64,000 nt of DNA, taken from positions 1 through 64,000 of the forward strand of contig JANQQD010000065.1 in the NCBI GenBank assembly GCA_028285185.1, read 5' to 3'. This document shows, one piece after another, positions 1 to 64,000 of this stretch. How positions within the stretch are numbered: position 1 is the stretch's first letter; the number at the start of each line of letters is the position of its first letter. This DNA comes from Anaerolineae bacterium (lineage in GTDB: Bacteria > Pseudomonadota > Alphaproteobacteria > DSM-16000 > Inquilinaceae). The notes under the pieces are model-generated. The model was not told where the DNA came from and did no database searches. It saw only the letters and a list, made by a program, of their open reading frames with translations. The translations under genes were made by a program, and so were the position numbers.

Positions 1-2
1 CC

Positions 3-1100
3 GTCCGGCGCCCCGCGCCCCGCGCGAAGGCCGACGCGCGCCAGATCAAGAGCGTCATCGGCACGAGCCAGCCGATGCAGGAGGTCTATGCCCAGGTGCA
101 CCTGGTGGCGCCCACCAAGTCCACCGTCATGCTGCGCGGCGAGAGCGGCACGGGCAAAGAGCTGGTCGCCCGTGCCGTCCATGCCTTGAGCCCGCGGGCC
201 CAAGGGCCCTTCGTCAAGGTCAATTGCGCCGCCCTGCCGGAAACCCTCTTGGAATCAGAGCTGTTCGGGCATGAGAAGGGCGCCTTCACCGGCGCCACGC
301 AAGACCGCAAAGGCCGTTTCGAGATGGCCGACCGCGGTACGCTTTTCCTCGACGAGATCGGCGACATCACGCCCGCCTTCCAGGCCAAGCTGTTGCGCGT
401 GTTGCAAGAGCGGGAGTTCGAGCGCGTCGGCGGCAACAAGACCATCCGGGTCGATGTGCGCCTGGTCTGTGCCACCAACCGCAACCTGGAAGAGGCGGTC
501 GCCCGCGGCAGCTTCCGCGCAGATCTCTATTACCGCATCAACGTGATCCCGGTGTTCCTGCCGGCCCTGCGCGAGCGGCGGGAGGACATCCCGCTGTTGG
601 CCCAGCATTTCCTCGACGCGTTCAACGAAGAGAATGGCCGGGCGCTGCAGTTCTCCGACCATGCGCTTCGCGTGCTGAAATCCTGCAGCTTCCCCGGCAA
701 TGTGCGTGAGCTGGAAAACTGCGTCAGTCGCGTCGCGACGATGACCGTGGGCGAGGTCATCGACGACATCAACCTGCCCTGCCAGACCAACCGCTGCCCC
801 TGCACGCTGCTGCTGCCCTCCGACCCCGGCCTTCCAGCCGCGGCGGAGCCGGCGCGGCCGCCGCCGGCAAATGCCGATTTCGGCATGCCGGGTAATGGGT
901 CGGCCGCAGGCGCTGCCGCCGACGGCTTCGGGCTCGACGACCTGAGCGATCTGTCGGCGCTGCCCCCGCGCGACAGGCTGGTCCGTGTGATGGAGAAGTC
1001 CGGCTGGGTTCAGGCGAAGGCCGCCCGCCTGTTGGGCATGACCCCGCGCCAGGTCGGCTATGCGCTGCGCAAATACAATATCGAGATCAAGCGGCTTTGA
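3..1100 (+). CDS. nifA: NifA, sigma54-dependent nif activator (5' end missing)
   Basis: This is the 3' part of the nif transcriptional activator; the frame is open to the left edge, so the N-terminal GAF domain lies outside. The AAA+ sigma54-interaction domain shows Walker A GESGTGKE (about base 138), the GAFTGA loop (about 280) and Walker [11 protein letters not shown] (about 340). The last 40 residues form a Fis-type helix-turn-helix that binds TGT-N10-ACA sites. Four cysteines at bases 684, 720, 780 and 795 give exactly C-X11-C-X19-C-X4-C, the signature of oxygen-sensitive NifA proteins of alpha-proteobacteria. It precedes nifB and presumably activates that promoter and those at 11640 and 31528. 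Identity is clear; only the missing N-terminus is unknown. Confidence 0.97.
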
Positions 1101-1120
1101 GCCTTGCGGCGCGTCGTCGA

Positions 1121-1136
1121 TGTCACGTGTCCGACA
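1121..1136 (+). promoter_or_regulatory. NifA upstream activator site 1 (nifB)
   Basis: An exact TGT-N10-ACA palindrome lies about 92 bp upstream of the nifB -24 element. This matches the consensus NifA binding site. It lies just after the nifA stop codon. Confidence 0.8.
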
Positions 1137-1139
1137 GTG

Positions 1140-1155
1140 TGTCGCAACACCAACA
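1140..1155 (+). promoter_or_regulatory. NifA upstream activator site 2 (nifB)
   Basis: A second exact TGT-N10-ACA site starts 19 bp after the first, so the two are nearly two helical turns apart and could bind NifA dimers cooperatively. It lies about 73 bp upstream of the sigma54 promoter. Confidence 0.8.
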
Positions 1156-1212
1156 CAGGGTTGGGCTCCCTGGACGGTGCCGGGGTCATTAGTAATCAAT
1201 GCCTTAACCATG

Positions 1213-1228
1213 TGGCATGGCGCTTGCT
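1213..1228 (+). promoter_or_regulatory. sigma54 (-24/-12) promoter of nifB
   Basis: The element reads TGGCATGGCGCTTGCT, one base off the consensus TGGCAC-N5-TTGCT. Its position relative to the two NifA sites is typical. The in-frame ATG at 1217 lies inside this promoter and cannot be the nifB start, which moves the start to 1277. Confidence 0.9.
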
Positions 1229-1276
1229 GATGTCCTCTTGAGGGGCGCGGATCGTGCGCCCCGTCGGGAGCAGGGC

Positions 1277-2773
1277 ATGCAGCGGACGATCGTTCCCTTC
1301 CAGTCGATTGCCACCGCCGGGCCGCGGCGCGAAGCCGGCGGCGCACCGGCCCGCCAAGCCTGCGCCACGGGCTGCGGCGCCAAAGACGCCGGCGAGGACA
1401 TCGCGCCGGAGGTGTGGGAGCGGGTGAAGGATCACCCCTGCTACAATGCCGAGGCCCATCACTTCTTTGCCCGCATGCATGTGGGCGTGGCGCCCGCCTG
1501 CAACATCCAGTGCCACTACTGCAACCGCAAATACGACTGCGCCAACGAAAGCCGCCCCGGTGTCGTTGCCGAACGCCTGACGCCCGACCAGGCGGTGCGC
1601 AAGGTGATGGCCGTGGCCGCCCAGGTACCGCAACTCTCCGTCGTGGGCATTGCCGGGCCGGGCGACGCGCTGGCCAATCCTGACAAGACCTTCGCGACCT
1701 GCGAGCGGGTGGCGCATGTGCTGCCCGACGTGAAGCTGTGCCTGTCGACCAACGGGCTGGCGCTGCCGGACCATGTGAGCCGGATCGTGGCGCTCGGCAT
1801 CAGCCACGTCACCATTACGATCAACGCCATCGACCCCGAGATCGGGGCGCAGATCTATCCCTGGATCTCCTTCGCGGGCCGCCGCATCACGGGTGTCGAG
1901 GGGGCGACGATCCTGCGCGACCGCCAGCTTCTCGGGCTCGACCTGTTGGTGGCGGCCGGTGTGCTGGTCAAGGTCAACTCCGTCTTGATCCCCGGCGTCA
2001 ACGACCGGCACCTGAAAGCAGTGAACGCCGAGGTGAAGCGGCGCGGGGTCTTCCTGCACAACGTCATGCCGCTGATCTCGGACCCCGCCCACGGCACCCA
2101 TTACGGCCTGACAGGCCAGCGAGGCCCGACCGCGCAAGAGCTGAAGGCGCTGCAGGACGAACTGGCGGGCGGGGCGTCGCTGATGCGCCATTGCCAACAG
2201 TGCCGCGCTGATGCTGTCGGCATGCTGGGGTCGGACCGCAGCGCGGAGTTCGCAATGGATCTGATCCCGGAAGGCGAGGCCGCGGCACTCGCCCCGGAAG
2301 ACCAAGTCAAGCGCGACGTCTATCGCGAGGTGGTGGAGCGGGAGCGGGCCGATCGCCGCCGGGCGGCCGAAGCGGCCGATGCCCTGGCGGCCGCTTCGGC
2401 CGAGGAACATCGGATGCTGGTGGCCGTCTGCACCGAAGGCGGCGGGCGCATCAACCTGCATTTCGGCGAGGCCGCGCAGTTCCCGGTCTACGAGGTCGAC
2501 CGGTCCGGCGTGCGCCTGGTCGGTCACCGCCGCCCGCGCACCCACTACTGCAAGGACGGCCACGGCGACCAGGACGCGCTCGACGCGATCACGGCGGCGC
2601 TGGACGGCGTCGCCGCCGTCTTGTGCTCGAAGATCGGCAACCGACCCCGCCAGCGGCTGGAGGAAGCCGGAATAAAGGCGGCCGAGTATCCAGGGGATTA
2701 CATCGAATCCGCCGTCGCCGCCTTTTTCCGCTCGGTCGCGGCGAGCGCTGGGACCGGGCGCCTGACCGCCTGA
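1277..2773 (+). CDS. nifB: NifB, FeMo-cofactor core (NifB-co) synthase
   Basis: NifB is a radical SAM enzyme that fuses [4Fe-4S] clusters and inserts the central carbide to make NifB-co, the precursor of FeMo-co. The SAM cluster motif CNIQCHYC is at residues 75-82, followed by the typical NRKYDCANESRPGV stretch. The C-terminal part (from about residue 375) is a NifX/NafY-like cofactor-binding domain, so this is the long two-domain form (498 aa). The start at 1277 has GGGAG seven bases upstream and lies downstream of the sigma54 promoter. It is followed by fdxN, nifZ and nifT, probably as one transcript. Confidence 0.98.
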   Translation: MQRTIVPFQSIATAGPRREAGGAPARQACATGCGAKDAGEDIAPEVWERVKDHPCYNAEAHHFFARMHVGVAPACNIQCHYCNRKYDCANESRPGVVAERLTPDQAVRKVMAVAAQVPQLSVVGIAGPGDALANPDKTFATCERVAHVLPDVKLCLSTNGLALPDHVSRIVALGISHVTITINAIDPEIGAQIYPWISFAGRRITGVEGATILRDRQLLGLDLLVAAGVLVKVNSVLIPGVNDRHLKAVNAEVKRRGVFLHNVMPLISDPAHGTHYGLTGQRGPTAQELKALQDELAGGASLMRHCQQCRADAVGMLGSDRSAEFAMDLIPEGEAAALAPEDQVKRDVYREVVERERADRRRAAEAADALAAASAEEHRMLVAVCTEGGGRINLHFGEAAQFPVYEVDRSGVRLVGHRRPRTHYCKDGHGDQDALDAITAALDGVAAVLCSKIGNRPRQRLEEAGIKAAEYPGDYIESAVAAFFRSVAASAGTGRLTA

Positions 2774-2806
2774 AACCAACCGAAACAGCAGAAAGCAAAC
2801 ACGACC

Positions 2807-2998
2807 ATGGCCTACAGGATCGATACCGGACAGTGCAGCGTCTGCGGCTCGTGCGAGTTCGAATGCCCCAACAGCGCCATCCGCATGAAGGGCGAGAGCT
2901 ACATCATCAACGCCGCCAAATGTACCGAATGCGAGGGCCATTTCGATGCCCCGCAATGCGTGACGGTGTGCCCCACCGACTGCGTGCTGCCCGCGTGA
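2807..2998 (+). CDS. fdxN: 2[4Fe-4S] ferredoxin of the nifB operon (FdxN type)
   Basis: This 63-residue ferredoxin has two cluster motifs: C-x2-C-x2-C-x3-C near residues 10-20 and C-x2-C-x8-C-x3-C in the second half, the spacing seen in nif-linked ferredoxins encoded after nifB. It lies 33 bp downstream of nifB, and its family supplies electrons for NifB-co synthesis or to nitrogenase. The exact electron partner is inferred from position. Confidence 0.92.
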
Positions 2999-3037
2999 AC
3001 GGCGCTGGCGGCCGGGGCCCCGCCCTCACCCACGGAG

Positions 3038-3118
3038 ATCCCCGCCTTCGCGGGGATGACGACATTGGATAGAGCGGTGAACACACCAAACCGTCGTCCC
3101 CGCGAAGGCGGGGACCTC
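3038..3118. repeat. REP-like inverted pair between fdxN and nifZ
   Basis: Two copies of a GC-rich palindrome (core CCCCGCCTTCGCGGGG) lie at about 3038-3062 and 3092-3118 in opposite orientation. A second pair of the same element lies at 11387-11472. This looks like a bacterial interspersed mosaic element and may form stable hairpins between two genes of the operon. Confidence 0.85.
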
Positions 3119-3159
3119 ATCGGACCGGGGCGCCCACGGATGGACGCGAGGGCGAGCGG

Positions 3160-3423
3160 ATGATCGAGTCCGAGTCCCTGGAAACCGACGCGCCGCCGCA
3201 GTTCGAACCGGGGCAGAAGGTGCGGGCCCGCGTCGCCGTGCGCAGCGACGGCAGCGTGATGGGCTCGGCTACAGGCGATGTGCTGATCGAGGCCGGCGAG
3301 ATCGGCTATGTGCGCGGTGTGGGCGAGTTCCTGCAGCGCCACCGCATCTATGCCGTCGACTTCTTCGAGCAGGCCCGCATTGTCGGCATGCGCGCGCACG
3401 AACTTGAGCTGATGGAGGACTGA
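3160..3423 (+). CDS. nifZ: NifZ, P-cluster maturation factor
   Basis: The 87-residue product matches NifZ: a core F-x-x-G-Q-K-V-R followed by the G-D-V-L-I-x-A-G-E-I-G-Y-V-R segment. In the family NifZ assists formation of the second P-cluster of the MoFe protein. It follows the REP pair after fdxN and is directly followed by nifT without a gap, so translation of the two is likely coupled. Confidence 0.93.
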   Translation: MIESESLETDAPPQFEPGQKVRARVAVRSDGSVMGSATGDVLIEAGEIGYVRGVGEFLQRHRIYAVDFFEQARIVGMRAHELELMED

Positions 3424-3636
3424 ATGCGGGTGATGATCCGGAAATCGGGCGACGAGCTCTCGGCCTATGTCGCCAAGAAGGACCTTGAGGAACCGATCGT
3501 GGCCATGGAAAAGCCGGGTCTCTGGGGCGGCTGGGCCGACCTCTCCAACGGTTGGCGCCTGGAGATGCCCGAAATGGCTCCCGACACCCGATTGCCGATC
3601 ACCGTCAACGCGCGCCGTCTCAGCACCGGAGAGTGA
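3424..3636 (+). CDS. nifT: NifT/FixU family protein
   Basis: The 70-residue protein begins MRVMIRKSGDELSAYVAKKDLEE and has the WGGWADLSNGW core that defines NifT. Its start codon follows the nifZ stop immediately. The biochemical role of NifT is unknown and mutants usually have mild phenotypes. Its last 37 codons are present again, about 88% identical, at 4858-4971. Confidence 0.93.
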   Translation: MRVMIRKSGDELSAYVAKKDLEEPIVAMEKPGLWGGWADLSNGWRLEMPEMAPDTRLPITVNARRLSTGE

Positions 3637-3700
3637 CCGGGAACATCCGACCCGTTCCGCCGCGGGACATGGTTCGGATGGAATGGCTCGCCCCCGGACG

Positions 3701-4129
3701 CTATTGCGGCTCACAGTACTGGGGCATTGGCAGAGACCGGCTCGCCGCATTCTCATTGAGCTCGTATCGCCCGCCGCTATACCGCGGGCAGTCGCGCGCA
3801 TAGCCTTGCTCGATCATCAGCGCGGCGATGTCCTCTCCGAACTGATTGAAGCAGATGGCGATGTGGCGCTCCCACAACGTCTCCCCGGACAGCTCACAGC
3901 GCAACATGCCGCCGGAATCCGCGACGATCCTCTCCATGGTATACGTCGCAGCATCTCCGCGATGCTCATGGGCCTCCGGTGCTGCAAGACCGTCCAGGCG
4001 GATCACGATGCCTGCGACGACGATATTGTTGCCATCAATGATGCGCGTCACCGGCCCTTCCAGCGTGTCGGCATGGGCCGAGACTGAAATCGCCCCGGCG
4101 AGTGCTGCCATTGCGATCGTTCGAACCAT
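3701..4129 (-). CDS. Exported staphylococcal-nuclease-like (SNase) protein
   Basis: From the start at 4129 the product is 142 residues with an N-terminal signal peptide (MVRTIAMAALAGAISVSAHA). The mature part has the SNase-fold pattern: GPVTRIIDGNN, IRLDGLAAPE, then ERHIAICF with the arginine expected at the active site, and EDIAALMIEQGYA. It is probably a periplasmic thermonuclease-like protein, but activity is not assured. An alternative start at 4156 would add nine residues before the signal. It is antisense to the nif genes and lies between intact nifT and the nifT fragment, so it belongs to the inserted segment. Confidence 0.75.
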   Translation of the reverse strand: MVRTIAMAALAGAISVSAHADTLEGPVTRIIDGNNIVVAGIVIRLDGLAAPEAHEHRGDAATYTMERIVADSGGMLRCELSGETLWERHIAICFNQFGEDIAALMIEQGYARDCPRYSGGRYELNENAASRSLPMPQYCEPQ

Positions 4130-4156
4130 CGGTGGGATCCATCCTTTCTGAGCCAT

Positions 4157-4507
4157 AGATTTTGGTTGGCCTCAGATCTCCGTGCCGCGGCACGGCACCG
4201 CCGCTGGCATCACATCGCACGGGTTGTCTGCGGATCTCAACGCACTGTGGCTGGACCAGCACGGTTACATCCTGCCGAGCCGCCGCCTTCGCCGGGTCCG
4301 CCCTGATGCGGTGACCCCTGTCACTGACCGGCGTCGCCCGCGCCGCTAACGGTGCGTGCGGTGCATCAAGGCAAGGGCGGACCGGGCGACACGTGCCCAG
4401 TCCGACACCCTTTCCAGGCCAAGGCTGCTAAGGGCACCGAGGGCCCCGGCGGTCACGAGGACGGCGCGAAGGTTGTAGCCATTACGCCCCTGACGGAGGA
4501 CACCGAC
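4157..4507. other. Non-coding gap with nothing recognised
   Basis: I see no convincing gene, RNA or repeat here. The sequence is GC-rich, and the only clear signal is the GGAGGA ribosome binding site at its right end for the next gene. Confidence 0.5.
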
Positions 4508-4750
4508 ATGCCCGATAAACGGAGATTCGAGACCGATTTCGGCGACCCGATCGGCAACTACAGTTTCCGGGTCGAGATCGCAGGCACGACCAGCGCTGAC
4601 ACCGCCGCGTTCGAAGAGCAGATGACCTCGTTCGCGGGAGTCGATCTCGCCGAATACGTGGAAGTCCCATCGGCGCGTGAGCCCGCTGCCGACGCCGACC
4701 CGCTGCCGGTTCTGATGGTGATCGCCGACCAGCAGGATTTCTGGTACTAG
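4508..4750 (+). CDS. Small hypothetical protein (80 aa)
   Basis: The start at 4508 is chosen because GGAGGA lies seven bases upstream; the frame is open further left but without a better site. The acidic product (MPDKRRFETDFGDPIGNYSF...) has no motif that I recognise and no signal peptide. It may be a small cytosolic protein of the insert between the two nifT copies. Confidence 0.5.
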   Translation: MPDKRRFETDFGDPIGNYSFRVEIAGTTSADTAAFEEQMTSFAGVDLAEYVEVPSAREPAADADPLPVLMVIADQQDFWY

Positions 4751-4857
4751 GACCAACTGCACCGGCCGCAGGCCGCCCCAGGCCGCCCCTCGCGAAGGCT
4801 AAAGGGGCGGCGGCGGCGCATATGCCCGGCGCGATCCCGTGCGCCGGAGACGTCCGC

Positions 4858-4971
4858 TGGGGCGGCTGGGCTGACCTCTCCAACGGCTGGCGCCTGGAGA
4901 TGCCCGAGATGGCCGCCGACACCCGCCTGCCCATCACCGTCGACGCCCGCCGACTCAGCGCCGCGGAGTGA
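4858..4971 (+). pseudogene. Truncated second copy of the nifT 3' end
   Basis: These 37 codons plus stop encode WGGWADLSNGWRLEMPEMA..., matching the C-terminal half of NifT (3526-3636) with four amino-acid changes and 14 base changes in 114. The 5' half of the gene is absent. An ATG at 4822 is in frame and could give a 49-residue hybrid, but its ribosome binding site is poor. The fragment marks the right edge of a roughly 1.2 kb insert after nifT. Confidence 0.9.
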
Positions 4972-5036
4972 GGCGGGAGCGGAATGCTTGGCGTCCAGAT
5001 TTGGCGAAGGCCCCCCAGGTGACTTCGGGTTGGCCG

Positions 5037-5396
5037 TCATTCCGACCCGGACGGATCGAGCAAACGGCGAAGCATGTGCCTGACATGATCCTGTCCGCCG
5101 AAGAACACGGCCAGGATGCGCACTGTCGTGATGTCTTCGTGCACGTCGAACCAGAAGATCGCCCGGTCGATCGTGACATGCCGCAAGGCTGGAGCCATGT
5201 CGTCATGCAGCGTGCCGCGATAGGGCGCTCGGGCGATCGCTTCGGCAGCCCTGCGAATGCGTTCCACTCTGTCTGCGGCCTTCTCGAACGCGTCGGCGGG
5301 CGCTTCGCCGAAGCTTTGGTAGGCATCGAGAAGATGGTCGAAGATCAGCTCGAAATCCCGCTCCGCATCCGCCGCGAACTCAGTCCGCCACGTCAT
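5037..5396 (-). CDS. RelE/ParE-superfamily toxin
   Basis: The product has about 119 residues and starts at ATG 5396, inside the end of the antitoxin gene (17-bp overlap), as usual for type II modules. It has the RelE/ParE pattern: an N-terminal helix pair (FAADAERDFELIFDHLLDAY), PYRGTLHDDMAPALRHVTI and a C-terminal strand VRILAVFFGGQDH. ParE toxins usually block gyrase and RelE toxins cut mRNA; which applies here cannot be told. Confidence 0.85.
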   Translation of the reverse strand: MTWRTEFAADAERDFELIFDHLLDAYQSFGEAPADAFEKAADRVERIRRAAEAIARAPYRGTLHDDMAPALRHVTIDRAIFWFDVHEDITTVRILAVFFGGQDHVRHMLRRLLDPSGSE

Positions 5397-5655
5397 GCTC
5401 TCGCCGCTTGCGGTCCAGCATGTCCGCGACCCGGTCCTGCATCTGCTCGGCCGGCACAAAAGCACCGGCCCGACGTTGTGACACGAGGGCACGGAGCGCC
5501 TGCGTCTCCGCCTCCTGAGCCTCGGTCTGCTGGCGCAGCAGGTCGAGCCCCTGCTGAACAACGGCGCTGACGCTGGAATAGCGCCCCTGCCGCACCAGTT
5601 CGCGGGCAAAGGCGTCCTGCTGATCTGTCAGCGATATCGACGATTTGACGGTCAT
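5380..5655 (-). CDS. ParD-like antitoxin
   Basis: The 91-residue product begins with a ribbon-helix-helix DNA-binding segment (MTVKSSISLTDQQDAFARELVRQGRYSSVSAVVQQGLDLL), typical of the ParD/CC2985 family. It is followed by a charged C-terminal tail that would wrap the toxin. It lies upstream of and overlaps the toxin gene. Such antitoxins repress their own promoter, which would lie just right of 5655. Confidence 0.87.
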   Translation of the reverse strand: MTVKSSISLTDQQDAFARELVRQGRYSSVSAVVQQGLDLLRQQTEAQEAETQALRALVSQRRAGAFVPAEQMQDRVADMLDRKRREHDVAD

Positions 5656-5723
5656 GCCCTGCCTCCGATACGATGGTGCTACCTGGTCGCACCAAAGTCA
5701 ATTCTTGGGCATCTGAGCACGGA

Positions 5724-5747
5724 GTTGGGATCTGACCCCATTCCCCC
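5724..5747. repeat. Dispersed repeat TTGGGATCTGACCCC, copy 1
   Basis: This is one of three copies in the window (also 6561 and 7751) sharing TTGGGATCTGACCCC followed by a pyrimidine run. The core is an imperfect palindrome (GGGATCTGACCCC). Similar motifs accompany IS200-like/RAYT transposases in other genomes, but no transposase is seen here. Confidence 0.7.
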
Positions 5748-5758
5748 CGCTGCCGGCG

Positions 5759-6409
5759 CTAGGCGCCCAGCAAGGCGTCGACAACGGCCTCTGTCAGGAT
5801 GCCCGCGGGCGATGGCGGGCCGCCTTGGGCCGCGATGAAGTCGGCTACGGCGGCGCGCACCTCCGCGTCCACCACGCCGTCGATCGGCCCGGCGTAGAGA
5901 CCCTCGTCGGCGAGCGCCTGCTGGACGGCCATGGCCTCCGCAGCGTCCATCGCGCGCTCGATGACGGCGTACAGGGTGCCGTTGGGGACGAACCCGATCA
6001 TCACGCGCGCGTCCACCTGCACATAGTCGATGAACGGCGCGTCGTGGCACGTGACCGTCACCGGCACGAAGCCCGGCGCGTCGCCGCCGAGGCTCGCCTG
6101 AAGGTCGGCCAGCGCCGGATCGGCGGCGATGGGGTCGGGCCCCGCTTCCGCCGCCAGGGTCCACTGGTCGCAGGTGCGGCCGTCGAACCATTCGAAGGTC
6201 TGCCCGATGAAGACCGACCGCGAACGCTCGGCAAGCTGCAACGCGGATTGCTGCGCCTCCAGCGTGGCGGCGACGTCCGAGGCGATGCGATAGTCGACCA
6301 CGGTAAACCGCTCCGGCCCCTCCATGGGCGCACCCGCAAGCGTCGGCAGCGGTGCGGCGGTCAGCACCAGGGCCGCCAGAAGGCGGCGCGGTCGGTTTGT
6401 ATGGGGCAT
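5759..6409 (-). CDS. Exported protein with C-terminal peptidoglycan-binding-like domain
   Basis: From ATG 6409 the 216-residue product has a signal peptide (RRLLAALVLTAAPLPTLAGA), preceded by AAGGAA as a ribosome binding site. The middle contains two cysteines (TCDQW and TCHDAPF) that could form a disulfide. The last 60 residues (AVQQALADEGLYAGPIDGVVDAEVRAAVADFIAAQG) match the PG_binding_1 repeat. It is probably periplasmic; function unknown. The longer frame to 6814 has no supporting start signal. Confidence 0.75.
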   Translation of the reverse strand: MPHTNRPRRLLAALVLTAAPLPTLAGAPMEGPERFTVVDYRIASDVAATLEAQQSALQLAERSRSVFIGQTFEWFDGRTCDQWTLAAEAGPDPIAADPALADLQASLGGDAPGFVPVTVTCHDAPFIDYVQVDARVMIGFVPNGTLYAVIERAMDAAEAMAVQQALADEGLYAGPIDGVVDAEVRAAVADFIAAQGGPPSPAGILTEAVVDALLGA

Positions 6410-6560
6410 GGGCTGGTTTCCTTGCGTTGCCGGTCGTCCGGAAACTGCCCGCCTGCGCGGGTGGCGCGCTATGACGGAGCGCACAGGGCATAGCCGGAGT
6501 GGTTTCATGACCGCGCAAATCCGCTGCGGCAAAGCTTGACCCTGCCGATGCCACGGGCGC

Positions 6561-6585
6561 ATTGGGATCTGACCCCTTTTCCAAA
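6561..6585. repeat. Dispersed repeat TTGGGATCTGACCCC, copy 2
   Basis: This copy has the same core as those at 5724 and 7751 and lies just upstream of the degenerate BrnA-like gene. Confidence 0.7.
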
Positions 6586-6660
6586 GGGCGAGACCAACCA
6601 TTACCGCGTCGACGACGAGGCCGACTGCCGCGCCAGGATCGCGCCGATGAAGCTCTTTGC

Positions 6661-6863
6661 GCCATTCACCGCGACTGGTACTAGCGGCCCGACTGGGAAC
6701 TCGCATCGCCGCGCCGCCATCACCCCGCACCAAGCGCACCGTGACAATGCGCCTCGACCCCGAGATCCTGGAGCAGGTCCAGGCCCAGGACCGCGGCGGG
6801 CAAACCCGCATCAACGCCTTCCTGAAAGCCTATGTCGACGGTCGTCCGCGCGAGAGGCGGTAG
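6661..6863 (+). pseudogene. Degenerate BrnA-like antitoxin gene
   Basis: The 5' part reads AIHRDWY and then hits TAG at 6682; after a frame change the reading continues as RTKRTVTMRLDPEILEQVQAQDRGGQTRINAFLKAYVDGRPRE. Aligned with the intact homologue at 7462-7704, this shows both a nonsense codon and a frameshift, so the gene is dead or has been shortened to a ribbon-helix-helix remnant (68 residues from 6657). Confidence 0.75.
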
Positions 6864-7099
6864 GGTCGTGCGGTGGGCGGGAGGATCGGCGAGTTCGTCT
6901 ATCGGATGAATTTAGATCTGAATCTGCTCCCGCGCGCAGTTGTCGCAAGAATGCGAGAGCCAAAGAGTATGTCTTATATCAGATATATATGCGAGGCATA
7001 TAATCTTCTATACTGAGAAAGCACGACGTCTCCAACATCATTGAATCAAGCGTAACAGCTGCGACTTAGCTGGCATCGTCGTGAAAGAGAGGTCACCGC

Positions 7100-7465
7100 A
7101 TGAAGGTTAACGTCAGCCGTGCGTTGTGGTTCGCATTTGCAATAGCTCTGGTCGGCGCAGATAGCGGTCAGGGACACGCCCAATTGGATATCGGCGTCTT
7201 GATTGGAGAGCTGCGAGAATGTACCCAGCAAAGTGCATTCTACTACGCGCATTCTACAGAGAATGCAGATGTCGTGGCCCTAACAGCCGTAGCTTCCTGT
7301 TTGGATCAGCGTAACGCAATATTAGATTTCTTCTATGCCTCCAATCGAGATGTCTTGCACGCATATGAGAAAATGCACGTCATCACCCAAGCAATGCAGA
7401 TGGAAGTTATGCCGGCTATAGTCGAGCTACGGATGTCCAGCAGCCTTGATGATATGCCACAATGA
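7100..7465 (+). CDS. Small exported hypothetical protein
   Basis: The 121-residue product has a signal peptide (ALWFAFAIALVGADSGQGHA) and two cysteines in the mature part (RECTQQ and SCLDQR). A GAGAGG ribosome binding site precedes the ATG. Base composition is clearly more AT-rich than the nif genes, suggesting a different origin. Its stop overlaps the start of the BrnA-like gene (ATGA). No family is recognised. Confidence 0.6.
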   Translation: MKVNVSRALWFAFAIALVGADSGQGHAQLDIGVLIGELRECTQQSAFYYAHSTENADVVALTAVASCLDQRNAILDFFYASNRDVLHAYEKMHVITQAMQMEVMPAIVELRMSSSLDDMPQ

Positions 7466-7704
7466 GAGAACGGCAGGACCTCACCGATGACGCCCCTCGC
7501 GCCATTCCCCGTGACTGGTACAAGGGGGCCCGGCTGGAAACGGGCATCCCCGCGCCGCCGTCATCCCGCACCAAACGGTCCGTGACCATGCGCCTCGACC
7601 CCGAGATCCTGGAGCACATCCAGGCACAGGGTCGCGGCTGGCAAACCCGCATCAACGCCGTCCTGAAAGCCTATGTCGACAGCCGGCCGCGTGAGGGGCA
7701 GTAG
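7462..7704 (+). CDS. BrnA-family antitoxin-like protein, orphan
   Basis: The 80-residue product has the family hallmarks: PRDWYKGAR, then the ribbon-helix-helix RSVTMRLDPEILEHIQAQGRGWQTRINAVLKAYV. BrnA normally neutralises BrnT, whose gene should lie upstream, but no BrnT is present. It may be a solitary repressor or a leftover of a broken module. A degenerate paralogue lies 0.6 kb upstream. Confidence 0.75.
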   Translation: MRERQDLTDDAPRAIPRDWYKGARLETGIPAPPSSRTKRSVTMRLDPEILEHIQAQGRGWQTRINAVLKAYVDSRPREGQ

Positions 7705-7750
7705 GGCCCAGGGGCGCGAGGTCGGATCGGCGAGCCCGATTGTGGGAGGA

Positions 7751-7775
7751 ATTGGGATCTGACCCCTTTCCCCCG
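7751..7775. repeat. Dispersed repeat TTGGGATCTGACCCC, copy 3
   Basis: This third copy is nearly identical to that at 6561 over about 20 bases and lies directly downstream of the intact BrnA-like gene. Copies 2 and 3 thus bracket both BrnA genes. Confidence 0.7.
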
Positions 7776-7820
7776 ATGATCATGCTCCCAATACAAGAAT
7801 TGGCGCAATGCCGCATATCG

Positions 7821-9182
7821 TCATAAAAGGGAATCTCGGCTCTCTGGATCCTTGTTTCCCACAAAACGAAGCAGCATCTGCTGAGCATTGCCATCTTTTG
7901 AGAAGTAGTTTTGTGCCACTCCAATTATCGAAGGATTCTCCAATGCGACCCCTATAGTATGGGCAAGCAGTGGGTCGCGAGCAAAAAACACGTTATTCTC
8001 AGCGCCAGAAACAACTAGGAACTTGGCGTCTGAGAGAAATTTGATTGCTTCGTCGAACATTGAATAAGTGGCGACTTCGTTGAGATCTTCCGATATTTCT
8101 TCGAGAGTGTGTATGCGTGACGCTCCATTCTTAAACATCCAAGCGCAAACTTGATCCGCTATGGGGTTCTTTTTTATCAAGTAGAAGAGGGTGCGATATC
8201 TAGATCTGTAGAGCCGAAAATTTCGATTCACCATTTCCTTCGCAGAATCCATCATGTCAGAGTACGAAACTCGGTTTCTGCGCTCTCCTTTCTCAGCGAT
8301 ACGCCTGCCGAGCATCACGATGCTCTTAGGTAAGCCATCCGCAGCATACTCTATCCATCTTTTCGCTGAAATAATCTGATCTTTCGGGAAATATTTGTCC
8401 TTCCTTGGATCGGTTAACTTTAGTTGAACCAAGCCGTCTGCGATGTAGTTCCAAACCTTATCATCACGGATTGTGCTTGCATTCCCGTCATCACCTCGAA
8501 TTGACCCAAGAGCAATCTCTTCTGTTCTGTCTCTTAGACTATCCGCCAACTCCATTATTCTAAGAAATACATCATCAGCTCCGATAAAGATAATCTTTGT
8601 CCTGTCAGAACTGGAATTGTCAGTGATTTCCTTGGCCAACGAAGTAAGATTCTCCAAGAGCTCGTCGTCGGCGAAATTCAGATCATCAATCGCTAGGCCA
8701 ATTTCGTAGTCATTGAGGTAATTCGCTATATGCCTAATGTCTATTAGGTCAATTATGCCGGATCTTGCGTCGGCAGCGCCGGCAAAATCACTGTCTGAGT
8801 GAGTTTCAATTTCAAGATACGGAATAAGATTCTTAATGCCAATTTTGTAAGAGAAAGGCCTTGTCGGATCAATCGCGTTTTTGTTTTCGACAATTTGAGA
8901 TTTGAATTTCGACCAAGTGCTATTGTGATTGAGTTTAGAGTAAATGAACTTAAACCCTCTGCGGTGTAGCCGGCCGATAGTGGATTTTGCCAATGATGTC
9001 TTGCCTGAACCTGATGGCCCATATAGGCATACGTGCATACCCGGCGACACGACAGCATCACGGAATTTCTTCTCCTCTCTGCGCTCGATCCAGCCGGTGA
9101 GGTCGTCGATTGCCACCCGGGGACGTACATCGAAGACTTCGCCAACCCTCTGCGCCCAGACGTCGGAGTGACTTCCGGCCAT
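7821..9182 (-). CDS. AAA/STAND-type P-loop ATPase, AT-rich
   Basis: The 453-residue product has Walker A GPSGSGKTS at residues 55-63 and a Walker B-like strand IGLAIDDLNFAD near residue 160, followed by a sensor-like strand KIIFIGADD. The C-terminal third, after RRIAEKGERR, resembles a winged-helix arrangement (QVCAWMFKNGASRIHTLEEISEDLNE). The layout recalls Orc1/STAND ATPases that gate an unknown effector. GC content is well below that of the neighbours, so it is probably acquired. No partner gene is obvious. It could act in phage defence, but this is only inference. Confidence 0.75.
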   Translation of the reverse strand: MAGSHSDVWAQRVGEVFDVRPRVAIDDLTGWIERREEKKFRDAVVSPGMHVCLYGPSGSGKTSLAKSTIGRLHRRGFKFIYSKLNHNSTWSKFKSQIVENKNAIDPTRPFSYKIGIKNLIPYLEIETHSDSDFAGAADARSGIIDLIDIRHIANYLNDYEIGLAIDDLNFADDELLENLTSLAKEITDNSSSDRTKIIFIGADDVFLRIMELADSLRDRTEEIALGSIRGDDGNASTIRDDKVWNYIADGLVQLKLTDPRKDKYFPKDQIISAKRWIEYAADGLPKSIVMLGRRIAEKGERRNRVSYSDMMDSAKEMVNRNFRLYRSRYRTLFYLIKKNPIADQVCAWMFKNGASRIHTLEEISEDLNEVATYSMFDEAIKFLSDAKFLVVSGAENNVFFARDPLLAHTIGVALENPSIIGVAQNYFSKDGNAQQMLLRFVGNKDPESRDSLL

Positions 9183-9510
9183 CCGAACCTACTCCTGCAT
9201 CAGCCAATACTAAGGTTGTTGATTAACCGATAGTAGACAATTTCAGGTTGACGCTCAATGCCTCTTCAGGCCGTTGGCGCTCCTCAATCGAGATTGCGGT
9301 GCGCAATACGTAGTTTACCACGTTCGAGTAGAAATAAGTATTATGTGCCTATATCCCATATATCCCATCGGTCTTAGACGTAATAAATCGGACGCGGAGG
9401 CCGCTATTTGTGGAGATGCGATAGTCGAAATCCGATCAAGCCTCAATGATCTACTCTCTGACAAGGGGGGATCGCAGCCCTCGGCTTGGGCAACCTGATC
9501 ATGCTGACCA
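9183..9510. other. AT-rich gap between ATPase and draG
   Basis: This gap would hold the promoter of the leftward ATPase gene. A 74-codon frame at 9274-9498 shows no recognisable product and I do not call it. The composition change from AT-rich to GC-rich near 9470 marks the edge of the accessory stretch. Confidence 0.5.
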
Positions 9511-10437
9511 TCAACTGGTACCTCGGCTTTCGCCGCTCCCGTCCCGTTCCGCCAGAATCACCAACCCCGCCGCCTGGCGCTTGATCTCCTCCCGCACCTC
9601 CCGGTCCAGGCGCCCCACCCAGGCCCGCGGGATCGACTTGGCGCCGTAGGTGGCGCCGGCGAGCATGCCGGCGAGGGCGCCGGCGGTGTCGGCGTCGCCG
9701 CCCAGGTTGACAGTCTCGGTGATGCAGGCGCGCACGCTGTCGGTGAAGAAATAGCAGTGCAGCACTGTGCGCACGGTGTCGACGATGTAGGCTGAGCACT
9801 GGCCGCGGTAGCGGTCGAAGCGGAATGAGGAGTGTTGCTCGACCATCCGCTGCGCCTCGCGCCTTGCCGCGGGCACGCCGCCGCCGCGGATCAGCGCCTG
9901 CACCATGCGACCGAGGCCGAGCGCAGCACCGTCCGACAGCGGGTGGTGGTGGGTGATGCGGCACTGCTCGAGCGTCCAGGCCTCGAACGCTGCCGCGTCG
10001 TCGAGGGTGGCGAGTGCCACCGGCAGGTTGCGCATGGCAGCACCATTGCCGGCATCGCCGTCGTTGGGCAGCGCCTCCGTCGTACCGTCCAGGATGTAGC
10101 GGCGGATGCCGCGGCGGCAGGTGTTGCCGACATCGATCGGCACGCCCCGCATCCAGTGGGCGAACTGGTCGCACACCGCACGCAGGTCCCACCCGCCGGC
10201 CTGCAAGATGGCGCGGCCGACGCACAGGCTCATCTCGGTGTCGTCGGTCACCTGGCCGGGACGCAGGCGCAGCCAGCCGCCGCCGATCATGCGGCAGTGG
10301 ATGCCGTAACGCTCCGCGATCTCGCCGCGCGTCATGAACTCCACCGTGGCACCCAGCGCGTCGCCGACGGCAAAGCCCAGATAGGCGCCGAGCGCGCGGT
10401 CTGCGACGGCCGGATCGTTCAGGGCCGGATCTGTCAT
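9511..10437 (-). CDS. draG: DraG, ADP-ribosyl-dinitrogenase reductase glycohydrolase
   Basis: DraG removes ADP-ribose from NifH and so reactivates nitrogenase. The 308-residue product begins ADRALGAYLGFAVGDALGATVEF and has the di-metal motifs TDDTEMSL and NLGGDADTAGALAG of the ADP-ribosylglycohydrolase family. The start at ATG 10437 is preferred; a GTG at 10461 overlapping the draT stop (GTGA) would add eight residues. It follows draT and is probably cotranscribed. Confidence 0.96.
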   Translation of the reverse strand: MTDPALNDPAVADRALGAYLGFAVGDALGATVEFMTRGEIAERYGIHCRMIGGGWLRLRPGQVTDDTEMSLCVGRAILQAGGWDLRAVCDQFAHWMRGVPIDVGNTCRRGIRRYILDGTTEALPNDGDAGNGAAMRNLPVALATLDDAAAFEAWTLEQCRITHHHPLSDGAALGLGRMVQALIRGGGVPAARREAQRMVEQHSSFRFDRYRGQCSAYIVDTVRTVLHCYFFTDSVRACITETVNLGGDADTAGALAGMLAGATYGAKSIPRAWVGRLDREVREEIKRQAAGLVILAERDGSGESRGTS

Positions 10438-10457
10438 GCCCAAGGCCTTCTTATCGC

Positions 10458-11264
10458 TCACCAATACGCGGCCTGGACGCGGTAATCCCCCCCGATCACC
10501 AGCACCTCGCCTTCGCCCTTCAGGGCGTGGCGCGGCAGCAACTCGTTGAAGAACAGTATCTTGGCCAGCGGCACGGCGGTTTCCAGGATGTGGTCGCCGA
10601 ACCAGCTCGCCATGTCGCGGTGCGCCGTGAACGAGACCAGGTTGTTCAGCCTGAGGATCACCCGGCGCCGATCGATGCGATGGACCACTTGGTGCTCGGC
10701 GAAATCGTTGACGCCGCGATAGAGTGTCACCTGCCGGTCCGGCGGCCCACCGTGCGCCAGCACCCATTGGGCGAACTCATACAACAGGTCGAGCTGGGCC
10801 ATCACGGCGGCGGAATAGAACCGGGACGCCATCTTGTCTTCCACATACTGCGCCCAGGCGGGTGAGCCGACGCGCCCGATCGGCTCGCGATGGAAGGTGG
10901 GGTAGAGGCCGAAGCGGCTTTCCACCCAGCCCTTCAGCACTGCACCCTCGCGCGCGTTGTTGTCAAAGGCCCAGCCGCGCAGGAGGCGGAGATAGCTGGC
11001 GTGATAGCGCCGTGGCGCCTTGGCTCCGGCCTGGGGCAGGCCGAACCACTCGGCCATGTGGTCTTCGAAGATCTCCGACCAATGGCCTTTTGCGTCGGCG
11101 TCCTCCAGCCGCTCGAAGAGCGTGTGGTGCATCTGACGGACGCCGGCGATGTGCAGTGGACGGGCGTCGTCGTTGAACGCGGCGCCGGCCAGCACGGATG
11201 TCGGAATGCCGACGAAGTTGGTGCTGTGGCCCAGTTGCCACTGGCCGGTCGCTGCGCTGATCAC
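10458..11264 (-). CDS. draT: DraT, NAD-dinitrogenase reductase ADP-ribosyltransferase
   Basis: DraT transfers ADP-ribose from NAD to a NifH arginine in response to ammonium or darkness/energy loss. The product contains GHSTNFVGIP near the N-terminus, PLHIAGVRQMHHTLF and the C-terminal LVSFTAHRDMASWFGDHILE. No ATG exists in the frame before the conserved region. GTG at 11264 gives 268 residues, close to known DraT proteins, but its ribosome binding site is weak and the true start is uncertain. The gene diverges from nifH. Confidence 0.93.
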   Translation of the reverse strand: MISAATGQWQLGHSTNFVGIPTSVLAGAAFNDDARPLHIAGVRQMHHTLFERLEDADAKGHWSEIFEDHMAEWFGLPQAGAKAPRRYHASYLRLLRGWAFDNNAREGAVLKGWVESRFGLYPTFHREPIGRVGSPAWAQYVEDKMASRFYSAAVMAQLDLLYEFAQWVLAHGGPPDRQVTLYRGVNDFAEHQVVHRIDRRRVILRLNNLVSFTAHRDMASWFGDHILETAVPLAKILFFNELLPRHALKGEGEVLVIGGDYRVQAAYW

Positions 11265-11386
11265 GGATGGGCGTTCGCGTGAGTTCCGATGGGGCTTGCT
11301 GCGGTGTCGCAAGATCCATTCCAGCCGTACCGCGTGGCGGCAGGGTGCGGCTGCGTTTCGGGTTGCCAGTCCTCGTGTTACCCGAG

Positions 11387-11472
11387 GAGGTCCCCGCCTT
11401 CGCGGGGACGACGGGAGGGGCTCCCCCCCCTCACAGATTGACACGTCACCCCCGCGAAGGCGGGGGTCTCGG
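11387..11472. repeat. REP-like inverted pair between draT and nifH
   Basis: Two copies of the palindrome seen at 3038-3118 (core CCCCGCCTTCGCGGGG) lie in opposite orientation at about 11387-11415 and 11445-11472, just upstream of the NifA sites. Confidence 0.85.
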
Positions 11473-11486
11473 CAGCCCGCGCGTGA

Positions 11487-12611
<1,125 letters not shown>

Positions 12612-12649
12612 TCGTCCACCGTTCGCCCCGAGAAGGAGGGCCGGCCCCC

Positions 12650-14098
12650 ATGAGCCTCGACTACACCAATGACCGGGACCTGCACGAACAGCTGATCGAA
12701 GACGTCCTGTCGGCCTACCCCGACAAGGCGGCCAAGCGGCGGCGCAAGCACCTGAACGTCGCCGAAGACGGCACCAGCGACTGCGGCGTGAAGTCGAACG
12801 TCAAATCGCTGCCCGGCGTCATGACCATCCGCGGCTGCGCCTATGCTGGATCCAAGGGCGTGGTGTGGGGGCCGGTGAAGGACATGGCCCATATCTCCCA
12901 CGGGCCGGTCGGGTGCGGCCAGTATTCCTGGGCGCAGCGGCGCAACTACTACACCGGGACGACCGGCATCGACAGCTTCGGCACGATGCAGTTCACGTCG
13001 GACTATCAGGAACGCGACATCGTCTTCGGCGGTGACAAGAAGCTGCGCGAGATCATCGACGAGATCGAGGCGCTGTTCCCGCTGGCCAAGGGCATCAGCG
13101 TTCAGTCCGAATGCCCGGTGGGCCTGATCGGCGACGATATCGAGGCCGTGGCGCGCGAGAAGGCGGCCGAAATCGGCAAGCCCGTGGTGCCGGTGCGCTG
13201 CGAGGGCTTCCGCGGTGTCTCCCAGTCGCTGGGCCACCACATCGCCAACGACGTGATCCGCGACTGGGTGTTCGCGCGGGAGGACGAGCACGGCGACTTC
13301 CAGTCCACACCCTACGACGTGGTCGTGATCGGCGATTACAACATCGGCGGCGACGCCTGGTCGTCCCGCAAGCTGTTGGAGGAGATGGGGCTGCGCGTGA
13401 TCGCGCAATGGACCGGCGACAGCACGCTGGCTGAGCTGGAGCGCGCGCCGAAGGCCAAGCTGAACCTGATCCACTGCTACCGGTCGATGAACTACATCGC
13501 CCGGCATATGGAGGAGAAGTACGGAACCCCGTGGACGGAGTTCAACTTCTTCGGCCCATCACGGATCGAGATGTCGCTGCGCGCCATCGCCGACTTCTTC
13601 GACGACACGATCAAGGAGGGGGCGGAACGGGTGATCGAGAAGTATCGCCCGCTGGCCAATGCCGTCATGGAGCGTTACCGGCCTCGCCTGGAAGGCAAGA
13701 CGGTGATGCTCTATGTCGGCGGCCTGCGCCCGCGCCACATGGTCAATGCCTACGAAGACCTGGGCATGAAGATCGTTGGCGCCGGCTATGAGTTCGCGCA
13801 CAAGGACGATTACCAGCGCACGGCCTCATACGTGAAAGACGGCACGCTGATCTTCGACGACGTCACGTCCTACGAGCTGGAGAAGTTCGTCGAAGGCATC
13901 CGCCCCGACCTGGTCGGATCCGGCATCAAAGAAAAGTACCCGATCCAGAAGATGGGCGTGCCGTTCCGCCAGGTCCATTCCTGGGACTATTCCGGCCCCT
14001 ATCACGGCTATGACGGGTTCGCCGTCTTCGCCCGCGACATGGACATGGCCGTGAACAGCCCGGTGTGGGGGATGTTCAAGGCACCCTGGGCGGCCTGA
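12650..14098 (+). CDS. nifD: NifD, MoFe protein alpha subunit
   Basis: NifD carries FeMo-co and half of the P-cluster. In the 482-residue product the P-cluster cysteines are C63, C89 and C155. The cofactor ligands are C276 ([10 protein letters not shown]) and H443 ([13 protein letters not shown]), and the Q-x2-LGHH segment at 192-197 lines the active site. It lies 38 bp after nifH with GAAGGAGG upstream. All key residues for Mo nitrogenase are intact. Confidence 0.99.
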
Positions 14099-14158
14099 CG
14101 CAGACACCGACGATCCCTGAATTCTGAGCGGCCGCCGCCGAAGGCGCGCGGCCGGGAG

Positions 14159-15706
14159 ATGACCGACATGCCCCAGACTGCGGACACGGTGAAGGATCAC
14201 GCCGATCTGTTCCACGAGCCCGAGTATCGGGAGATGCTGCGCGCCAAGCGTGAGCAGTTCGAATGCGGCCACACCGACCAGGCAGTGCGCGAGACGGACG
14301 ACTGGACGCGCGGCTGGGACTACCGTGAGAAGAACTTCGAGCGGAAGTCGCTGTCCATCAACCCGGCCAAGGCCTGCCAGCCGTTGGGTGCGGTGTTCTG
14401 CGCCCAGGGCTTCGAAGGCACGCTGCCCTTCGTGCACGGCTCGCAGGGCTGCGTGGCCTATTACCGCTCGCATCTGTCGCGCCATTTCAAGGAGCCGTCC
14501 TCGGCCGTCTCGTCGTCGATGACGGAAGATGCAGCCGTGTTCGGCGGCCTCAACAACATGATCGACGGGCTGGCCAACGCGCACGCGCTCTACAGCCCGA
14601 AGATGATCGCCGTATCCACTACCTGCATGGCCGAGGTGATCGGCGACGACCTGCACGCCTTCATCAGCCAAGCGCGCGACAAGGGCTCCGTGCCCGAGGG
14701 CTTCGACGTCCCCTTCGCCCACACGCCGGCGTTCCAGGGCAGCCATATCAACGGCTACGACAACATGCTGACCGGCGTTCTGAACCATTTCTGGCAGAAC
14801 GGGGAACGTCAGGCAGGCGACGCCATCAACATCGTGCCGGGGTTCGACGGCTTCTGCGTCGGCAACATCCGTGAACTGCGGCGCATGCTGGCGCTGATGG
14901 ATGTCGACTGCACCGTGCTGCCCGACCAGTCCGACGTCTACGACACCCCTAGCGACGGCCGCTTTCGCATGTATGACGGCGGCACCACGCTGGAAGCGAC
15001 CAAGGCGGCACTGAACGCCAAGGCGACGGTGTCGATGCAGGAATTCTGCACCAAGAAGACTCTCGCTCTGGCGAAGGACAAGGGCCACGACACCGCGGCC
15101 TTTAACTATCCCATGGGCGTCGGCGCCACCGACGACTTCCTGATGGCGGTTGCCGAACTGACCGGCAAGGCGATCCCCGACGCCCTCCAGCGCGAGCGCG
15201 GCCGCCTGGTCGACGCCATGACCGACAGCATGAGCCTGATCCACGGCAAGACCTTCGCGGTCTTCGGTGATCCGGATTTCTGCATGGGCATCAGCCGCTT
15301 CCTGATGGAGCTGGGGGCAGAGCCCAAGCATGTGCTGGCCACCAACGGCACCAAGCCCTGGGCCAAACAGATGGGCAAGATGCTGGAGGCGAGCCCCTAC
15401 GGCCAGGGAGGCCAAGTCTGGCCCGGCAAGGACCTGTGGCACCTGCGCTCGCTGCTGTGCACCGAGCCGGTCGATTTCCTGATCGGCAGCAGCTACGGCA
15501 AGTATCTGGAGCGCGATACCGGCACGCCGCTGATCCGCCTTGCCTTCCCGATCTTCGACCGGCACCACCACCACCGGTTCCCGACTTGGGGCTATGAGGG
15601 GGGCCTGCGCGTGCTGGTGACGATCCTCGACAAGATCCTGGACCGCCTGGACGAGGCCACCGGCGAGGCCGGCGTCACCGACATCAGCTTCGACCTGACG
15701 CGCTGA
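14159..15706 (+). CDS. nifK: NifK, MoFe protein beta subunit
   Basis: NifK completes the alpha2beta2 MoFe protein and supplies the other P-cluster ligands: C73 (AKACQPLGA), C98 ([12 protein letters not shown]) and C156 ([12 protein letters not shown]). The 515-residue length is normal for the proteobacterial group I enzyme. The first ATG (14159) follows GGGAG; an ATG three codons later is also possible. It lies 60 bp downstream of nifD. Confidence 0.99.
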
Positions 15707-15751
15707 TGACAGTTCATTAGCAGGCTAATTAGAGGATCGGGGACCGCGCCC

Positions 15752-17146
15752 ATGGGCAGACAGACGCGTGCGGCCATGTTCCAACAGCCCGGCTGCGCCA
15801 TCAACCAGTCGAAGCCGGAGCATCAGCGGGCGAAGGGGTGCTCACCGCGCTCCTTGGTGCCCGGGGCCGCGGCCGGCGGCTGTGCCTTCGACGGCTCGAA
15901 GATCGCGCTGCAGCCGATCACCGACGCGGCCCATCTGGTGCACGGCCCCATCGCTTGCGAAGGCAACAGTTGGGACAGCCGCAATTCGCAGTCGAGCGGG
16001 CCCAAGCTCTACCGCACCGGGTTCACCACCGATCTCGGCGAGATGGACATCATCCAGGGCGGCGAACGTAGGCTTTACCGCGCGATCAAGGAGATCGTGC
16101 AGCGCCACGCGCCGCCCGCCGTATTCGTCTACACGACCTGCGTGCCGGCGCTGATCGGCGACGATGTGGAGGCGGTGTGCGCCGCGGCGGCGGAGCGGTT
16201 GGGCACGCCGGTCATCCCCGTCAACGCACCGGGCTTTGCCGGGTCCAAGAACCTGGGCAACCGATTAGCCGGCGAAGCACTTTTGAAGCACGTGATTGGC
16301 ACGGTGGAACCGGACTGGCGGACCCCGCGCGATATCAACATCATCGGCGACTACAACGTGTCGGGCGAGCTCTGGCAGGTCACGCCGCTGCTGAAGCGCC
16401 TCGGCATCCGCGTGCTCGCGTCGATCAGCGGCGACGCCCGCTACCGCGAGGTGGCGACCGCCCACCGCGCCCGCGCGACCATGGTCGTGTGCTCGCAGGC
16501 CATGGTGGCGATGGCGCGCAGCCTGCAGCAGGACTACGGTATCCCCTATTTCGAAGGCTCGTTCCACGGCATCGGCGAGACCTCATCGGCGCTTACGCGC
16601 ATGGCCGAGTTGCTGGTCCGGCAGGGCGCCCCGCCCTCGCTGATCGGCCTCACGCAGGACCTGATCGCCGAAGAAGAGGCCAAAGCCTGGGATCGGCTGG
16701 AGCCGTATCTGCCCCGCCTCGCCGGCAAGCGCGTGCTGCTCTACACCGGCGGGGTCAAGTCGTGGTCGATGATCTCCGCCCTGCAAGAGCTGGGCATGAC
16801 CGTGGTCGGCACCTCGGTGCGCAAGTCCACCGAAGACGACAAAGACCGCATCCGCGACCTGATGGGCGAGGATGCGGAGATGTTCGGCCAGATCCCCGCC
16901 AAGGAGCTGTGGCGGCGGTTGACCAGTGGCGAGGCCGACATCCTGCTCTCCGGTGGGCGCACCCAGTTCACGGCGCTGAAGACCAAGACCCCGTGGGTCG
17001 ACGTCAACCAGGAGCGCCACCACGCCTATGCCGGCTATGTCGGCATGGCCAACCTGGCACAGCAGATCGACAGCGCGCTGCATCACCCCATCTGGGCGCA
17101 GGTGCGCGCGCCCGCGCCCTGGGACGGCGGGGAGGCCGCGCCATGA
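15752..17146 (+). CDS. nifE: NifE, FeMo-cofactor scaffold subunit
   Basis: NifE pairs with NifN to form the NifEN scaffold on which NifB-co becomes FeMo-co. The 464-residue product has the NifD-like cysteines C44 (AGGCAFDG), C69 (GPIACEGNSWD) and C130 (TTCVPALIGDD) and keeps YFEGSFHGIGETS. The distal cofactor histidine of NifD is not conserved, as expected for NifE. It overlaps nifN by four bases (ATGA), which suggests coupled translation at equal amounts. Confidence 0.98.
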   Translation: MGRQTRAAMFQQPGCAINQSKPEHQRAKGCSPRSLVPGAAAGGCAFDGSKIALQPITDAAHLVHGPIACEGNSWDSRNSQSSGPKLYRTGFTTDLGEMDIIQGGERRLYRAIKEIVQRHAPPAVFVYTTCVPALIGDDVEAVCAAAAERLGTPVIPVNAPGFAGSKNLGNRLAGEALLKHVIGTVEPDWRTPRDINIIGDYNVSGELWQVTPLLKRLGIRVLASISGDARYREVATAHRARATMVVCSQAMVAMARSLQQDYGIPYFEGSFHGIGETSSALTRMAELLVRQGAPPSLIGLTQDLIAEEEAKAWDRLEPYLPRLAGKRVLLYTGGVKSWSMISALQELGMTVVGTSVRKSTEDDKDRIRDLMGEDAEMFGQIPAKELWRRLTSGEADILLSGGRTQFTALKTKTPWVDVNQERHHAYAGYVGMANLAQQIDSALHHPIWAQVRAPAPWDGGEAAP

Positions 17147-18513
17147 CCGCCGTCACCGGCAACGGCAAGGCCGCGACCACCAACCCGGCCCGCTCCAGCG
17201 CGCCTCTGGGCGGCGCCATGGCCTTCCTCGGCATCGACCGCTGCCTGCCGCTGTTCCACGGCAGCCAGGGCTGCACCGCCTTCGCGCTGGTGCTGATGGT
17301 GCGCCACTTCCGCGAAGCCATCCCGCTGCAGACGACCGCGATGGGGGAACTGAGCACGATCCTCGGCGGTGCGGAGAATGTCGAGGAGGCGATCGGCAAC
17401 ATCCGCCAGCGCGCCGCCCCGCGGCTGATCGGCCTCTGCTCCACCGCGCTGACCGAGACGCGCGGCGAGGACGCGTTCGGCGATCTGCGGCTGATGCGCG
17501 AGCGGCATCCCGAGTGGTCGGATATGGCCGTCGTGCTCGCCTCCACGCCGGATTATGCCGGCGGGCTGCAGGAAGGCTGGGCCACGGCCGTCGAGGCGTT
17601 GATCGCCGAGATGGTGCCGGAGGGGCGGCCGGATCCGTCGCCCCTGCAGGTGAACGTTCTGCCCGGCAGCCACCTGACGCCGGGCGATGTGGAAGAATTG
17701 CGCGACATCGTCGCCGCCTTCGGACTCGAGCCCATTGTGCTGCCGGACCTCTCCGGCTCGCTGGACGGGCATGTGCCGCGGCAATACGTGCCGACTACGC
17801 TGGGTGGCACCGATGTCGACGACATTCCCCGCATGGGCGCGTCGGCCGTCACACTGGCCATCGGCGAGCAGATGCGCCCGGCGGCGGCGCTGCTGGAGCG
17901 CCGCGCGGGCGTACCGGTTCGTGTCTTCGACCGACTGGTCGGATTGCGGCCGGTCGACGCCTTCATCGCCGCCTTGTCGGAGATCAGCGGCCGGCCGGTG
18001 CCGGCAAACCTCCGGCGCCAGCGCAGCCGGCTGGTCGACGCCATGCTGGACGGGCATTTCTATTTCGCCGGCCGGCAGGTCGCGATCGCCGCCGATGCCG
18101 ACCTTCTGCTAGGCCTGGGCGGCTTCCTGGCCGATATGGGCTGCACGCTCCAGGCCGCGGTTTCGACGACTGCCAGCCCGGCGCTGGAGCGCGTGCCGGC
18201 CGACAGCGTCATCATCGGCGACCTGGACGACCTGGAACGGGCGGCCGCGGGCGCCGACCTGATCGTTGCCCATAGCCACGGCCGCCAGGCGGCGGAGCAC
18301 CTGGGCGTTCCGCTCTACCGCGTCGGCTTTCCGGTGTTCGACCGGCTGGGCGCGGCGGCCCGCGTGACCATCGGCTATCGCGGCACGCGCGACCTGATCT
18401 TCCGGATCGGCAACATCCTGATCGAAGGCCATGAGGGGCATGAGGGCCCAGGCCACGGCAGCATGGAGAGGGCCCATGACGGCATCGCCGAAGCGCCGCT
18501 TGCGGTTGATTGA
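17143..18513 (+). CDS. nifN: NifN, FeMo-cofactor scaffold subunit
   Basis: From ATG 17143 the product has 456 residues and is the NifK-like partner of NifE. Cysteines C34 and C44 (GSQGCTAFALV) hold the NifEN [4Fe-4S] cluster, and GAENVEEAIGNI and the C-terminal PLYRVGFPVFDRLGAA follow. The frame is open far upstream inside nifE, but that is a shadow. The 3' end overlaps nifX by 38 bp. Confidence 0.97.
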   Translation: MTAVTGNGKAATTNPARSSAPLGGAMAFLGIDRCLPLFHGSQGCTAFALVLMVRHFREAIPLQTTAMGELSTILGGAENVEEAIGNIRQRAAPRLIGLCSTALTETRGEDAFGDLRLMRERHPEWSDMAVVLASTPDYAGGLQEGWATAVEALIAEMVPEGRPDPSPLQVNVLPGSHLTPGDVEELRDIVAAFGLEPIVLPDLSGSLDGHVPRQYVPTTLGGTDVDDIPRMGASAVTLAIGEQMRPAAALLERRAGVPVRVFDRLVGLRPVDAFIAALSEISGRPVPANLRRQRSRLVDAMLDGHFYFAGRQVAIAADADLLLGLGGFLADMGCTLQAAVSTTASPALERVPADSVIIGDLDDLERAAAGADLIVAHSHGRQAAEHLGVPLYRVGFPVFDRLGAAARVTIGYRGTRDLIFRIGNILIEGHEGHEGPGHGSMERAHDGIAEAPLAVD

Positions 18514-18991
18514 CGACCGTGCCTCCGACGGCCCCGTCGGGGGTGCGGCGAAGGGGGGACATATGAAGATCGCGTTCGCAACCCACGACCTGAAGACGGT
18601 GGATGCCCATTTCGCCGGCGCGCGCAACTTCGCCGTCTACGAGGTGTCGGCGGAGGACAGCCGCTTTGTCGAGGCCATCGGTTTCGACCGCACCAGCGGC
18701 GAGGACGGCGTGCATGCCGAGCCAGACGAGGACCGCATCACGCCGCGCGCCGATGCGCTGGAAGGCTGCGCCATCCTGTTCCTGCTGGCCATCGGCGGTC
18801 CGGCCGCGGCCAAGGTGGTGGCCCGCAAAATCCACCCCGTGAAGCTGAAGGGGCCGGAGCCGATCGATGCCGTGCTGCGGCGCATGCAGGCGCTGCTCGC
18901 CGGCTCGCCGCCGCCCTGGCTGCGCAAGGCCATGAGCATGGACGGTGGCCGCCGCCTCGCCTTCCTGGATGAAGAGGAGGATGTGGCGTGA
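18476..18991 (+). CDS. nifX: NifX, FeMo-co/NifB-co carrier
   Basis: NifX binds NifB-co and the VK-cluster and passes them to NifEN. The 171-residue product has a variable N-terminus (RRLRLIDD) and then the core IAFATHDLKTVDAHFAGARNFAVYEV, ending with PVKLKGPEPIDAVLRRMQALL. Start 18476 is preceded by GGAGAGG and lies within the end of nifN. Its core resembles the C-terminal domain of NifB. Confidence 0.95.
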   Translation: MTASPKRRLRLIDDRASDGPVGGAAKGGHMKIAFATHDLKTVDAHFAGARNFAVYEVSAEDSRFVEAIGFDRTSGEDGVHAEPDEDRITPRADALEGCAILFLLAIGGPAAAKVVARKIHPVKLKGPEPIDAVLRRMQALLAGSPPPWLRKAMSMDGGRRLAFLDEEEDVA

Positions 18992-19488
18992 CCGCCGCTC
19001 CGGCCGCACGGGCCGCCGCGGCGGCGGCAGAAGAGGCGCTGTCGGCCGATCCCGTACCCGACACGCCTTTCATCCGCGCGCTGGTGCGGCTGATGCGGGC
19101 GCACGACACCTTCGGCGTGTGGGAGAAGCGGCCCGACGCCGCGATCCTCGCCCCGTTCGTCGTCACCCGCGAACAGCGCCGCAAGATCCCCATCCTGGGC
19201 GATCCGGACCCCAAGGTGCGCTGGCGGCTGGACGTGTTCTACAGCGCCGTCGCCATGACCCTACAGCAGGAGACCGGCGTCGAGGCGATGCCGCTGATGC
19301 GCATCTCCACGGAAGGCTTCGGCCCCGCCGTGATCCTGGCCGGGCGCCTGGTGGCGGTCAGCCGGACATTGCGTGACGTCCACCGCTTCGGCTTCGAGAG
19401 CTTCGACGCGCTGGCCGCCGAGGGCGCCGCCCTGGTGGCCGAGGGGGCCGAGATGATCGGCCGATTTCCCGAAGCTGCAAGGGCGTGA
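18988..19488 (+). CDS. NifX-associated protein (DUF269)
   Basis: The 166-residue product starts with GTG overlapping the nifX stop (GTGA). It has the DUF269 features: PFIRALVRLMRAHDTFGVWEK, the RRKIPILGDPDPKVRWRLDVFYSAVA block and ISTEGFGPAVILAGRLVAVSRTLRDVHRFGF. The family is found only next to nifX in nif clusters. Its exact role in cofactor handling is unknown. Confidence 0.93.
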   Translation: MTAAPAARAAAAAAEEALSADPVPDTPFIRALVRLMRAHDTFGVWEKRPDAAILAPFVVTREQRRKIPILGDPDPKVRWRLDVFYSAVAMTLQQETGVEAMPLMRISTEGFGPAVILAGRLVAVSRTLRDVHRFGFESFDALAAEGAALVAEGAEMIGRFPEAARA

Positions 19489-19524
19489 GCCCGTAACCCA
19501 CCGACCCGAAGGAGGGACCCCGCC

Positions 19525-19827
19525 ATGCCAGACGGAATGCATCTGACCCGCGACGGCACCCCGTGGGTGCCGCTCTATCTCGACGCCATTGCCATGGAGA
19601 CCTGCATCGGCTGCGGCCGCTGCTTCAAGGTCTGCGACCGTGGCGTGCTGGCGATGATGGGCGTCGACGAAGACGGTGAGCTGATCGAGCCGGACGACGA
19701 CGACGCCGAGCGCATGGTCATGACCGTCGCCGCCAAGGGTGCGTGCATCGGCTGTAACGCCTGCGCGCGCGTCTGCGGCTCCGGCGCCATGACGCATGTG
19801 ACCGCCGCCGAAGCGATGGCGGCGTAG
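19525..19827 (+). CDS. fdxB: Nif-specific ferredoxin III (FdxB)
   Basis: The 100-residue protein has two C-x2-C-x2-C-x3-C motifs (TCIGCGRCFKVC and ACIGCNACARVC) separated by an acidic insert, the layout of nif-specific ferredoxin III. It is preceded by GAAGGAGG and lies between the DUF269 gene and nifQ. It probably supplies electrons for cofactor assembly. Confidence 0.93.
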   Translation: MPDGMHLTRDGTPWVPLYLDAIAMETCIGCGRCFKVCDRGVLAMMGVDEDGELIEPDDDDAERMVMTVAAKGACIGCNACARVCGSGAMTHVTAAEAMAA

Positions 19828-19831
19828 CGAC

Positions 19832-20413
19832 ATGTCCGCGGAGGCGTCCGCCTATGGCCGGCTGATGGAGGCCGGCGCTGGCGATCCCTTCGACCGCCAC
19901 GTCTTCGCCTGCGCCGTCGCAATAGGACTGACCGAGGCGCCGACGCCGCTGACGGGCGCCCTTGGCTTGGCCATCGAAGACCTGGTCGTGGTCTTCGCCG
20001 CCCATTTCCCGCGAGGCGTGGCGCTGCTGGCCAACGTCCCGCCAGACGCCCCCGCCGACACCGACGCGCCGGAGGAGCCGGACCTGCGCGCCCTCCTGCT
20101 CGACCACCGCAGCGAGGGCGCGCCGGCGGAAACGGCGCTCGCCGCCATCGTCGCCCGCCGTTCCTGCCGCGCCAACCATCTGTGGCAGGACATGGGCCTG
20201 CGCGACCGCTCGGAGCTGAACCGCCTGCTGCACCGCCACTTCCGCCCACTGGCGGCCCAGAACGTCAATGACATGAAGTGGAAGAAGTTCTTCTACCGCA
20301 AACTCTGTGAACAGGACGGCCTGCTGGTTTGCCGCGCCCCTAACTGCGACGTCTGCGTCGACAAGGCGCACTGCTTCGGCCCGGAGACGGGAGACGCGGT
20401 TGCGTGGCGGTGA
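19832..20413 (+). CDS. nifQ: NifQ, molybdenum donor for FeMo-co
   Basis: NifQ carries a Mo-Fe-S cluster and delivers Mo to NifEN/NifH. The 193-residue product ends with the conserved C-x4-C-x2-C-x5-C motif (CRAPNCDVCVDKAHC). Four bases separate it from fdxB, so it is the last gene of the nifH operon. Its last 62 codons occur again at 28606-28791 in a truncated copy on the other side of an 8-kb catabolic cluster. Confidence 0.96.
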   Translation: MSAEASAYGRLMEAGAGDPFDRHVFACAVAIGLTEAPTPLTGALGLAIEDLVVVFAAHFPRGVALLANVPPDAPADTDAPEEPDLRALLLDHRSEGAPAETALAAIVARRSCRANHLWQDMGLRDRSELNRLLHRHFRPLAAQNVNDMKWKKFFYRKLCEQDGLLVCRAPNCDVCVDKAHCFGPETGDAVAWR

Positions 20414-20540
20414 TGCAGCCGGAACCGAGCTGACGCTCAGACGCTATCGACAGGCGTATGGGCGATCACTGCTGGTCGGTCCGCCGAAATCGGATGCCGA
20501 TGCCGTCGAACACGCACCGCGCCTATAGCCGACGTAGTGA

Positions 20541-21320
20541 CTATCGACGCAAGCCATGGACCCATTCGCCGAACGCCGTTGCAACGAGGATCTTGTCGGA
20601 GCCGAGCACGAAGGTGCGCACGCCAAGCGCCGCGTATTCGTCCATGAGATCACTGCACTCGCTGCGGTCCGGCGCGAAGACCGGCATGATCACGTGATGC
20701 CCCGAGGCGACGGCAGCGCCGATCATCTCGCGCACGGCCGTGGTCACGTCGGGGTGGCGCCAATCGCCCGAGAGGCCCATCGACACCGAGAGGTCGAACG
20801 GGCCGAACATCAGCGCGGTCAGGCCGGGCACGGCGCAGATCTGCTCTATATTGCGGCGTCCCGCATCCGTCTCGACCAGGCCGATGGCGCCGACGCGCGC
20901 CTCTTCTTCGGCCACGTAATCGCGCCAGTTGCGGATGAAGTGTCCGCCGGACCGGCAGCACGGGCAGGCGCCCCGCAGCCCGTGCGGACCGAACCGGGTT
21001 GCGGCTACACCGCGTGTTGCTTCCTCAGCCGAGGACAGGTTGGGCACGACGACGTGGCGGATGCCGGCGTCGAGCGCCTTCATGATCTCCACCGGGTCGT
21101 TCCGGGGCACGCGCACAGCGGCGGCAATGTCATTCGCATCGGCCGCGCGGGCCAGGTTCTCCGCCGTCTCGATACCGAAATGGCCGTGCTCGCAGTCGAT
21201 GATGGTGAAGTCGAAGCTGCCGCCGGCGATGATGTCGACCAGCTCCGGCGCTGCGATCTGGGACCAGGTGCCGATCACCCGGTTCGGCGAAGCGAGAAGC
21301 TGCTTCAGGTCCCGCGTCAT
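20541..21320 (-). CDS. HpcH/HpaI-family aldolase
   Basis: The 259-residue product has the class II pyruvate-aldolase pattern: IIDCEHGHFGIETAENL, a metal-binding GLVETDAGRRNIEQI and LMFGPFDLSVSMGL. Family members cleave 2-keto-4-hydroxy acids to pyruvate and an aldehyde, or citryl-CoA-like substrates. The start at 21320 overlaps the RidA stop (ATGA). It is the last gene of the leftward catabolic operon. Confidence 0.9.
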   Translation of the reverse strand: MTRDLKQLLASPNRVIGTWSQIAAPELVDIIAGGSFDFTIIDCEHGHFGIETAENLARAADANDIAAAVRVPRNDPVEIMKALDAGIRHVVVPNLSSAEEATRGVAATRFGPHGLRGACPCCRSGGHFIRNWRDYVAEEEARVGAIGLVETDAGRRNIEQICAVPGLTALMFGPFDLSVSMGLSGDWRHPDVTTAVREMIGAAVASGHHVIMPVFAPDRSECSDLMDEYAALGVRTFVLGSDKILVATAFGEWVHGLRR

Positions 21321-21721
21321 TGGTCGCCGAGCCCCAGGATTGCCGTGCATTTGATCTCGACCAGGATGCCCGGCATCGAGAAGCCCTTGACCGCAAAGCC
21401 CGTCCAGGTCGGGTAGGCATTCGTGAAGTACCGATCCTTTACGGCCATGAACGTCTTCAGATCCGCCATGCTGTCGGCGAACCAGGTCTCCAGCTCCACC
21501 ACGTCGTCGAACCGCGCCCCGGCCGCGGACAGCACCTTGCCCACATTCTCGAAGGCCTGGGCGAACTGGGCTTCGGCACCCTCGACCACGTTAAGGTTCT
21601 CATCGCGGCCGACCTGGCCGGAGATGTAGAGCGTGTCGCCCACAAGGATCCCAGGGGCGTAATGATAGGTGGCATAGATGTTCTCCATCCCTTCCGGGAC
21701 GACGAGCTTTCGCGTGGGCAT
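21317..21721 (-). CDS. RidA/YjgF-family protein
   Basis: The 134-residue product has the RidA layout (GDTLYISGQVGRDENLNVVEGAEAQFAQAFENVGKVL and a C-terminal PGILVEIKCTAILG). RidA enzymes hydrolyse reactive enamine/imine intermediates, and some operon-linked members act in specific degradation pathways. The canonical binding arginine before the C-terminal EI[KE] is replaced here (MPGILVEIK), so substrate use may differ. It lies between the aldolase and the E1 enzyme with almost no spacing. Confidence 0.88.
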   Translation of the reverse strand: MPTRKLVVPEGMENIYATYHYAPGILVGDTLYISGQVGRDENLNVVEGAEAQFAQAFENVGKVLSAAGARFDDVVELETWFADSMADLKTFMAVKDRYFTNAYPTWTGFAVKGFSMPGILVEIKCTAILGLGDQ

Positions 21722-21724
21722 CTC

Positions 21725-23755
21725 TCAGGTCCTGTAGCAGACGGATTTCACGGCCTCGGCGATGCGGCCGGCATCGGGCATGTACTGCCGCTCCAGCCGG
21801 TCGTTGTAGGGAACCGGACATTCCGGCGCGCCGACGCGGGCAACGGGCGCATCCAGCCAGTCGAAGGCGTTTTCCATGATGGCGGACGCAATCTCGCCGC
21901 CGAAACCGCCGAACAGCGGCGCCTCGTGGACGACCACCGCGCGGTTCGTCTTGCGCACGCTGTCGCAGATGGCAGCCACGTCCAGCGGCTTGATCGTGCG
22001 CGGGTCGATCACCTCTACGTCGATCCCGTCGCGCGCGAGCCGTTCGGCCGCCTGAACGGCGCGCTCGACCATGGCGAGGGTCGCGACCACCGTACAGTCG
22101 GTACCCGCCCGCACCACCCGTGCCCGCCCCGGTTCAATGGCATAGGGCGCTTCGGGCACCGGCTGCACCTGGCCGAGATAGAGCAGTTTGTGTTCCAGGA
22201 ACACGACCGGCCCGTCGTGGCGGATCGCGGCCGTCATCAGCCCCTTGGCGTCATAGGCGGTCGACGGCGCATAGATCTGCAGCCCGGGCACATTGGCAAA
22301 AAACATCTCCAGGCTTTGCGTGTGCTGTGCGGCGAGCCGGATGCCGGCACCCTGCGGACCCCGGAAGACCACGGGCACCTTCGCCTTGCCGCCCAGCATG
22401 AAGCGCGCCTTGGCGGCCTGGTTGACGATGGCGTCCATCATCAGCGTCACGAAATCCCAGAGCTGCGCCTCGACCACCACGCGCTTGCCGCGCATTGCCG
22501 CACCCACCCCGCAGGCGGCGATGGCGCCTTCGGAGATCGGCGTGTCGCGCACCCGCGCCGGCCCGAATCGGTCGTAGAGACCGCGGGTCAGTCCGAAGAT
22601 CCCGCCGATCCGGCCGATATCCTCACCGATCAGGATGACGCTCTCGTCCCGCTCCATCTCCTGCGCGAAGGCCTCGGTGATGGCCTGCACATAGGTGATG
22701 CGGCGGTCGCCTTCCGGTGGGGATGGGGAAGGCGGGACGGTGAGCGGCGGCGTCACCAGCGATAGCGCGGTGTCGATCGTCGGCTCGGGCTGGTCCTTGG
22801 CCCAGTCGATGGCGGCCTCGATCTCGGCCTCCGCGTCCGAGAGCATGGCTTCGTAGTCGCGCTCTGAGATCCCGTCGCGGTCGGTCATCTCGGTCTTCAG
22901 CCGCATGATCGGGTCGGCGGTTCTCCAGGTCTCTTCCTCGTCCCCAGTGCGGTAGGCGGGCAGGTTGGCGCGCATCGAGTGGTCGTCCCAGCGGTAGGTC
23001 AGCGCCTCGATCAGCGTCGGCCCTTCGCCGGCACGCGCACGCAAGGCGGCGCGCGCCGTGGAACCGCGGACCTGCGCCAGATCGTTGCCGTCGATCCGGT
23101 CGTTGGGAACGCCGTAGGTCGCGCCCCTGGCGGCGATGGTGCCGCCCGCCGTGACCAGTCCGGTCGGCGTCGACAGGCCGTACTGGTTGTTCTCGCAGAA
23201 GAAGATCAGCGGCAGCCTCCAGATCGCGGCGAGGTTCATCGCCTCGTGGAAGATCCCTTCGTTCGCGGCCCCGTCGCCGAAAAAGATGATCCCGATGCGG
23301 CCCGAGCCGTCCAACTGCTCGGCCAGCCCCGCGCCGCAGCCGAGGCCCATGCCCGCGCCGACGATCCCGTTGGCCCCGAGGATCCCGTTCTCGAAATCGG
23401 CGATATGCATCGACCCGCCGAGGCCCGCGCAATAGCCCGTGGCCCTGCCCATCAGCTCGGCGAACATGGCGCGCAGGTCCGCGCCCTTGGCGATCGTGTG
23501 GCCATGGCCACGATGATGGGTCAAAAGGAAATCTCCCGCCTCCAGCACCGCACAGGCGCCAGCCGCGATCGCCTCCTGCCCGACCGACGAATGGGCCGTG
23601 CCCTTGATGAGGCCCTGCAGGAACAGCTCTTTCGTGCGGGTCTCGAAGCGGCGGATGCGCAGCATCATCTTGAGCGCGGCACGCCGGTCTTCCGGGCCTA
23701 GAAGGTTCGAGGCGAGGCGACGGTCGAGGGCGTTCAGAACGGATGCGTCAGCCAT
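21725..23755 (-). CDS. Fused alpha-beta thiamine-diphosphate dehydrogenase E1 component
   Basis: The 676-residue protein joins E1 alpha and beta in one chain. The alpha part (1 to about 330) has the ThDP motif GDG(160-162)...NN(189-190). The beta part starts near residue 350 (ITYVQAITEAFAQEMERDESVILIGEDIG) and ends with the transketolase C-terminal domain. It resembles acetoin/2-oxoisovalerate dehydrogenase E1, which decarboxylates 2-oxo acids and transfers the acyl group to a lipoyl E2. No E2 or E3 gene is in the window, so a partner is encoded elsewhere or the reaction differs. Confidence 0.9.
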   Translation of the reverse strand: MADASVLNALDRRLASNLLGPEDRRAALKMMLRIRRFETRTKELFLQGLIKGTAHSSVGQEAIAAGACAVLEAGDFLLTHHRGHGHTIAKGADLRAMFAELMGRATGYCAGLGGSMHIADFENGILGANGIVGAGMGLGCGAGLAEQLDGSGRIGIIFFGDGAANEGIFHEAMNLAAIWRLPLIFFCENNQYGLSTPTGLVTAGGTIAARGATYGVPNDRIDGNDLAQVRGSTARAALRARAGEGPTLIEALTYRWDDHSMRANLPAYRTGDEEETWRTADPIMRLKTEMTDRDGISERDYEAMLSDAEAEIEAAIDWAKDQPEPTIDTALSLVTPPLTVPPSPSPPEGDRRITYVQAITEAFAQEMERDESVILIGEDIGRIGGIFGLTRGLYDRFGPARVRDTPISEGAIAACGVGAAMRGKRVVVEAQLWDFVTLMMDAIVNQAAKARFMLGGKAKVPVVFRGPQGAGIRLAAQHTQSLEMFFANVPGLQIYAPSTAYDAKGLMTAAIRHDGPVVFLEHKLLYLGQVQPVPEAPYAIEPGRARVVRAGTDCTVVATLAMVERAVQAAERLARDGIDVEVIDPRTIKPLDVAAICDSVRKTNRAVVVHEAPLFGGFGGEIASAIMENAFDWLDAPVARVGAPECPVPYNDRLERQYMPDAGRIAEAVKSVCYRT

Positions 23756-23761
23756 GCCACG

Positions 23762-25078
23762 TCACCCGTAGACGAGCCGGGGCAGCCAGAGCGACAGGCC
23801 CGGCCAGAGGATGACGATGATCAGTGCCGCAATCTGCAGGCCGATGAACGGCCATTGCGCGGCGAAGATGTCCTGCAACGTCACGCCCTCCGGCGCTGCG
23901 CCTTTGAGGTAGAAGCAGGCGGGCCCGAAGGGCGGGGTCAGATAGGCGATCTGCATGGACAGGTTGAAGACGATGCCGAACCAGATCGGGTCGTAGCCGA
24001 GCGTGTTCAGCACCGGCAGGAAGATCGGCATGGTCAGGAACAGAATGCCGATCCAGTCGATGAAGAAGCCGAGTAGGATGAAGACCGCCACCATGACGGC
24101 AAGGATCACAGCCGGGGTCTCCGATACGCCCGCCAGCATCTCGCCCGCGAAATCGATCCCGCCCATCAGGTTGTAGACGCCGATCAGCGCGTTCGTGCCG
24201 AAGACCAGCCAGAAGACCATGCCGCAGGTCCTGAGCGCCTGGACGAGCACCTCGCGCAGCATCGCAAGCGTGAGAGCGCCGCGGACCCAGGCGGCAAGAC
24301 CGGCCCCGAAGGCCCCGAGTGCGGCACTCTCGGTGATCGACGCAAAGCCCGCATAGATCGAGACCAGCACGCCGCCCGCGACCGCCATCGGCAGGGCCAC
24401 GCCCTTGAACAGCGCCAGCTTTTCGCGCAGCGGCATCGCCGCCTCTTCGGCCCCCAGCGCCGGGCCGAGCGCGGGGTTCATCCGGCAGCGGATCAGGACG
24501 TAGGTCGCGTAGAAGCCCGCCAGCATCAGCCCTGGCATCAGCGTCGCCAGGAACAGATGCGAGATCGAGACTTCGGCCGTGAGTCCGTAGAAGATTAGGA
24601 TGATCGAAGGCGGGATCATGGTGCCGAGCGACCCGCCCGCCGTGATGATCCCGATCGCCATTTTCCGCTCGTAGCCGAGCTTCAGCATCTGCGGCAGTGC
24701 GATGAGGCCGAGCAGAACGATCTCGCCGCCGATGATGCCCGTGGTGGCGCCGAGGATGACGGCCAGGAAGATCGTGACCACGCCGATCCCACCGCGAAGC
24801 CCGCCCGCCCAGACATGAAGCGCGCGGTAGAGATCGCGGGCGACGCCCGATTTCTCCAGGAAGCTCGCCATGATGACGAACATCGGCACCGCGATCAGCG
24901 CGAAGCTGTCGAGGAAATCCACCGTCCGGCTGCCCACGATGAAGAGCGAGTTCAAGCCGAACTGCGACACGGCGAGAACAACCGCGATGGAACCGGACAC
25001 GAAGGCGAGCGGCACGCCGAGCATCAAGAGCCCGGCCATGGCCAGAACGATCAGGACGGTGATCGTGCCGATATCCAC
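23762..25078 (-). CDS. TRAP transporter large permease (DctM type)
   Basis: The 438-residue protein is built of about 12 hydrophobic segments, with the family motifs GVPLAFVSGSIAVVLA, PMFVIMASFLEKSG, GGSLGTMIPPSIILIFYG and the C-terminal PPFGPACFYLKG. It is the ion-driven permease of a tripartite carboxylate transporter. It sits directly after the small permease and binding protein genes. Confidence 0.96.
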   Translation of the reverse strand: MDIGTITVLIVLAMAGLLMLGVPLAFVSGSIAVVLAVSQFGLNSLFIVGSRTVDFLDSFALIAVPMFVIMASFLEKSGVARDLYRALHVWAGGLRGGIGVVTIFLAVILGATTGIIGGEIVLLGLIALPQMLKLGYERKMAIGIITAGGSLGTMIPPSIILIFYGLTAEVSISHLFLATLMPGLMLAGFYATYVLIRCRMNPALGPALGAEEAAMPLREKLALFKGVALPMAVAGGVLVSIYAGFASITESAALGAFGAGLAAWVRGALTLAMLREVLVQALRTCGMVFWLVFGTNALIGVYNLMGGIDFAGEMLAGVSETPAVILAVMVAVFILLGFFIDWIGILFLTMPIFLPVLNTLGYDPIWFGIVFNLSMQIAYLTPPFGPACFYLKGAAPEGVTLQDIFAAQWPFIGLQIAALIIVILWPGLSLWLPRLVYG

Positions 25079-25081
25079 TGC

Positions 25082-25636
25082 TCATCGCACTTTCTGCGGC
25101 AGGGCGCGGCGCAGCAGCACCAAGAGGAACAGGACGGCCCCGACGAACAGAAGGCCCTTGAGGTAGGCGGGCAGCGGCGCATTGAGCGTGCTGCCGGACC
25201 GTTCCGGATCCCACGACCCGTTCAGTGAGAACCGCCAGATTGCGCGCTCGGCCATCCGCCATGACGCATAGGCCAGCCCCGAGAGATAGATCGTTCCCGC
25301 GGCCAGGCTCAGCCAATGGGAGAGCCGCTCAAGGGCGGGATGCTGTTCCACCAGCACGGCGATGCGCATATGCGTGCCCTCGGCCATGCAATAGGCCCCG
25401 CCCAGCACGAAGGCGAATGCGGCGAGCGCGACCGAGGCTTCATGCGCCCAGATCGTCGGCGCATTGAAGCCATAGCGGGCCACGACCTCGTAGACCATCA
25501 GCAGGACGATGGCCGCAAAGCACCAGGCTGCCATCCGCCCGATGCCAAGGGCGATCGTGTCGAGGAACCGCACGGGTCCGGTCTCCAGGATCGAGAAGGG
25601 CGGCGAGGCATGGAAGGTCGGGCCCGCCGCCCGCAT
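25082..25636 (-). CDS. TRAP transporter small permease (DctQ type)
   Basis: The 184-residue product has four predicted membrane segments and the DctQ pattern VVARYGFNAPTIWAHEASVALAAFAFVLGGAYCMAEGTHMRIAVL. The four-TM part starts about residue 25; the true start may be internal. It bridges the binding protein and DctM. Confidence 0.92.
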   Translation of the reverse strand: MRAAGPTFHASPPFSILETGPVRFLDTIALGIGRMAAWCFAAIVLLMVYEVVARYGFNAPTIWAHEASVALAAFAFVLGGAYCMAEGTHMRIAVLVEQHPALERLSHWLSLAAGTIYLSGLAYASWRMAERAIWRFSLNGSWDPERSGSTLNAPLPAYLKGLLFVGAVLFLLVLLRRALPQKVR

Positions 25637-25646
25637 ACGCCCGCCG

Positions 25647-26648
25647 TCAGTTCAGGCCGAGCTGCTCCAGGAAGGTCAAATGGCTGTCGACGATGGCCTG
25701 CGCGTTGTCGCTGCGGCTGCCCCAATCGGCCCAGACATCGCGCGTGATGCCGCGGAAGGTCTCAGCTTCCGCTTCACCGAATTCGATGAAGGTGACGCCG
25801 AGTTCGTTCAGCGCCTGCTGTTCGGCCGCGGCATCCTCTTCCGTCAGCGTCTCGCGCAGGCCGTCGGACATCGCATTGCATGCATCCTCAAAGGCCATCT
25901 GGGCCTCCGCCGACAGGGCGTTCCACTTGTCCATCGAGACGCTCATCTCGGTCACGGCCATGGAATGGCGCGCGAGAATCGAGTACTCCGCCTGATTGTG
26001 CATGCCCAGGGCGACGTTCAGCGCCACATTGGCCAGGTCCGTGGCATCGAGAACGCCGGTCTCCATCGCCGTGACGCTCTCTCCCACACCCATGGTGACC
26101 AGCGAGGCGCCGGCGCGGCTCAACAGATCCGAGGCAAGCCCACCGGGCGCACGCATGCGCAGGCCTTCGAAATCCGAGACGGTTGCGATCGGCACGGTCG
26201 AGGGGATCTGTTCGGGCGGCCAGTAGACCGGGCAGATGAGGTGAAGATCGTATTGCGCGTAGAGCGCACGGGCGAGCTCCAGCCCGCCGCCTTCGGTGAA
26301 CCAGCGATCGCGCGTGGCGCTGTCCGGATAGGCGGCCAGCGTGTCGCCCAGCACGCCGAGTGCGGGGTCGGACCCGGCGAAATAGGACGGCGCGGTGTAC
26401 TGCCCGTCGAGCAGGCCATTGCTGATGGCCTCGATCGTTTCCGAGGCGCCGACGACGGCGCCGCCCGGCAGAACGGTGATCTCGATCTCTCCATTCGTCG
26501 CCTCGGCAAGGTCCGCGGCCATCGCCTCGAAGGCGAGCGTCGTGGACGCCGTCGCACCGAGGAAGGTCTGCATCCGGAATTCTTCGGCTCCGGCCGTGGC
26601 GGCCAGAAGGCTCAGCGTGGTGCCCAGAAGAGCGGTTCTCAGTGTCAT
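25647..26648 (-). CDS. TRAP transporter substrate-binding protein (DctP type)
   Basis: The 333-residue periplasmic protein has a signal peptide (ALLGTTLSLLAATAGA) and the DctP order FRMQTFLGATAS, FEGLRMRAPGGLASDLLSRAGAS, then ATDLANVALNVALGMHNQAEYS. The arginine in GLRMRAPGG normally clamps a carboxylate. The M-x-APGG and W-x-PEQIPS variants place it with the keto-/hydroxy-acid subgroup. The ligand is unknown; the linked genes suggest a 2- or 3-oxo acid. Confidence 0.94.
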   Translation of the reverse strand: MTLRTALLGTTLSLLAATAGAEEFRMQTFLGATASTTLAFEAMAADLAEATNGEIEITVLPGGAVVGASETIEAISNGLLDGQYTAPSYFAGSDPALGVLGDTLAAYPDSATRDRWFTEGGGLELARALYAQYDLHLICPVYWPPEQIPSTVPIATVSDFEGLRMRAPGGLASDLLSRAGASLVTMGVGESVTAMETGVLDATDLANVALNVALGMHNQAEYSILARHSMAVTEMSVSMDKWNALSAEAQMAFEDACNAMSDGLRETLTEEDAAAEQQALNELGVTFIEFGEAEAETFRGITRDVWADWGSRSDNAQAIVDSHLTFLEQLGLN

Positions 26649-26684
26649 CTCTACCTCCCTTAAGGTTTTGGGGCTGCCCGCGGT

Positions 26685-27584
26685 TCAGGCCGCAAGTCGG
26701 ATCTTCGGCATGTTCAGGATCTGGCGGGTCTCGGCGACCGTGGCAGGCTCGCGGCCCGAGGCGCGTGCCTGTGCCACGACCTTGGCAATGACCTCGGCAT
26801 TGCGCAGGTTCCGCCCGTCGGCCGTGTAGGCATAATCGCCAAGCCCGATCGACACGTGGCCGCCCTGCCGGATGATCTTCTCGGTCAGCTGGAAGAGATC
26901 GCCCTTGTAGTTCACGGCGGTCCAGACGGTGCGGAACTCCTTCGGCAGGAAGGCCGTATGGGCGTCGAGCCCCGCCTCGCTGCCCGGATGGCCGGCAAAG
27001 ATGATCTCGTCGGTCATGCAAAAGCAGACATAGGCGGGCTCGGCCAGCACGCCCATCTTCAGGAACTGCTCGATCTGGCGGGTGAAGCTGACGTTCCAGC
27101 TGACGAGATAGGGCGCAAGACCGTAATGGCGGATGCGCTCGGCGAAGTACATCAGCGTGCCGGTCGAGTTCTTGTAGATCAGCTCCGTCGTGTCGTACCG
27201 GCCCTCTTGCGTGTTCCACCAGTCGACGTTCACGCTGCCGCAGTCCATCGGCGCGAAATCGGGCGCGGTGTCGGCCGATTTCATCATCTCCTCAACGGCG
27301 GCGAAGCGGCCTTTCGCGTCGGCGTCGTTGGCGACATAGCCCAGTGTCGGATGGATCAGGATGTCGGACCGTGCGCGGATCCCGGCATTGGTTTCCAGAT
27401 AGAACGCCGGATCGTGGTCGGGCGCGCCGTCGGCCGTGCGGCCATGGAAATGCACGATGGCCGCGCCTTCGTCATGGCAGGCCGTGGCATCGGCGATGAT
27501 TTCCCGCGGCAGGAACGGCACATGCGGGTTGCCCCTGCGCGTCGCCAGCTCGTTCACACGCGCTTCGATGATGATCTTGTCCAT
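26685..27584 (-). CDS. BKACE (DUF849) beta-keto acid cleavage enzyme
   Basis: The 299-residue TIM-barrel product has the zinc-binding HFH at 45-47 (AAIVHFHGR), NSTGTLMYFAERIRHYGL and GGHVSIGLGDY. BKACE enzymes transfer the acetyl end of a beta-keto acid to CoA-bound acyl, releasing acetoacetate and an acyl-CoA; the substrate depends on the side chain. Start 27584 has GGGAGG upstream. It is the first gene of the leftward operon and diverges from the LuxR regulator. Confidence 0.93.
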   Translation of the reverse strand: MDKIIIEARVNELATRRGNPHVPFLPREIIADATACHDEGAAIVHFHGRTADGAPDHDPAFYLETNAGIRARSDILIHPTLGYVANDADAKGRFAAVEEMMKSADTAPDFAPMDCGSVNVDWWNTQEGRYDTTELIYKNSTGTLMYFAERIRHYGLAPYLVSWNVSFTRQIEQFLKMGVLAEPAYVCFCMTDEIIFAGHPGSEAGLDAHTAFLPKEFRTVWTAVNYKGDLFQLTEKIIRQGGHVSIGLGDYAYTADGRNLRNAEVIAKVVAQARASGREPATVAETRQILNMPKIRLAA

Positions 27585-27654
27585 CGAGCGGCCTCCCGTT
27601 CGATCCTTGTTTTCTCCAAACGATGACGGAACCTGCGGCAGAAATCTAGACATA

Positions 27655-27704
27655 AGTTATATTTCTGTTGCGGGTTTCCGACGAATATATGACTTTAGTT
27701 ATAT
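27655..27704. promoter_or_regulatory. Divergent control region with two AGTTATAT direct repeats
   Basis: AGTTATAT occurs at 27655-27662 and again at 27697-27704, exactly 42 bp apart (four helical turns), in an AT-rich island between the divergent BKACE and LuxR genes. This looks like a paired operator for the regulator; the second copy overlaps the luxR start. Confidence 0.45.
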
Positions 27705-28578
27705 GTCAGATGATCAATTGACCCAGAAACCGGCCTTGGATGTGGCAAGCCTGCTCGGGGAGTCGTTCGCCGGGCACACGATGCAGCGCGTGCGCACGCC
27801 CGACGGGCGCTACCGCTACAACTATGTCAGCGCCGGCGTGAAAGACCTTTTCGGACTGGACCCGGAGGAGCTGGTACGGCTGCCGGCCGTCGACCATGGC
27901 TGGGTGCATGACGACGACCGACCGCGCTTCGTCGCTGCGCTGGAACACTCCGCCGCCACTCTCGGCCCGTTGGACGAGGAGGTGCGCGTGCGCCGGCCCG
28001 ACGGCGGCTATCGCTGGGTCCGCTCGCTCGGCCGGCCCCGGCGGCTTGCAGACGGTACGGTGATCTGGGACGGCGTTGCGCTGGACGTCACCGAACGGCG
28101 CGAGGCGCTGGAGGCCCTGGAAAGGGCGCTTGTGCATGTCCGCAAGAAAGAGGCGTCGGACGGCAGTGTCAGCCACATCGCCGCCAGCGACGTCTCCGGC
28201 CATCTCGCCTCGCTGAAGGGGGCAGTCGACCGTCTGGCCGGTGACCCCGAGCTTCAGGGCGCTCAGGCTGCCCAGGACGTCATCCGCCAGTTCGCGGAGT
28301 TCGAGCGCGCACTGACCGCAACGCGGGACCTGATCGTGCGGCAGGCCGAAACGGGCAGCGACACGGGGGATGAACGCGGGAACGGGCGGCGGCTGACCAA
28401 GCGTCAGGCGGAAATCATGGATCTGGTCGCCGAGGGATCATCGAACCGGGATGTCGCGCTGCGGCTGGGCCTGTCGGAGGGAACGGTGAAGCTGCACGTC
28501 TCGACCATCTTCAAACGCCTTGAGGTCGACAACCGCACGGAAGCCGCGCGGGTGTGGACAGCGGCTCTGAGGCGATGA
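27703..28578 (+). CDS. PAS-LuxR transcriptional regulator
   Basis: From ATG 27703 the 291-residue product has a PAS fold (RVRTPDGRYRYNYVSAGVKDLFGLDPEEL to VIWDGVALDVTERREALE, residues about 27-140), a helical linker and a LuxR/FixJ-type helix-turn-helix (RLTKRQAEIMDLVAEGSSNRDVALRLGLSEGTVKLHVSTIFKRL, about 227-275). The PAS domain has no visible flavin cysteine or haem histidine. It is divergent from, and probably regulates, the BKACE-TRAP operon. Confidence 0.88.
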   Translation: MSDDQLTQKPALDVASLLGESFAGHTMQRVRTPDGRYRYNYVSAGVKDLFGLDPEELVRLPAVDHGWVHDDDRPRFVAALEHSAATLGPLDEEVRVRRPDGGYRWVRSLGRPRRLADGTVIWDGVALDVTERREALEALERALVHVRKKEASDGSVSHIAASDVSGHLASLKGAVDRLAGDPELQGAQAAQDVIRQFAEFERALTATRDLIVRQAETGSDTGDERGNGRRLTKRQAEIMDLVAEGSSNRDVALRLGLSEGTVKLHVSTIFKRLEVDNRTEAARVWTAALRR

Positions 28579-28605
28579 CTGGGTGACAGGTAAGCGCCGA
28601 AGTGC

Positions 28606-28791
28606 CTGCTGCACCGACATTCCCGACCGTTCGCAGCCCCGAACGTCCATGACATGAAGTGGAAGAAGTTCTTCTACCGGAAACTCTGCGAACAGGACGG
28701 CCTGCTGGTCTGCCGTGCGCCCAACTGCGACGTCCGCATCGACAAAGTGCACTGCTTCGGGCCGGAGACGGGGGATGCGCTCGCGTGGCGG
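28606..28791 (+). pseudogene. Truncated second copy of the nifQ 3' end
   Basis: The 62 codons match the end of nifQ (20225-20410) at about 87% of bases, including FYRKLCEQDGLLVCRAPNCDV. The third cysteine of the metal motif is changed to arginine (CDVRIDKVHC), and the stop is lost, so the frame runs on to 28851. The 5' two-thirds of the gene are missing. It is a remnant that flanks the right side of the catabolic cluster. Confidence 0.92.
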
Positions 28792-29045
28792 TATTGGGGG
28801 AAGAGGGGCCCAAGGGAGTGCCCTGAGAAGAGTAGGAAATGCACCGGGTAAACTGCCGGTCTGTCCGTGCGGAGCCAGCCTCGCCGCTGCTATCCACGAT
28901 CCGGTCGCCGTCTATGGCCGGCGGACGTCAGTCTGCCGCAGCCTGCAGGCGGTATTCCTCTGGAAAGTTGCACCTTCTTAATGTATAATCAACATCATAG
29001 TAAATTTAAGTAAATTTTTCGGTATCCGATGCAAGGTGATGAATC

Positions 29046-29474
29046 GTGAAAATATTTATGCGATCGAATGCATGGATCACGCTGATGCTATCCTGCTTCA
29101 TATTTGCGTGCGTGCCTGCAGCGCCCAGGGCGCCTTATAACCAAGGGTACTATCCGTCCACGGCATATTCCGGATCTCCATCATATTATCCGTCGGCATC
29201 ATATTATTCGGCTCGTCCGAACTACTCCACGGCCTACTGCGAATCCTATGCCCAGAGCGTCTCGTGGCGGCATTCCCGCGGCGGGGCGATCGGCGGGGCC
29301 TTGCGAGGTGCTGCCGGCGGGGCGGCCATCGGCGCTATCGTGGATGGCGGCAGAGGTGCGGGCCGCGGCGCGGCCATCGGTGCCGTTGCCGGTGGGGCCA
29401 CGCGCGGCATCCAGCGCGGCGTTACGTACAACCAGGCGTTCCGGGATTGCATGAGCGGATATGTCCGCTACTAG
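29046..29474 (+). CDS. Glycine-zipper envelope protein
   Basis: The 142-residue product has an N-terminal signal ending near a cysteine (MLSCFIFACVPA), possibly a lipoprotein although the lipobox is imperfect. A Tyr/Ser-rich linker follows, then a glycine-zipper segment with repeated GxxxG (GGAIGGALRGAAGGAAIGAIVDGG and AAIGAVAGGATRG) and a conserved tail YNQAFRDCMSGYVRY. Such proteins insert in or span the outer membrane. The first 200 bp are AT-rich. Confidence 0.8.
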   Translation: MKIFMRSNAWITLMLSCFIFACVPAAPRAPYNQGYYPSTAYSGSPSYYPSASYYSARPNYSTAYCESYAQSVSWRHSRGGAIGGALRGAAGGAAIGAIVDGGRGAGRGAAIGAVAGGATRGIQRGVTYNQAFRDCMSGYVRY

Positions 29475-29588
29475 CCCGCATCTCACGCCCCCAAAGGTCG
29501 GCACGGCCCTGCGCCGGTCATGAGGGCATGAAACATGTGGGCGAGAGCAGACCGGCAGCCAGAGCTTTCCCGATCGGAGCACGCTGAC

Positions 29589-29897
29589 ATGCGCACCATA
29601 CTGTCGACCATGGCCCTGTCCCTGGGGCTGGCACTTGCCGGACCCTCCGCAGCACACGCCCAGGCCGAGGTGATACGGCTCAACATCGATGAGATCAGTT
29701 GCCGGGAGATCCTCACCATGGGCGGCGAGGAAAGGGACTTTGCCCTGATCTTCCTGCATGGGTTCGTAAGCGGCCAGAACGGCGAGATCCTGTTCGACGG
29801 GCCAGCCTTGACCGAAGCGACCGATACCATCCTCGACCGCTGCATCAGCACGCCGGACGCAAGCGCGCTGTCCGTGTTCACAAGCGTCCGCGGCTGA
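29589..29897 (+). CDS. HdeA-family periplasmic protein
   Basis: From ATG 29589 the 102-residue product has a signal peptide (MRTILSTMALSLGLALAGPSAAHA) and the HdeA core ISCREILTMGGEERDFALIFLHGFVSGQNGE ... CIS with two cysteines for the family's single disulfide. HdeA-like proteins are acid-activated periplasmic chaperones in enterobacteria; in alphaproteobacteria the role is less clear. The longer frame from 29535 lacks support. Confidence 0.85.
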   Translation: MRTILSTMALSLGLALAGPSAAHAQAEVIRLNIDEISCREILTMGGEERDFALIFLHGFVSGQNGEILFDGPALTEATDTILDRCISTPDASALSVFTSVRG

Positions 29898-30187
29898 CGC
29901 TGACGTTCCCCGGGATCGCGGGTGACCTTGAACGTCGGGCACCTTATTGATGCCCGGTTTGGGCCTTAAGACTGTCTGCCGCAGCCCGTACCAATTGCCA
30001 ATTCGAACTCTTGCTTCGACTATAGCCGCCGATGCTCGGCCCTCCGGGAGTTGCAGAGTGAATCAGCCCGAAGTCTGATCAACCCACCGCGCATGCCCCG
30101 TTGAAGCGGCCGTTCCCACCGACCTCACCCATGGCCCCTCCTGATGGCGGCCCTCCCGTGTCCGAAGTTCTTGAAGGAAGATCTGCC

Positions 30188-31093
30188 ATGTCCCGCGATC
30201 ACAGTGGCCGTCGCCCGACCCTCCCCTCCGCTTCGTCCGATGGCGTTCCGCTCGATGTCCTTCAGCGCTTGGCCTCCGGCGGTCCCAGCGTTGGGCGCCG
30301 GCCTTTGGGGGCGGCGGCGTTGCGCGCGCTGGCGACCATCTTCGTGTTCGCCACACCGATCCAGCCAGGCGTCGCCCAATCCCCAACGCTGCGTGGCTGC
30401 ACCCTGACGGAGGAAGAGTTCCGGGAACTCATCGGCGATGACGAAGCGACGTTCCGCAGCAGCATGGTGTTCGTCATGGACGACGGCACGCTGGTCAGCG
30501 ACACCTCCGGCGATCCTCGGCTGGACGCCGCCTTTGGGCAGTTGCTGGCGGATCTTGCTACGAGAGTCCAGGTCCGTCCCGGCTTCGGCTTCTTCGACGA
30601 TAGGGGCAGCCCGAATGCGTTTGCGACGACCTACACGCTCATGCCCAACACCCAGGGCACAGTGGTCATAGGGACCACATTGATGAATGACTATCTGCGC
30701 AACCCGGAATTCCGGCAGCATGGCGACCTGCTGCTCATGGCCGTCTGCGCGCACGAGTTCGGCCACATCAAGCAGTATTTCCACCAGCCCAACCTGGGAC
30801 TGTACGATCGCCTGGTCAGCATGCACCCGACGGTGAAATTCCTGGAACTGCACGCCGACTTTCTGTCCGGCTACTATATGGGCACGCGCGGGTCCCAGTT
30901 CTCGGACGAGCAGCTGGTGGTCATCGGCCGGGGCTATGAGGCTATGGGCGACATCTACTACAACGACCCCAACCACCACGGCACCAATGCCGAGCGGATC
31001 GCCGCGATCGAGAACGGCTACCTCATGGGCTCACTGTCTGGTGGGAGCATCGACGACGCCATCGAGGCCGGCCTTTACTATCTTCGCGCCTGA
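30188..31093 (+). CDS. Exported zinc metalloprotease-like protein
   Basis: Start 30188 is preceded by GAAGGAAG; an upstream ATG at 30101 is less likely. The 301-residue product has a hydrophobic segment (ALRALATIFVFATPIQPGVAQ) after about 35 residues. The catalytic motif HEFGH is in AVCAHEFGHIKQYFH, and a downstream glutamate lies in KFLELHADFLSGYYMG, giving a gluzincin-like HExxH...E arrangement. It is probably membrane-anchored or periplasmic; its substrate is unknown. It is convergent with nothing and lies alone. Confidence 0.75.
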   Translation: MSRDHSGRRPTLPSASSDGVPLDVLQRLASGGPSVGRRPLGAAALRALATIFVFATPIQPGVAQSPTLRGCTLTEEEFRELIGDDEATFRSSMVFVMDDGTLVSDTSGDPRLDAAFGQLLADLATRVQVRPGFGFFDDRGSPNAFATTYTLMPNTQGTVVIGTTLMNDYLRNPEFRQHGDLLLMAVCAHEFGHIKQYFHQPNLGLYDRLVSMHPTVKFLELHADFLSGYYMGTRGSQFSDEQLVVIGRGYEAMGDIYYNDPNHHGTNAERIAAIENGYLMGSLSGGSIDDAIEAGLYYLRA

Positions 31094-31527
31094 GCAACCG
31101 CGTCGCCGTCGTCCTCCGGCGCGCCAACCCGTGTCTTGGTTGCCGCCTTGCGAACAATCTCCTCACCTTCCGGCGTCAGGTTGAGACGCGGTTGGTCGCG
31201 CGATCAGAACGAGACAACGCCACTGCGGATCGGATCCGCGACGAACTCGCTGCCCTCTGGATAGTTCTGGGGCATAGTACTTAACTTTTAAGCGGCAACT
31301 AGTGCGGCGGCCGGCGTCGCCACCAACGCGTTGAGTGCGAAGCTTCTCTGCAGCCACCAACACGGTCGCGCGCTCTTCGGCAAAGAGCGCTCAAAGGCGA
31401 AATCGGAACATCCGTCGGCCCCGCCCGAGCCTCCGCCCGCGTCGCAAACCTGACAATCCGCACGCACTGTCCGAAAGTCGCCAACCGAGCCACCTCAAAA
31501 ACTTCAGAAATATCAGGTGCCTAACCT
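31094..31527. other. Intergenic region upstream of iscA with degenerate NifA sites
   Basis: No gene is called here. Two sites matching five of six NifA-site bases, CGT-N10-ACA at 31440-31455 and TGT-N10-CCA at 31468-31483, lie 60-90 bp upstream of the sigma54 promoter and are the best activator sites visible. A short antisense stretch near 31090-31205 reads like a protein C-terminus (LTPEGEEIVRKAATKTRVG) without a start and may be a relic. Confidence 0.45.
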
Positions 31528-31543
31528 TGGCACGGCGGTTGCT
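31528..31543 (+). promoter_or_regulatory. sigma54 (-24/-12) promoter of iscA-nifW-fixABCX
   Basis: TGGCACGGCGGTTGCT is identical over 16 bases to the nifH promoter at 11640. It lies 46 bp upstream of the iscA start. Confidence 0.93.
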
Positions 31544-31589
31544 TTGGCCTCTCACGGAAACGGACCCAACCGGGGGAGTGGAGGCAAGC

Positions 31590-31934
31590 ATGGTGGCACT
31601 GACCGACACGGCCGTGCGGATGGTCGAGCGGCTGATCGGCAACGCCGCGGAGGGGACCTGCGGGCTGCGGATCATGGTGGAGCCGGGTGGGTGCGCCGGC
31701 CTCCAATACCTGCTGGGGCTGGAGAGTGCCGCCATGGACGGCGACGAGATCTATGAGGCCGGGGCGGTCAAGGTGTTCGTCGATCCCCACAGCCTGCCGA
31801 TCCTCCACGGAACCCAGATCGACTATGTCGAGGGGCTGGATACCTCCGGCTTCGTCTTCGACAACCCCAATGTCGCGAACGTCTGCAGTTGCTCGAAATC
31901 GTTCAGCGCCGCTTGGAGCGGGGACGCGGAATGA
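31590..31934 (+). CDS. Nif-linked IscA/HesB Fe-S carrier
   Basis: The 114-residue A-type carrier has its three cluster cysteines at C35 (PGGCAGLQY), C99 and C101 (NVCSCSKSF). Start 31590 has GGAGGC upstream. Family members hold or pass [4Fe-4S] clusters to nitrogenase proteins such as NifB. The stop overlaps the nifW start (ATGA). Confidence 0.94.
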   Translation: MVALTDTAVRMVERLIGNAAEGTCGLRIMVEPGGCAGLQYLLGLESAAMDGDEIYEAGAVKVFVDPHSLPILHGTQIDYVEGLDTSGFVFDNPNVANVCSCSKSFSAAWSGDAE

Positions 31935-32296
31935 TGGACTTGCGCGAGGAGCTGGCAGGGCTGGAGACGGCCGAGGCGTTCCTGGAGCGCTTCGCCATTC
32001 CGTACGACCAGCGCGTCGTCGATGTGAACCGGCTGCACATCCTGCAGCGCGCGCATGACCTGCTGGACGGGGAGGCCGCGGATCTGGACGACACCGCACT
32101 GGCCGAACGCTTCGCCGCGGTGCTGGCCCAGGCCTATGCCGATTTCACGCGCTCCGACGCGCGGACGGAGAAGGTGTTCGCGGTGTTTCGCCGTGCGAAG
32201 ACAGACAGTGCTGGGCCGAGCCGGACCTTCGTGCCCATCGACACCATCGCCGGCGGGCCGCGCCGGCTGCCCGTCGCCCGAGGCTCTCGCCCATGA
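31931..32296 (+). CDS. nifW: NifW, nitrogenase stabilising/protective protein
   Basis: The 121-residue product has the family core AEAFLERFAIPYDQRVVDVNRLHILQRAHDLL and a C-terminal EKVFAVFRRAK. NifW binds the MoFe protein and is thought to help its maturation or protect it from oxygen. It overlaps both neighbours by four bases, pointing to coupled translation with iscA and fixA. Confidence 0.93.
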   Translation: MMDLREELAGLETAEAFLERFAIPYDQRVVDVNRLHILQRAHDLLDGEAADLDDTALAERFAAVLAQAYADFTRSDARTEKVFAVFRRAKTDSAGPSRTFVPIDTIAGGPRRLPVARGSRP

Positions 32297-33144
32297 ACAT
32301 CGTCGTCTGCATCAAGCAGGTGCCAGATAGCGCGCAGATCCGCGTACATCCGGTCACCAACACGATCATGCGCCAGGGCGTGCCGACGATCATCAACCCT
32401 TATGACCTGTACGCGCTGGAGGAGGCGTTGCAGTTGCGCGACCGCTTCGGCGGGCAGGTGACCGTGATCACCATGGGGCCGGCCATGGCGGACACCTCGC
32501 TGCGCAAGGCGTTGGCCTATGGCGCGGACCGCGCGGTGCTGCTGACCGACCGGTTCTTCGCCGGCGCCGATACGCTGGCGACATCGTTCGCGCTGTCAGC
32601 GGGCATCGCGAAGCTGGCGGAGGAGGCGCCGGTGGACATTGTCTTCACCGGCAAGCAGACGATCGACGGCGACACCGCCCAGGTGGGCCCCGGCATCGCC
32701 AAGCGGCTGGCGCTGCATCAGCTGACCTATGTGGAACACATCGACCGCCTGGACCTGGACGCGCGCGAGATCGTGGTGCGGCGGCGGGCCGAAGGCGGGG
32801 TGCAGGTGCTGAAAACCGGGCTACCATGCCTGATCACCATGCTGGAGGGCACCAACAGCATCCGCTTCGCCGGCATGGACGACATGTTCCGCGCCGCGCG
32901 GGCCGAGATCGAGGTCTGGAACGCGGCCAAGGCCGGCATCGACGACGTGCAGAAATGCGGCCTGCGCGGATCGCCCACGGTGGTGAAGAAGGTTTTCGCG
33001 CCGCAGCCGCGCACCGAGGCGGCGAAGATGATTGATGTCGCCGGCCTGGCGCCGGTGGAGATCGCCGATGCCGCCATCGACACGCTGTTCGCCGCCGATC
33101 CCGACCTGCACGACGACCTGCGCGCCTTCGCGTCGGGCGCTTGA
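32293..33144 (+). CDS. fixA: FixA, electron-bifurcating ETF beta subunit
   Basis: FixA is the ETF-beta-like subunit of FixABCX, which splits electrons from NADH between quinone and ferredoxin/flavodoxin to supply nitrogenase. The 283-residue product begins MNIVVCIKQVPDSAQIRVHP and has GKQTIDGDTAQVGPGIAKRL in the nucleotide-binding part. It overlaps nifW by four bases. Confidence 0.97.
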   Translation: MNIVVCIKQVPDSAQIRVHPVTNTIMRQGVPTIINPYDLYALEEALQLRDRFGGQVTVITMGPAMADTSLRKALAYGADRAVLLTDRFFAGADTLATSFALSAGIAKLAEEAPVDIVFTGKQTIDGDTAQVGPGIAKRLALHQLTYVEHIDRLDLDAREIVVRRRAEGGVQVLKTGLPCLITMLEGTNSIRFAGMDDMFRAARAEIEVWNAAKAGIDDVQKCGLRGSPTVVKKVFAPQPRTEAAKMIDVAGLAPVEIADAAIDTLFAADPDLHDDLRAFASGA

Positions 33145-33159
33145 GGGGAGACGAAGCCC

Positions 33160-34245
33160 ATGAGCCAGACCCCCGCCCGCACCGCACCCGCCCGCGGAAA
33201 GCCCCTGCCCGAACACCTGAAGGCCTATCGCGGCGTCTGGGTGGTGGTGGAGGCCGAGCGCGGTCATGCCCACACCGTCTCGTGGGAGCTGCTGGGCGAG
33301 GGCAGAAAGTTAGCCGACGAACTGAAGGTGGACCTGGCCGCCGTGGTCATGGGCCCGCCGGAGCCCTGGCTGGACGATGTCTGTGCCGAGGCGGGCGCCC
33401 ATGGCGCCGACCTGGTCTACCGCATCGCCGACCCGGTCCTGGCAGACTATCGCACCCAGCCCTTCACCCGGGGCCTGACCGCGCTGGTGGAGGCCTACAA
33501 GCCGGAAATCCTGCTGCTGGGCGCCACGACCCTGGGCCGCGACCTCGCCGGGAGTGTGGCGACGACGCTGACCACGGGCCTGACCGCCGACTGCACGGAG
33601 TTGGCCATCGATATGGAGACGCGCAGCATGGCGTCGACCCGGCCGACCTTCGGCGGCAGCCTGCTGTGCACCATCCACACGCTGAACTTCCGCCCGCAGA
33701 TGGCGACCGTGCGCCCGCGCGTGATGGCCATGCCCAAGCGCCGCGACGGTGCCGTGCCGAAGATCGTCGACCACCCGCTGGACCTGGCGGAAGTCGACAT
33801 CGTCACCAAGGTGCTGGACTACGTGCCGGACCGCGACGACGACAAACCGCGGCTCGCTTATGCCGACATCGTCGTCGCCGGCGGGATGGGCCTGGGTTCG
33901 CCGGAGAACTTCCGGCTGGTGGTCGAGCTGGCGGAAGTGCTGGGCGCCGAATACGGCGGCTCGCGCCCCCTGGTGCAGAAGGGCTGGATCCCGGCCGACC
34001 GCCAGATCGGCCAGACCGGCAAGACGATCCGGCCCAAGCTCTACATCGCCGTCGGCATCTCCGGCGCCGTGCAGCACCGTGTCGGCACCGAAGGCGCGGA
34101 CATGATCCTGGCCATCAACACCGATCCCAAAGCCCCGATCTTCGAGTTCGCCACCTACGGCATCGTCGGCGATGCGCTGCAGATCCTGCCCGCACTGACC
34201 AACGCCTTCCGCACCCGCCTGACCGCGCTGAAGGGCGCGGCCTGA
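33160..34245 (+). CDS. fixB: FixB, ETF alpha subunit
   Basis: The 361-residue ETF-alpha-like subunit binds FAD in its C-terminal domain ([26 protein letters not shown] and [28 protein letters not shown]). It forms the flavin core of the complex with FixA. It lies 15 bp after fixA. Confidence 0.97.
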
Positions 34246-34270
34246 AAGCCCTCAAGGAGACACCGCGCCC

Positions 34271-35569
34271 ATGCCGGAAACATTCGATGCGATCGTGGTC
34301 GGGGCGGGGCCGGCCGGCAATTCCGCCGCGCTGACGCTGGCGCGTGCGGGCCTGAGCGTGCTGCAGCTGGAACGCGGGGAATATCCGGGTTCCAAGAACG
34401 TGCAGGGCGCCATTCTCTATTCCAATGCGCTTGAGGCCCTGGTCCCCGATTTCCGCGACGAGGCGCCGCTGGAACGCCACATCGTCGAGCAGCGGGTGTG
34501 GATGCTGACGGAGACATCCCATGTCGGCACCCACTACCGCTCCGACGGTTTCAATGAGGAGCGGCCGAACCGCTACACCATCATCCGCGCCCAGTTCGAC
34601 AAATGGTTCTCGTCCAAGGTCAAGGAAGCCGGGGCGCTTGTTATCTGCGAGACCACGGTCACCGGCCTGATCCGCGACGGCCGCAGGGTGGTGGGCGTGA
34701 CCACCGACCGCGCGGGCGGCGAGGTCTATGCCGACGTGGTCGTGCTGGCCGACGGCGTCAACGCGCTGGTGTCGCAGAAGGCCGGCCTGCGCGACGAACT
34801 CAAGCCCGACCAGGTCGCCCTGGCGGTGAAAGAGACGCACTACCTGCCCCGCGACGTGATCGACCAGCGCTTCAACATCCAGGGCGACGAAGGCGTGGTG
34901 ATCGAAGCCGCCGGCACCATCACCGGCGGCATGCTGGGCACCGCCTTCCTCTATACCAATGGCGAGAGCGTGTCGGTGGGCATCGGCTGCATCGTCTCCG
35001 ATTTCGCAGCGTCCGACATCTCGCCTTACGACCTGCTGGAGCGGTTCAAGGCGCATCCGTCCGTGCGCCCCCTTCTGGCCGGCGGCGAGCTGAAGGAATA
35101 CGCCGCCCATCTGATCCCGGAGGGCGGCTACAGAGCCGTCCCGCAGGTCTGCGGCAACGGCTGGATCGTCGCCGGCGATGCCGGGCAGTTCGTAAACTCG
35201 CTCCACCGCGAAGGCTCCAACATGGCGATGACCACGGGCCAGCTGGCGGGCGAGACCATTGCCGAGCTGAAGCGCGAAGGCCGGCCCTTGACGGCGGCCA
35301 ATCTGGCCCGCTACCGCAAGCGGCTCGAGGCAAGCTATGTGCTGAAGGACCTGAGGAAGTACCGCGACCTTCCGCAGGTGCTGCACGGGAACAAGCAGTT
35401 CGTCACCGCCTATCCGGAGCTGTTGAGCCAGGCGGCCGACACCTGGGTCCGTGTCGACGGTATCGACAAGCGCACCAAGGAACGCAGCATCTTCCGCAAC
35501 TTCCGCCGCGGCCGCTCGCTAATGGGGCTGTTCGGCGACGCCTACAAGATCCGGAGGGCTTTTCGATGA
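34271..35569 (+). CDS. fixC: FixC, ETF-quinone oxidoreductase-like flavoprotein
   Basis: The 432-residue product has an N-terminal FAD-binding GxGxxG motif ([21 protein letters not shown]) and the second FAD segment [28 protein letters not shown]. It passes the high-potential electrons to quinone. It overlaps fixX by four bases (ATGA). Confidence 0.97.
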
Positions 35570-35853
35570 GCACGAAGATCGAGCAGAAGCTCTATCAGAA
35601 CCGCTACAACGTCGACGAGGGCCGCCCGCATATCCGCCTGAAGGATCCGGACAACGTGTCGGAGGGCCTGAAGAAATTGCTCACCCTATGCCCGGCCGGC
35701 TGCTGGGCCTTGCAGGACGACGGCAAGCTCGCCAGCTCGCTCGACGGCTGCTTCGAATGCGGCACCTGCCGCATCGTGGCCTCCGCCTTCGGCGACGAGA
35801 TCGAGTGGGAGTATCCGCGCGGCGGCTTCGGCGTGCTGTACAAGTTCGGGTAG
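35566..35853 (+). CDS. fixX: FixX, ferredoxin-like subunit
   Basis: The 95-residue product has the FixX cysteine pattern CPAGCW and CFECGTC, holding a [4Fe-4S] cluster that links FixC to the other subunits. It is the last gene of the sigma54-driven operon; degraded DNA follows at once, with no clear terminator. Confidence 0.96.
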
Positions 35854-35867
35854 GGTGGAATTCCTCG

Positions 35868-36247
35868 GTTGCTCGGCCGCGCCGGCCCGACGCGATCGCG
35901 ACCCGCTCCAGCACCCCGCCCGTCGAGCCCCGCAGCGAGGTGACGCTCTGCGCGCCCATCGTGCCGGCGGCGATCAGATCGCCGTCGCGCGGCCAGTCCG
36001 CGAAGACGATGCGTACGTCTTCCTTTGCCATTTCGTCACTCAGCAGTTCGCCATCGCGCGTGTAGCGCCGGATCTCGTCGTGAACACCCGCCACGAAGTG
36101 TCGGCTGTCCGGCGACCAAGCGGTCTGGAAGCACCATTCGCTTTCTCAGCCGGGCTCCGAGCAATCTCGAACGACCGTGCCCGTCTCGGCGTCGAACACC
36201 ACGAGTGTCCGACGAGGACCTCCTGTAGCGACTCGGCTGCTGTGCTG
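35868..36247 (-). pseudogene. Beta-propeller (WD40/TolB-like) protein remnant with in-frame stop
   Basis: Read on the minus strand this gives RTLVVFDAETGTVVRDC..., an in-frame TGA at 36148-36146, then WSPDSRHFVAGVHDEIRRYTRDGEL and GDLIAAGTMGAQSVTSL, typical of propeller blades. It has neither a start nor a proper end and is joined at its 5' side to an IS1380 piece, so it is dead. Confidence 0.65.
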
Positions 36248-36502
36248 GTCCTCGTAGCCCAGGGCTATGCCGAACACACACTGGCCCATAAGCGTCCGTA
36301 CGGCGTGTTCGATCAGATCGCCACGTCGCCGATCGACGAAGCACGCCGCAAACCGGTCAACTAGGCCGATCGCCCGATCCGTCGCTTCCAACGGCACGCC
36401 GCCGGCATCCGACGTGATCGCGCCGCCATCGAACGAGGCGACGACCGACCGTCCCTCAACGCGTGCAAATTCAAACTGAGCTGAATTACACTGTGTCCAC
36501 AT
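36248..36502 (-). mobile_element. IS1380-family transposase N-terminal fragment
   Basis: About 85 residues match the start of IS1380 transposases (FEFARVEGRSVVASFDGGAITSDAGG, DRAIGLVDRFAACFVDRR, VFGIALGYED). The match ends abruptly at GYED, where the propeller remnant begins in frame. The DDE catalytic domain is absent, so the element is inactive. Confidence 0.82.
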
Positions 36503-36574
36503 CGGGGAACTCTCCTGCGCCGGGTTAACTCTTTGTCGCAGAAGAACTTTCTCGCGCTCAGGACCCCGATGCAC

Positions 36575-36981
36575 CTACCTCGCGTGAGATATCCGGGCTA
36601 GCCACACCAACGACCGGCCCGGCTGGATACCTGACGGAAGGCGCACTACTACGTGGACTATTCCGCCTGCGAAGCTCAACGGGAGTCACACACCTCCGGC
36701 TTCGGAAAGCCACACGTTATTGATGTGGACAAAGTGGCCGTCGTTTGTGGCCAAACTGCGTGTCGCGCTACAACCACGGATGCTCAGGCGCAGACCTTCG
36801 CCCGTCACCAATGAGTCGCAGGATTGTTGAGTTGCGCCATAGTCGAGTGAGCAACCGTCGGTCACCGCCGAGCGCTCGCTACCGAGCGCAGCCGACTTGA
36901 GAACATCGGCCCTGCGCGCAAACCGCGCGCAAGTCGGAGATGCGCGCAAGCCCTACGTCGGCCCTAAGTCATTGAAAAAGT
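36575..36981. other. Gap with nothing recognised
   Basis: No supported gene. An 87-codon minus-strand frame at 36686-36949 has no recognisable motif and is not called. Confidence 0.4.
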
Positions 36982-37028
36982 TGGTGGAGCCAAGGGGAGT
37001 CGAACCCCTGACCTCTACAATGCCATTG
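36982..37028 (-). tRNA. 3' half of a tRNA-Ala(GGC) gene, probable attachment site scar
   Basis: The minus strand reads CAATGGCATTG (anticodon loop with GGC), then the variable and T arm GGGGTTCGACTCCCC and the 3' end TTGGCTCCACCA. The upstream part does not pair with the anticodon 3' stem, and no D arm or 5' acceptor strand is present, so only the 3' half remains. Such fragments mark one end of an element that integrated into the tRNA 3' end; by orientation the element lies to the right. Confidence 0.8.
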
Positions 37029-37260
37029 GACCCGAAAATCAAGAAAATCAGGGATATAGCCTGACTTTGGCGCTCACTCGCACCCACGGTTTCCAACGCA
37101 TTCCCAGTCATTGCGTTGGAGTTGCGTAGGAGTGCTGTTCTTGCTGCGTTCCCGCGCCGGATCGAGCACACTGGCGGCAAGTAATAGCACCGCATGGTCT
37201 TGGGCAACCCGACACATCAATCGCCAAGACCCCGGTCGACCGTTGAAGGGATCCTGTACG

Positions 37261-37865
37261 GTGGCGATATGGAATACAGAGAGCAAGGGTGAACTTGAAG
37301 CCGTTCACAGCCTTGCGACCGACAGCGATCGTGCGGTGGCCATTGTCGCTGCCGCGTACCTTGAGAACCCGTTGGAGCGTGATGTCAAACGCCGTCTGCG
37401 TTCAGACGAGACCGCAAGAAAGCCTATCGAAGAGCTTTCAATCCTGCGGGGCCTTTAGGTTCCTTTGCTACAAAGATTCGATTGGGTTTTCTTCTCCGCA
37501 TGTATGGCCATCGTGTATACCGCGAGTTAATCACAATAAAGGACATCCGCAATGATTTTGCGCACATCATTGGGGATGACGCTGCGCGATCTTTTGAGAC
37601 GCCAAGAATAAGATCACTTTGCATGAACCTGAAAATCGTTGAGCATTACCACAAGGATAATTTAGAAAATGCGGCGAGTTTTCCTAAAGACGAAAGAGAA
37701 TCGAAGTGTCGATCTGGTGTCGGATTTCACATTACTCAAGGCTCTCAAATCATGCTTGATGGTCCTCGTAAACGTTATACAGAAACTTGCGGTCTATTCG
37801 CAGAGCGATTTGATGGATCGGGAGAATTTCTCATCATCGGCGACGAGCCCGAGCCGTTTCCGTGA
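37261..37865 (+). pseudogene. MtlR-like (mannitol repressor family) gene, frameshifted
   Basis: The first frame gives ELEAVHSLATDSDRAVAIVAAAYLENPLERDVKRRLRSD and then stops at 37458. One frame over, the family continues: NPAGPLGSFATKIRLGFLLRMYGHRVYRELITIKDIRNDFAHI. A single missing T near 37438 (GAGCTTTCAAT) explains the shift. A second frame change near 37690 is suggested by VDLVSDFTLLKALKSCLMVL in another frame. It is probably non-functional. Confidence 0.6.
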
Positions 37866-38284
37866 AACCTACATCGCACCCGCGCTCGCTACCGCGTTAC
37901 GTCGCGCTTCACTTGTGCGCGACAGCGGGGAAATAGGCGGGTCGGGCAAGCGGCGCTCCAGCGTCAACGCCTCCGACTGACGTGGGTATTCGGCGCGATT
38001 TTGACCTCTTGCCAGCGCTGAGGCAGCGATGGCTTTGCGGTAGCACCTAGCCGGAACCGAGACCGCATGCCCATCGCTGACATCGACATCTGGCGCTCAG
38101 GGCCACGAAAGAGGCCGTCTTCCCTTCCGCAATTTGCAGTTCTCGGTGATTTCGTGCTCCTCTGCTCTTGAGGATAGAGCATAATCAAGCAACAGAAATT
38201 GTCCAAAGGGCGTAAGGAGAATTGACGCCTTGCTCGAGGTGACTGGTTGAGGCCAAGGAGGTTAAGCCGGGATCATGCTTGGCA
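37866..38284. other. Gap holding a 5' fragment of the gene at 43048
   Basis: At 38067 the frame MPIADIDIWRSGPR... repeats the first 11 codons (ending DIDIWRS) of the small gene at 43048 and then diverges, ending at 38171. The rest shows nothing recognisable. Confidence 0.55.
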
Positions 38285-41263
38285 TCAATTAGCGTCCGTC
38301 CTCAGGTCCGCGCCCTTCAGGTCCGCGCCCTGCAGGTCCGCGCCCTCCAGGTCCGCGTTCCGCAGGTCCGCGCTCCGCAGGTCCGCGTTCCGCAGGTCTG
38401 CGTTCCGCAGGTCCGCTTTCCGCAGGTCCGCGCTCCGCAGGTCCGCGCTCCGCAGGTCCGCGCTCCGCAGGTCCGCGCGCACCAGGGACGCGCCCTCCAG
38501 GCTCGCGTCCCCCAGTTTTGCGCCCGTCAGCTTCGCGTTCTGCAGTCTAGCGTGTCCCAAGGCCGCGCGCCGCAGGTCCGCTTTCCACAGGTCCGCGACC
38601 CGCAGGGTCGCGTTCCGCAGGTCCGCGCCCACCAGGTTCGCTTCCATCACGTGCGCGATCATCAGCTCCGCGCCCTGCAAGTTCGCGCCCGCCAGGTTCG
38701 CTTTCCTCAGTTTCGCGGTCGACAAGGCCGCGCGCCGCAGGTCCGCGCCCCGCAGGTCCGCGTTTTCCAGGCTCGCGCCCATCAGGTTCGCGCCCTCCAG
38801 GTTCGCGCCCACCAGGTTCGCGTCCCGCAGGTCCGCGTTCCCCAGCATCTGACCCGACAGATCCATGCGGGCGAACAGCTGGAGGCTAACGGGTCCCTGG
38901 GGTCCTTGCGCGCCATGGCGCAACCGGCCGATCAGCCTGGCGGCGCCGATTGCGCCATCCTTCCATTTCGGGGACCAGCGCCTCCCGGTCGCCCTCGCGC
39001 AGGCATCGACGGCAGCCAGCAGCGCTTCCTCCGAGTTCGTGGCCCGTGCCTCGGCCTCCCGAAAGCTCCGGCTACCCTCCAGCGCCGGCATGCCGTCCGC
39101 CAGGTTGAGGTCGAACAGCGTCGCCAAGGTTGCCTGGCAGTGCGGTATTTCCCGTTTACCCGCTTCGTGCCCATGCCATAACCGGATCTCATCAACCAGA
39201 AAGGTGCGGATCTCATGGCTAATGGGCTGTGGTGCGCACAGCTTGAACCAGCCGCGCAACGCGGCCACACGGATCTCCGGATTGCCGAAACTGTGCGCCA
39301 ACTGGTGCATGTTACGGATTTCCCGCACCAGGCGCCGGGCGGTCAGGTATTCACTCAGGCTCTTGTGGGTGAACTCAAACGCCTCGGCGCGGCCCGGTCC
39401 GCCCATCTGCATGTAGAAGGTGGCGATCAGGCGATGCCGCCCCTGCTTGGCTGACATCATTTCACTCAGTCGATCACGCAGCTCGTCTATACACGCGTTT
39501 TCGACATCCGCCAGATCGGCCGTGCGCCCATCGCCCCGCCAGGCGGCGGTGGCAAACGCCTCCATGATCTGATCGAAGTCGGTCTTGTATTCGTGATAAG
39601 GCGCCAGGGCGGCGCGATCGTCATCGCCCCGTCGATCGGTCCCGCCCCGGTCGTGACTGCGCTTGGCCACATCCTCGAACAGCTTCTCATAGAGCGCGTT
39701 CCGGTTGTCGGTGCCCGTGCCCGTGAACCCGCTTGTCGCGACGAAATAGGCTAGCAAGGGTTCCGCCGTAAGCTCTTGGAACCGCGGTTTCTCAAGCGTT
39801 TTCGGCATGCTTTTCTCGGTGCCATGCTTGACCTTGTTGTATTTGACCCACCAAGCGTCGCGCTGGTCTACCTTCAGCCTGCTTTCCGGATCATGGTAGC
39901 GCTGTCGCTCATTGGCGGTCAGGTGCAGGCGAAGAACGTGTAGACGCCAGGGCAACGCCACCTTCAGATTGTCTTGATGGGCCTGCGCCGTGGGTGTGCG
40001 CCCAGTAATCAGGGCGCGAACGCGCAGGTCGTTCGCACGGTTCCAGTTATCCAGGGCATGGGTAAGATCGGTCACGAACCGGCGCGTCTGGTCATCCGCC
40101 GTGTCCCCCGGCTTGGTCAGTTCGTCCAACCCATCGAAGATCAGCAGCGTGCGCCGGTCTGTCTCTGGGAAGCCATCGGCGGTGACCGGGTTCTGGTGAA
40201 AATGCTCATCACCGCGGGGTTTGGGTGGAGCCAGCACCTCCCCCATCGCGTCGCGCAGCGTGCGCTCCTGCATGTTCATACGCTGCAGGGGCAGGAACAG
40301 TACCCGCGCATCCGGCTCCCATTCCAACAGATCGGCGGCGAATTTCTTGGCGAAGGAGGATTTGCCGCTGCCCGGCCCACCGCTGACGAGCAGGATGGCG
40401 TCGGACAACGTCTCGGCACCGCACCACCACGCCCGTGCCCGATCCGCTAAGTCCACCACCACTTTGCGCTCCAAGGATTCCTCGGGGTTCCGGTACCGCG
40501 CCGAGACGCCCTTCTCGTCATCGGGGGACTCCTCTGCAAACCAGGCGCGCAGGGGCACATAGATCTGCCGGATGCCAAACGCCTCGTCGAAGACTGCCTG
40601 GTCGGTTTGGCGGATCAGCCAGCGGCGGTAACACAGCCAATCCCGTTCATGCGCGTTCGCTCTGGCAAACGGGCTTTGCAGCGCCGCCAGCACCTGACTG
40701 TAGTCCGCGGGGTTCCGGCGCCATTCATCGTGCAGTGCGGCGGCCCAATGGCTGTCGAACCGACCGACGATCGACCGGATCTCGGGTGGCTGCAGGCCAA
40801 GCTTGGGCAACCAGGCTTCAAAGGTCCGTCGCAGGGCTCCCGCCATCGGCAAGTGGGTCGGCCGGTCGAAGAAGTCGACGGTGATGCCGAATTCCGCATC
40901 CTCCAGATTGATGTCCGGAAGGTCCTCAGGGGCGCCCGCGAAATCGTCCTTCAACTCCGGCCGCGCCTCCATCACCGGCCCAACAAGCTCGATGAATGCC
41001 TGAACCGCCGCCCGGTGCACCAGGGTCCATGCCTTCGCCTCTGGCGGCTCCCCTGCGGCAAACGCGCCCGGGATGGCGAACACATTGTCGACGACGTTAC
41101 CGATGGTCGCGCCGCCCATCGGAACCAGCAGGGCGCCGTGGACGATCGCCTTGCCCAACTCACCGAAGGACGTCTTCAGCCCCGACACCACGTCGCCGCG
41201 GCGGAACGGGCGGCCGATCAGCGCCGGCTCCTCTGGGATGCCTTCTCCGGTTTCGTCTGCCAT
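38285..41263 (-). CDS. NACHT-type NTPase with C-terminal pentapeptide repeats
   Basis: From ATG 41263 (an upstream ATG at 41314 is possible) the protein has 992 residues. A roughly 280-residue N-terminal region of unknown fold contains a hydrophobic stretch (IVHGALLVPMGGATIGNVVDNVFAIPGAFA). The NACHT NTPase follows, with Walker A GGPGSGKSS (295-303) and Walker B LLIFDGLDEL (about 373-382). A helical region with FTHKSLSEYLTARRLV (typical of NACHT winged-helix parts) leads to about 170 residues of A[DN]L-x-x pentapeptide repeats, a right-handed beta-helix. The design (effector - NTPase - sensor) matches bacterial NLR-like defence proteins; this role is inferred. Confidence 0.85.
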   Translation of the reverse strand: MADETGEGIPEEPALIGRPFRRGDVVSGLKTSFGELGKAIVHGALLVPMGGATIGNVVDNVFAIPGAFAAGEPPEAKAWTLVHRAAVQAFIELVGPVMEARPELKDDFAGAPEDLPDINLEDAEFGITVDFFDRPTHLPMAGALRRTFEAWLPKLGLQPPEIRSIVGRFDSHWAAALHDEWRRNPADYSQVLAALQSPFARANAHERDWLCYRRWLIRQTDQAVFDEAFGIRQIYVPLRAWFAEESPDDEKGVSARYRNPEESLERKVVVDLADRARAWWCGAETLSDAILLVSGGPGSGKSSFAKKFAADLLEWEPDARVLFLPLQRMNMQERTLRDAMGEVLAPPKPRGDEHFHQNPVTADGFPETDRRTLLIFDGLDELTKPGDTADDQTRRFVTDLTHALDNWNRANDLRVRALITGRTPTAQAHQDNLKVALPWRLHVLRLHLTANERQRYHDPESRLKVDQRDAWWVKYNKVKHGTEKSMPKTLEKPRFQELTAEPLLAYFVATSGFTGTGTDNRNALYEKLFEDVAKRSHDRGGTDRRGDDDRAALAPYHEYKTDFDQIMEAFATAAWRGDGRTADLADVENACIDELRDRLSEMMSAKQGRHRLIATFYMQMGGPGRAEAFEFTHKSLSEYLTARRLVREIRNMHQLAHSFGNPEIRVAALRGWFKLCAPQPISHEIRTFLVDEIRLWHGHEAGKREIPHCQATLATLFDLNLADGMPALEGSRSFREAEARATNSEEALLAAVDACARATGRRWSPKWKDGAIGAARLIGRLRHGAQGPQGPVSLQLFARMDLSGQMLGNADLRDANLVGANLEGANLMGASLENADLRGADLRRAALSTAKLRKANLAGANLQGAELMIAHVMEANLVGADLRNATLRVADLWKADLRRAALGHARLQNAKLTGAKLGDASLEGASLVRADLRSADLRSADLRSADLRKADLRNADLRNADLRSADLRNADLEGADLQGADLKGADLRTDAN
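38291..38840. repeat. 15-bp tandem-like DNA repeats encoding the pentapeptides
   Basis: Units of the type CGCAGGTCCGCGCTC recur with a 15-bp period, most regular at 38380-38480, where several copies are nearly identical. This near-identity suggests recent unit duplication, so repeat number may vary between strains. Confidence 0.85.
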
Positions 41264-41314
41264 GTCCCTGCCCCGTAGCGTGCCGTAGCCCCTTAAGATG
41301 CAAGAACCTACCAC

Positions 41315-41696
41315 GGCACACGCTGTTGCCGAAGGCGTCCCACCTTAAGGCGAAATTCGCCACAATGGACTAACTATTGCAATCAACAGCACCGAGAGAA
41401 CATCGGATTTGCGCGCATGTTCGTTTCGGCAGATGGCGCTTTATTGGGCATTTTGCCAAGATTATTGACTGGTCAACATTCTATGACCAGCTGACCCCAA
41501 AATCGAATATCATCCTGACCACACCTGTCCACCGCAGCGGAGCCGCGTATCCTCACTAACAGAATAGACGGTGACGCAATCATTCCCCGCTAACAGCATC
41601 ACCGATAGTCGTAGATGCTCACAGTTAGATAGGTTGCCCCATTGTCACGCTCGCGTTAGTTTCATCGAATAATCTCGCCATTCGGAGAGGGATCAA
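41315..41696. other. AT-shifting gap
   Basis: No gene is supported. Composition falls from GC-rich to AT-rich near 41370, and the region would carry the promoters for the leftward NACHT gene and the rightward small gene. Confidence 0.4.
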
Positions 41697-42140
41697 ATGT
41701 CTCGAATGATATGGTGTTTAGTGGCGTTGGCATTCACAATTACGTCGGGTACCGTCACCGGTATGGCAAAAGATGAGCTGCCTGTAAATGAATCGATAGA
41801 AGCTCTATCTGATGAAGAACAGCAAGGCGTGATTTGCCAGATTCTGATGTATCGCTCGCGACGAGGTGTGCTTCTGTCTGTTGAAGAGCGAACGATACTG
41901 CAAAGAGATTGTGTTTCTTTTGGAGCAGAGCTTGATTTGCCCACGATGATAGATGCGCCGGGATCGTCCGTGTTTGGGTTTGGATCAGGCGGGGCAACGG
42001 TAGAAGACTATCAAAGATACGTTGAGGCATTGAGCCTCTTGCTTAGCGGAGGAATAATAATGATAGTCCCCGCTGGAGATGGTGAAGCGGAGAGTCAAGC
42101 GCCGGAAAATAGAGAGGAGAGTCCAGAGCCGCCAAATTGA
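41697..42140 (+). CDS. Exported hypothetical protein, AT-rich
   Basis: The 147-residue product has a signal peptide (MSRMIWCLVALAFTITSGTVTG) and GGAGAGG upstream. The mature part has two cysteines (VICQIL and RDCVSF), a hydrophobic stretch near the end (ALSLLLSGGIIMIVPAG) and a charged tail. No family is recognised. It shares low GC with the next gene, which it precedes by 51 bp, so they may form an operon. Confidence 0.6.
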   Translation: MSRMIWCLVALAFTITSGTVTGMAKDELPVNESIEALSDEEQQGVICQILMYRSRRGVLLSVEERTILQRDCVSFGAELDLPTMIDAPGSSVFGFGSGGATVEDYQRYVEALSLLLSGGIIMIVPAGDGEAESQAPENREESPEPPN

Positions 42141-42191
42141 GGACAGTTACTCGGAGATGTCGAAGTAATGAGTTTGATAAGGTAAAGAAAA

Positions 42192-42722
42192 GTGATAGAG
42201 ACGTTTGAGATTGGATTTCATGATGTGTGGAGACTATTAGGGTATTACGTGATAATCATCATTAACGCCGTATTTTTTACTTTGGTCCTTTTTCTGCTCT
42301 GCCGTATTTGGATCTTGATATTGTCAATAAAGAAAAGCTCTAATCGGCGTCAAGCCGAGAATGCCATAACTCCCATTGTTTTCGCTTCTTTGCTAGTCGG
42401 AGTAGCGTTTTCAACGGCAGGATATCTTATCGGTGTAAGTAGGGAGTCGGCCATAGGCGATGTGTTGCCAGCGATACTTGGACTAATGTCCGGATTGGGT
42501 GCAATTTTCTTGACTTCAAGAAAAGAAAAAATGTTGTTGATTGTAGTTGTTATTCTGGCGGCTTCTGAGAATCTTTGGATGGGCGCGAACCTCGGTGCTC
42601 TAGCGAGAGAGCGAGGAAGCATATTGAACACATACCGGGAAGTCGAGCTGGAATTCCTCATACGTAATCACAGAATAAATCTCGGACTCGAGCCGGATAT
42701 GGAGGAGACAGGAGCCGATTGA
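42192..42722 (+). CDS. Membrane protein, AT-rich, unknown
   Basis: The 176-residue product starts with GTG and has about four membrane segments: YYVIIIINAVFFTLVLFLLCRIWILIL, ITPIVFASLLVGVAFSTAGYLIGV, VLPAILGLMSGLGAIFL and MLLIVVVILAASENLWM. A short cytosolic tail follows. It is not recognised. Position after the exported protein suggests a two-gene unit beside the STAND NTPase. Confidence 0.6.
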   Translation: MIETFEIGFHDVWRLLGYYVIIIINAVFFTLVLFLLCRIWILILSIKKSSNRRQAENAITPIVFASLLVGVAFSTAGYLIGVSRESAIGDVLPAILGLMSGLGAIFLTSRKEKMLLIVVVILAASENLWMGANLGALARERGSILNTYREVELEFLIRNHRINLGLEPDMEETGAD

Positions 42723-43047
42723 TAGATTATTGGAAATTCATGCGAACTCGCTTCGCATGATAATGGAGGATATTCTGCTCATTTATGGTCTCGTGGCAAG
42801 GAAAGATTTGTGAGCAACTGGCCTATTATTGCGCGCTGGTGTAAGAAAGGCATCGCCTATCCAGGATTGACATGCCGCATGAAGAATTGCCTTGATTGGG
42901 GGACTTCTGATAGGTCTCGGACTGGATCCGCGCTTCATTTGGCTCTTACCTGTTTCACGTTCTTGCGAATGAAGTCCGGAGCCATCACCCTGCTCGGCCG
43001 CGGCACGTCATTGACGCACCGTGCGTCTCCGTTCGATGCGGCTGTCC
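42723..43047. other. Gap with a short hairpin
   Basis: A 7-bp stem (ATGCGAA-ctcgc-TTCGCAT, 42740-42758) lies 17 bp after the membrane gene stop and could end its transcript, but no T-run follows. Otherwise nothing is recognised. Confidence 0.35.
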
Positions 43048-43254
43048 ATGCCAGTTAATGACATCGACATCTGGCGGAGCGCCAACCTCTACGTCCAGCG
43101 GTATGGCGACGATGCGGCCATTCATGCGGCTATGCAGGCGGACCGATTCCTCGATGCCGGCGACCTGGACGGCGCCGCCGTATGGCGCCGGATCCTGTCG
43201 GCAATAGAGGAGCTCCAGCGAACCGAGCCAGATGGGGACGCACAATCACACTGA
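43048..43254 (+). CDS. Small conserved hypothetical protein
   Basis: The 68-residue product (MPVNDIDIWRSANLYVQRYGDDAAIHAAMQADRFLDAGDLDGAAVWRRILSAIEEL) belongs to a small cytosolic family that I know from alphaproteobacteria, of unknown function. It is GC-rich unlike its left neighbours. Its first 11 codons are echoed at 38067. Confidence 0.7.
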   Translation: MPVNDIDIWRSANLYVQRYGDDAAIHAAMQADRFLDAGDLDGAAVWRRILSAIEELQRTEPDGDAQSH

Positions 43255-43700
43255 GGCACGGAGACCGGCTTCGGATCCATATGTCGCGACTTCCAGGAGC
43301 TCCGGAATCGGCCTCTTGCGGTCGACTGGGCGCTCATCGCGGAAACCGGCAGCCATACCCTCAGGCACAGTCAATCGGCGTTCTGCCTGTCGTGACCATG
43401 AGCTGCCTGCCAGCGTAGCCCCGGCGGATGATCGGCGTCCGGCCCGTCGACCCAAGCACTGCCTCTACTGGAGATATGAGCCCGAGACTCCACAAGACCG
43501 CCGCTGGTGCGCGGTTTTCCGGTGAAAATCCGTTTGTCCCGCGCCTTCGGGGCCATCTCCCGCATGCCCACACCCTGACGATTGCGTCCTCATAGCGTCC
43601 AAGGCACTATCGGATTTCTACGGTTTCCCAACGTGGTAATACCAAGTCAGCAGTCGCCAGCCTCAAACGTGCCGACCGGACACAAGATGTCCAACAAGGA
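43255..43700. other. Gap before the STAND gene
   Basis: Overlapping minus-strand frames at 43361-43573 show no recognisable protein. No promoter stands out. Confidence 0.4.
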
Positions 43701-46049
43701 GTGCGCCAAGCGTTGTCCGATTCTGAGACACCGCCGGGCTTGCTCGGCGAAGCCACCACCCGGCTCAAGGACTACCTGATCCTGGGTGGGGCGGCCTTGG
43801 GCCCTCTGACAGTGCTTTACGTGACCGTCAAGGAGATCCGCGACTACGTCGCCGAGGAACCGATGATCGCGGGCGTGATTGCCAGCGCTGTCGCGTTGCT
43901 CTTCTTGTTCGTCGTTGTGGGCTTGTGGCGTGATCGGCGACGCCGCGACTGGTTGGTCGAGGTCGGTCGGCGGGAACGGGCGGCCCAAGGCCTCTCTGAG
44001 TACTTCAAGTTGAGCCCACGCACCGCCCGCGACCATGATGCCTTCGAGCGGGATGACGAGGCGCACCGTGACGTACTGGACTGGATCGTCTTGGCCGCAG
44101 GCGCGCCGTTCCTCTGGCTCACCGGGCGATCGGGCGTCGGTAAGAGCTCGATCCTCTCTGCCCATGTGATCCCTGAGCTGCGCCGTCAGGACCCGCCCTT
44201 CGTCGTTATCGAGGCTCGCGGTTACGCTGATCCCCTCGGCGCACTGTCTCAGGCGTTGCTGACGCCGGGGACAGTTTGGGACGCTCCGCCGAGCCTCAAT
44301 GACCCCCGGATCTTGCTGGAGCAAGCTGCCGAGCGCTGCTGCCCGTCCCGTATTCTCGTCATCCTCGACCAGTTCGAGGAGTTTGCCGTGCTCAAGACGG
44401 CCGACGAACAGGCGCCGGTTCGCGCCTTCCTCAGCGATCTCGAGTCAAGTCCCATTCGCGGCGCCCAGATCCTGTTCAGCGCACGCAACGACGAAGCGTA
44501 CCTCAAACACCTGCAGGACCTCGGCCTGAGCCGTATGACGCTCAACGAGACGTGGTTCGTAATCGACGGATTTGACCAGGCGGAAGCGCAGCGATTTCTG
44601 CAAGCTTGTCCGGACCTGTTCATACCGCCCCCCTTGATCCGTACGGCCTTGCGTGAGGCGCGGGACCTCGAGAACGGCGCGTCGCTTGTCCCACCCGTGG
44701 TGCTTAACCTACTGGGCCTCGCGATCAAGCGGTTGGCCGGGAGCGATCCGCGGGCGGCACGGCGGCGCGGCCTTGCCCGCAGCTACCTGGAAGGCGTACT
44801 GAATGGGTCCGATGTCCAGCAGCTCGGGCCGCCACTGCTCCGGTGCCTCATCACTGATGCCGGAACCAAGCGGCCGGTCACCGAGCCGGCCTTGGAAGCC
44901 GCCGTCCGTCAGCCGGCGGGAGTGGCTCGCGGCGTCCTCAGCCTGTTGTCGCGCCACGGCCTCGTCCGCGAGATCGATCGATCGACACGCACGTGGGAAG
45001 TGTCCCACGACTTCGTCGCCCGGCTCCTCGGGCAGATCCTGGGCCGACTGCGCATCCCCCGCACTAAGCGATTGCTACGCTGGGCGGGGCCCACGGCCAT
45101 CGCTGGTTGGCTGCTGGTGGGGCTCGGACTGCTTCCGGCGTACTTCGCGATTTGGCTCCCGGCGGACATCCGCCGCAATGGCGTCAGCCTGCGGCCCTCG
45201 GATCAGGGCTGGGTGGTGAGCTTCGCGTCGGCTGAAACGCCCCGGGGCGCAGCCGTTCCGGAACTCGAACGCGTTTTGCCGCTACTTCACCGGTTGGGGG
45301 GTAACGTTTCGGCACTGACCATCTCTAACCAGGATGATGTTGAAACCATTGATCTTACAGCGTTCCACGCGTTGGATCTGCTCCAAATCACCGATAACTC
45401 ATTGCTGCGAGAATTCCAAATACCGGACCTGCTGAACTTAAGGAATATGTCGATCTATAATAACAGAAGGCTGGAACATGTAGATGTGCCGGAGCTCTCG
45501 TCGCTGGAATCACTAGAAATTGTGAATAATCCTGAAATAGAGAGTGTCACTATACGAGAAATACCATACCTTCGTAGAATTGTTATAACTGACAATAACC
45601 TAATTGATCTATACATATATCAATTATTAAATCTGAGTTATCTATATATCCGAAATAATCCGCAGATTGAACCATGTCGTGAGATCAATGAAGGTCCTCT
45701 GTCTAGTGCATCAGATCAGTTGGATGACTCACTTACCGAGCACTCAACTGATATAAATGACTTGGAGGATATCCAAGAAGTATATGATTGGTGTGAGAAT
45801 TCCTATAGAATTGGAGCCCGGCGTGAGCTCTTCTACAGTGTTGATGAGCACAGAATTGAAGAGATTGTAGGTACTTCCGTTACTCGCGTGATTAGTTTTT
45901 TTGACCAGATCGAGATGTGCCGAAGTTCATTGGAGATCTGCTTTGGCGACGATTGCCAGCCTATCGTTGCAAAGTGCGGTGAACGTGATCTTATTCACGA
46001 ACAAGAAGTCGGACCCGACGTCTTTAACGGAGACGCCATTGATGGATAG
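43701..46049 (+). CDS. Membrane-anchored STAND NTPase with leucine-rich C-terminus
   Basis: The 782-residue product starts at GTG 43701, but the start is uncertain. Two membrane segments lie near residues 30-76. Next comes a P-loop NTPase with Walker A GRSGVGKSS (142-150) and Walker B ILVILDQFEEF (218-228), typical of the STAND class. A winged-helix-like region ends with TRTWEVSHDFVARLL, and a third membrane segment (IAGWLLVGLGLLPAYFAIWL) lies near 465-485. From about residue 550 there are five 21-22 residue leucine-rich repeats (LxxLxIxxNxxL), then a cysteine-containing tail. DNA after about 45300 is strikingly AT-rich while the NTPase half is GC-rich. The outside-facing repeat domain suggests a sensor; function unknown. 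Confidence 0.82.
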   Translation: MRQALSDSETPPGLLGEATTRLKDYLILGGAALGPLTVLYVTVKEIRDYVAEEPMIAGVIASAVALLFLFVVVGLWRDRRRRDWLVEVGRRERAAQGLSEYFKLSPRTARDHDAFERDDEAHRDVLDWIVLAAGAPFLWLTGRSGVGKSSILSAHVIPELRRQDPPFVVIEARGYADPLGALSQALLTPGTVWDAPPSLNDPRILLEQAAERCCPSRILVILDQFEEFAVLKTADEQAPVRAFLSDLESSPIRGAQILFSARNDEAYLKHLQDLGLSRMTLNETWFVIDGFDQAEAQRFLQACPDLFIPPPLIRTALREARDLENGASLVPPVVLNLLGLAIKRLAGSDPRAARRRGLARSYLEGVLNGSDVQQLGPPLLRCLITDAGTKRPVTEPALEAAVRQPAGVARGVLSLLSRHGLVREIDRSTRTWEVSHDFVARLLGQILGRLRIPRTKRLLRWAGPTAIAGWLLVGLGLLPAYFAIWLPADIRRNGVSLRPSDQGWVVSFASAETPRGAAVPELERVLPLLHRLGGNVSALTISNQDDVETIDLTAFHALDLLQITDNSLLREFQIPDLLNLRNMSIYNNRRLEHVDVPELSSLESLEIVNNPEIESVTIREIPYLRRIVITDNNLIDLYIYQLLNLSYLYIRNNPQIEPCREINEGPLSSASDQLDDSLTEHSTDINDLEDIQEVYDWCENSYRIGARRELFYSVDEHRIEEIVGTSVTRVISFFDQIEMCRSSLEICFGDDCQPIVAKCGERDLIHEQEVGPDVFNGDAIDG

Positions 46050-46367
46050 TTACAGGCGAGCTCATCATAGTACGTCGCAAAACGTCGGAAGTCCCTGACG
46101 CAACTTGCGCTTCTCTAGATCGCCAGAGTAAGCAACGTCGACAAGCCGTCCGGTACGGTAGCCGACATGTTGCGTCTTTCGAAGACGCTCACAGGCATTT
46201 TGACGACGGGCTCTCAGACCCCGGTGATTTGTTAACTTGGGTCTGTGGGGCGGTCCGCGGTGGCGCAACTCTGTCTATGCTCTGGGGGGCTGCCTCGGAT
46301 CCGGCTGAATAGCAGCATCGGCAGGGGCGCATTGCCGTCGGCGATCAGCGCGGGTGATTGGTCGCAT
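46050..46367. other. Gap with nothing recognised
   Basis: No gene, repeat or RNA is supported here. GC content returns to the genome level after about 46080. Confidence 0.4.
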
Positions 46368-46655
46368 TCACGCATTCCGCGACATCTCCAGGATGCGCCA
46401 CGTGTTGCCGAAGCGGTTGCCGCAGCCTTTGCAGGCATAGCGGCGTTCGAGGTCGAGCAGCCGGATATAGTCGGGCAACCGTCGCCGCAAGGTGGACGGA
46501 TAGAGCAAGCCCTCTCGCCCGCAGCGCCCGCACGTGACCTCGATCACGTGCCAGTCGCGGAGGTCCTCAAGGCGAACCTGATAGCGGGGGCCGATGATAA
46601 CGTTCCGCGTTCGTTCCACACCGGGCAGGCTATGACCACGCCCGTTGGCGCGCAA
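46368..46655 (-). CDS. Small zinc-ribbon protein
   Basis: The 95-residue product has paired C-x2-C knuckles (TCGRCGREG and ACKGCGNRFGNTW) about 35 residues apart, forming a probable zinc ribbon. A basic N-terminus precedes them. It is divergent from the SRAP gene. Proteins of this type occur near phage regions; the role is unknown. Confidence 0.65.
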   Translation of the reverse strand: MRANGRGHSLPGVERTRNVIIGPRYQVRLEDLRDWHVIEVTCGRCGREGLLYPSTLRRRLPDYIRLLDLERRYACKGCGNRFGNTWRILEMSRNA

Positions 46656-46696
46656 GCGACCTTGCGTCTCACCACCTCGTCTGCTGTGCTTCCGCC

Positions 46697-47389
46697 ATGT
46701 GCAATGCCTACTCCATCACCCATCCGCGCCAGGCCATTCTCCAGATCGCGAACGGGCTGGCGGGGCAGCTAGACCTGCCGCTGGACGGCTCGGCGTTGGC
46801 GGCCGATCTGCCGCCACGGTACCGCATCAGCCCGCGCCAGCGAGCGCCGGTCCTCTATGTGGCTGACGACAGGCTTGTCCTGACCATGGCCCTCTGGGGC
46901 TTCCTGACCAAGGGTGCGAAACCCGGCTTTGCTCCGACGAACGCTCGCGATGACAAGCTGACGTCGGGTTGGCCCTGGAAGATGGTCTCGAAATCCCAAC
47001 GGTGTCTGGTACCGGCAGACGGGTTCTTCGAACCGGAAAAGCCGGCCGGCGCCAAGGGCACCGTGCCGTGGTCATACTACGCCATGGGGAACAGGCAGAT
47101 CTTCATGATGGCGGGCCTGTGGAACCGCGCCCCAGACCCGAAGACAGGCGAGCCGATCGACACCTATACGGTCGTAACCACGGCAGCGAGCGCCGCGATC
47201 CGGATCCACGATCGCATGCCAGCGATCCTCGAGGATGACGGACTGCGAACGTGGCTCACACCCGGCATGGTACCGACCGACCTGCTCAAGCCCTATCCCG
47301 CCGAACGCATGACTGGATGGCGGGTGACGGACGAGGCCCGCAACTCGCGGCTGCCGGAGCACGCCGGATTGGTGGAACCAGTGGGGTAG
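46697..47389 (+). CDS. SRAP-family (YedK/HMCES-like) DNA-protein crosslink protein
   Basis: SRAP proteins bind abasic sites in single-stranded DNA through Cys2. The 230-residue product starts MCNAYSITHPRQAIL with C2 exposed after Met removal, and contains FAPTNARDDKL, the conserved GFFEPEKP glutamate and the IHDRMPAIL histidine. The family is common in phages and islands. It marks the left part of the prophage region. Confidence 0.93.
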   Translation: MCNAYSITHPRQAILQIANGLAGQLDLPLDGSALAADLPPRYRISPRQRAPVLYVADDRLVLTMALWGFLTKGAKPGFAPTNARDDKLTSGWPWKMVSKSQRCLVPADGFFEPEKPAGAKGTVPWSYYAMGNRQIFMMAGLWNRAPDPKTGEPIDTYTVVTTAASAAIRIHDRMPAILEDDGLRTWLTPGMVPTDLLKPYPAERMTGWRVTDEARNSRLPEHAGLVEPVG

Positions 47390-47448
47390 GGAGGTCGCGG
47401 TTACTCGCCGGCACGCGTGACTTTCTGGTCCGGATGTCCCAGCAAGCT

Positions 47449-47958
47449 TCAGGTGCCTGTCGGCTGGACCGGGCCCTCCGCCGGCACCCCACCGCAAAAG
47501 CTCGTAAGGAAGACCTCATAGACCCTGAGCCGCGCCGCCTGGTCGGCGTTGTGACTGTCACGGCCGACGGCCAGCGCCAGATAAGCTGTTTCGTAGACCG
47601 CGCAGCGCTCGCCCCGATCACCGAGGGGCGCCCCTCGGTCACCGCTGCACGCCGCCAACACGAGGATGAGCATGGCCAGGAACACCGCAAGGGGAGGGGT
47701 CATGGCCGCGTTCTTCGGCAGGTTCCTACGGAAGTAGGCCGCCGCTGCCGGCCCGATGTAGCCGATGACGGCCATCACTACGGCCTCGACGAGCATCCCG
47801 AAGGCGCCGAGGAATTCGGCCACCGGCGGCCGCTCGACGCCCAGCAAGACCGGGCCAAGGAACCAAAGCAATACCGTCGTGACCGCACCGCCGTAGCCGG
47901 CCGCTCGGGCCTTGTGGGCGGTCTGCTCAGGGGTCGCCGTGTCTTCAGTCTGGGTCAT
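47449..47958 (-). CDS. Holin-like domain fused in frame to a lipoprotein (possible spanin)
   Basis: From ATG 47958 the 169-residue frame first gives two membrane segments (GGAVTTVLLWFLGPVLLGV and FLGAFGMLVEAVVMAVIGYIG) and YFRRNLPKNA, as in phage holins. Without a stop it continues as MTPPLAVFLAMLILVLAACSGD, a lipoprotein signal with lipobox LAAC, then about 70 residues. An internal start could give the lipoprotein alone. It lies downstream of the endolysin gene, where holins and spanins are expected. Confidence 0.65.
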   Translation of the reverse strand: MTQTEDTATPEQTAHKARAAGYGGAVTTVLLWFLGPVLLGVERPPVAEFLGAFGMLVEAVVMAVIGYIGPAAAAYFRRNLPKNAAMTPPLAVFLAMLILVLAACSGDRGAPLGDRGERCAVYETAYLALAVGRDSHNADQAARLRVYEVFLTSFCGGVPAEGPVQPTGT

Positions 47959-47980
47959 CGTTCGTCTCCATGCGAGCATG

Positions 47981-48002
47981 AAAAAACCCGCCAGCGGCGG
48001 GT
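47981..48002 (-). terminator. Rho-independent terminator after the amidase gene
   Basis: On the minus strand ACCCGCC-GCT-GGCGGGT forms a 7-bp GC-rich stem followed by six T. It lies between the amidase gene and the holin-like gene and would end the rightmost leftward transcript. Confidence 0.85.
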
Positions 48003-48029
48003 GGGGTGGGTGGGGATGGTGTCCAGCAA

Positions 48030-48692
48030 TCAGCCGTCGGGATCGGCCAGCGAGACCGGCTCGCCGAAGTCGATCAGCAGCCGGTCCGTACCCGTCGGGC
48101 TGACCGTGAAGCTTGTTGGCACCACCAGCTGGCTAAGCAGCTCCGGCCGCGGATTGTCGATGGTGTCGTCGCCATCATCGGCGGGCCCGCTGTTGAGGCC
48201 CGCCCACCAGCTGGGCACATCGAAGCACGGACAGGCTTTGGGCCGGCCGCCGTATCGCTCGATCATGTCTCGGTGCCCCAGCACCTCCGCATCTGGCCAC
48301 AACGTCAGGGCCTCGCGGATGTCCTGCTCAAGCCCCGCCCACTGCTCCGGCGTATAGTTGGGGTCCGGCCTGCCGCGGTCGTCGATGCCGCCCATGAGGC
48401 AGATGCCATAGGAGTCGTGGTTGTGGCCGACATCGCCGACATGGGCCCCGATCGCGGCAGGATGCAGCGTCACCAGCACCGAGCCGTCACGCGCCCTGAT
48501 CTTGTGATACCCGCAACTCTTCCACGGACCATGCCTCGGACCGCCCTGGCTTTCCGGCGTGTAGTGGAATCGGACGATCCCAAGCGGCGTGTGTCGGGTC
48601 GAGTTGTTCGGCGTTGCGGCGCAGTGCACGACAATGTGCTTAGTCTCCGGTCGCTTGCCGCGGGGTGCGTAGTGGCTTCCGTACTCCATCAT
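48030..48692 (-). CDS. N-acetylmuramoyl-L-alanine amidase (phage endolysin)
   Basis: The 220-residue product is an Amidase_2/T7-lysozyme-type enzyme that cuts peptidoglycan. Zinc ligands are H23 (VVHCAAT), the histidine of VLGHRDM and the cysteine of CPCFD. Conserved YHKIRARDGSV and GICLMGGID are present. A roughly 50-residue C-terminal tail may be a cell-wall or autoregulatory extension. No signal peptide is seen, so it needs a holin. Confidence 0.92.
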   Translation of the reverse strand: MMEYGSHYAPRGKRPETKHIVVHCAATPNNSTRHTPLGIVRFHYTPESQGGPRHGPWKSCGYHKIRARDGSVLVTLHPAAIGAHVGDVGHNHDSYGICLMGGIDDRGRPDPNYTPEQWAGLEQDIREALTLWPDAEVLGHRDMIERYGGRPKACPCFDVPSWWAGLNSGPADDGDDTIDNPRPELLSQLVVPTSFTVSPTGTDRLLIDFGEPVSLADPDG

Positions 48693-48764
48693 CGACCTCT
48701 CGTTTTGGAGATGAAAAGGCGGCCCGAAGGTGGCAGTCTGTTGAGGGCGGGCCTGTTGCGAGAG

Positions 48765-49013
48765 TCAGGGCCCGGCTATCAGGCGGTCCTCGTTCCGCTC
48801 TACTCGTCGTTCCAAACCATCGATCCTGCTGTTGATCGCGTCATTGAAACTGTTGAACTCCGCGCGAAGGCTTGTCAGCTCCGCGTGCATCATCCAGAGC
48901 AGCCCGCATGCCGCTGGCACCGCCACCTTCCAGAGCAGATCCCAGAGCGGATGCTGGGCAAAGCGAGCAACGCGGCCGTTGGGCGGGCCTGCATTCACGT
49001 TGGCGTCAACCAT
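48765..49013 (-). CDS. Small membrane protein with coiled-coil tail (lysis region)
   Basis: The 82-residue product has one membrane segment (LLWKVAVPAACGLLWMM) followed by an amphipathic coiled coil (LTSLRAEFNSFNDAINSRIDGLERRVERNEDRL). Its size and position before the endolysin suggest a holin or inner-membrane spanin, but no family is certain. Confidence 0.6.
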   Translation of the reverse strand: MVDANVNAGPPNGRVARFAQHPLWDLLWKVAVPAACGLLWMMHAELTSLRAEFNSFNDAINSRIDGLERRVERNEDRLIAGP

Positions 49014-49135
49014 CTAGACCCTCATTTCACAGTTGAGCCGGCGGACGGATGCCCGTCTCGCCGGTTGCTCCCCAGCAGCAGTTGAGCGATGATCGACGTC
49101 ATCGGAGGTCAGCAATTGGGGAATCCCTGTTCGAT

Positions 49136-50110
49136 ATGCTAGTTGGAGTTTCTATCTCGGCTTTTCTTTTGATGGGTATAGCCGGAATTTTTCTTGCCAG
49201 GAAAAGGATCTGGAAATGGGTAGATGTTATCTACTATCCAGTCGCAGGAGCTGGAGTGCTCCTTCTATTCTTTTCTTTTGATCGATCAAACTCGACACGT
49301 GAGATCAATGAAATTAGAGCGGAGTTCGAGACAAAGATCGCAGCTCACCTTAGAAATCTGCCAAATGTCGACGTCAGTCAATTGCAAATGATGCAAAATA
49401 TAAGTGATGGATACGAAGTGCTTGGATCTATTATTTCCATAGACTACAATTGCAAGGCACAAGAAAGCCAATCAAGTACATGCGCTGCTGCACGGATTTT
49501 GGCTCCACGAGCTGATGGAATCGTGAACCTATTTGATGAGTTTCTGGATAATTCTCTTGAAAACTGGGATATCGCCGCTATCGAACTTTGCACAGATTTC
49601 ACCACAATCATAGATGATTTAATTAGCGATTCCTCTGTTGCAGCGCTTGTTTTTGAAGAATTGTCTCGTCCCGTCCCCGCGTCAAGCGACATGCAGACGG
49701 AAGCTGAACCAGGGCTTATGTATTTTACGCTGCAGCGGCGTCTCTTACGCAGAATGCAATCGCTCGGCGCAGTACTTGAAGTGGAAGGTGAAACAAATTT
49801 CGGGACCTTTCTATATTACACAGAAATGATCACGAACATTGCGATGAGCTATAACGTTTGTCTAGTGTTACCGGAAGATGTGGCGAATTTTGATTTGGCC
49901 CGCTGGAGAATTGGGGGCGACGAACTGAGTCTCGAGCGAGATCAGATGATCGCTGCGGTTCAGGAGGAGGCTGAAGAGGCTCACCAAGCCGCCGAGCGTG
50001 TTCGCTGGTGGCGACAGGAATGGTGGCCCTATCTGATCCTGCTGGCTCTAGCCCTGAAGTTTGGGAAGGGGGTGGCAGACTTGAGATCCGCCCATCGTAC
50101 TGGAGTTTGA
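49136..50110 (+). CDS. AT-rich membrane protein inside the prophage (moron candidate)
   Basis: The frame is open from 49049, but the AT-rich gene body begins about 49110, so ATG 49136 is preferred (324 aa). Two membrane segments lie at the N-terminus (MLVGVSISAFLLMGIAGIFLA and VIYYPVAGAGVLLLFFSF), a large middle domain with three or four cysteines follows, and a last membrane segment lies in WWPYLILLALALKFG. It is transcribed against the phage genes and has much lower GC, as expected for cargo. Function is not recognised. Confidence 0.65.
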   Translation: MLVGVSISAFLLMGIAGIFLARKRIWKWVDVIYYPVAGAGVLLLFFSFDRSNSTREINEIRAEFETKIAAHLRNLPNVDVSQLQMMQNISDGYEVLGSIISIDYNCKAQESQSSTCAAARILAPRADGIVNLFDEFLDNSLENWDIAAIELCTDFTTIIDDLISDSSVAALVFEELSRPVPASSDMQTEAEPGLMYFTLQRRLLRRMQSLGAVLEVEGETNFGTFLYYTEMITNIAMSYNVCLVLPEDVANFDLARWRIGGDELSLERDQMIAAVQEEAEEAHQAAERVRWWRQEWWPYLILLALALKFGKGVADLRSAHRTGV

Positions 50111-50353
50111 GGGAATCTGTGACAACGAATACGACTTCTTCAGTCATCCATGAAGAACCGTTTACACGCTGGTGTATAACGTATACTTGAGCCGCCCAAG
50201 TACACGGTTTTGCAGGAAAGCGGTTTAATTGCTTTGATTGCGAGTGCTCTGCTGATATTCGGAGGCATCGAGAGTAAGAACTGCACCTCAGGCTTAGAGA
50301 CTTCGCTAACTGGCCCCGATTGGTGGTCCCCACCAGGATCTGCTCTCCTGACG

Positions 50354-50854
50354 TCATGGGGCTAGTACTTGGTCGATTTCCTCGGGCGTCAGGCCGGCTG
50401 CGTTCAGCAGGCCTCGGACCCTGGGGTCGTCTGGTGAAAGACCCTCGCGTAGCGTTGACAGTGTCCAGCGTTGGTCCGCCGGCAGCGCGTCGATCAATTC
50501 GCCCACGGCCAGCGCCTTGCCGATCGCCTCGACCCGCTCACGAACGAGCCAATCCGGGATAAAGACCTCGACCGTCGGCAACGGTTCTGTTGCGACGATC
50601 ACCTCGCGACGCTGATGCGGCCAGACGGTCAGGTCGAAGACATGGTCGCGAGTGGTAATCCGCTCGCCTTCGGGTGCGGTGGCCTCGACCAGAGCGAACG
50701 GTCTCATGGTGCCGGCGTTCTTGGCCCAGTCGTCCTGGCTCCATCGCTCTACCGCCTGGCGCGGATGCCGCCGTCCGTCAGTGCCCTTGAAATCCCCGCG
50801 GCCTGCATCGGGCACTAGCGTCGGCGGATCGGTCGACACGTCGAAGATCTCCAT
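50354..50854 (-). CDS. Phage tail-fibre assembly-like protein
   Basis: The 166-residue product combines an N-terminal variable part with a C-terminal helical region (VEAIGKALAVGELIDALPADQRWTLSTLREGLSPDDPRVRGLLNAAGLTPEEIDQVL). It sits at the distal end of the tail-fibre genes. No motif fixes its role. Confidence 0.55.
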   Translation of the reverse strand: MEIFDVSTDPPTLVPDAGRGDFKGTDGRRHPRQAVERWSQDDWAKNAGTMRPFALVEATAPEGERITTRDHVFDLTVWPHQRREVIVATEPLPTVEVFIPDWLVRERVEAIGKALAVGELIDALPADQRWTLSTLREGLSPDDPRVRGLLNAAGLTPEEIDQVLAP

Positions 50855-50863
50855 GGACTGGCC

Positions 50864-51583
50864 TCAGTCACTTGGGGTGCTAGCGGCGTCGGACAGCGGG
50901 CCGCTGTTCACAGTGAGCCCTTCGCCCGGACCTTTGTTTGTGTGCCAGGATGCCGTCTCGCCGCTCAGGAAGAGGATGGGGGTTACGCCCGGACCACTGC
51001 CGTCGGCACCGAGATCCACCGGCTTGCCCTGGGCATCTCTGAACTTGGAGATGCCCGTTCCCGGCGCCCAGTACTGCGAGAGAGACAGCCATAGATCGGC
51101 CACCTCTGCGTTCAGCCTGTTGCCTCCGGCGTCATTCGCCCCGATCGCCCACTCGGTTCTTGTGTAGTCAATGGTGTTTGCGTTCGCCGAGTTTGTCCCC
51201 TCATCCTGGCTCCCGTTTATGTACAGGTGCGCCGTGTTTGATTGCCATGAACTGTAGATATGTATCCAGCCAGACGCAGTGGTGTATGTATTCGAAGAAA
51301 TAAGCTGACGGTCGAATGAAGCGCCGTTGAACCAGTTGAAGTATATCTTGTTGTTGCTCTCCTTATAGCAGTTCCATCTATCTCCCTCAGAGTTACCGAT
51401 GTACTGGCGGACGCCGTCGCCTCCCATGAAATTCACGTAGATCGAAAACGTACCGTCAGTTCCGTTTGAATTGTTCGTTAGGTCCGATCCGCGAGTGAGC
51501 CACGGCGTGCCATTGAACCGGACCGCATTCGCATCGTAACCCCGACGGCGCGTCACGATGGCAGGGCGCATGAAGAAGGGCAT
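50864..51583 (-). CDS. Phage tail protein with LamG/concanavalin-like fold
   Basis: The 239-residue product has a beta-rich pattern typical of LamG domains (FSIYVNFMGG, KIYFNWFNGAS, WIHIYSSWQSNTAHLYINGSQ, AEVADLWLSLSQY). It probably binds a host surface glycan as a tail tip. It starts at the last base of the upstream fibre gene stop. Confidence 0.7.
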   Translation of the reverse strand: MPFFMRPAIVTRRRGYDANAVRFNGTPWLTRGSDLTNNSNGTDGTFSIYVNFMGGDGVRQYIGNSEGDRWNCYKESNNKIYFNWFNGASFDRQLISSNTYTTASGWIHIYSSWQSNTAHLYINGSQDEGTNSANANTIDYTRTEWAIGANDAGGNRLNAEVADLWLSLSQYWAPGTGISKFRDAQGKPVDLGADGSGPGVTPILFLSGETASWHTNKGPGEGLTVNSGPLSDAASTPSD

Positions 51584-52206
51584 CAGACGACAGCCTCGCT
51601 GTCGAACACCCAGACCGTGGTGCCGTCCGTGATGTAGCCGAGCACATAGACACCGGCCGAAGACAGGTCCGTCGCCATGCCTGACCTGGCCTTGACCTCG
51701 CCCCCCAGAATGATCTGGTGTCCACCGGAGTTGTCGAGAATGATGGTCCCACCGGTGCCATCCGCCTCACCGGAGAATTGCAACGTGATGTTGCCGGTCG
51801 GGGTAACCTTGAAGTTGTGGGCGGCCCCGAGGTTGAGATTGCCGTCGTTGTCAATAACGAACGCTGACCGTTGAACGCCGGTCCACGCTTGGCTTTGATC
51901 CGTCTTCGCCGTATCCGCGTCATAGCTCTGGACGCCACCGGCCTGATCGATGGTGATGGCCGTGCCTTCGCTGTAGGCGGTGTACGTCGTTCCGTCCCAC
52001 GCGGCGATCGTCACCCATGCCGTGTTTCCGCCGTTCCGCCTCTTGATCAAGTTCGCCGTCATGTCCCACCAGACCATGTTGGCGAATGTCGGAGTCGGTG
52101 CCGTCGGGCCGGAGTTGCCCGAGACGATCGCCGCAAGGACAGCGTTGACGTCCGCTCTGAACGTGCCCCCATCGGCGTTGGCGATATCATAGTCGTGATG
52201 AGCCAT
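51583..52206 (-). CDS. Phage tail-fibre-like protein A
   Basis: The 207-residue product begins with a 75-residue module (HDYDIANADGGTFRADVNAVLAAIVSGNSGP...NTAWVTIAAWDGTTY) shared with the protein at 53056-53721. This is the probable attachment module; a distinct beta-rich C-terminus follows. Confidence 0.72.
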   Translation of the reverse strand: MAHHDYDIANADGGTFRADVNAVLAAIVSGNSGPTAPTPTFANMVWWDMTANLIKRRNGGNTAWVTIAAWDGTTYTAYSEGTAITIDQAGGVQSYDADTAKTDQSQAWTGVQRSAFVIDNDGNLNLGAAHNFKVTPTGNITLQFSGEADGTGGTIILDNSGGHQIILGGEVKARSGMATDLSSAGVYVLGYITDGTTVWVFDSEAVV

Positions 52207-52207
52207 C

Positions 52208-53059
52208 TCAGTACCTCAAGACCGCGGCACCGCGCTGGCCAGGCGCCGACGCGCTGCTGTTCCCGCCCTCACCGGTGTTGGCTGGCTTATCAGCGTGCCC
52301 GTTCTGTGCGGGGAGGGCGCCCGAGCCTTGCTCCGAAACCACGTCGTCAACGCCGTCCGCGGCGAAGTTTGACCCTCCGCCGCCGGCCCCGCCGCCGTTC
52401 GCCGTCCCTGTAGACTGTGATCGACCGCCCGAGCCGCCGCCGTGCCATCCGCCGCCGCCGCCGCCGCTTCCGGCCGCTTCGCCGGATGGATCGACCGGCG
52501 CACCGCCGGCGAGCGCAGTTCCGTTGTTGCTGGCACCGCTCCCGCCAGTGCCACCAATTGTCGGTTCCCCACCGGTGCCACCGCCACCAGGCTGTGGGCC
52601 CTGTCCATCAGTGCCATTGGCGCCGGTCGGCCCGCCGCCTGCACCGCCGTTGCCACCGAAGATGCCCGTCTGCGTGGCGTTACGTCCGCCGGCCGCTCCG
52701 CCGCCGCCGGCGAGCAAGATCATGTTTTCCGGAGTCTCCGTTCCCCGGAAGATCGCAGTGTAGCCACCGCCCAGATTCGGCGCGGGCGTACCGGGTGCCC
52801 CGACACGGATCTTCAGCGTCTCACCGGGCGTGACTTCAATCGTGCCGCTAACGAAGCCGCCGCCGCCGCCTTTGCCGAAGCCACCGCCAACCGCTTGGCC
52901 GCCGGCTGTGCCTCCGGCGCCCCACCCAGCGGCCGGGATCCTGGTCACACCGTCGGGGACAACCCAATCGGTCACCCCGGGCGTCGTGAAAACGACCTTG
53001 TTGGTGAAATCTTGCGGCGGCGTCGGCGGTACTAAGATCGCTGCCAGGGCAGCCGTCAT
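52208..53059 (-). CDS. Glycine-rich phage tail protein
   Basis: The 283-residue product has a short N-terminal beta domain (VVFTTPGVTDWVVPDGVTRI), then long glycine-rich runs (GGGGGFVSG, GGAGGGPTGANGTDG, SGGGGGGWHGGGSGG). Such proteins form polyglycine-II sheets at receptor-binding tips. It lies between the two related fibre genes. Confidence 0.75.
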   Translation of the reverse strand: MTAALAAILVPPTPPQDFTNKVVFTTPGVTDWVVPDGVTRIPAAGWGAGGTAGGQAVGGGFGKGGGGGFVSGTIEVTPGETLKIRVGAPGTPAPNLGGGYTAIFRGTETPENMILLAGGGGAAGGRNATQTGIFGGNGGAGGGPTGANGTDGQGPQPGGGGTGGEPTIGGTGGSGASNNGTALAGGAPVDPSGEAAGSGGGGGGWHGGGSGGRSQSTGTANGGGAGGGGSNFAADGVDDVVSEQGSGALPAQNGHADKPANTGEGGNSSASAPGQRGAAVLRY

Positions 53060-53721
53060 GTCAGGCCACCAGCAAGCCAGTACTCACCATCGGCGATCTT
53101 TGCGACCGACACCGCCGCATATCGCCCAACCGTCGTCAGTGATGCGTCCAAAGAGCGGACGACGTCCGCGCCCTGCGGGGCGAACGTTATCTGACCGGCG
53201 CCCCACTGGACGCAGATGCACTGGAACCCGACGATCAGGTCCTCGGTCGACACCTGCGGCAGGGTGAGCGTGATCGCGGACTCGTTGTTCAGCCGGATGA
53301 CCTTGCCGCGGTCGCTTTCGGTGAGCGTGTAGGCCGTGCCCGTCTGCTCCGCGAGGTCGAACTTCTGGCCGACGAGGTTGCGCATATCGAGCGCCGGGAG
53401 ATGGCCATTTACGTCGAGTTGCAGCAGGTTGTTGGCGGCTGTCCCGGCCGTAAGGATCGCCGCGTTACCGAGCGCGACGCCGGCCCGATATGGGATGTAC
53501 GTCGTACCGTCCCAGGAGGCGATGACGACCCAGGCCGTGTTCGCCGAGTTGCGCCACTTGACGAGATTGGCCGCAGTGTCCGGCCAGACCATGTGCGCAT
53601 ACGTAGGGCTGGGCGCACCCGTACCGGCGTTCTGTGAGGCAATCGCGGCGAGTGCGGCGTTGATATCCGCCCGGACGACGCCGCCAGCCGCGTTGTCGAT
53701 CACATAGTCGTGCTGGGACAA
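53056..53721 (-). CDS. Phage tail-fibre-like protein B
   Basis: The 221-residue product shares the N-terminal module of the gene at 51583 (HDYVIDNAAGGVVRADINAALAAIASQNAG...NTAWVVIASWDGTTY). Its C-terminus (LTLPQVSTEDLIVGFQCICVQWGAGQITFAPQG) is typical of fibre tips. It overlaps the glycine-rich gene by four bases. Confidence 0.72.
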   Translation of the reverse strand: MSQHDYVIDNAAGGVVRADINAALAAIASQNAGTGAPSPTYAHMVWPDTAANLVKWRNSANTAWVVIASWDGTTYIPYRAGVALGNAAILTAGTAANNLLQLDVNGHLPALDMRNLVGQKFDLAEQTGTAYTLTESDRGKVIRLNNESAITLTLPQVSTEDLIVGFQCICVQWGAGQITFAPQGADVVRSLDASLTTVGRYAAVSVAKIADGEYWLAGGLT

Positions 53722-53724
53722 TGC

Positions 53725-54078
53725 CTATTCCTCTCGGCGGTGCGCCCGGTCCTTCTCGATGATCGCGATCAACTGTTGCGTGGTGGCCGGCAGGGGGCAG
53801 CCTGTGTGCTCCGACAGCGCCCGGAAACCATCGACGATCGCCAGAGCCGTTAGGTTCTGTTCGCCCTGAAGCGGTCGCTTCAATGGCTCGAAGCGTTGGA
53901 GGGCCCGGTCCCACCAGTAGAGACCCGGTTTCAGGTCGCAGTCGTCGGGACAGGGAACCTGCTTGTCGTTGAGCTCCGCATCGGCGGGCACTTTCTCGTA
54001 ACCGATCAGCTGGTCTCGGCCGTCGAGGACGGCGACCGTCTGCATGGGCACCGGTTCGGCCTGGGCCTTTCTCGTCAC
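53725..54078 (-). CDS. Small phage tail-region protein
   Basis: The GTG at 54078 overlaps the stop of the J-like gene (GTGA) and gives 117 residues with a YWWDRALQRFEPL motif and a helical C-terminus (ALAIVDGFRALSEHTGCPLPATTQQLIAII). The longer frame to 54204 has no start signal. The role is unknown. Confidence 0.6.
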   Translation of the reverse strand: MTRKAQAEPVPMQTVAVLDGRDQLIGYEKVPADAELNDKQVPCPDDCDLKPGLYWWDRALQRFEPLKRPLQGEQNLTALAIVDGFRALSEHTGCPLPATTQQLIAIIEKDRAHRREE

Positions 54079-57026
54079 TGAACTGCCTCCGCGTGAATTG
54101 AGAGGACGGGAACCCGGATGTTCACAGCCGGGTCGGTAGAGGTAAGTCGCGCCTGGAACCTCAGACCTCGGGCTTCGACCTCGGTGACCTCGATGCGCTG
54201 CCACGGACCCCAGTTCGGCGAACCGTTCGGATCGTCATCGGTCTCGCTGACCCAGAGCGTGACGTCCGCCTCGCCCCCAACCGCTCCATCGAAATCGGAC
54301 CACGTGTCGATGTCCGTGGTTCGGCTGTCGAAGAGATCGAACACATCAAAGACAACGACCTGCAATTCCGTCGTCAGCCGCCGTCGGACGACCGCACCGA
54401 AATCGAAGCCCGCGGCGAAGTCGTAGGTGCCGGATGATTGGACGCCGCCTTCGGCGTCGACGTTCAGGACGGCGTCGAAGTCGAGCCAGGTGTCGACCAG
54501 CGCCGACCCGGCGAGCTTCAGGGCGCCGTCCGGCGCCACCGTGTTGGTCTTCGTGCCGGCGAATACCGTGTGCTCGCTGATCGTCGCCAGGTTGCCGTAC
54601 TGAAGCGCCGTCGCCTGTTTCGTCGTGACCGACGCCGTACCCACCGACAGCACGCCGGAGCTGTCCCGGGACTTCAGCAAATAGGTGCCCTTCTTCAGCG
54701 GCAGTTGAGCTGCCGTGGCCTTGCCTGGCACCGGCGTGCCGATCGTCGAGGACGTCTCCCAGGTAGCTCCCACGAGCGCGCTGGAATGCCGGACAAAGAT
54801 CTCCCCGCCCTCCTGGACATCCAGATCGGGCAGCGGATCCCAGTCGATCAGAGCGAGCCCACCAATGCTCCTGATCGTGACGTTTTGCGGCTCGGTCGGC
54901 GGTGCAGGCAGACCGAAGATTTCCTTCGTCGTGACCTGACGTGCACTTGGCACCCCCAGCGTGTTGAACGCCGTGACACCGAAATCGTAGATGCCGGGAG
55001 CGATGTCGAAGATCGTGAGTGACGTCTCGTCGCGGCGGGGGCCGGCCTCCTGCCAGTCCTGCGATGAGGTCAGCTTGAATTCGACCAGATACTGATCGAC
55101 GAACGCGTCCGGGCTCCGGGCCCAGGTGACCGTCGCCTGGGCTTTGACGCCGGCGCCGGTTCTGGTGTTGTAAAGGGATTCCGACACGTCAGGCAGGCCG
55201 GGCGGTTGGACCGAAAAGACTTTCGAGCCTCGAATGCTCTTCGCCGGCGGTGTCTCGTTCTCCTCTGTGAGCGCGTCCCAGGCGTAGACGGCGCTGTCGG
55301 TCTCGCGGCAGGTGAACTTCGTTGTGATGACCGGGTCGCCAGTTGCGCCCTTTTTCGTATCGAGGCCCCAGCTGACCAACTGGAAGGTCTTATTGACCCA
55401 TCCGCGCGTTGCCTTGCTCAACGTGCAGGTGCTGCCGGCCTGGACGCGAAGGCCGGTCAGCTTGCAGGGCACCTGAACCGTTGTCTCGCGTCGCTCGCGC
55501 TGCTGGTCGATCTTCGCCAGGCGCTGGGACATTGCCGATCGATTGGTCAGCGGCAGGTTCAGCGACTTGACGATCTTCGTGCCGCCGTCGGCCGCGACCG
55601 CGGTGGCGTCCACCCACTGCGGATAGTCGGTTGGCTCCCAATCGTTGATGGACGAGACATAGAGCCCGGCCCGGGCGTTGGACCTTTGTGACCGGGGGAC
55701 CTTGGTTGCGATGTCCAGCGGCCCCGTGAAGTGGCTCTCGTCGAAGCTGGCCTTCGCGTCCGGTTCGACCCAGGCTGCCGCCTGCGATCGCCATTTGCCG
55801 CCGGCGAAGGTCGTCAGGGCTCCCATCGACGAGTAGAGATCCTTCAGGATGTCCGCGGGCCTGCGGTCGCTCTCCAGGACGCCGTTGCATGTGTACCTGG
55901 GTTCGCCGGTCTTGGTGACGGTGTGGGTTCCGGTACCGGCGTCCGTGATTTCGATGGCAGTGCCGGCCAGTGCGCCGAGATAGGTGCTCGCTAGTTGGAT
56001 GCGCAGGAAGACGTCGAATTCATCATCATCGTCGTCGTCCCGTGCCCGCTCGTGGACCGGGATAACGTAGTAACTGGTGGCCGCCGCGATGCCTGTCGGA
56101 AGCGTGCCTGTCGTTGAGACCTCGACGCGGTCGCCACGCTCGAACTTCAGTTTCTCCTCATCGAGGTCAATCGTGTTGCCCGACGCATCGACCGAGAGCA
56201 CGGCATGGGCGACGGTTTTTGTGTCGACGATCTCATCGCAGATGTTCGCGCTGGCATTGCCGGTGACGTCGTCAATCTTAGTCGTCGGCGCGCCGAGGCC
56301 GAACTTCTGATCGGTGAAGTACCATCGCGTGCACAGCGAAGGATTCGGCTGCCATGACGTCGTCGCCGATCGAGGGTCGTAGACCTTGGCGCCGCGGATC
56401 AGGCACTTGAAGTTGGGGATCCCGTTCGGGAACGTCGATCGGCTGTATCTCAGCAGGACGTAAAGGTAGCAGACCCCGCGGCCCCGGAAGTTCTCGTCGA
56501 GATAGTCGACCGCGGCAATGAGGTCAGGGTCGGCGACTTGGTCGGGCAATCCGAGGTGCTTCTTGAAGCGCAGCGCGTTCTTGTAGCGCCCGCGCGTCAC
56601 CCAACCGTCGTTGTCCAGGTCATCGTCGTAAATCGGAACGTCGTTCACGAAGATCGTGCCGATGGCCTCGACCTCGTGATTGACCAGCGTGATGCAGTAA
56701 TGGTGGTCCCGGTTGCTCTCGGTTTGCTCCATGAACGTGAGCGCGCCAGAGACCAGCGCCTCGCCGACTATGGCGCGCTGATTGGTGATGGCTGTGCGCA
56801 CCAACTGCGTGCGCTGGGATGCCGACGATCCGAAGCCGGAGAACGACGGCAGGTCGAACGAGGGCCGGCCGCTTTGGGTCAGGATGGACCCGGCTAGGTT
56901 CAGAACGAAAGTCCCAAACCCAATGAGCGCAGCTGTAAGAGCGGTGAGCCCTGCGACCGTAGCAGCGCTGATGCCCGCCACGACGCCCGCGAGCGCCGCG
57001 CCGATGAGAGCTCCTGCCGGCGGCAT
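54075..57026 (-). CDS. Phage tail tip/host-specificity protein (J-like)
   Basis: The 983-residue product starts with hydrophobic glycine/alanine-rich helices and continues with TITNQRAIVGEALVSGALTFMEQ and HYCITLVNHEVEAIGTIFVNDVPIYDD, shared by lambda J-like central tail proteins. Fibronectin-III-like stretches lie near residues 620-760 (PGLPDVSESLYNTRTGAGVKAQATVTWARSPDAFVDQYLVEF). It caps the tail and carries the fibres. Confidence 0.87.
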   Translation of the reverse strand: MPPAGALIGAALAGVVAGISAATVAGLTALTAALIGFGTFVLNLAGSILTQSGRPSFDLPSFSGFGSSASQRTQLVRTAITNQRAIVGEALVSGALTFMEQTESNRDHHYCITLVNHEVEAIGTIFVNDVPIYDDDLDNDGWVTRGRYKNALRFKKHLGLPDQVADPDLIAAVDYLDENFRGRGVCYLYVLLRYSRSTFPNGIPNFKCLIRGAKVYDPRSATTSWQPNPSLCTRWYFTDQKFGLGAPTTKIDDVTGNASANICDEIVDTKTVAHAVLSVDASGNTIDLDEEKLKFERGDRVEVSTTGTLPTGIAAATSYYVIPVHERARDDDDDDEFDVFLRIQLASTYLGALAGTAIEITDAGTGTHTVTKTGEPRYTCNGVLESDRRPADILKDLYSSMGALTTFAGGKWRSQAAAWVEPDAKASFDESHFTGPLDIATKVPRSQRSNARAGLYVSSINDWEPTDYPQWVDATAVAADGGTKIVKSLNLPLTNRSAMSQRLAKIDQQRERRETTVQVPCKLTGLRVQAGSTCTLSKATRGWVNKTFQLVSWGLDTKKGATGDPVITTKFTCRETDSAVYAWDALTEENETPPAKSIRGSKVFSVQPPGLPDVSESLYNTRTGAGVKAQATVTWARSPDAFVDQYLVEFKLTSSQDWQEAGPRRDETSLTIFDIAPGIYDFGVTAFNTLGVPSARQVTTKEIFGLPAPPTEPQNVTIRSIGGLALIDWDPLPDLDVQEGGEIFVRHSSALVGATWETSSTIGTPVPGKATAAQLPLKKGTYLLKSRDSSGVLSVGTASVTTKQATALQYGNLATISEHTVFAGTKTNTVAPDGALKLAGSALVDTWLDFDAVLNVDAEGGVQSSGTYDFAAGFDFGAVVRRRLTTELQVVVFDVFDLFDSRTTDIDTWSDFDGAVGGEADVTLWVSETDDDPNGSPNWGPWQRIEVTEVEARGLRFQARLTSTDPAVNIRVPVLSIHAEAVQ

Positions 57027-57445
57027 CAGATCCGCCAGGCGCGCTGAGCGTCGGTGATCGGGAAGAACGTCAGGCCGTGCCGGTCCGCTACAGCCGCGCG
57101 CGTGCCTGTCGTATCGACAACGCCGAGCGCCGGCTCATTCTGTCCGGTGCGCACCAAGACAACGTCACCACGCTGCGCGAACGCTGGTGGCACCTCGCCG
57201 AAACCGTTCAATGCAGCCACCCGTTCGGCGATCCCCTCGACGCCGTCGTTGCCGGCGAGGATCGCGTTGGCGCCGTCCTCATTGTCGTAGGCGAGCAGGT
57301 TGTCGGGAATGTTGGCTTTCGGGCGTTGAGCGCGGATGCACGCCACGGCGAAGCGGCAGCAGTCGTGCTCGCGGAAATCGAAGGTAGCCTCGGCCGCCGA
57401 CGCGATAGCACGGCCGAGTTGCCCCTCCCAATCTGGCGGCTTCAC
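57026..57445 (-). CDS. NlpC/P60-like tail assembly protein (DUF6950 type)
   Basis: The 139-residue product starts at GTG 57445, overlapping the previous stop (GTGA). It has the catalytic-type cysteine in FREHDCCRFA and a later GDVVLVRTG with aspartate. Such proteins sit between the hub and J genes (lambda K-like) and may cut peptidoglycan during entry. The longer frame to 57928 is a shadow. Confidence 0.75.
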   Translation of the reverse strand: MKPPDWEGQLGRAIASAAEATFDFREHDCCRFAVACIRAQRPKANIPDNLLAYDNEDGANAILAGNDGVEGIAERVAALNGFGEVPPAFAQRGDVVLVRTGQNEPALGVVDTTGTRAAVADRHGLTFFPITDAQRAWRI

Positions 57446-57996
57446 GTCAGGATGATCTCTTTGTCCTGCAGGTCGGCGACATAGTCGAAGAACGTGTCGG
57501 TCGGATAGTCCGCCTGGTGATCCTCGGGTGTGTTCCGCCTGAGCTTTGGCCGTTCCAGCACGGCGAGTTCGTTCTCCGCCGAGAGCCAGACGTTCGCAGT
57601 CTCCGCCCCCTCCGTGTGGCGCATGACGTCCATGGCGCCGGTGAAGATCTCGTATGGGTCGGCGACCACGGTCAGCGCCGGCGTCAGCGCCGCGAAGTAG
57701 AGCGAGCAGGGACGCTGCTGGTATTCTTCGTTTTCGGCGATGTCGATGATGGCGGGGTCCATGCCGGAAAGCATGAACCGCACGCCGTCGGCGCGGATTT
57801 CCGTGGACTCCTGGATCAACGAGGCGCCGCCAAAGGTGCCGGATCCTGTCCAGGTCTCTCCGAGGGCCGTCAGATCGCCATAGCCGGTCCAAAGCCTGAG
57901 CGGCCCGCTCCCGAATTGCCCATGCCACAGGAAGATCGGCTTTAGGGCGTCGGCGGCGAGTTCGTCATCGAGGGCGGAGGTTATCCCGCGCGTCAT
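57442..57996 (-). CDS. Phage tail hub-like conserved protein
   Basis: The 184-residue product (FLWHGQFGSGPLRLWTGYGDLTALGETWTGSG ... DPYEIFTGAMDVMRHTEG) is a protein that I know from siphophage tails just upstream of the NlpC-like gene, probably part of the hub as in gene-transfer-agent gp13. The assignment rests mainly on order and this pattern. Confidence 0.65.
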   Translation of the reverse strand: MTRGITSALDDELAADALKPIFLWHGQFGSGPLRLWTGYGDLTALGETWTGSGTFGGASLIQESTEIRADGVRFMLSGMDPAIIDIAENEEYQQRPCSLYFAALTPALTVVADPYEIFTGAMDVMRHTEGAETANVWLSAENELAVLERPKLRRNTPEDHQADYPTDTFFDYVADLQDKEIILT

Positions 57997-58620
57997 CTAG
58001 ACGACGCTCCTGGCGGCCAGGACCAGCCCGTATTGCTTTGCGAGTGCTACGTCCCACTCGTTGGCGTTGTCGGGCTGCCGGAAGAGGCCGACGGGGTTGT
58101 CTACGATGACGGCCTGACCATCCAGGAGCGCCTGTTTGGCGGTGATGTTGGGCCAGAGGTCGATCGATGCGTTGCCGCTGCCGTCAGCGTCGACGCTTGC
58201 CGTCAGAACCTTGTGAAGCCGAGCGTTCAGTCCCGCTCCAAGCTGGATGTAGTCGCCCAACAGCAGGTTGCCGGTGCTGTTCGGCGTCAGGTTGCGGATG
58301 TTAAGCGTAGCGCCCACCTGGGATGCTCCGTTGACCACAGCGCCGCCCGTGGGCGTCCCCCTGCGTGTCTTGCTCAGATCGCCGACGAGGAACGTGCCTT
58401 TGACTCCGTTGAGGCTCGCCCGCCAACACACCAGGGTCTCGCCGTCGGCCTCGTTCAGCGGTGGAAAGATGGCCTCGAATTCCCACCACTTGCCTGCATG
58501 CTCCTGGATCTGCTGCTCACCAGTGAGCGGCATGGTCTCCAGACCGATGACGTCGCGCGTGCGTAGCGTGAGCTTGCGCGCCTGGATGCCGACCCAGGTG
58601 AGAGGGTAGGTGATGGCCAT
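57997..58620 (-). CDS. Phage distal tail-like conserved protein
   Basis: The 207-residue product (QARKLTLRTRDVIGLETMPLTGEQQIQEHAGKWWEFEAIFPPL) occupies the lambda M / distal tail protein slot immediately after the tape measure gene. It adjoins its neighbours within one to four bases. Confidence 0.65.
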   Translation of the reverse strand: MAITYPLTWVGIQARKLTLRTRDVIGLETMPLTGEQQIQEHAGKWWEFEAIFPPLNEADGETLVCWRASLNGVKGTFLVGDLSKTRRGTPTGGAVVNGASQVGATLNIRNLTPNSTGNLLLGDYIQLGAGLNARLHKVLTASVDADGSGNASIDLWPNITAKQALLDGQAVIVDNPVGLFRQPDNANEWDVALAKQYGLVLAARSVV

Positions 58621-58623
58621 CGG

Positions 58624-61383
58624 TCACTGCGGCGCTTCGAAGATCGAAGGCTGGCGCGACCGCGCCTCGATGACGCCAGCCGTCGTTGCCTCCATGATCT
58701 CCGGCATCATCTCCAAGAGCATCCTGCGCGCGACCTGTTCCATCCCTCGGGCGAAGTGGTTGGTCTGCTGCACGACCACGTTGTCACCGGTTCCGCGCGG
58801 ACCAACGTCCGGCAACGAGCCCAGATTGCGGACGTGCCTCGGATCGCGTTCGGTTAGGACCTCCTCGCCTCGCTGCAGGACGGCTGCGAACTCGTCGGGG
58901 CGCAGTCCGGTAAGGCCGCTATGCAGGCGCGGTGCGTTCACCACGTCGGCCAAGCTGAGTGCTCGATGTGGGACGGCGGTGATGCCAACCAGCCCGCCGC
59001 TGTGGTAGAGCCCACCGAAGCTGACAGAACCACCCGCTGCACCCCCACCCGCTGCAGCTCCTACCCCGCTGATGATCGAACCGAAGATCAGGCTGAAGAT
59101 CTGATCGGTACCAAAGTCGACGAGCATGCCGGCGATGCGTGACAGCACCTGTCCGGCCACGCGGCCCAGGTCCTCGAAGTTGGTGATGGCCGTCGTCGCG
59201 AGTTGGCCCAGTCCCTGGTAAGCCGTGCCAACGGCCGACGACAGAAACTCCGCCTGAGATCTTGCCGTGGCCGTGGCCTCGGCCGTTCGGATCATCTGCT
59301 GGGCGAGATCGCTTTCCAGCCCAATCCCGCGTTCGCGCAAATCCTGGATGACCCGAAGGCGCGCCTCTGCTTGGTCGAGGGCAACACCTGACAGGCCGAT
59401 CAATTCGAACTGATCTTGCGCGGCCGCCAGGTCCAGTTCGCCACGCTCTGCCATGCGGGCGAGGTCGAGCTCCTGGGCAAGCCCTTGCAGGGCAATCACC
59501 CTCTTCTCGATCGCCGCAACAGCGGCCTCGTCCTCTGCGACGCCAAGCCGGACGGCATCGGCATAGGCGCGGTTATGTGCCTCCGCGGCTGCTACGGCGG
59601 CGGCCGTGTCACCATGCGCCTCCACCAAGTTCTGCTGTGCGAAGACCTGCCGATCGAGTTCGGCGAGCGTCTCAACGTAAGCGTCCTTGAGCCGCTCCTG
59701 CTCGCTCACTGCGGCTGTCGCTCCGCCGCCGGTACCGGTGATCGGGCTGAACTCGAACTCACCGTCAAAGTCGAAGCTTCGACCGATCAAATCCATCGGG
59801 TCCTGGAAACTCAGGCCAGGCATGCTGCGAGCGGGCAGGGCGTTCAAAAACCCGACCACGCGGCCGGTGGCCGCTGCCGCGGACTCTCCGACTTCCTGGA
59901 TTCCCCCGGCGACGCCATGAAGGGCCATGTCCGCCTCTGTGGCGGTCTGCTCCAGGGCCCGGAGCGTCGCCTCATGCCGCTGAACCTCGCCAAGGGACGA
60001 TTGCGCCTCGTCTGCCATGCGAGATAGCTGGACACGGAGATCGCCGGAGATTTGGGCCACATCAGCGAACGCGAGGACCCAGTCGGCGAGGGGCGTTTCA
60101 CCGTCACGTACCGTCTGGTAGAGGCTTTCCAACTGTGCCTGGAATCGCTGGAAGTCCGCGGTCCGCTCTTCAAAAGACCCCTCATTCGTCGATGCGAAGG
60201 AGACTTCCAACTGCTCACGGATCTCGCCGGTCCGCCGCTCGAACTCGGCAACGGCATCTGCCAGTTCGGCAACCGCCTGGATCTGCGCCGACTCTCTCTG
60301 CCGGACGGACAGCGCCGCGATATTGGCTTCGACTTCCTGGACTGTGCGGCCATATCGTCTGAGCGAACCGTCAGCGGCATCCGTTGCCGTAGTGGTGGTG
60401 TCGAGCGAGACCGCAAAGCCCGCGAGCGCGCCGGCGGCCGCTCCCACGATGGCACCGACACCGCCGAACGCGGCCCCAATCCGCAATCCGATCAAAAGGC
60501 CGGCGACGATCTCGAGGTTTTCAACGAGGAGGAGGGCCTTGTCAGCCACGCCGGTAATCGCGCTGCCGAGCCGTTGCCCCCACTCAGCGGCTATCGGGAT
60601 CAGCCTTTGGAAAACCTCTTCGAGGTTATCGGCGTCGCCAACGAGTTCCTGGAGCAGGCCTGCGTCAAAGGCTTGGCGCATCGCCTCGCGCAAGGCCGCT
60701 AGGTTCGAGTTGAGCGATGCGGCATCAGCGGCCAGTTCATTGGACAGGATCGGGCCCAACTCACGCAGGCGGCCCGCCAACTGATCGAAGCCGGCGACAC
60801 CCTCGGTGGCAAGGCGCCCCATGGCGATACCAAACCGGCCGAACGCGGCGTCTGCGATCCTGGCGACGTCGGCAGCATCGCCGGCCTGGCCCATGGCCTC
60901 AATGACCTGACGGAATGCGCGGTCAGTGTCGCTGAGGTCGAGTGCGAGTTCTTGCGCCACATCTGCCAGCGCTCCCGTGCCTTCCCTCGCGAGGCCGAGG
61001 CGACGCACGAAACGCTCGAGGTTCGTGTCAAACTGCTGTTGGACGATCCCGACCTGCAATGCTGCGAAGCGATACTCCTGGATGCGCTCGGCGGTGAGCC
61101 CCAGTGACTGTGAAAGGTCGTTGAGGTTGTTCGCGGCATCCAATGCTCCGGACGCCATAGTCGTCAGTTGCCTGACCGCAAGGGCGCCGGCAAGGCCCGC
61201 CACCACGCTTCTGGCGCGTGCGGCAGAGCGCTCCATACGGCCGAAGGACGCCGTCGCCCGGTCCAGCGCCGTGGTCATGCCGCGTGCTGATTGGCGGACG
61301 GTGTCGCGGGCGCGGTTCAGGTCTCGCCGGAAGGCCGCGCTCTCCGCGGCCAAGTCAACCCGCAGGCTCCCGATCGTCGCCAC
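58624..61383 (-). CDS. Phage tail tape measure protein
   Basis: The 919-residue product starts LRVDLAAESAAFRRDLNRARDTVRQSARGMTTALDRATASFGRMERS, typical of tape measure proteins. Long alanine-rich helices, glycine-rich membrane-like parts (GLLIGLRIGAAFGGVGAIVGAAAGALAGF) and FAVSLDT/DFGTDQIFSLIFGSIISG follow. At about 1.5 angstroms per residue this would fit a tail of roughly 140 nm. It lies between the chaperone and distal tail genes. Confidence 0.92.
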   Translation of the reverse strand: MATIGSLRVDLAAESAAFRRDLNRARDTVRQSARGMTTALDRATASFGRMERSAARARSVVAGLAGALAVRQLTTMASGALDAANNLNDLSQSLGLTAERIQEYRFAALQVGIVQQQFDTNLERFVRRLGLAREGTGALADVAQELALDLSDTDRAFRQVIEAMGQAGDAADVARIADAAFGRFGIAMGRLATEGVAGFDQLAGRLRELGPILSNELAADAASLNSNLAALREAMRQAFDAGLLQELVGDADNLEEVFQRLIPIAAEWGQRLGSAITGVADKALLLVENLEIVAGLLIGLRIGAAFGGVGAIVGAAAGALAGFAVSLDTTTTATDAADGSLRRYGRTVQEVEANIAALSVRQRESAQIQAVAELADAVAEFERRTGEIREQLEVSFASTNEGSFEERTADFQRFQAQLESLYQTVRDGETPLADWVLAFADVAQISGDLRVQLSRMADEAQSSLGEVQRHEATLRALEQTATEADMALHGVAGGIQEVGESAAAATGRVVGFLNALPARSMPGLSFQDPMDLIGRSFDFDGEFEFSPITGTGGGATAAVSEQERLKDAYVETLAELDRQVFAQQNLVEAHGDTAAAVAAAEAHNRAYADAVRLGVAEDEAAVAAIEKRVIALQGLAQELDLARMAERGELDLAAAQDQFELIGLSGVALDQAEARLRVIQDLRERGIGLESDLAQQMIRTAEATATARSQAEFLSSAVGTAYQGLGQLATTAITNFEDLGRVAGQVLSRIAGMLVDFGTDQIFSLIFGSIISGVGAAAGGGAAGGSVSFGGLYHSGGLVGITAVPHRALSLADVVNAPRLHSGLTGLRPDEFAAVLQRGEEVLTERDPRHVRNLGSLPDVGPRGTGDNVVVQQTNHFARGMEQVARRMLLEMMPEIMEATTAGVIEARSRQPSIFEAPQ

Positions 61384-61442
61384 GTTCGCGTCACCCTTGT
61401 CAGTTGCGCTTTGCTTGAGAGCGGCCGGAAAGGACCGCGGCC

Positions 61443-61790
61443 TTAGTCAGTTCCGTGCGCGCTCTGGATGGGGGCAACTGCTGCCAGCGTCGCTCGAATG
61501 CTGTCCCGGGTGAGGCTTGGCCGCTTTCCTCCACCAGGTAGGAAGTCGGACGGACGGAAGCGCCGAGCACCTTTCCCGCGATGCACGTTGGCTATGGTTG
61601 ATGCCACCATGCCGGATCGCCAATCCGCTGCCGGCTCCCCGAACGGTTCGACCTGGAAGAAGGCTATCCACTCCGCCTCGAGGCGGGCGGGCATGACCTC
61701 GGCAAGCGCGTCGACATCCCAGATGCCCAGCGCGAGGGCTAGTCGGAAACGGAATCGTCTCCGGGGATCTCGGTAAACCCCTCCGCCAAC
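61443..61790 (-). CDS. Tail assembly chaperone T part (expressed by frameshift)
   Basis: This frame contains RLALALGIWDVDALAEVMPARLEAEWIAFFQVEPFGEPAADWRSGMVASTIANVHRG, the DUF4035/lambda T-like domain, but no start codon before it. The domain begins where the G frame ends (61739), in the -1 frame, so it is most likely made as a G-T fusion by -1 ribosomal slippage. I give 61790 as an approximate left limit of the overlap; no classic slippery heptamer is present, though GGGGTTT at 61781-61775 is a candidate. Confidence 0.75.
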   Translation of the reverse strand, partial: VGGGVYRDPRRRFRFRLALALGIWDVDALAEVMPARLEAEWIAFFQVEPFGEPAADWRSGMVASTIANVHRGKGARRFRPSDFLPGGGKRPSLTRDSIRATLAAVAPIQSAHGTD

Positions 61791-62140
61791 TCCTCTACGT
61801 CCTCTTTTCGCAGCGCGTTGAGGCGCATGGCGACGTCGAACGCTGGCTGGACCGCCATTGCGGGCAGTCCGCCTATCACATGCGCCTCGTCGTCGGTGAG
61901 CAGCCGCTGACCGCCCTCGTCGAAGAGGCACCGGACAAGCAGCCGACCTCTGAAGTTCGCCAGGTTCGATCTTCGGTCGCCCCTGTCGTCAACCATGCCT
62001 GCTTCGAACGTGTCTCGCTCCGCAGCCGACATTCCCCGGACGACGACGTTCCCACCGAGGGCCGGCAATTCGACGGTCTCCTGCGGGAACTTGACCGCCG
62101 CAGCGGCGTTGAGCAGCGCTTCGCGTGTCAGACCAGGCAT
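61739..62140 (-). CDS. Tail assembly chaperone G-like protein
   Basis: The 133-residue product (TREALLNAAAAVKFPQETVELPALGGNVVVRGMSAAERDTFEAGM ... VAMRLNALRKEDVEELAEG) matches siphophage tail chaperones, which coat the tape measure protein. It lies between the major tail protein and the tape measure gene. Its last part overlaps the T frame. Confidence 0.83.
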   Translation of the reverse strand: MPGLTREALLNAAAAVKFPQETVELPALGGNVVVRGMSAAERDTFEAGMVDDRGDRRSNLANFRGRLLVRCLFDEGGQRLLTDDEAHVIGGLPAMAVQPAFDVAMRLNALRKEDVEELAEGFTEIPGDDSVSD

Positions 62141-62141
62141 A

Positions 62142-62558
62142 TCAGGACTCCGTCACCGCGCCGGTGATCTCGATGGTGATTGATGCCGTGACGACGGCGT
62201 CGACGGCGCCGCTGACTGCGAACCCCAGGACGAACCCGGCGAACGACCAGGTCGTTGTGCCTGCGTCCGTGTAGACGACCTGGAAGTTGCCCTGCGCACG
62301 CGTCGACCGCAGGGTCCTCAGTCTTCCCTGCCCGACGGTGTCCGACGGGTCGAAGTTGACGTTGAGCGTGATCTGCCCCTCGTCCGGGATACCCATGCGC
62401 TTCTCACGACGGACCGAGGCGAGATTGGTTGTGTCGATGACATTCGCCTGGCCGCCAGGACCGTCGAAGCCAGTGACCTCGCCGACGGCGTTGAAGGTCT
62501 CAGGGTCGCCTCCGTCGCCAACCCTGAAGACCGTGCCTTGTGACTCGATTGTTGCCAT
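62142..62558 (-). CDS. Phage major tail tube protein
   Basis: The 138-residue product (MATIESQGTVFRVGDGGDPETFNAVGEVTGFDGPGGQANVIDTTNLAS and later GFVLGFAVSGAVDAVVTASITIEITGAVT) has the lambda V/tail tube pattern. It is next to the chaperone as usual. Confidence 0.87.
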   Translation of the reverse strand: MATIESQGTVFRVGDGGDPETFNAVGEVTGFDGPGGQANVIDTTNLASVRREKRMGIPDEGQITLNVNFDPSDTVGQGRLRTLRSTRAQGNFQVVYTDAGTTTWSFAGFVLGFAVSGAVDAVVTASITIEITGAVTES

Positions 62559-62591
62559 GTGTCAGACCCCTTCGTCAGTTCGACGGCCGCG

Positions 62592-63092
62592 TTAGCTGGT
62601 CGTGCCGATGATGGTGACGTCGACGTCCACCGTTCCGGACGCGGCCGCGACCTTGAACTCGTCGCTTGAGCCCGCGGCCACGGCGACGCCATTTGCATCC
62701 GGATACGTCAGTCGCATTGACCCACCGGGCCCAACGGACAACGTGTGAGCCGCCGCTCCGAAGATGTTGACCGCGTTCGTCGCTCCGCCAACGACGACGT
62801 TCGCCGTGTTGCTGCCCGACGCGTCGACCACGATAGCCTTGATCTTGGTGAAGGTGAGCGCATCCCCGAAGATGTCCGTCAGTCCACCGCCGGCGAGATC
62901 CAATGTTGTGCCAACGGTGTCGACTGCGGTCAGCTTCGCGTTGTAGACGGCTTGTGCCTGATTAGCGCCCGAGCCTTCGGTGAACGCGTGCGCTCGCTTG
63001 ATGGTGATGTTGCCTTCGCCAGCAATGTCACCGACGCTCTTCGTCAGTTTCCCTGTGACATTGAGCACCACATCGAGGTTGGCCACCGGCAT
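62592..63092 (-). CDS. Phage structural protein, possible receptor or decoration
   Basis: The 166-residue beta-rich product (LDVVLNVTGKLTKSVGDIAG ... TNAVNIFGAAAHTLSVGPGGSMRLTYPDANGVAVA) lies between the tail terminator and tail tube genes. It is not a known core tail protein; the placement suggests a virion protein of unknown role. Confidence 0.6.
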   Translation of the reverse strand: MPVANLDVVLNVTGKLTKSVGDIAGEGNITIKRAHAFTEGSGANQAQAVYNAKLTAVDTVGTTLDLAGGGLTDIFGDALTFTKIKAIVVDASGSNTANVVVGGATNAVNIFGAAAHTLSVGPGGSMRLTYPDANGVAVAAGSSDEFKVAAASGTVDVDVTIIGTTS

Positions 63093-63107
63093 CGTTTAGA
63101 CCTCCGT

Positions 63108-63482
63108 CTAGTGCGGGCACCCGACCCGCCAGGTTTGCGTGATCCGCCACCAGTCCGGCTGTTCCTCGAAGCCATCCTGTTCGCCGGCGTGCCGGAAGAT
63201 GACCGGTGCGTTGGCGTCGCCGCCTCGCGAGTTCTGCAGCCGTTCGGTCACGGCGTCCGCGGCCTGCTTTGCTGCCGGATAGCTGCGGGCCCAGATGTCG
63301 ATCTGCAGCACCACAGAGGCGCGGTCAGAGGTGCCGGAAAGCGACCGGACCGGTGCTGTCGCTACCCGCTGGTAGGTCAACGCCGGCAGCGTCGGCTTCT
63401 GAGGCAGGACTACCGGATGAAGGCGCCCGTCGAGGACGGGAGGGTCGCGTTTGAGAACGGCAACCAGTTCCGCTTCCATCAC
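63108..63482 (-). CDS. Phage tail terminator-like protein (DUF3168)
   Basis: The 124-residue product has the DUF3168 pattern (ALTYQRVATAPVRSLSGTSDRASVVLQIDIWARSYPAAKQAADAVTERLQ). The family caps the tail for head joining. It overlaps the gp10-like gene by four bases. Confidence 0.85.
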   Translation of the reverse strand: MMEAELVAVLKRDPPVLDGRLHPVVLPQKPTLPALTYQRVATAPVRSLSGTSDRASVVLQIDIWARSYPAAKQAADAVTERLQNSRGGDANAPVIFRHAGEQDGFEEQPDWWRITQTWRVGCPH

Positions 63483-63877
63483 GCGCCTCTGAGCAGCTTC
63501 TCGGCCTCGCGCTCGATGCCGGCAAACATCCGTTCGCCGATCTTCTCGATCACCTCGTTGGCGGTCTCGTCGATCGCTGGCCGCATGAACGGCCGCGCCG
63601 GTGAATGACGGGTGCCGAACTCGACCAGGTGCGCCCTCCGGCTCGTCGGCCGCAGGAAGCCGACGACGGCCGTTCCTGGCTCTCGGCCAGCCCGAACGAC
63701 GATCGACCGCTTGAGCGCACCCGTGCGAACGCGTACCCGCCTGCGGGCTTCTCGCCTAATGACCCGGGCGCCGGCGCGCATGGCGTTGCCGGCGACGCGC
63801 TTTGCGACCCGGGGGCCCAACTCCGCGAGCAGACTGTCCATCTCCCGGGCACCGAGGATCCGCACGGTCATCGGCAT
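63479..63877 (-). CDS. HK97 gp10-family head-tail protein
   Basis: From ATG 63877 the 132-residue product has the HK97 gp10 features: helical LLAELGPRVAKRVAGNAMRAGARVIRREARRRV and HLVEFGTRHSPARPFMRPAI. It belongs to the head-tail connector. Confidence 0.87.
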   Translation of the reverse strand: MPMTVRILGAREMDSLLAELGPRVAKRVAGNAMRAGARVIRREARRRVRVRTGALKRSIVVRAGREPGTAVVGFLRPTSRRAHLVEFGTRHSPARPFMRPAIDETANEVIEKIGERMFAGIEREAEKLLRGA

Positions 63878-64000
63878 TATTCGACAGCCTCCGCGGTGAT
63901 GATCCATCCGAACCTGCGGCCGATCTCCGCCAGGTCGATGATGTTCCACTCCCGGTCTTCCCAGATCAGCCGGTGGGTCATGTCGAGGGTCGCGAGCCAG
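63877..64000 (-). CDS. Phage head closure/head-tail joining protein (partial)
   Basis: About 41 codons at the window edge read LDMTHRLIWEDREWNIIDLAEIGRRFGWIITAEAVE with the TAA overlapping the next ATG (TAATG). This fits the C-terminal half of Phage_H_T_join proteins. The gene and the rest of the head module continue outside. Confidence 0.75.
   Translation of the reverse strand, partial: WLATLDMTHRLIWEDREWNIIDLAEIGRRFGWIITAEAVE

Follow-up and report, generated by a model that had tools for sequence, protein, structure and literature searches.

We describe a prophage-borne gene that, in our moderately confident reading, encodes a single-gene, NLR-like STAND receptor spanning the inner membrane, with a predicted anti-phage role and membrane helices as its likely effector. 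The gene lies at 43701-46049 of the window, by which we mean the whole 64,000-nucleotide stretch of DNA analysed here, and judging from its sequence context it is cargo of a prophage-like element of about 62.7 kb in a tRNA-Ala gene of an alphaproteobacterium. Its product combines a STAND NTPase, three candidate membrane helices (TM1-TM3) and leucine-rich repeats (LRRs), a layout that, kept across at least three phyla, should place the LRR sensor beyond the inner membrane. The features discussed below are collected in Table 1.

Table 1. Features of the STAND-LRR gene and its surroundings (window coordinates unless marked as contig; KD, hydrophobicity value)
Feature	Position	Strand	Remarks
Att copy, 47 bp, left end of prophage	36982..37028		identical to 3' end of tRNA-Ala(GGC), contig 99619-99665
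Second STAND gene, NNH3 - NACHT - long pentapeptide-repeat array, 1009 aa	38285..41314	-	
AT-rich cargo ORF, 147 aa, signal-peptide-like N-terminus	41697..42140	+	no confident family match
AT-rich cargo ORF, 176 aa, hydrophobic stretches	42192..42722	+	no confident family match
STAND-LRR gene: 2TM - nSTAND1 NTPase - TM - LRR - Cys-containing tail, 782 aa	43701..46049	+	start codon uncertain
TM1 (aa 25-43)	43773..43829	+	weak hydrophobicity, KD 1.73
TM2 (aa 55-73)	43863..43919	+	KD 2.89; 20 residues after TM2 hold 8 K/R vs 4 D/E
STAND NTPase core and winged-helix region (aa 97-438)	43989..45014	+	ends in conserved WEVSHDF (432-438)
Walker A, GRSGVGKSS (aa 142-150)	44124..44150	+	
Walker B region, ILVILDQFEE (aa 218-227)	44352..44381	+	DQFEE at 223
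TM3 (aa 466-484)	45096..45152	+	KD 1.96; 20 residues before TM3 hold 6 K/R, 0 D/E
LRR N-cap, strands and helix (aa 495-541)	45183..45323	+	aligns to homologue L005 across compositional break
GC3 change point, codon 516/517	45249..45249	+	
LRR array (aa 536-662)	45306..45686	+	21-22-residue LxxLxIxxNxxL repeats
C-terminal tail (aa 663-782)	45687..46046	+	C-x6-C-x4-C-x6-C at aa 740-759; confident model absent from about aa 659-663 on
Late genes (amidase, tail fibre J, tape measure)	47449..64000	-	terminase, portal, capsid, repressor and integrase lie beyond the window

The reading frame of the gene is uninterrupted over its 782 codons and opens with GTG. This start is uncertain because an AAGGAG just 5' overlaps the GTG, so that the true start may differ; TM1 is retained if the true start lies within about 20 codons. 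In Pfam the protein matches nSTAND1 at aa 121-295 (E=4e-14, 53.5 bits against a cutoff of 27.1) better than NACHT (PF05729), which at 24.5 bits falls under its cutoff of 26.7. The LRRs number five or six, each of 21-22 residues, and five of them match LxxLxIxxN. LRR_4 scores only 18.6 bits here, under its cutoff of 27, and the autocorrelation of L, I and V residues in the region peaks at lag 22, with a value reached by only 1 of 2000 shuffles. Searches of the protein found no enzymatic effector domain and no additional DNA-binding domain. PADLOC gave no confident match to it, the best being mad8 (E 0.028), and no Avs model was among the matches listed. The lack of an effector enzyme domain and of a confident PADLOC match weighs against the reading we favour.

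Structure prediction, which the first-pass annotation had proposed as a check, was run with AlphaFold2 and gave both an LRR solenoid and a STAND fold that includes the winged-helix region. In these predicted models pLDDT is about 80-94 over most of aa 120-450 and mostly 75-91 over the solenoid at aa 536-651, and a long helix at aa 454-492 spans TM3. A sequence-profile search of the NTPase against solved structures gave weak P-loop matches only. The predicted NTPase model matched Apaf-1 (Z 17.2, rmsd 4.8 over 295 residues), the NB-ARC domain of tomato NRC1 (Z 16.4), MalT (Z 16.1), the NACHT domain of NLRP3 (Z 15.5) and Avs3 (Z 13.1, rmsd 5.4 over 248 residues). The C-terminal model matched internalin A, SspH1, the RPP1 LRR and hormone-receptor ectodomains (Z 14-16 over 144-186 residues). 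The domain order that the first-pass annotation had read from the sequence, with a STAND NTPase anchored in the membrane, then a third membrane segment and LRRs, is borne out by the nSTAND1 match, the three hydrophobic segments and the repeats; its count of five repeats of 21-22 residues agrees with the LxxLxIxxN matches, the lag-22 periodicity and the modelled solenoid.

Profile searches recovered ten full-length homologues in which an NTPase of the same family is followed by LRRs. They come from Pseudomonadota, among them a Rhodospira MAG (L005), Methylococcaceae (L006), Paracoccaceae (L009, L010) and the same family as the window's genome (L002); from Acidobacteriota (L007, L014) and Planctomycetota (L008, L011); and from one viral contig (L085). 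The STAND motifs (Walker A and B) are kept in all 11 family members, and LRR_4 scores above the Pfam cutoff in nine of the ten homologues, the exception being L005. A tree of the NTPase core pairs the window protein with L005 as its sister (100/100 support); the two are 51% identical in the core. A layout common to a rare and scattered family is therefore not a one-off gene fusion. That the frame is a chance fusion, or a decaying pseudogene at the edge of a prophage, could be argued from the compositional jump within it, but the frame is intact, the motifs are conserved and ten homologues have the same NTPase-then-LRR order, which contradicts a chance fusion; we reject that explanation and judge its probability negligible.

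The NTPase-LRR family is rare and sporadically distributed: matches were found in 2 of 192 relatives, while samples of 385 genomes from the class, 398 from the phylum and 73 from the family of L005 gave 2, 1 and 1, counts that include the query or seed genome each time. Each carrier genome has one locus, the paired matches in the L012 and L020 genomes being pieces of a single locus. No conserved neighbour genes were evident among the homologues on inspection by eye, and the window protein had no match in plasmid and phage collections. L085 is the sole homologue from a viral collection, and its neighbours gave just one weak PHROG match; this counts against the reading we favour. In L007 (L007:5143-7698) a DUF4062 domain precedes the shared membrane-STAND-LRR layout, so the N-terminal end may be a place where effectors are added. 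The membrane helices are the sole candidate effector in most family members.

Charges flanking the hydrophobic segments were scored in the window protein and seven homologues (L011, L014 and L085 were left out). In all eight the NTPase-side flanks of TM2 and TM3 are rich in K and R, and at the TM3 position basic residues are followed by a hydrophobic segment; the loop joining TM1 to TM2 carries a net negative charge in the window protein. This charge bias around TM2 and TM3 would place the NTPase inside the inner membrane and the LRRs outside it; together with hydrophobicity it suggests a topology with cytoplasmic NTPase and periplasmic LRRs. Were TM3 not membrane-spanning, the protein would be a bacterial NLR of the ordinary sort, tied to the inner membrane but with its LRRs in the cytoplasm. 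TM1 and TM3 of the window protein are indeed only moderately hydrophobic, and L014 and L085 have no TM3 above the threshold of 1.6, which weighs against our preferred reading; plant LRR NLRs known so far are reported to be intracellular (PMC10586772). We nevertheless consider cytoplasmic LRRs unlikely, given the basic-flanked segment in the window protein and all seven scored homologues, the long helix modelled there and the six Cys residues that follow TM3 in the window protein.

The gene changes composition along its length. GC is 0.60-0.71 until about 45300, 0.36-0.38 at 45350-45800 and 0.44-0.53 near the 3' end, and GC3 drops from 0.79 to 0.43 at codon 516. The log-likelihood ratio of this GC3 break is 51.5, against a maximum of 11.5 in 200 shuffles, and it ranks first among 43 ORFs of at least 300 aa from this contig and two stretches of one same-genus genome; the second, 23.7, falls at codon 74 of another ORF. 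From the codon usage of the upstream part of the gene, a GC content of 55% would be expected for the LRRs and tail, whereas 42% is observed. Amino-acid content thus accounts for about half of the drop and is ruled out as its full cause. The first-pass annotation had placed a single shift from GC-rich to AT-rich at the first repeat; the shift is real, but it falls inside the LRR N-cap and comes in two steps, GC3 going from 0.82 to 0.55-0.60 and then to 0.23-0.53.

From this shift it had been suggested that the gene exchanged its sensor domain. On that account recombination with an AT-rich donor supplied the 3' third of the gene, and the LRRs and the NTPase differ in origin, which we regard as a serious possibility while leaning against it. 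The size of the GC3 break, only about half explained by amino-acid content, speaks for it, as do the AT-rich cargo ORFs nearby and a similar break just past TM3 in L006, where GC3 falls from 0.62 to 0.26 at codon 478, more sharply and about eight residues past the third helix of that protein. The type of LRR varies too: N-type repeats (LxxLxIxxN) occur in three members, the window protein, L005 and L006, and T/A-type repeats in the other eight, L010 having 11 repeats. Against it stands L005, the GC-rich sister, which has the same LRR type and the top LRR score and whose N-cap can be aligned past the break. GC in L005 is 0.60-0.72 along the gene (240-base blocks); only beyond the LRRs, over the final 90 codons, does GC3 dip. 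In local alignment the AT-rich LRRs of the window protein score 173 with L005, 126 with L006 and no more than 75 with any other homologue, L010 among them. Nor did a donor of LRRs and tail emerge: there is no second copy in the protein's own genome and no relative in viral contigs, and the tail matched nothing but itself in 289 genomes of the class.

Since GC-rich L005 has the same LRR type and is the best match across the break, the kind of sensor has not been swapped since the window protein and L005 split, and so it predates the change in composition. In LRR type the AT-rich 3' module agrees with that of L005; it either came from an AT-rich lineage or was shifted by rapid evolution, and does not represent a novel sort of sensor. 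An AT-rich allele with LRRs of this type may have replaced the 3' part, since L006 breaks similarly, and exchange of sensors over longer time scales is plausible because LRR type differs between distant members; the breaks in the window protein and L006 lie at different alignment positions, which argues for separate events or drift. Of the earlier suggestion, then, the compositional break stands, but a swap peculiar to this gene does not, LRRs occurring at the same place in ten homologues. A homologue of uniform composition and the same C-terminus had been named as the finding that would speak against exchange, and L005 is for the most part such a homologue. The tails of the window protein and L005 score 26 in local alignment (P=0.32), so homology between them is not supported, nor is any with the tail of L006; a similar Cys spacing, C-x6/7-C-x4-C-x6-C, is present in both. 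As for homologues with other C-termini, for which a search had been suggested, all ten full-length ones carry LRRs, differing in type between distant members, and L012 stops soon after TM3, without LRRs.

The gene probably has a role in defence against other phages, and its membrane helices are the likely effector. The LRRs would sense a component of a second phage infecting the cell, or the damage that its entry does to the envelope; the NTPase would then exchange nucleotide and oligomerise; and the membrane helices would cluster, depolarising or permeabilising the membrane, so that infection is aborted or the second phage excluded. It is thus periplasmic sensing, NTPase-driven oligomerisation, membrane damage and exclusion of other phages that we infer. 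The signalling might instead not be aimed at phages, with the protein acting as a membrane receptor that regulates host or prophage expression. MalT, a STAND protein among the structural matches of the NTPase model, is described as a transcription regulator (PMC10427625), but the window protein has no additional DNA-binding domain that we could find, and the rare, sporadic distribution of the family suits accessory rather than regulatory genes; we think a regulatory role improbable.

Several known systems come close to our proposed membrane-spanning receptor. Bacterial NACHT proteins with LRRs, called bona fide bacterial NLRs (PMC12169576), also combine a central STAND NTPase and a C-terminal LRR sensor in a single gene; the window protein differs in having nSTAND1, not NACHT, as its best Pfam match, an N-terminal membrane hairpin instead of an effector enzyme, and a third membrane helix ahead of the LRRs. 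AVAST (Avs) proteins likewise join a STAND NTPase to a C-terminal sensor, and Avs3 is one of the structural matches given above, but its chain has 2028 residues against 782, and the window protein has LRRs in place of the Avs sensor and is predicted to be transmembrane. In Thiohalocapsa PB-PSB1, nSTAND1 and NACHT proteins are targets of diversity-generating retroelements (DGRs), and for one target at the NACHT locus of DGR 3 a periplasmic sensor is predicted, along with a periplasmic NACHT domain (PMC10907252). These targets belong to the STAND family and one shares a predicted periplasmic sensor; they differ in their C-type-lectin sensors and DGR loci, where the window protein has LRRs, and in the predicted periplasmic NACHT domain of the DGR 3 target, the NTPase here being predicted cytoplasmic. 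In P4-like satellites, cargo hotspots harbour STAND defence genes, TIR-NLR among them, and the TIR-NLR was shown to protect against phages (PMC9122126). Those genes are also mobile-element cargo coding for a STAND NTPase with C-terminal repeats, but with TPR sensors and TIR, SIR2 or nuclease effectors rather than LRRs and membrane helices.

Bacterial STAND defence proteins in the literature surveyed mostly sense inside the cell. A periplasmic LRR sensor would extend immune sensing to the periplasm, the site where phage entry starts, and a bacterial receptor of this kind would combine the surface placement of Toll-like and LRR-kinase receptors with the switch of NLRs. A literature search of limited coverage returned no account of a STAND NTPase that lies in the cytoplasm and is joined through the membrane to an LRR ectodomain, and we claim novelty with that reserve. 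As a broader and much more tentative proposal, which we would not call probable, the whole family may be STAND receptors with a periplasmic LRR ectodomain, an inner NTPase switch and membrane helices that kill, sensing infection at entry and serving prophages as a weapon against competing phages.

An integrase ORF adjoins the tRNA-Ala copy of the att sequence, and between the two att copies lie genes for an S24 repressor, TerL, portal and capsid. The STAND-LRR gene is near the prophage end opposite the integrase. The stretch between the lysis end and the left att copy is a usual position of prophage cargo; here it holds the STAND-LRR gene, the NACHT-pentapeptide gene and the two small, adjacent AT-rich ORFs. 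An SRAP (HMCES/YedK-like) gene at 46697-47389 (+) lies between the STAND-LRR gene and the lysis end. Farther on, a 353-aa ORF at 49049-50110 (+), on the strand opposite the late genes, has a low GC3 of 0.46 and no PHROG match.

With the amidase as query, no close relatives of the prophage were found in 116 genomes or in viral contigs, and phage matches were limited to tail proteins less than 60% identical. No empty att site was recovered in a same-genus genome, which counts against our preferred explanation. There the corresponding tRNA-Ala borders on another element (L113, 7225-9184), which carries a serine-recombinase-like ORF, so named from a reading of its N-terminal sequence; the site may be an integration hotspot. 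At 36598-36773 of the window lies a 176-bp stretch with copies, about 90% identical, on two further contigs of the genome that the window comes from.
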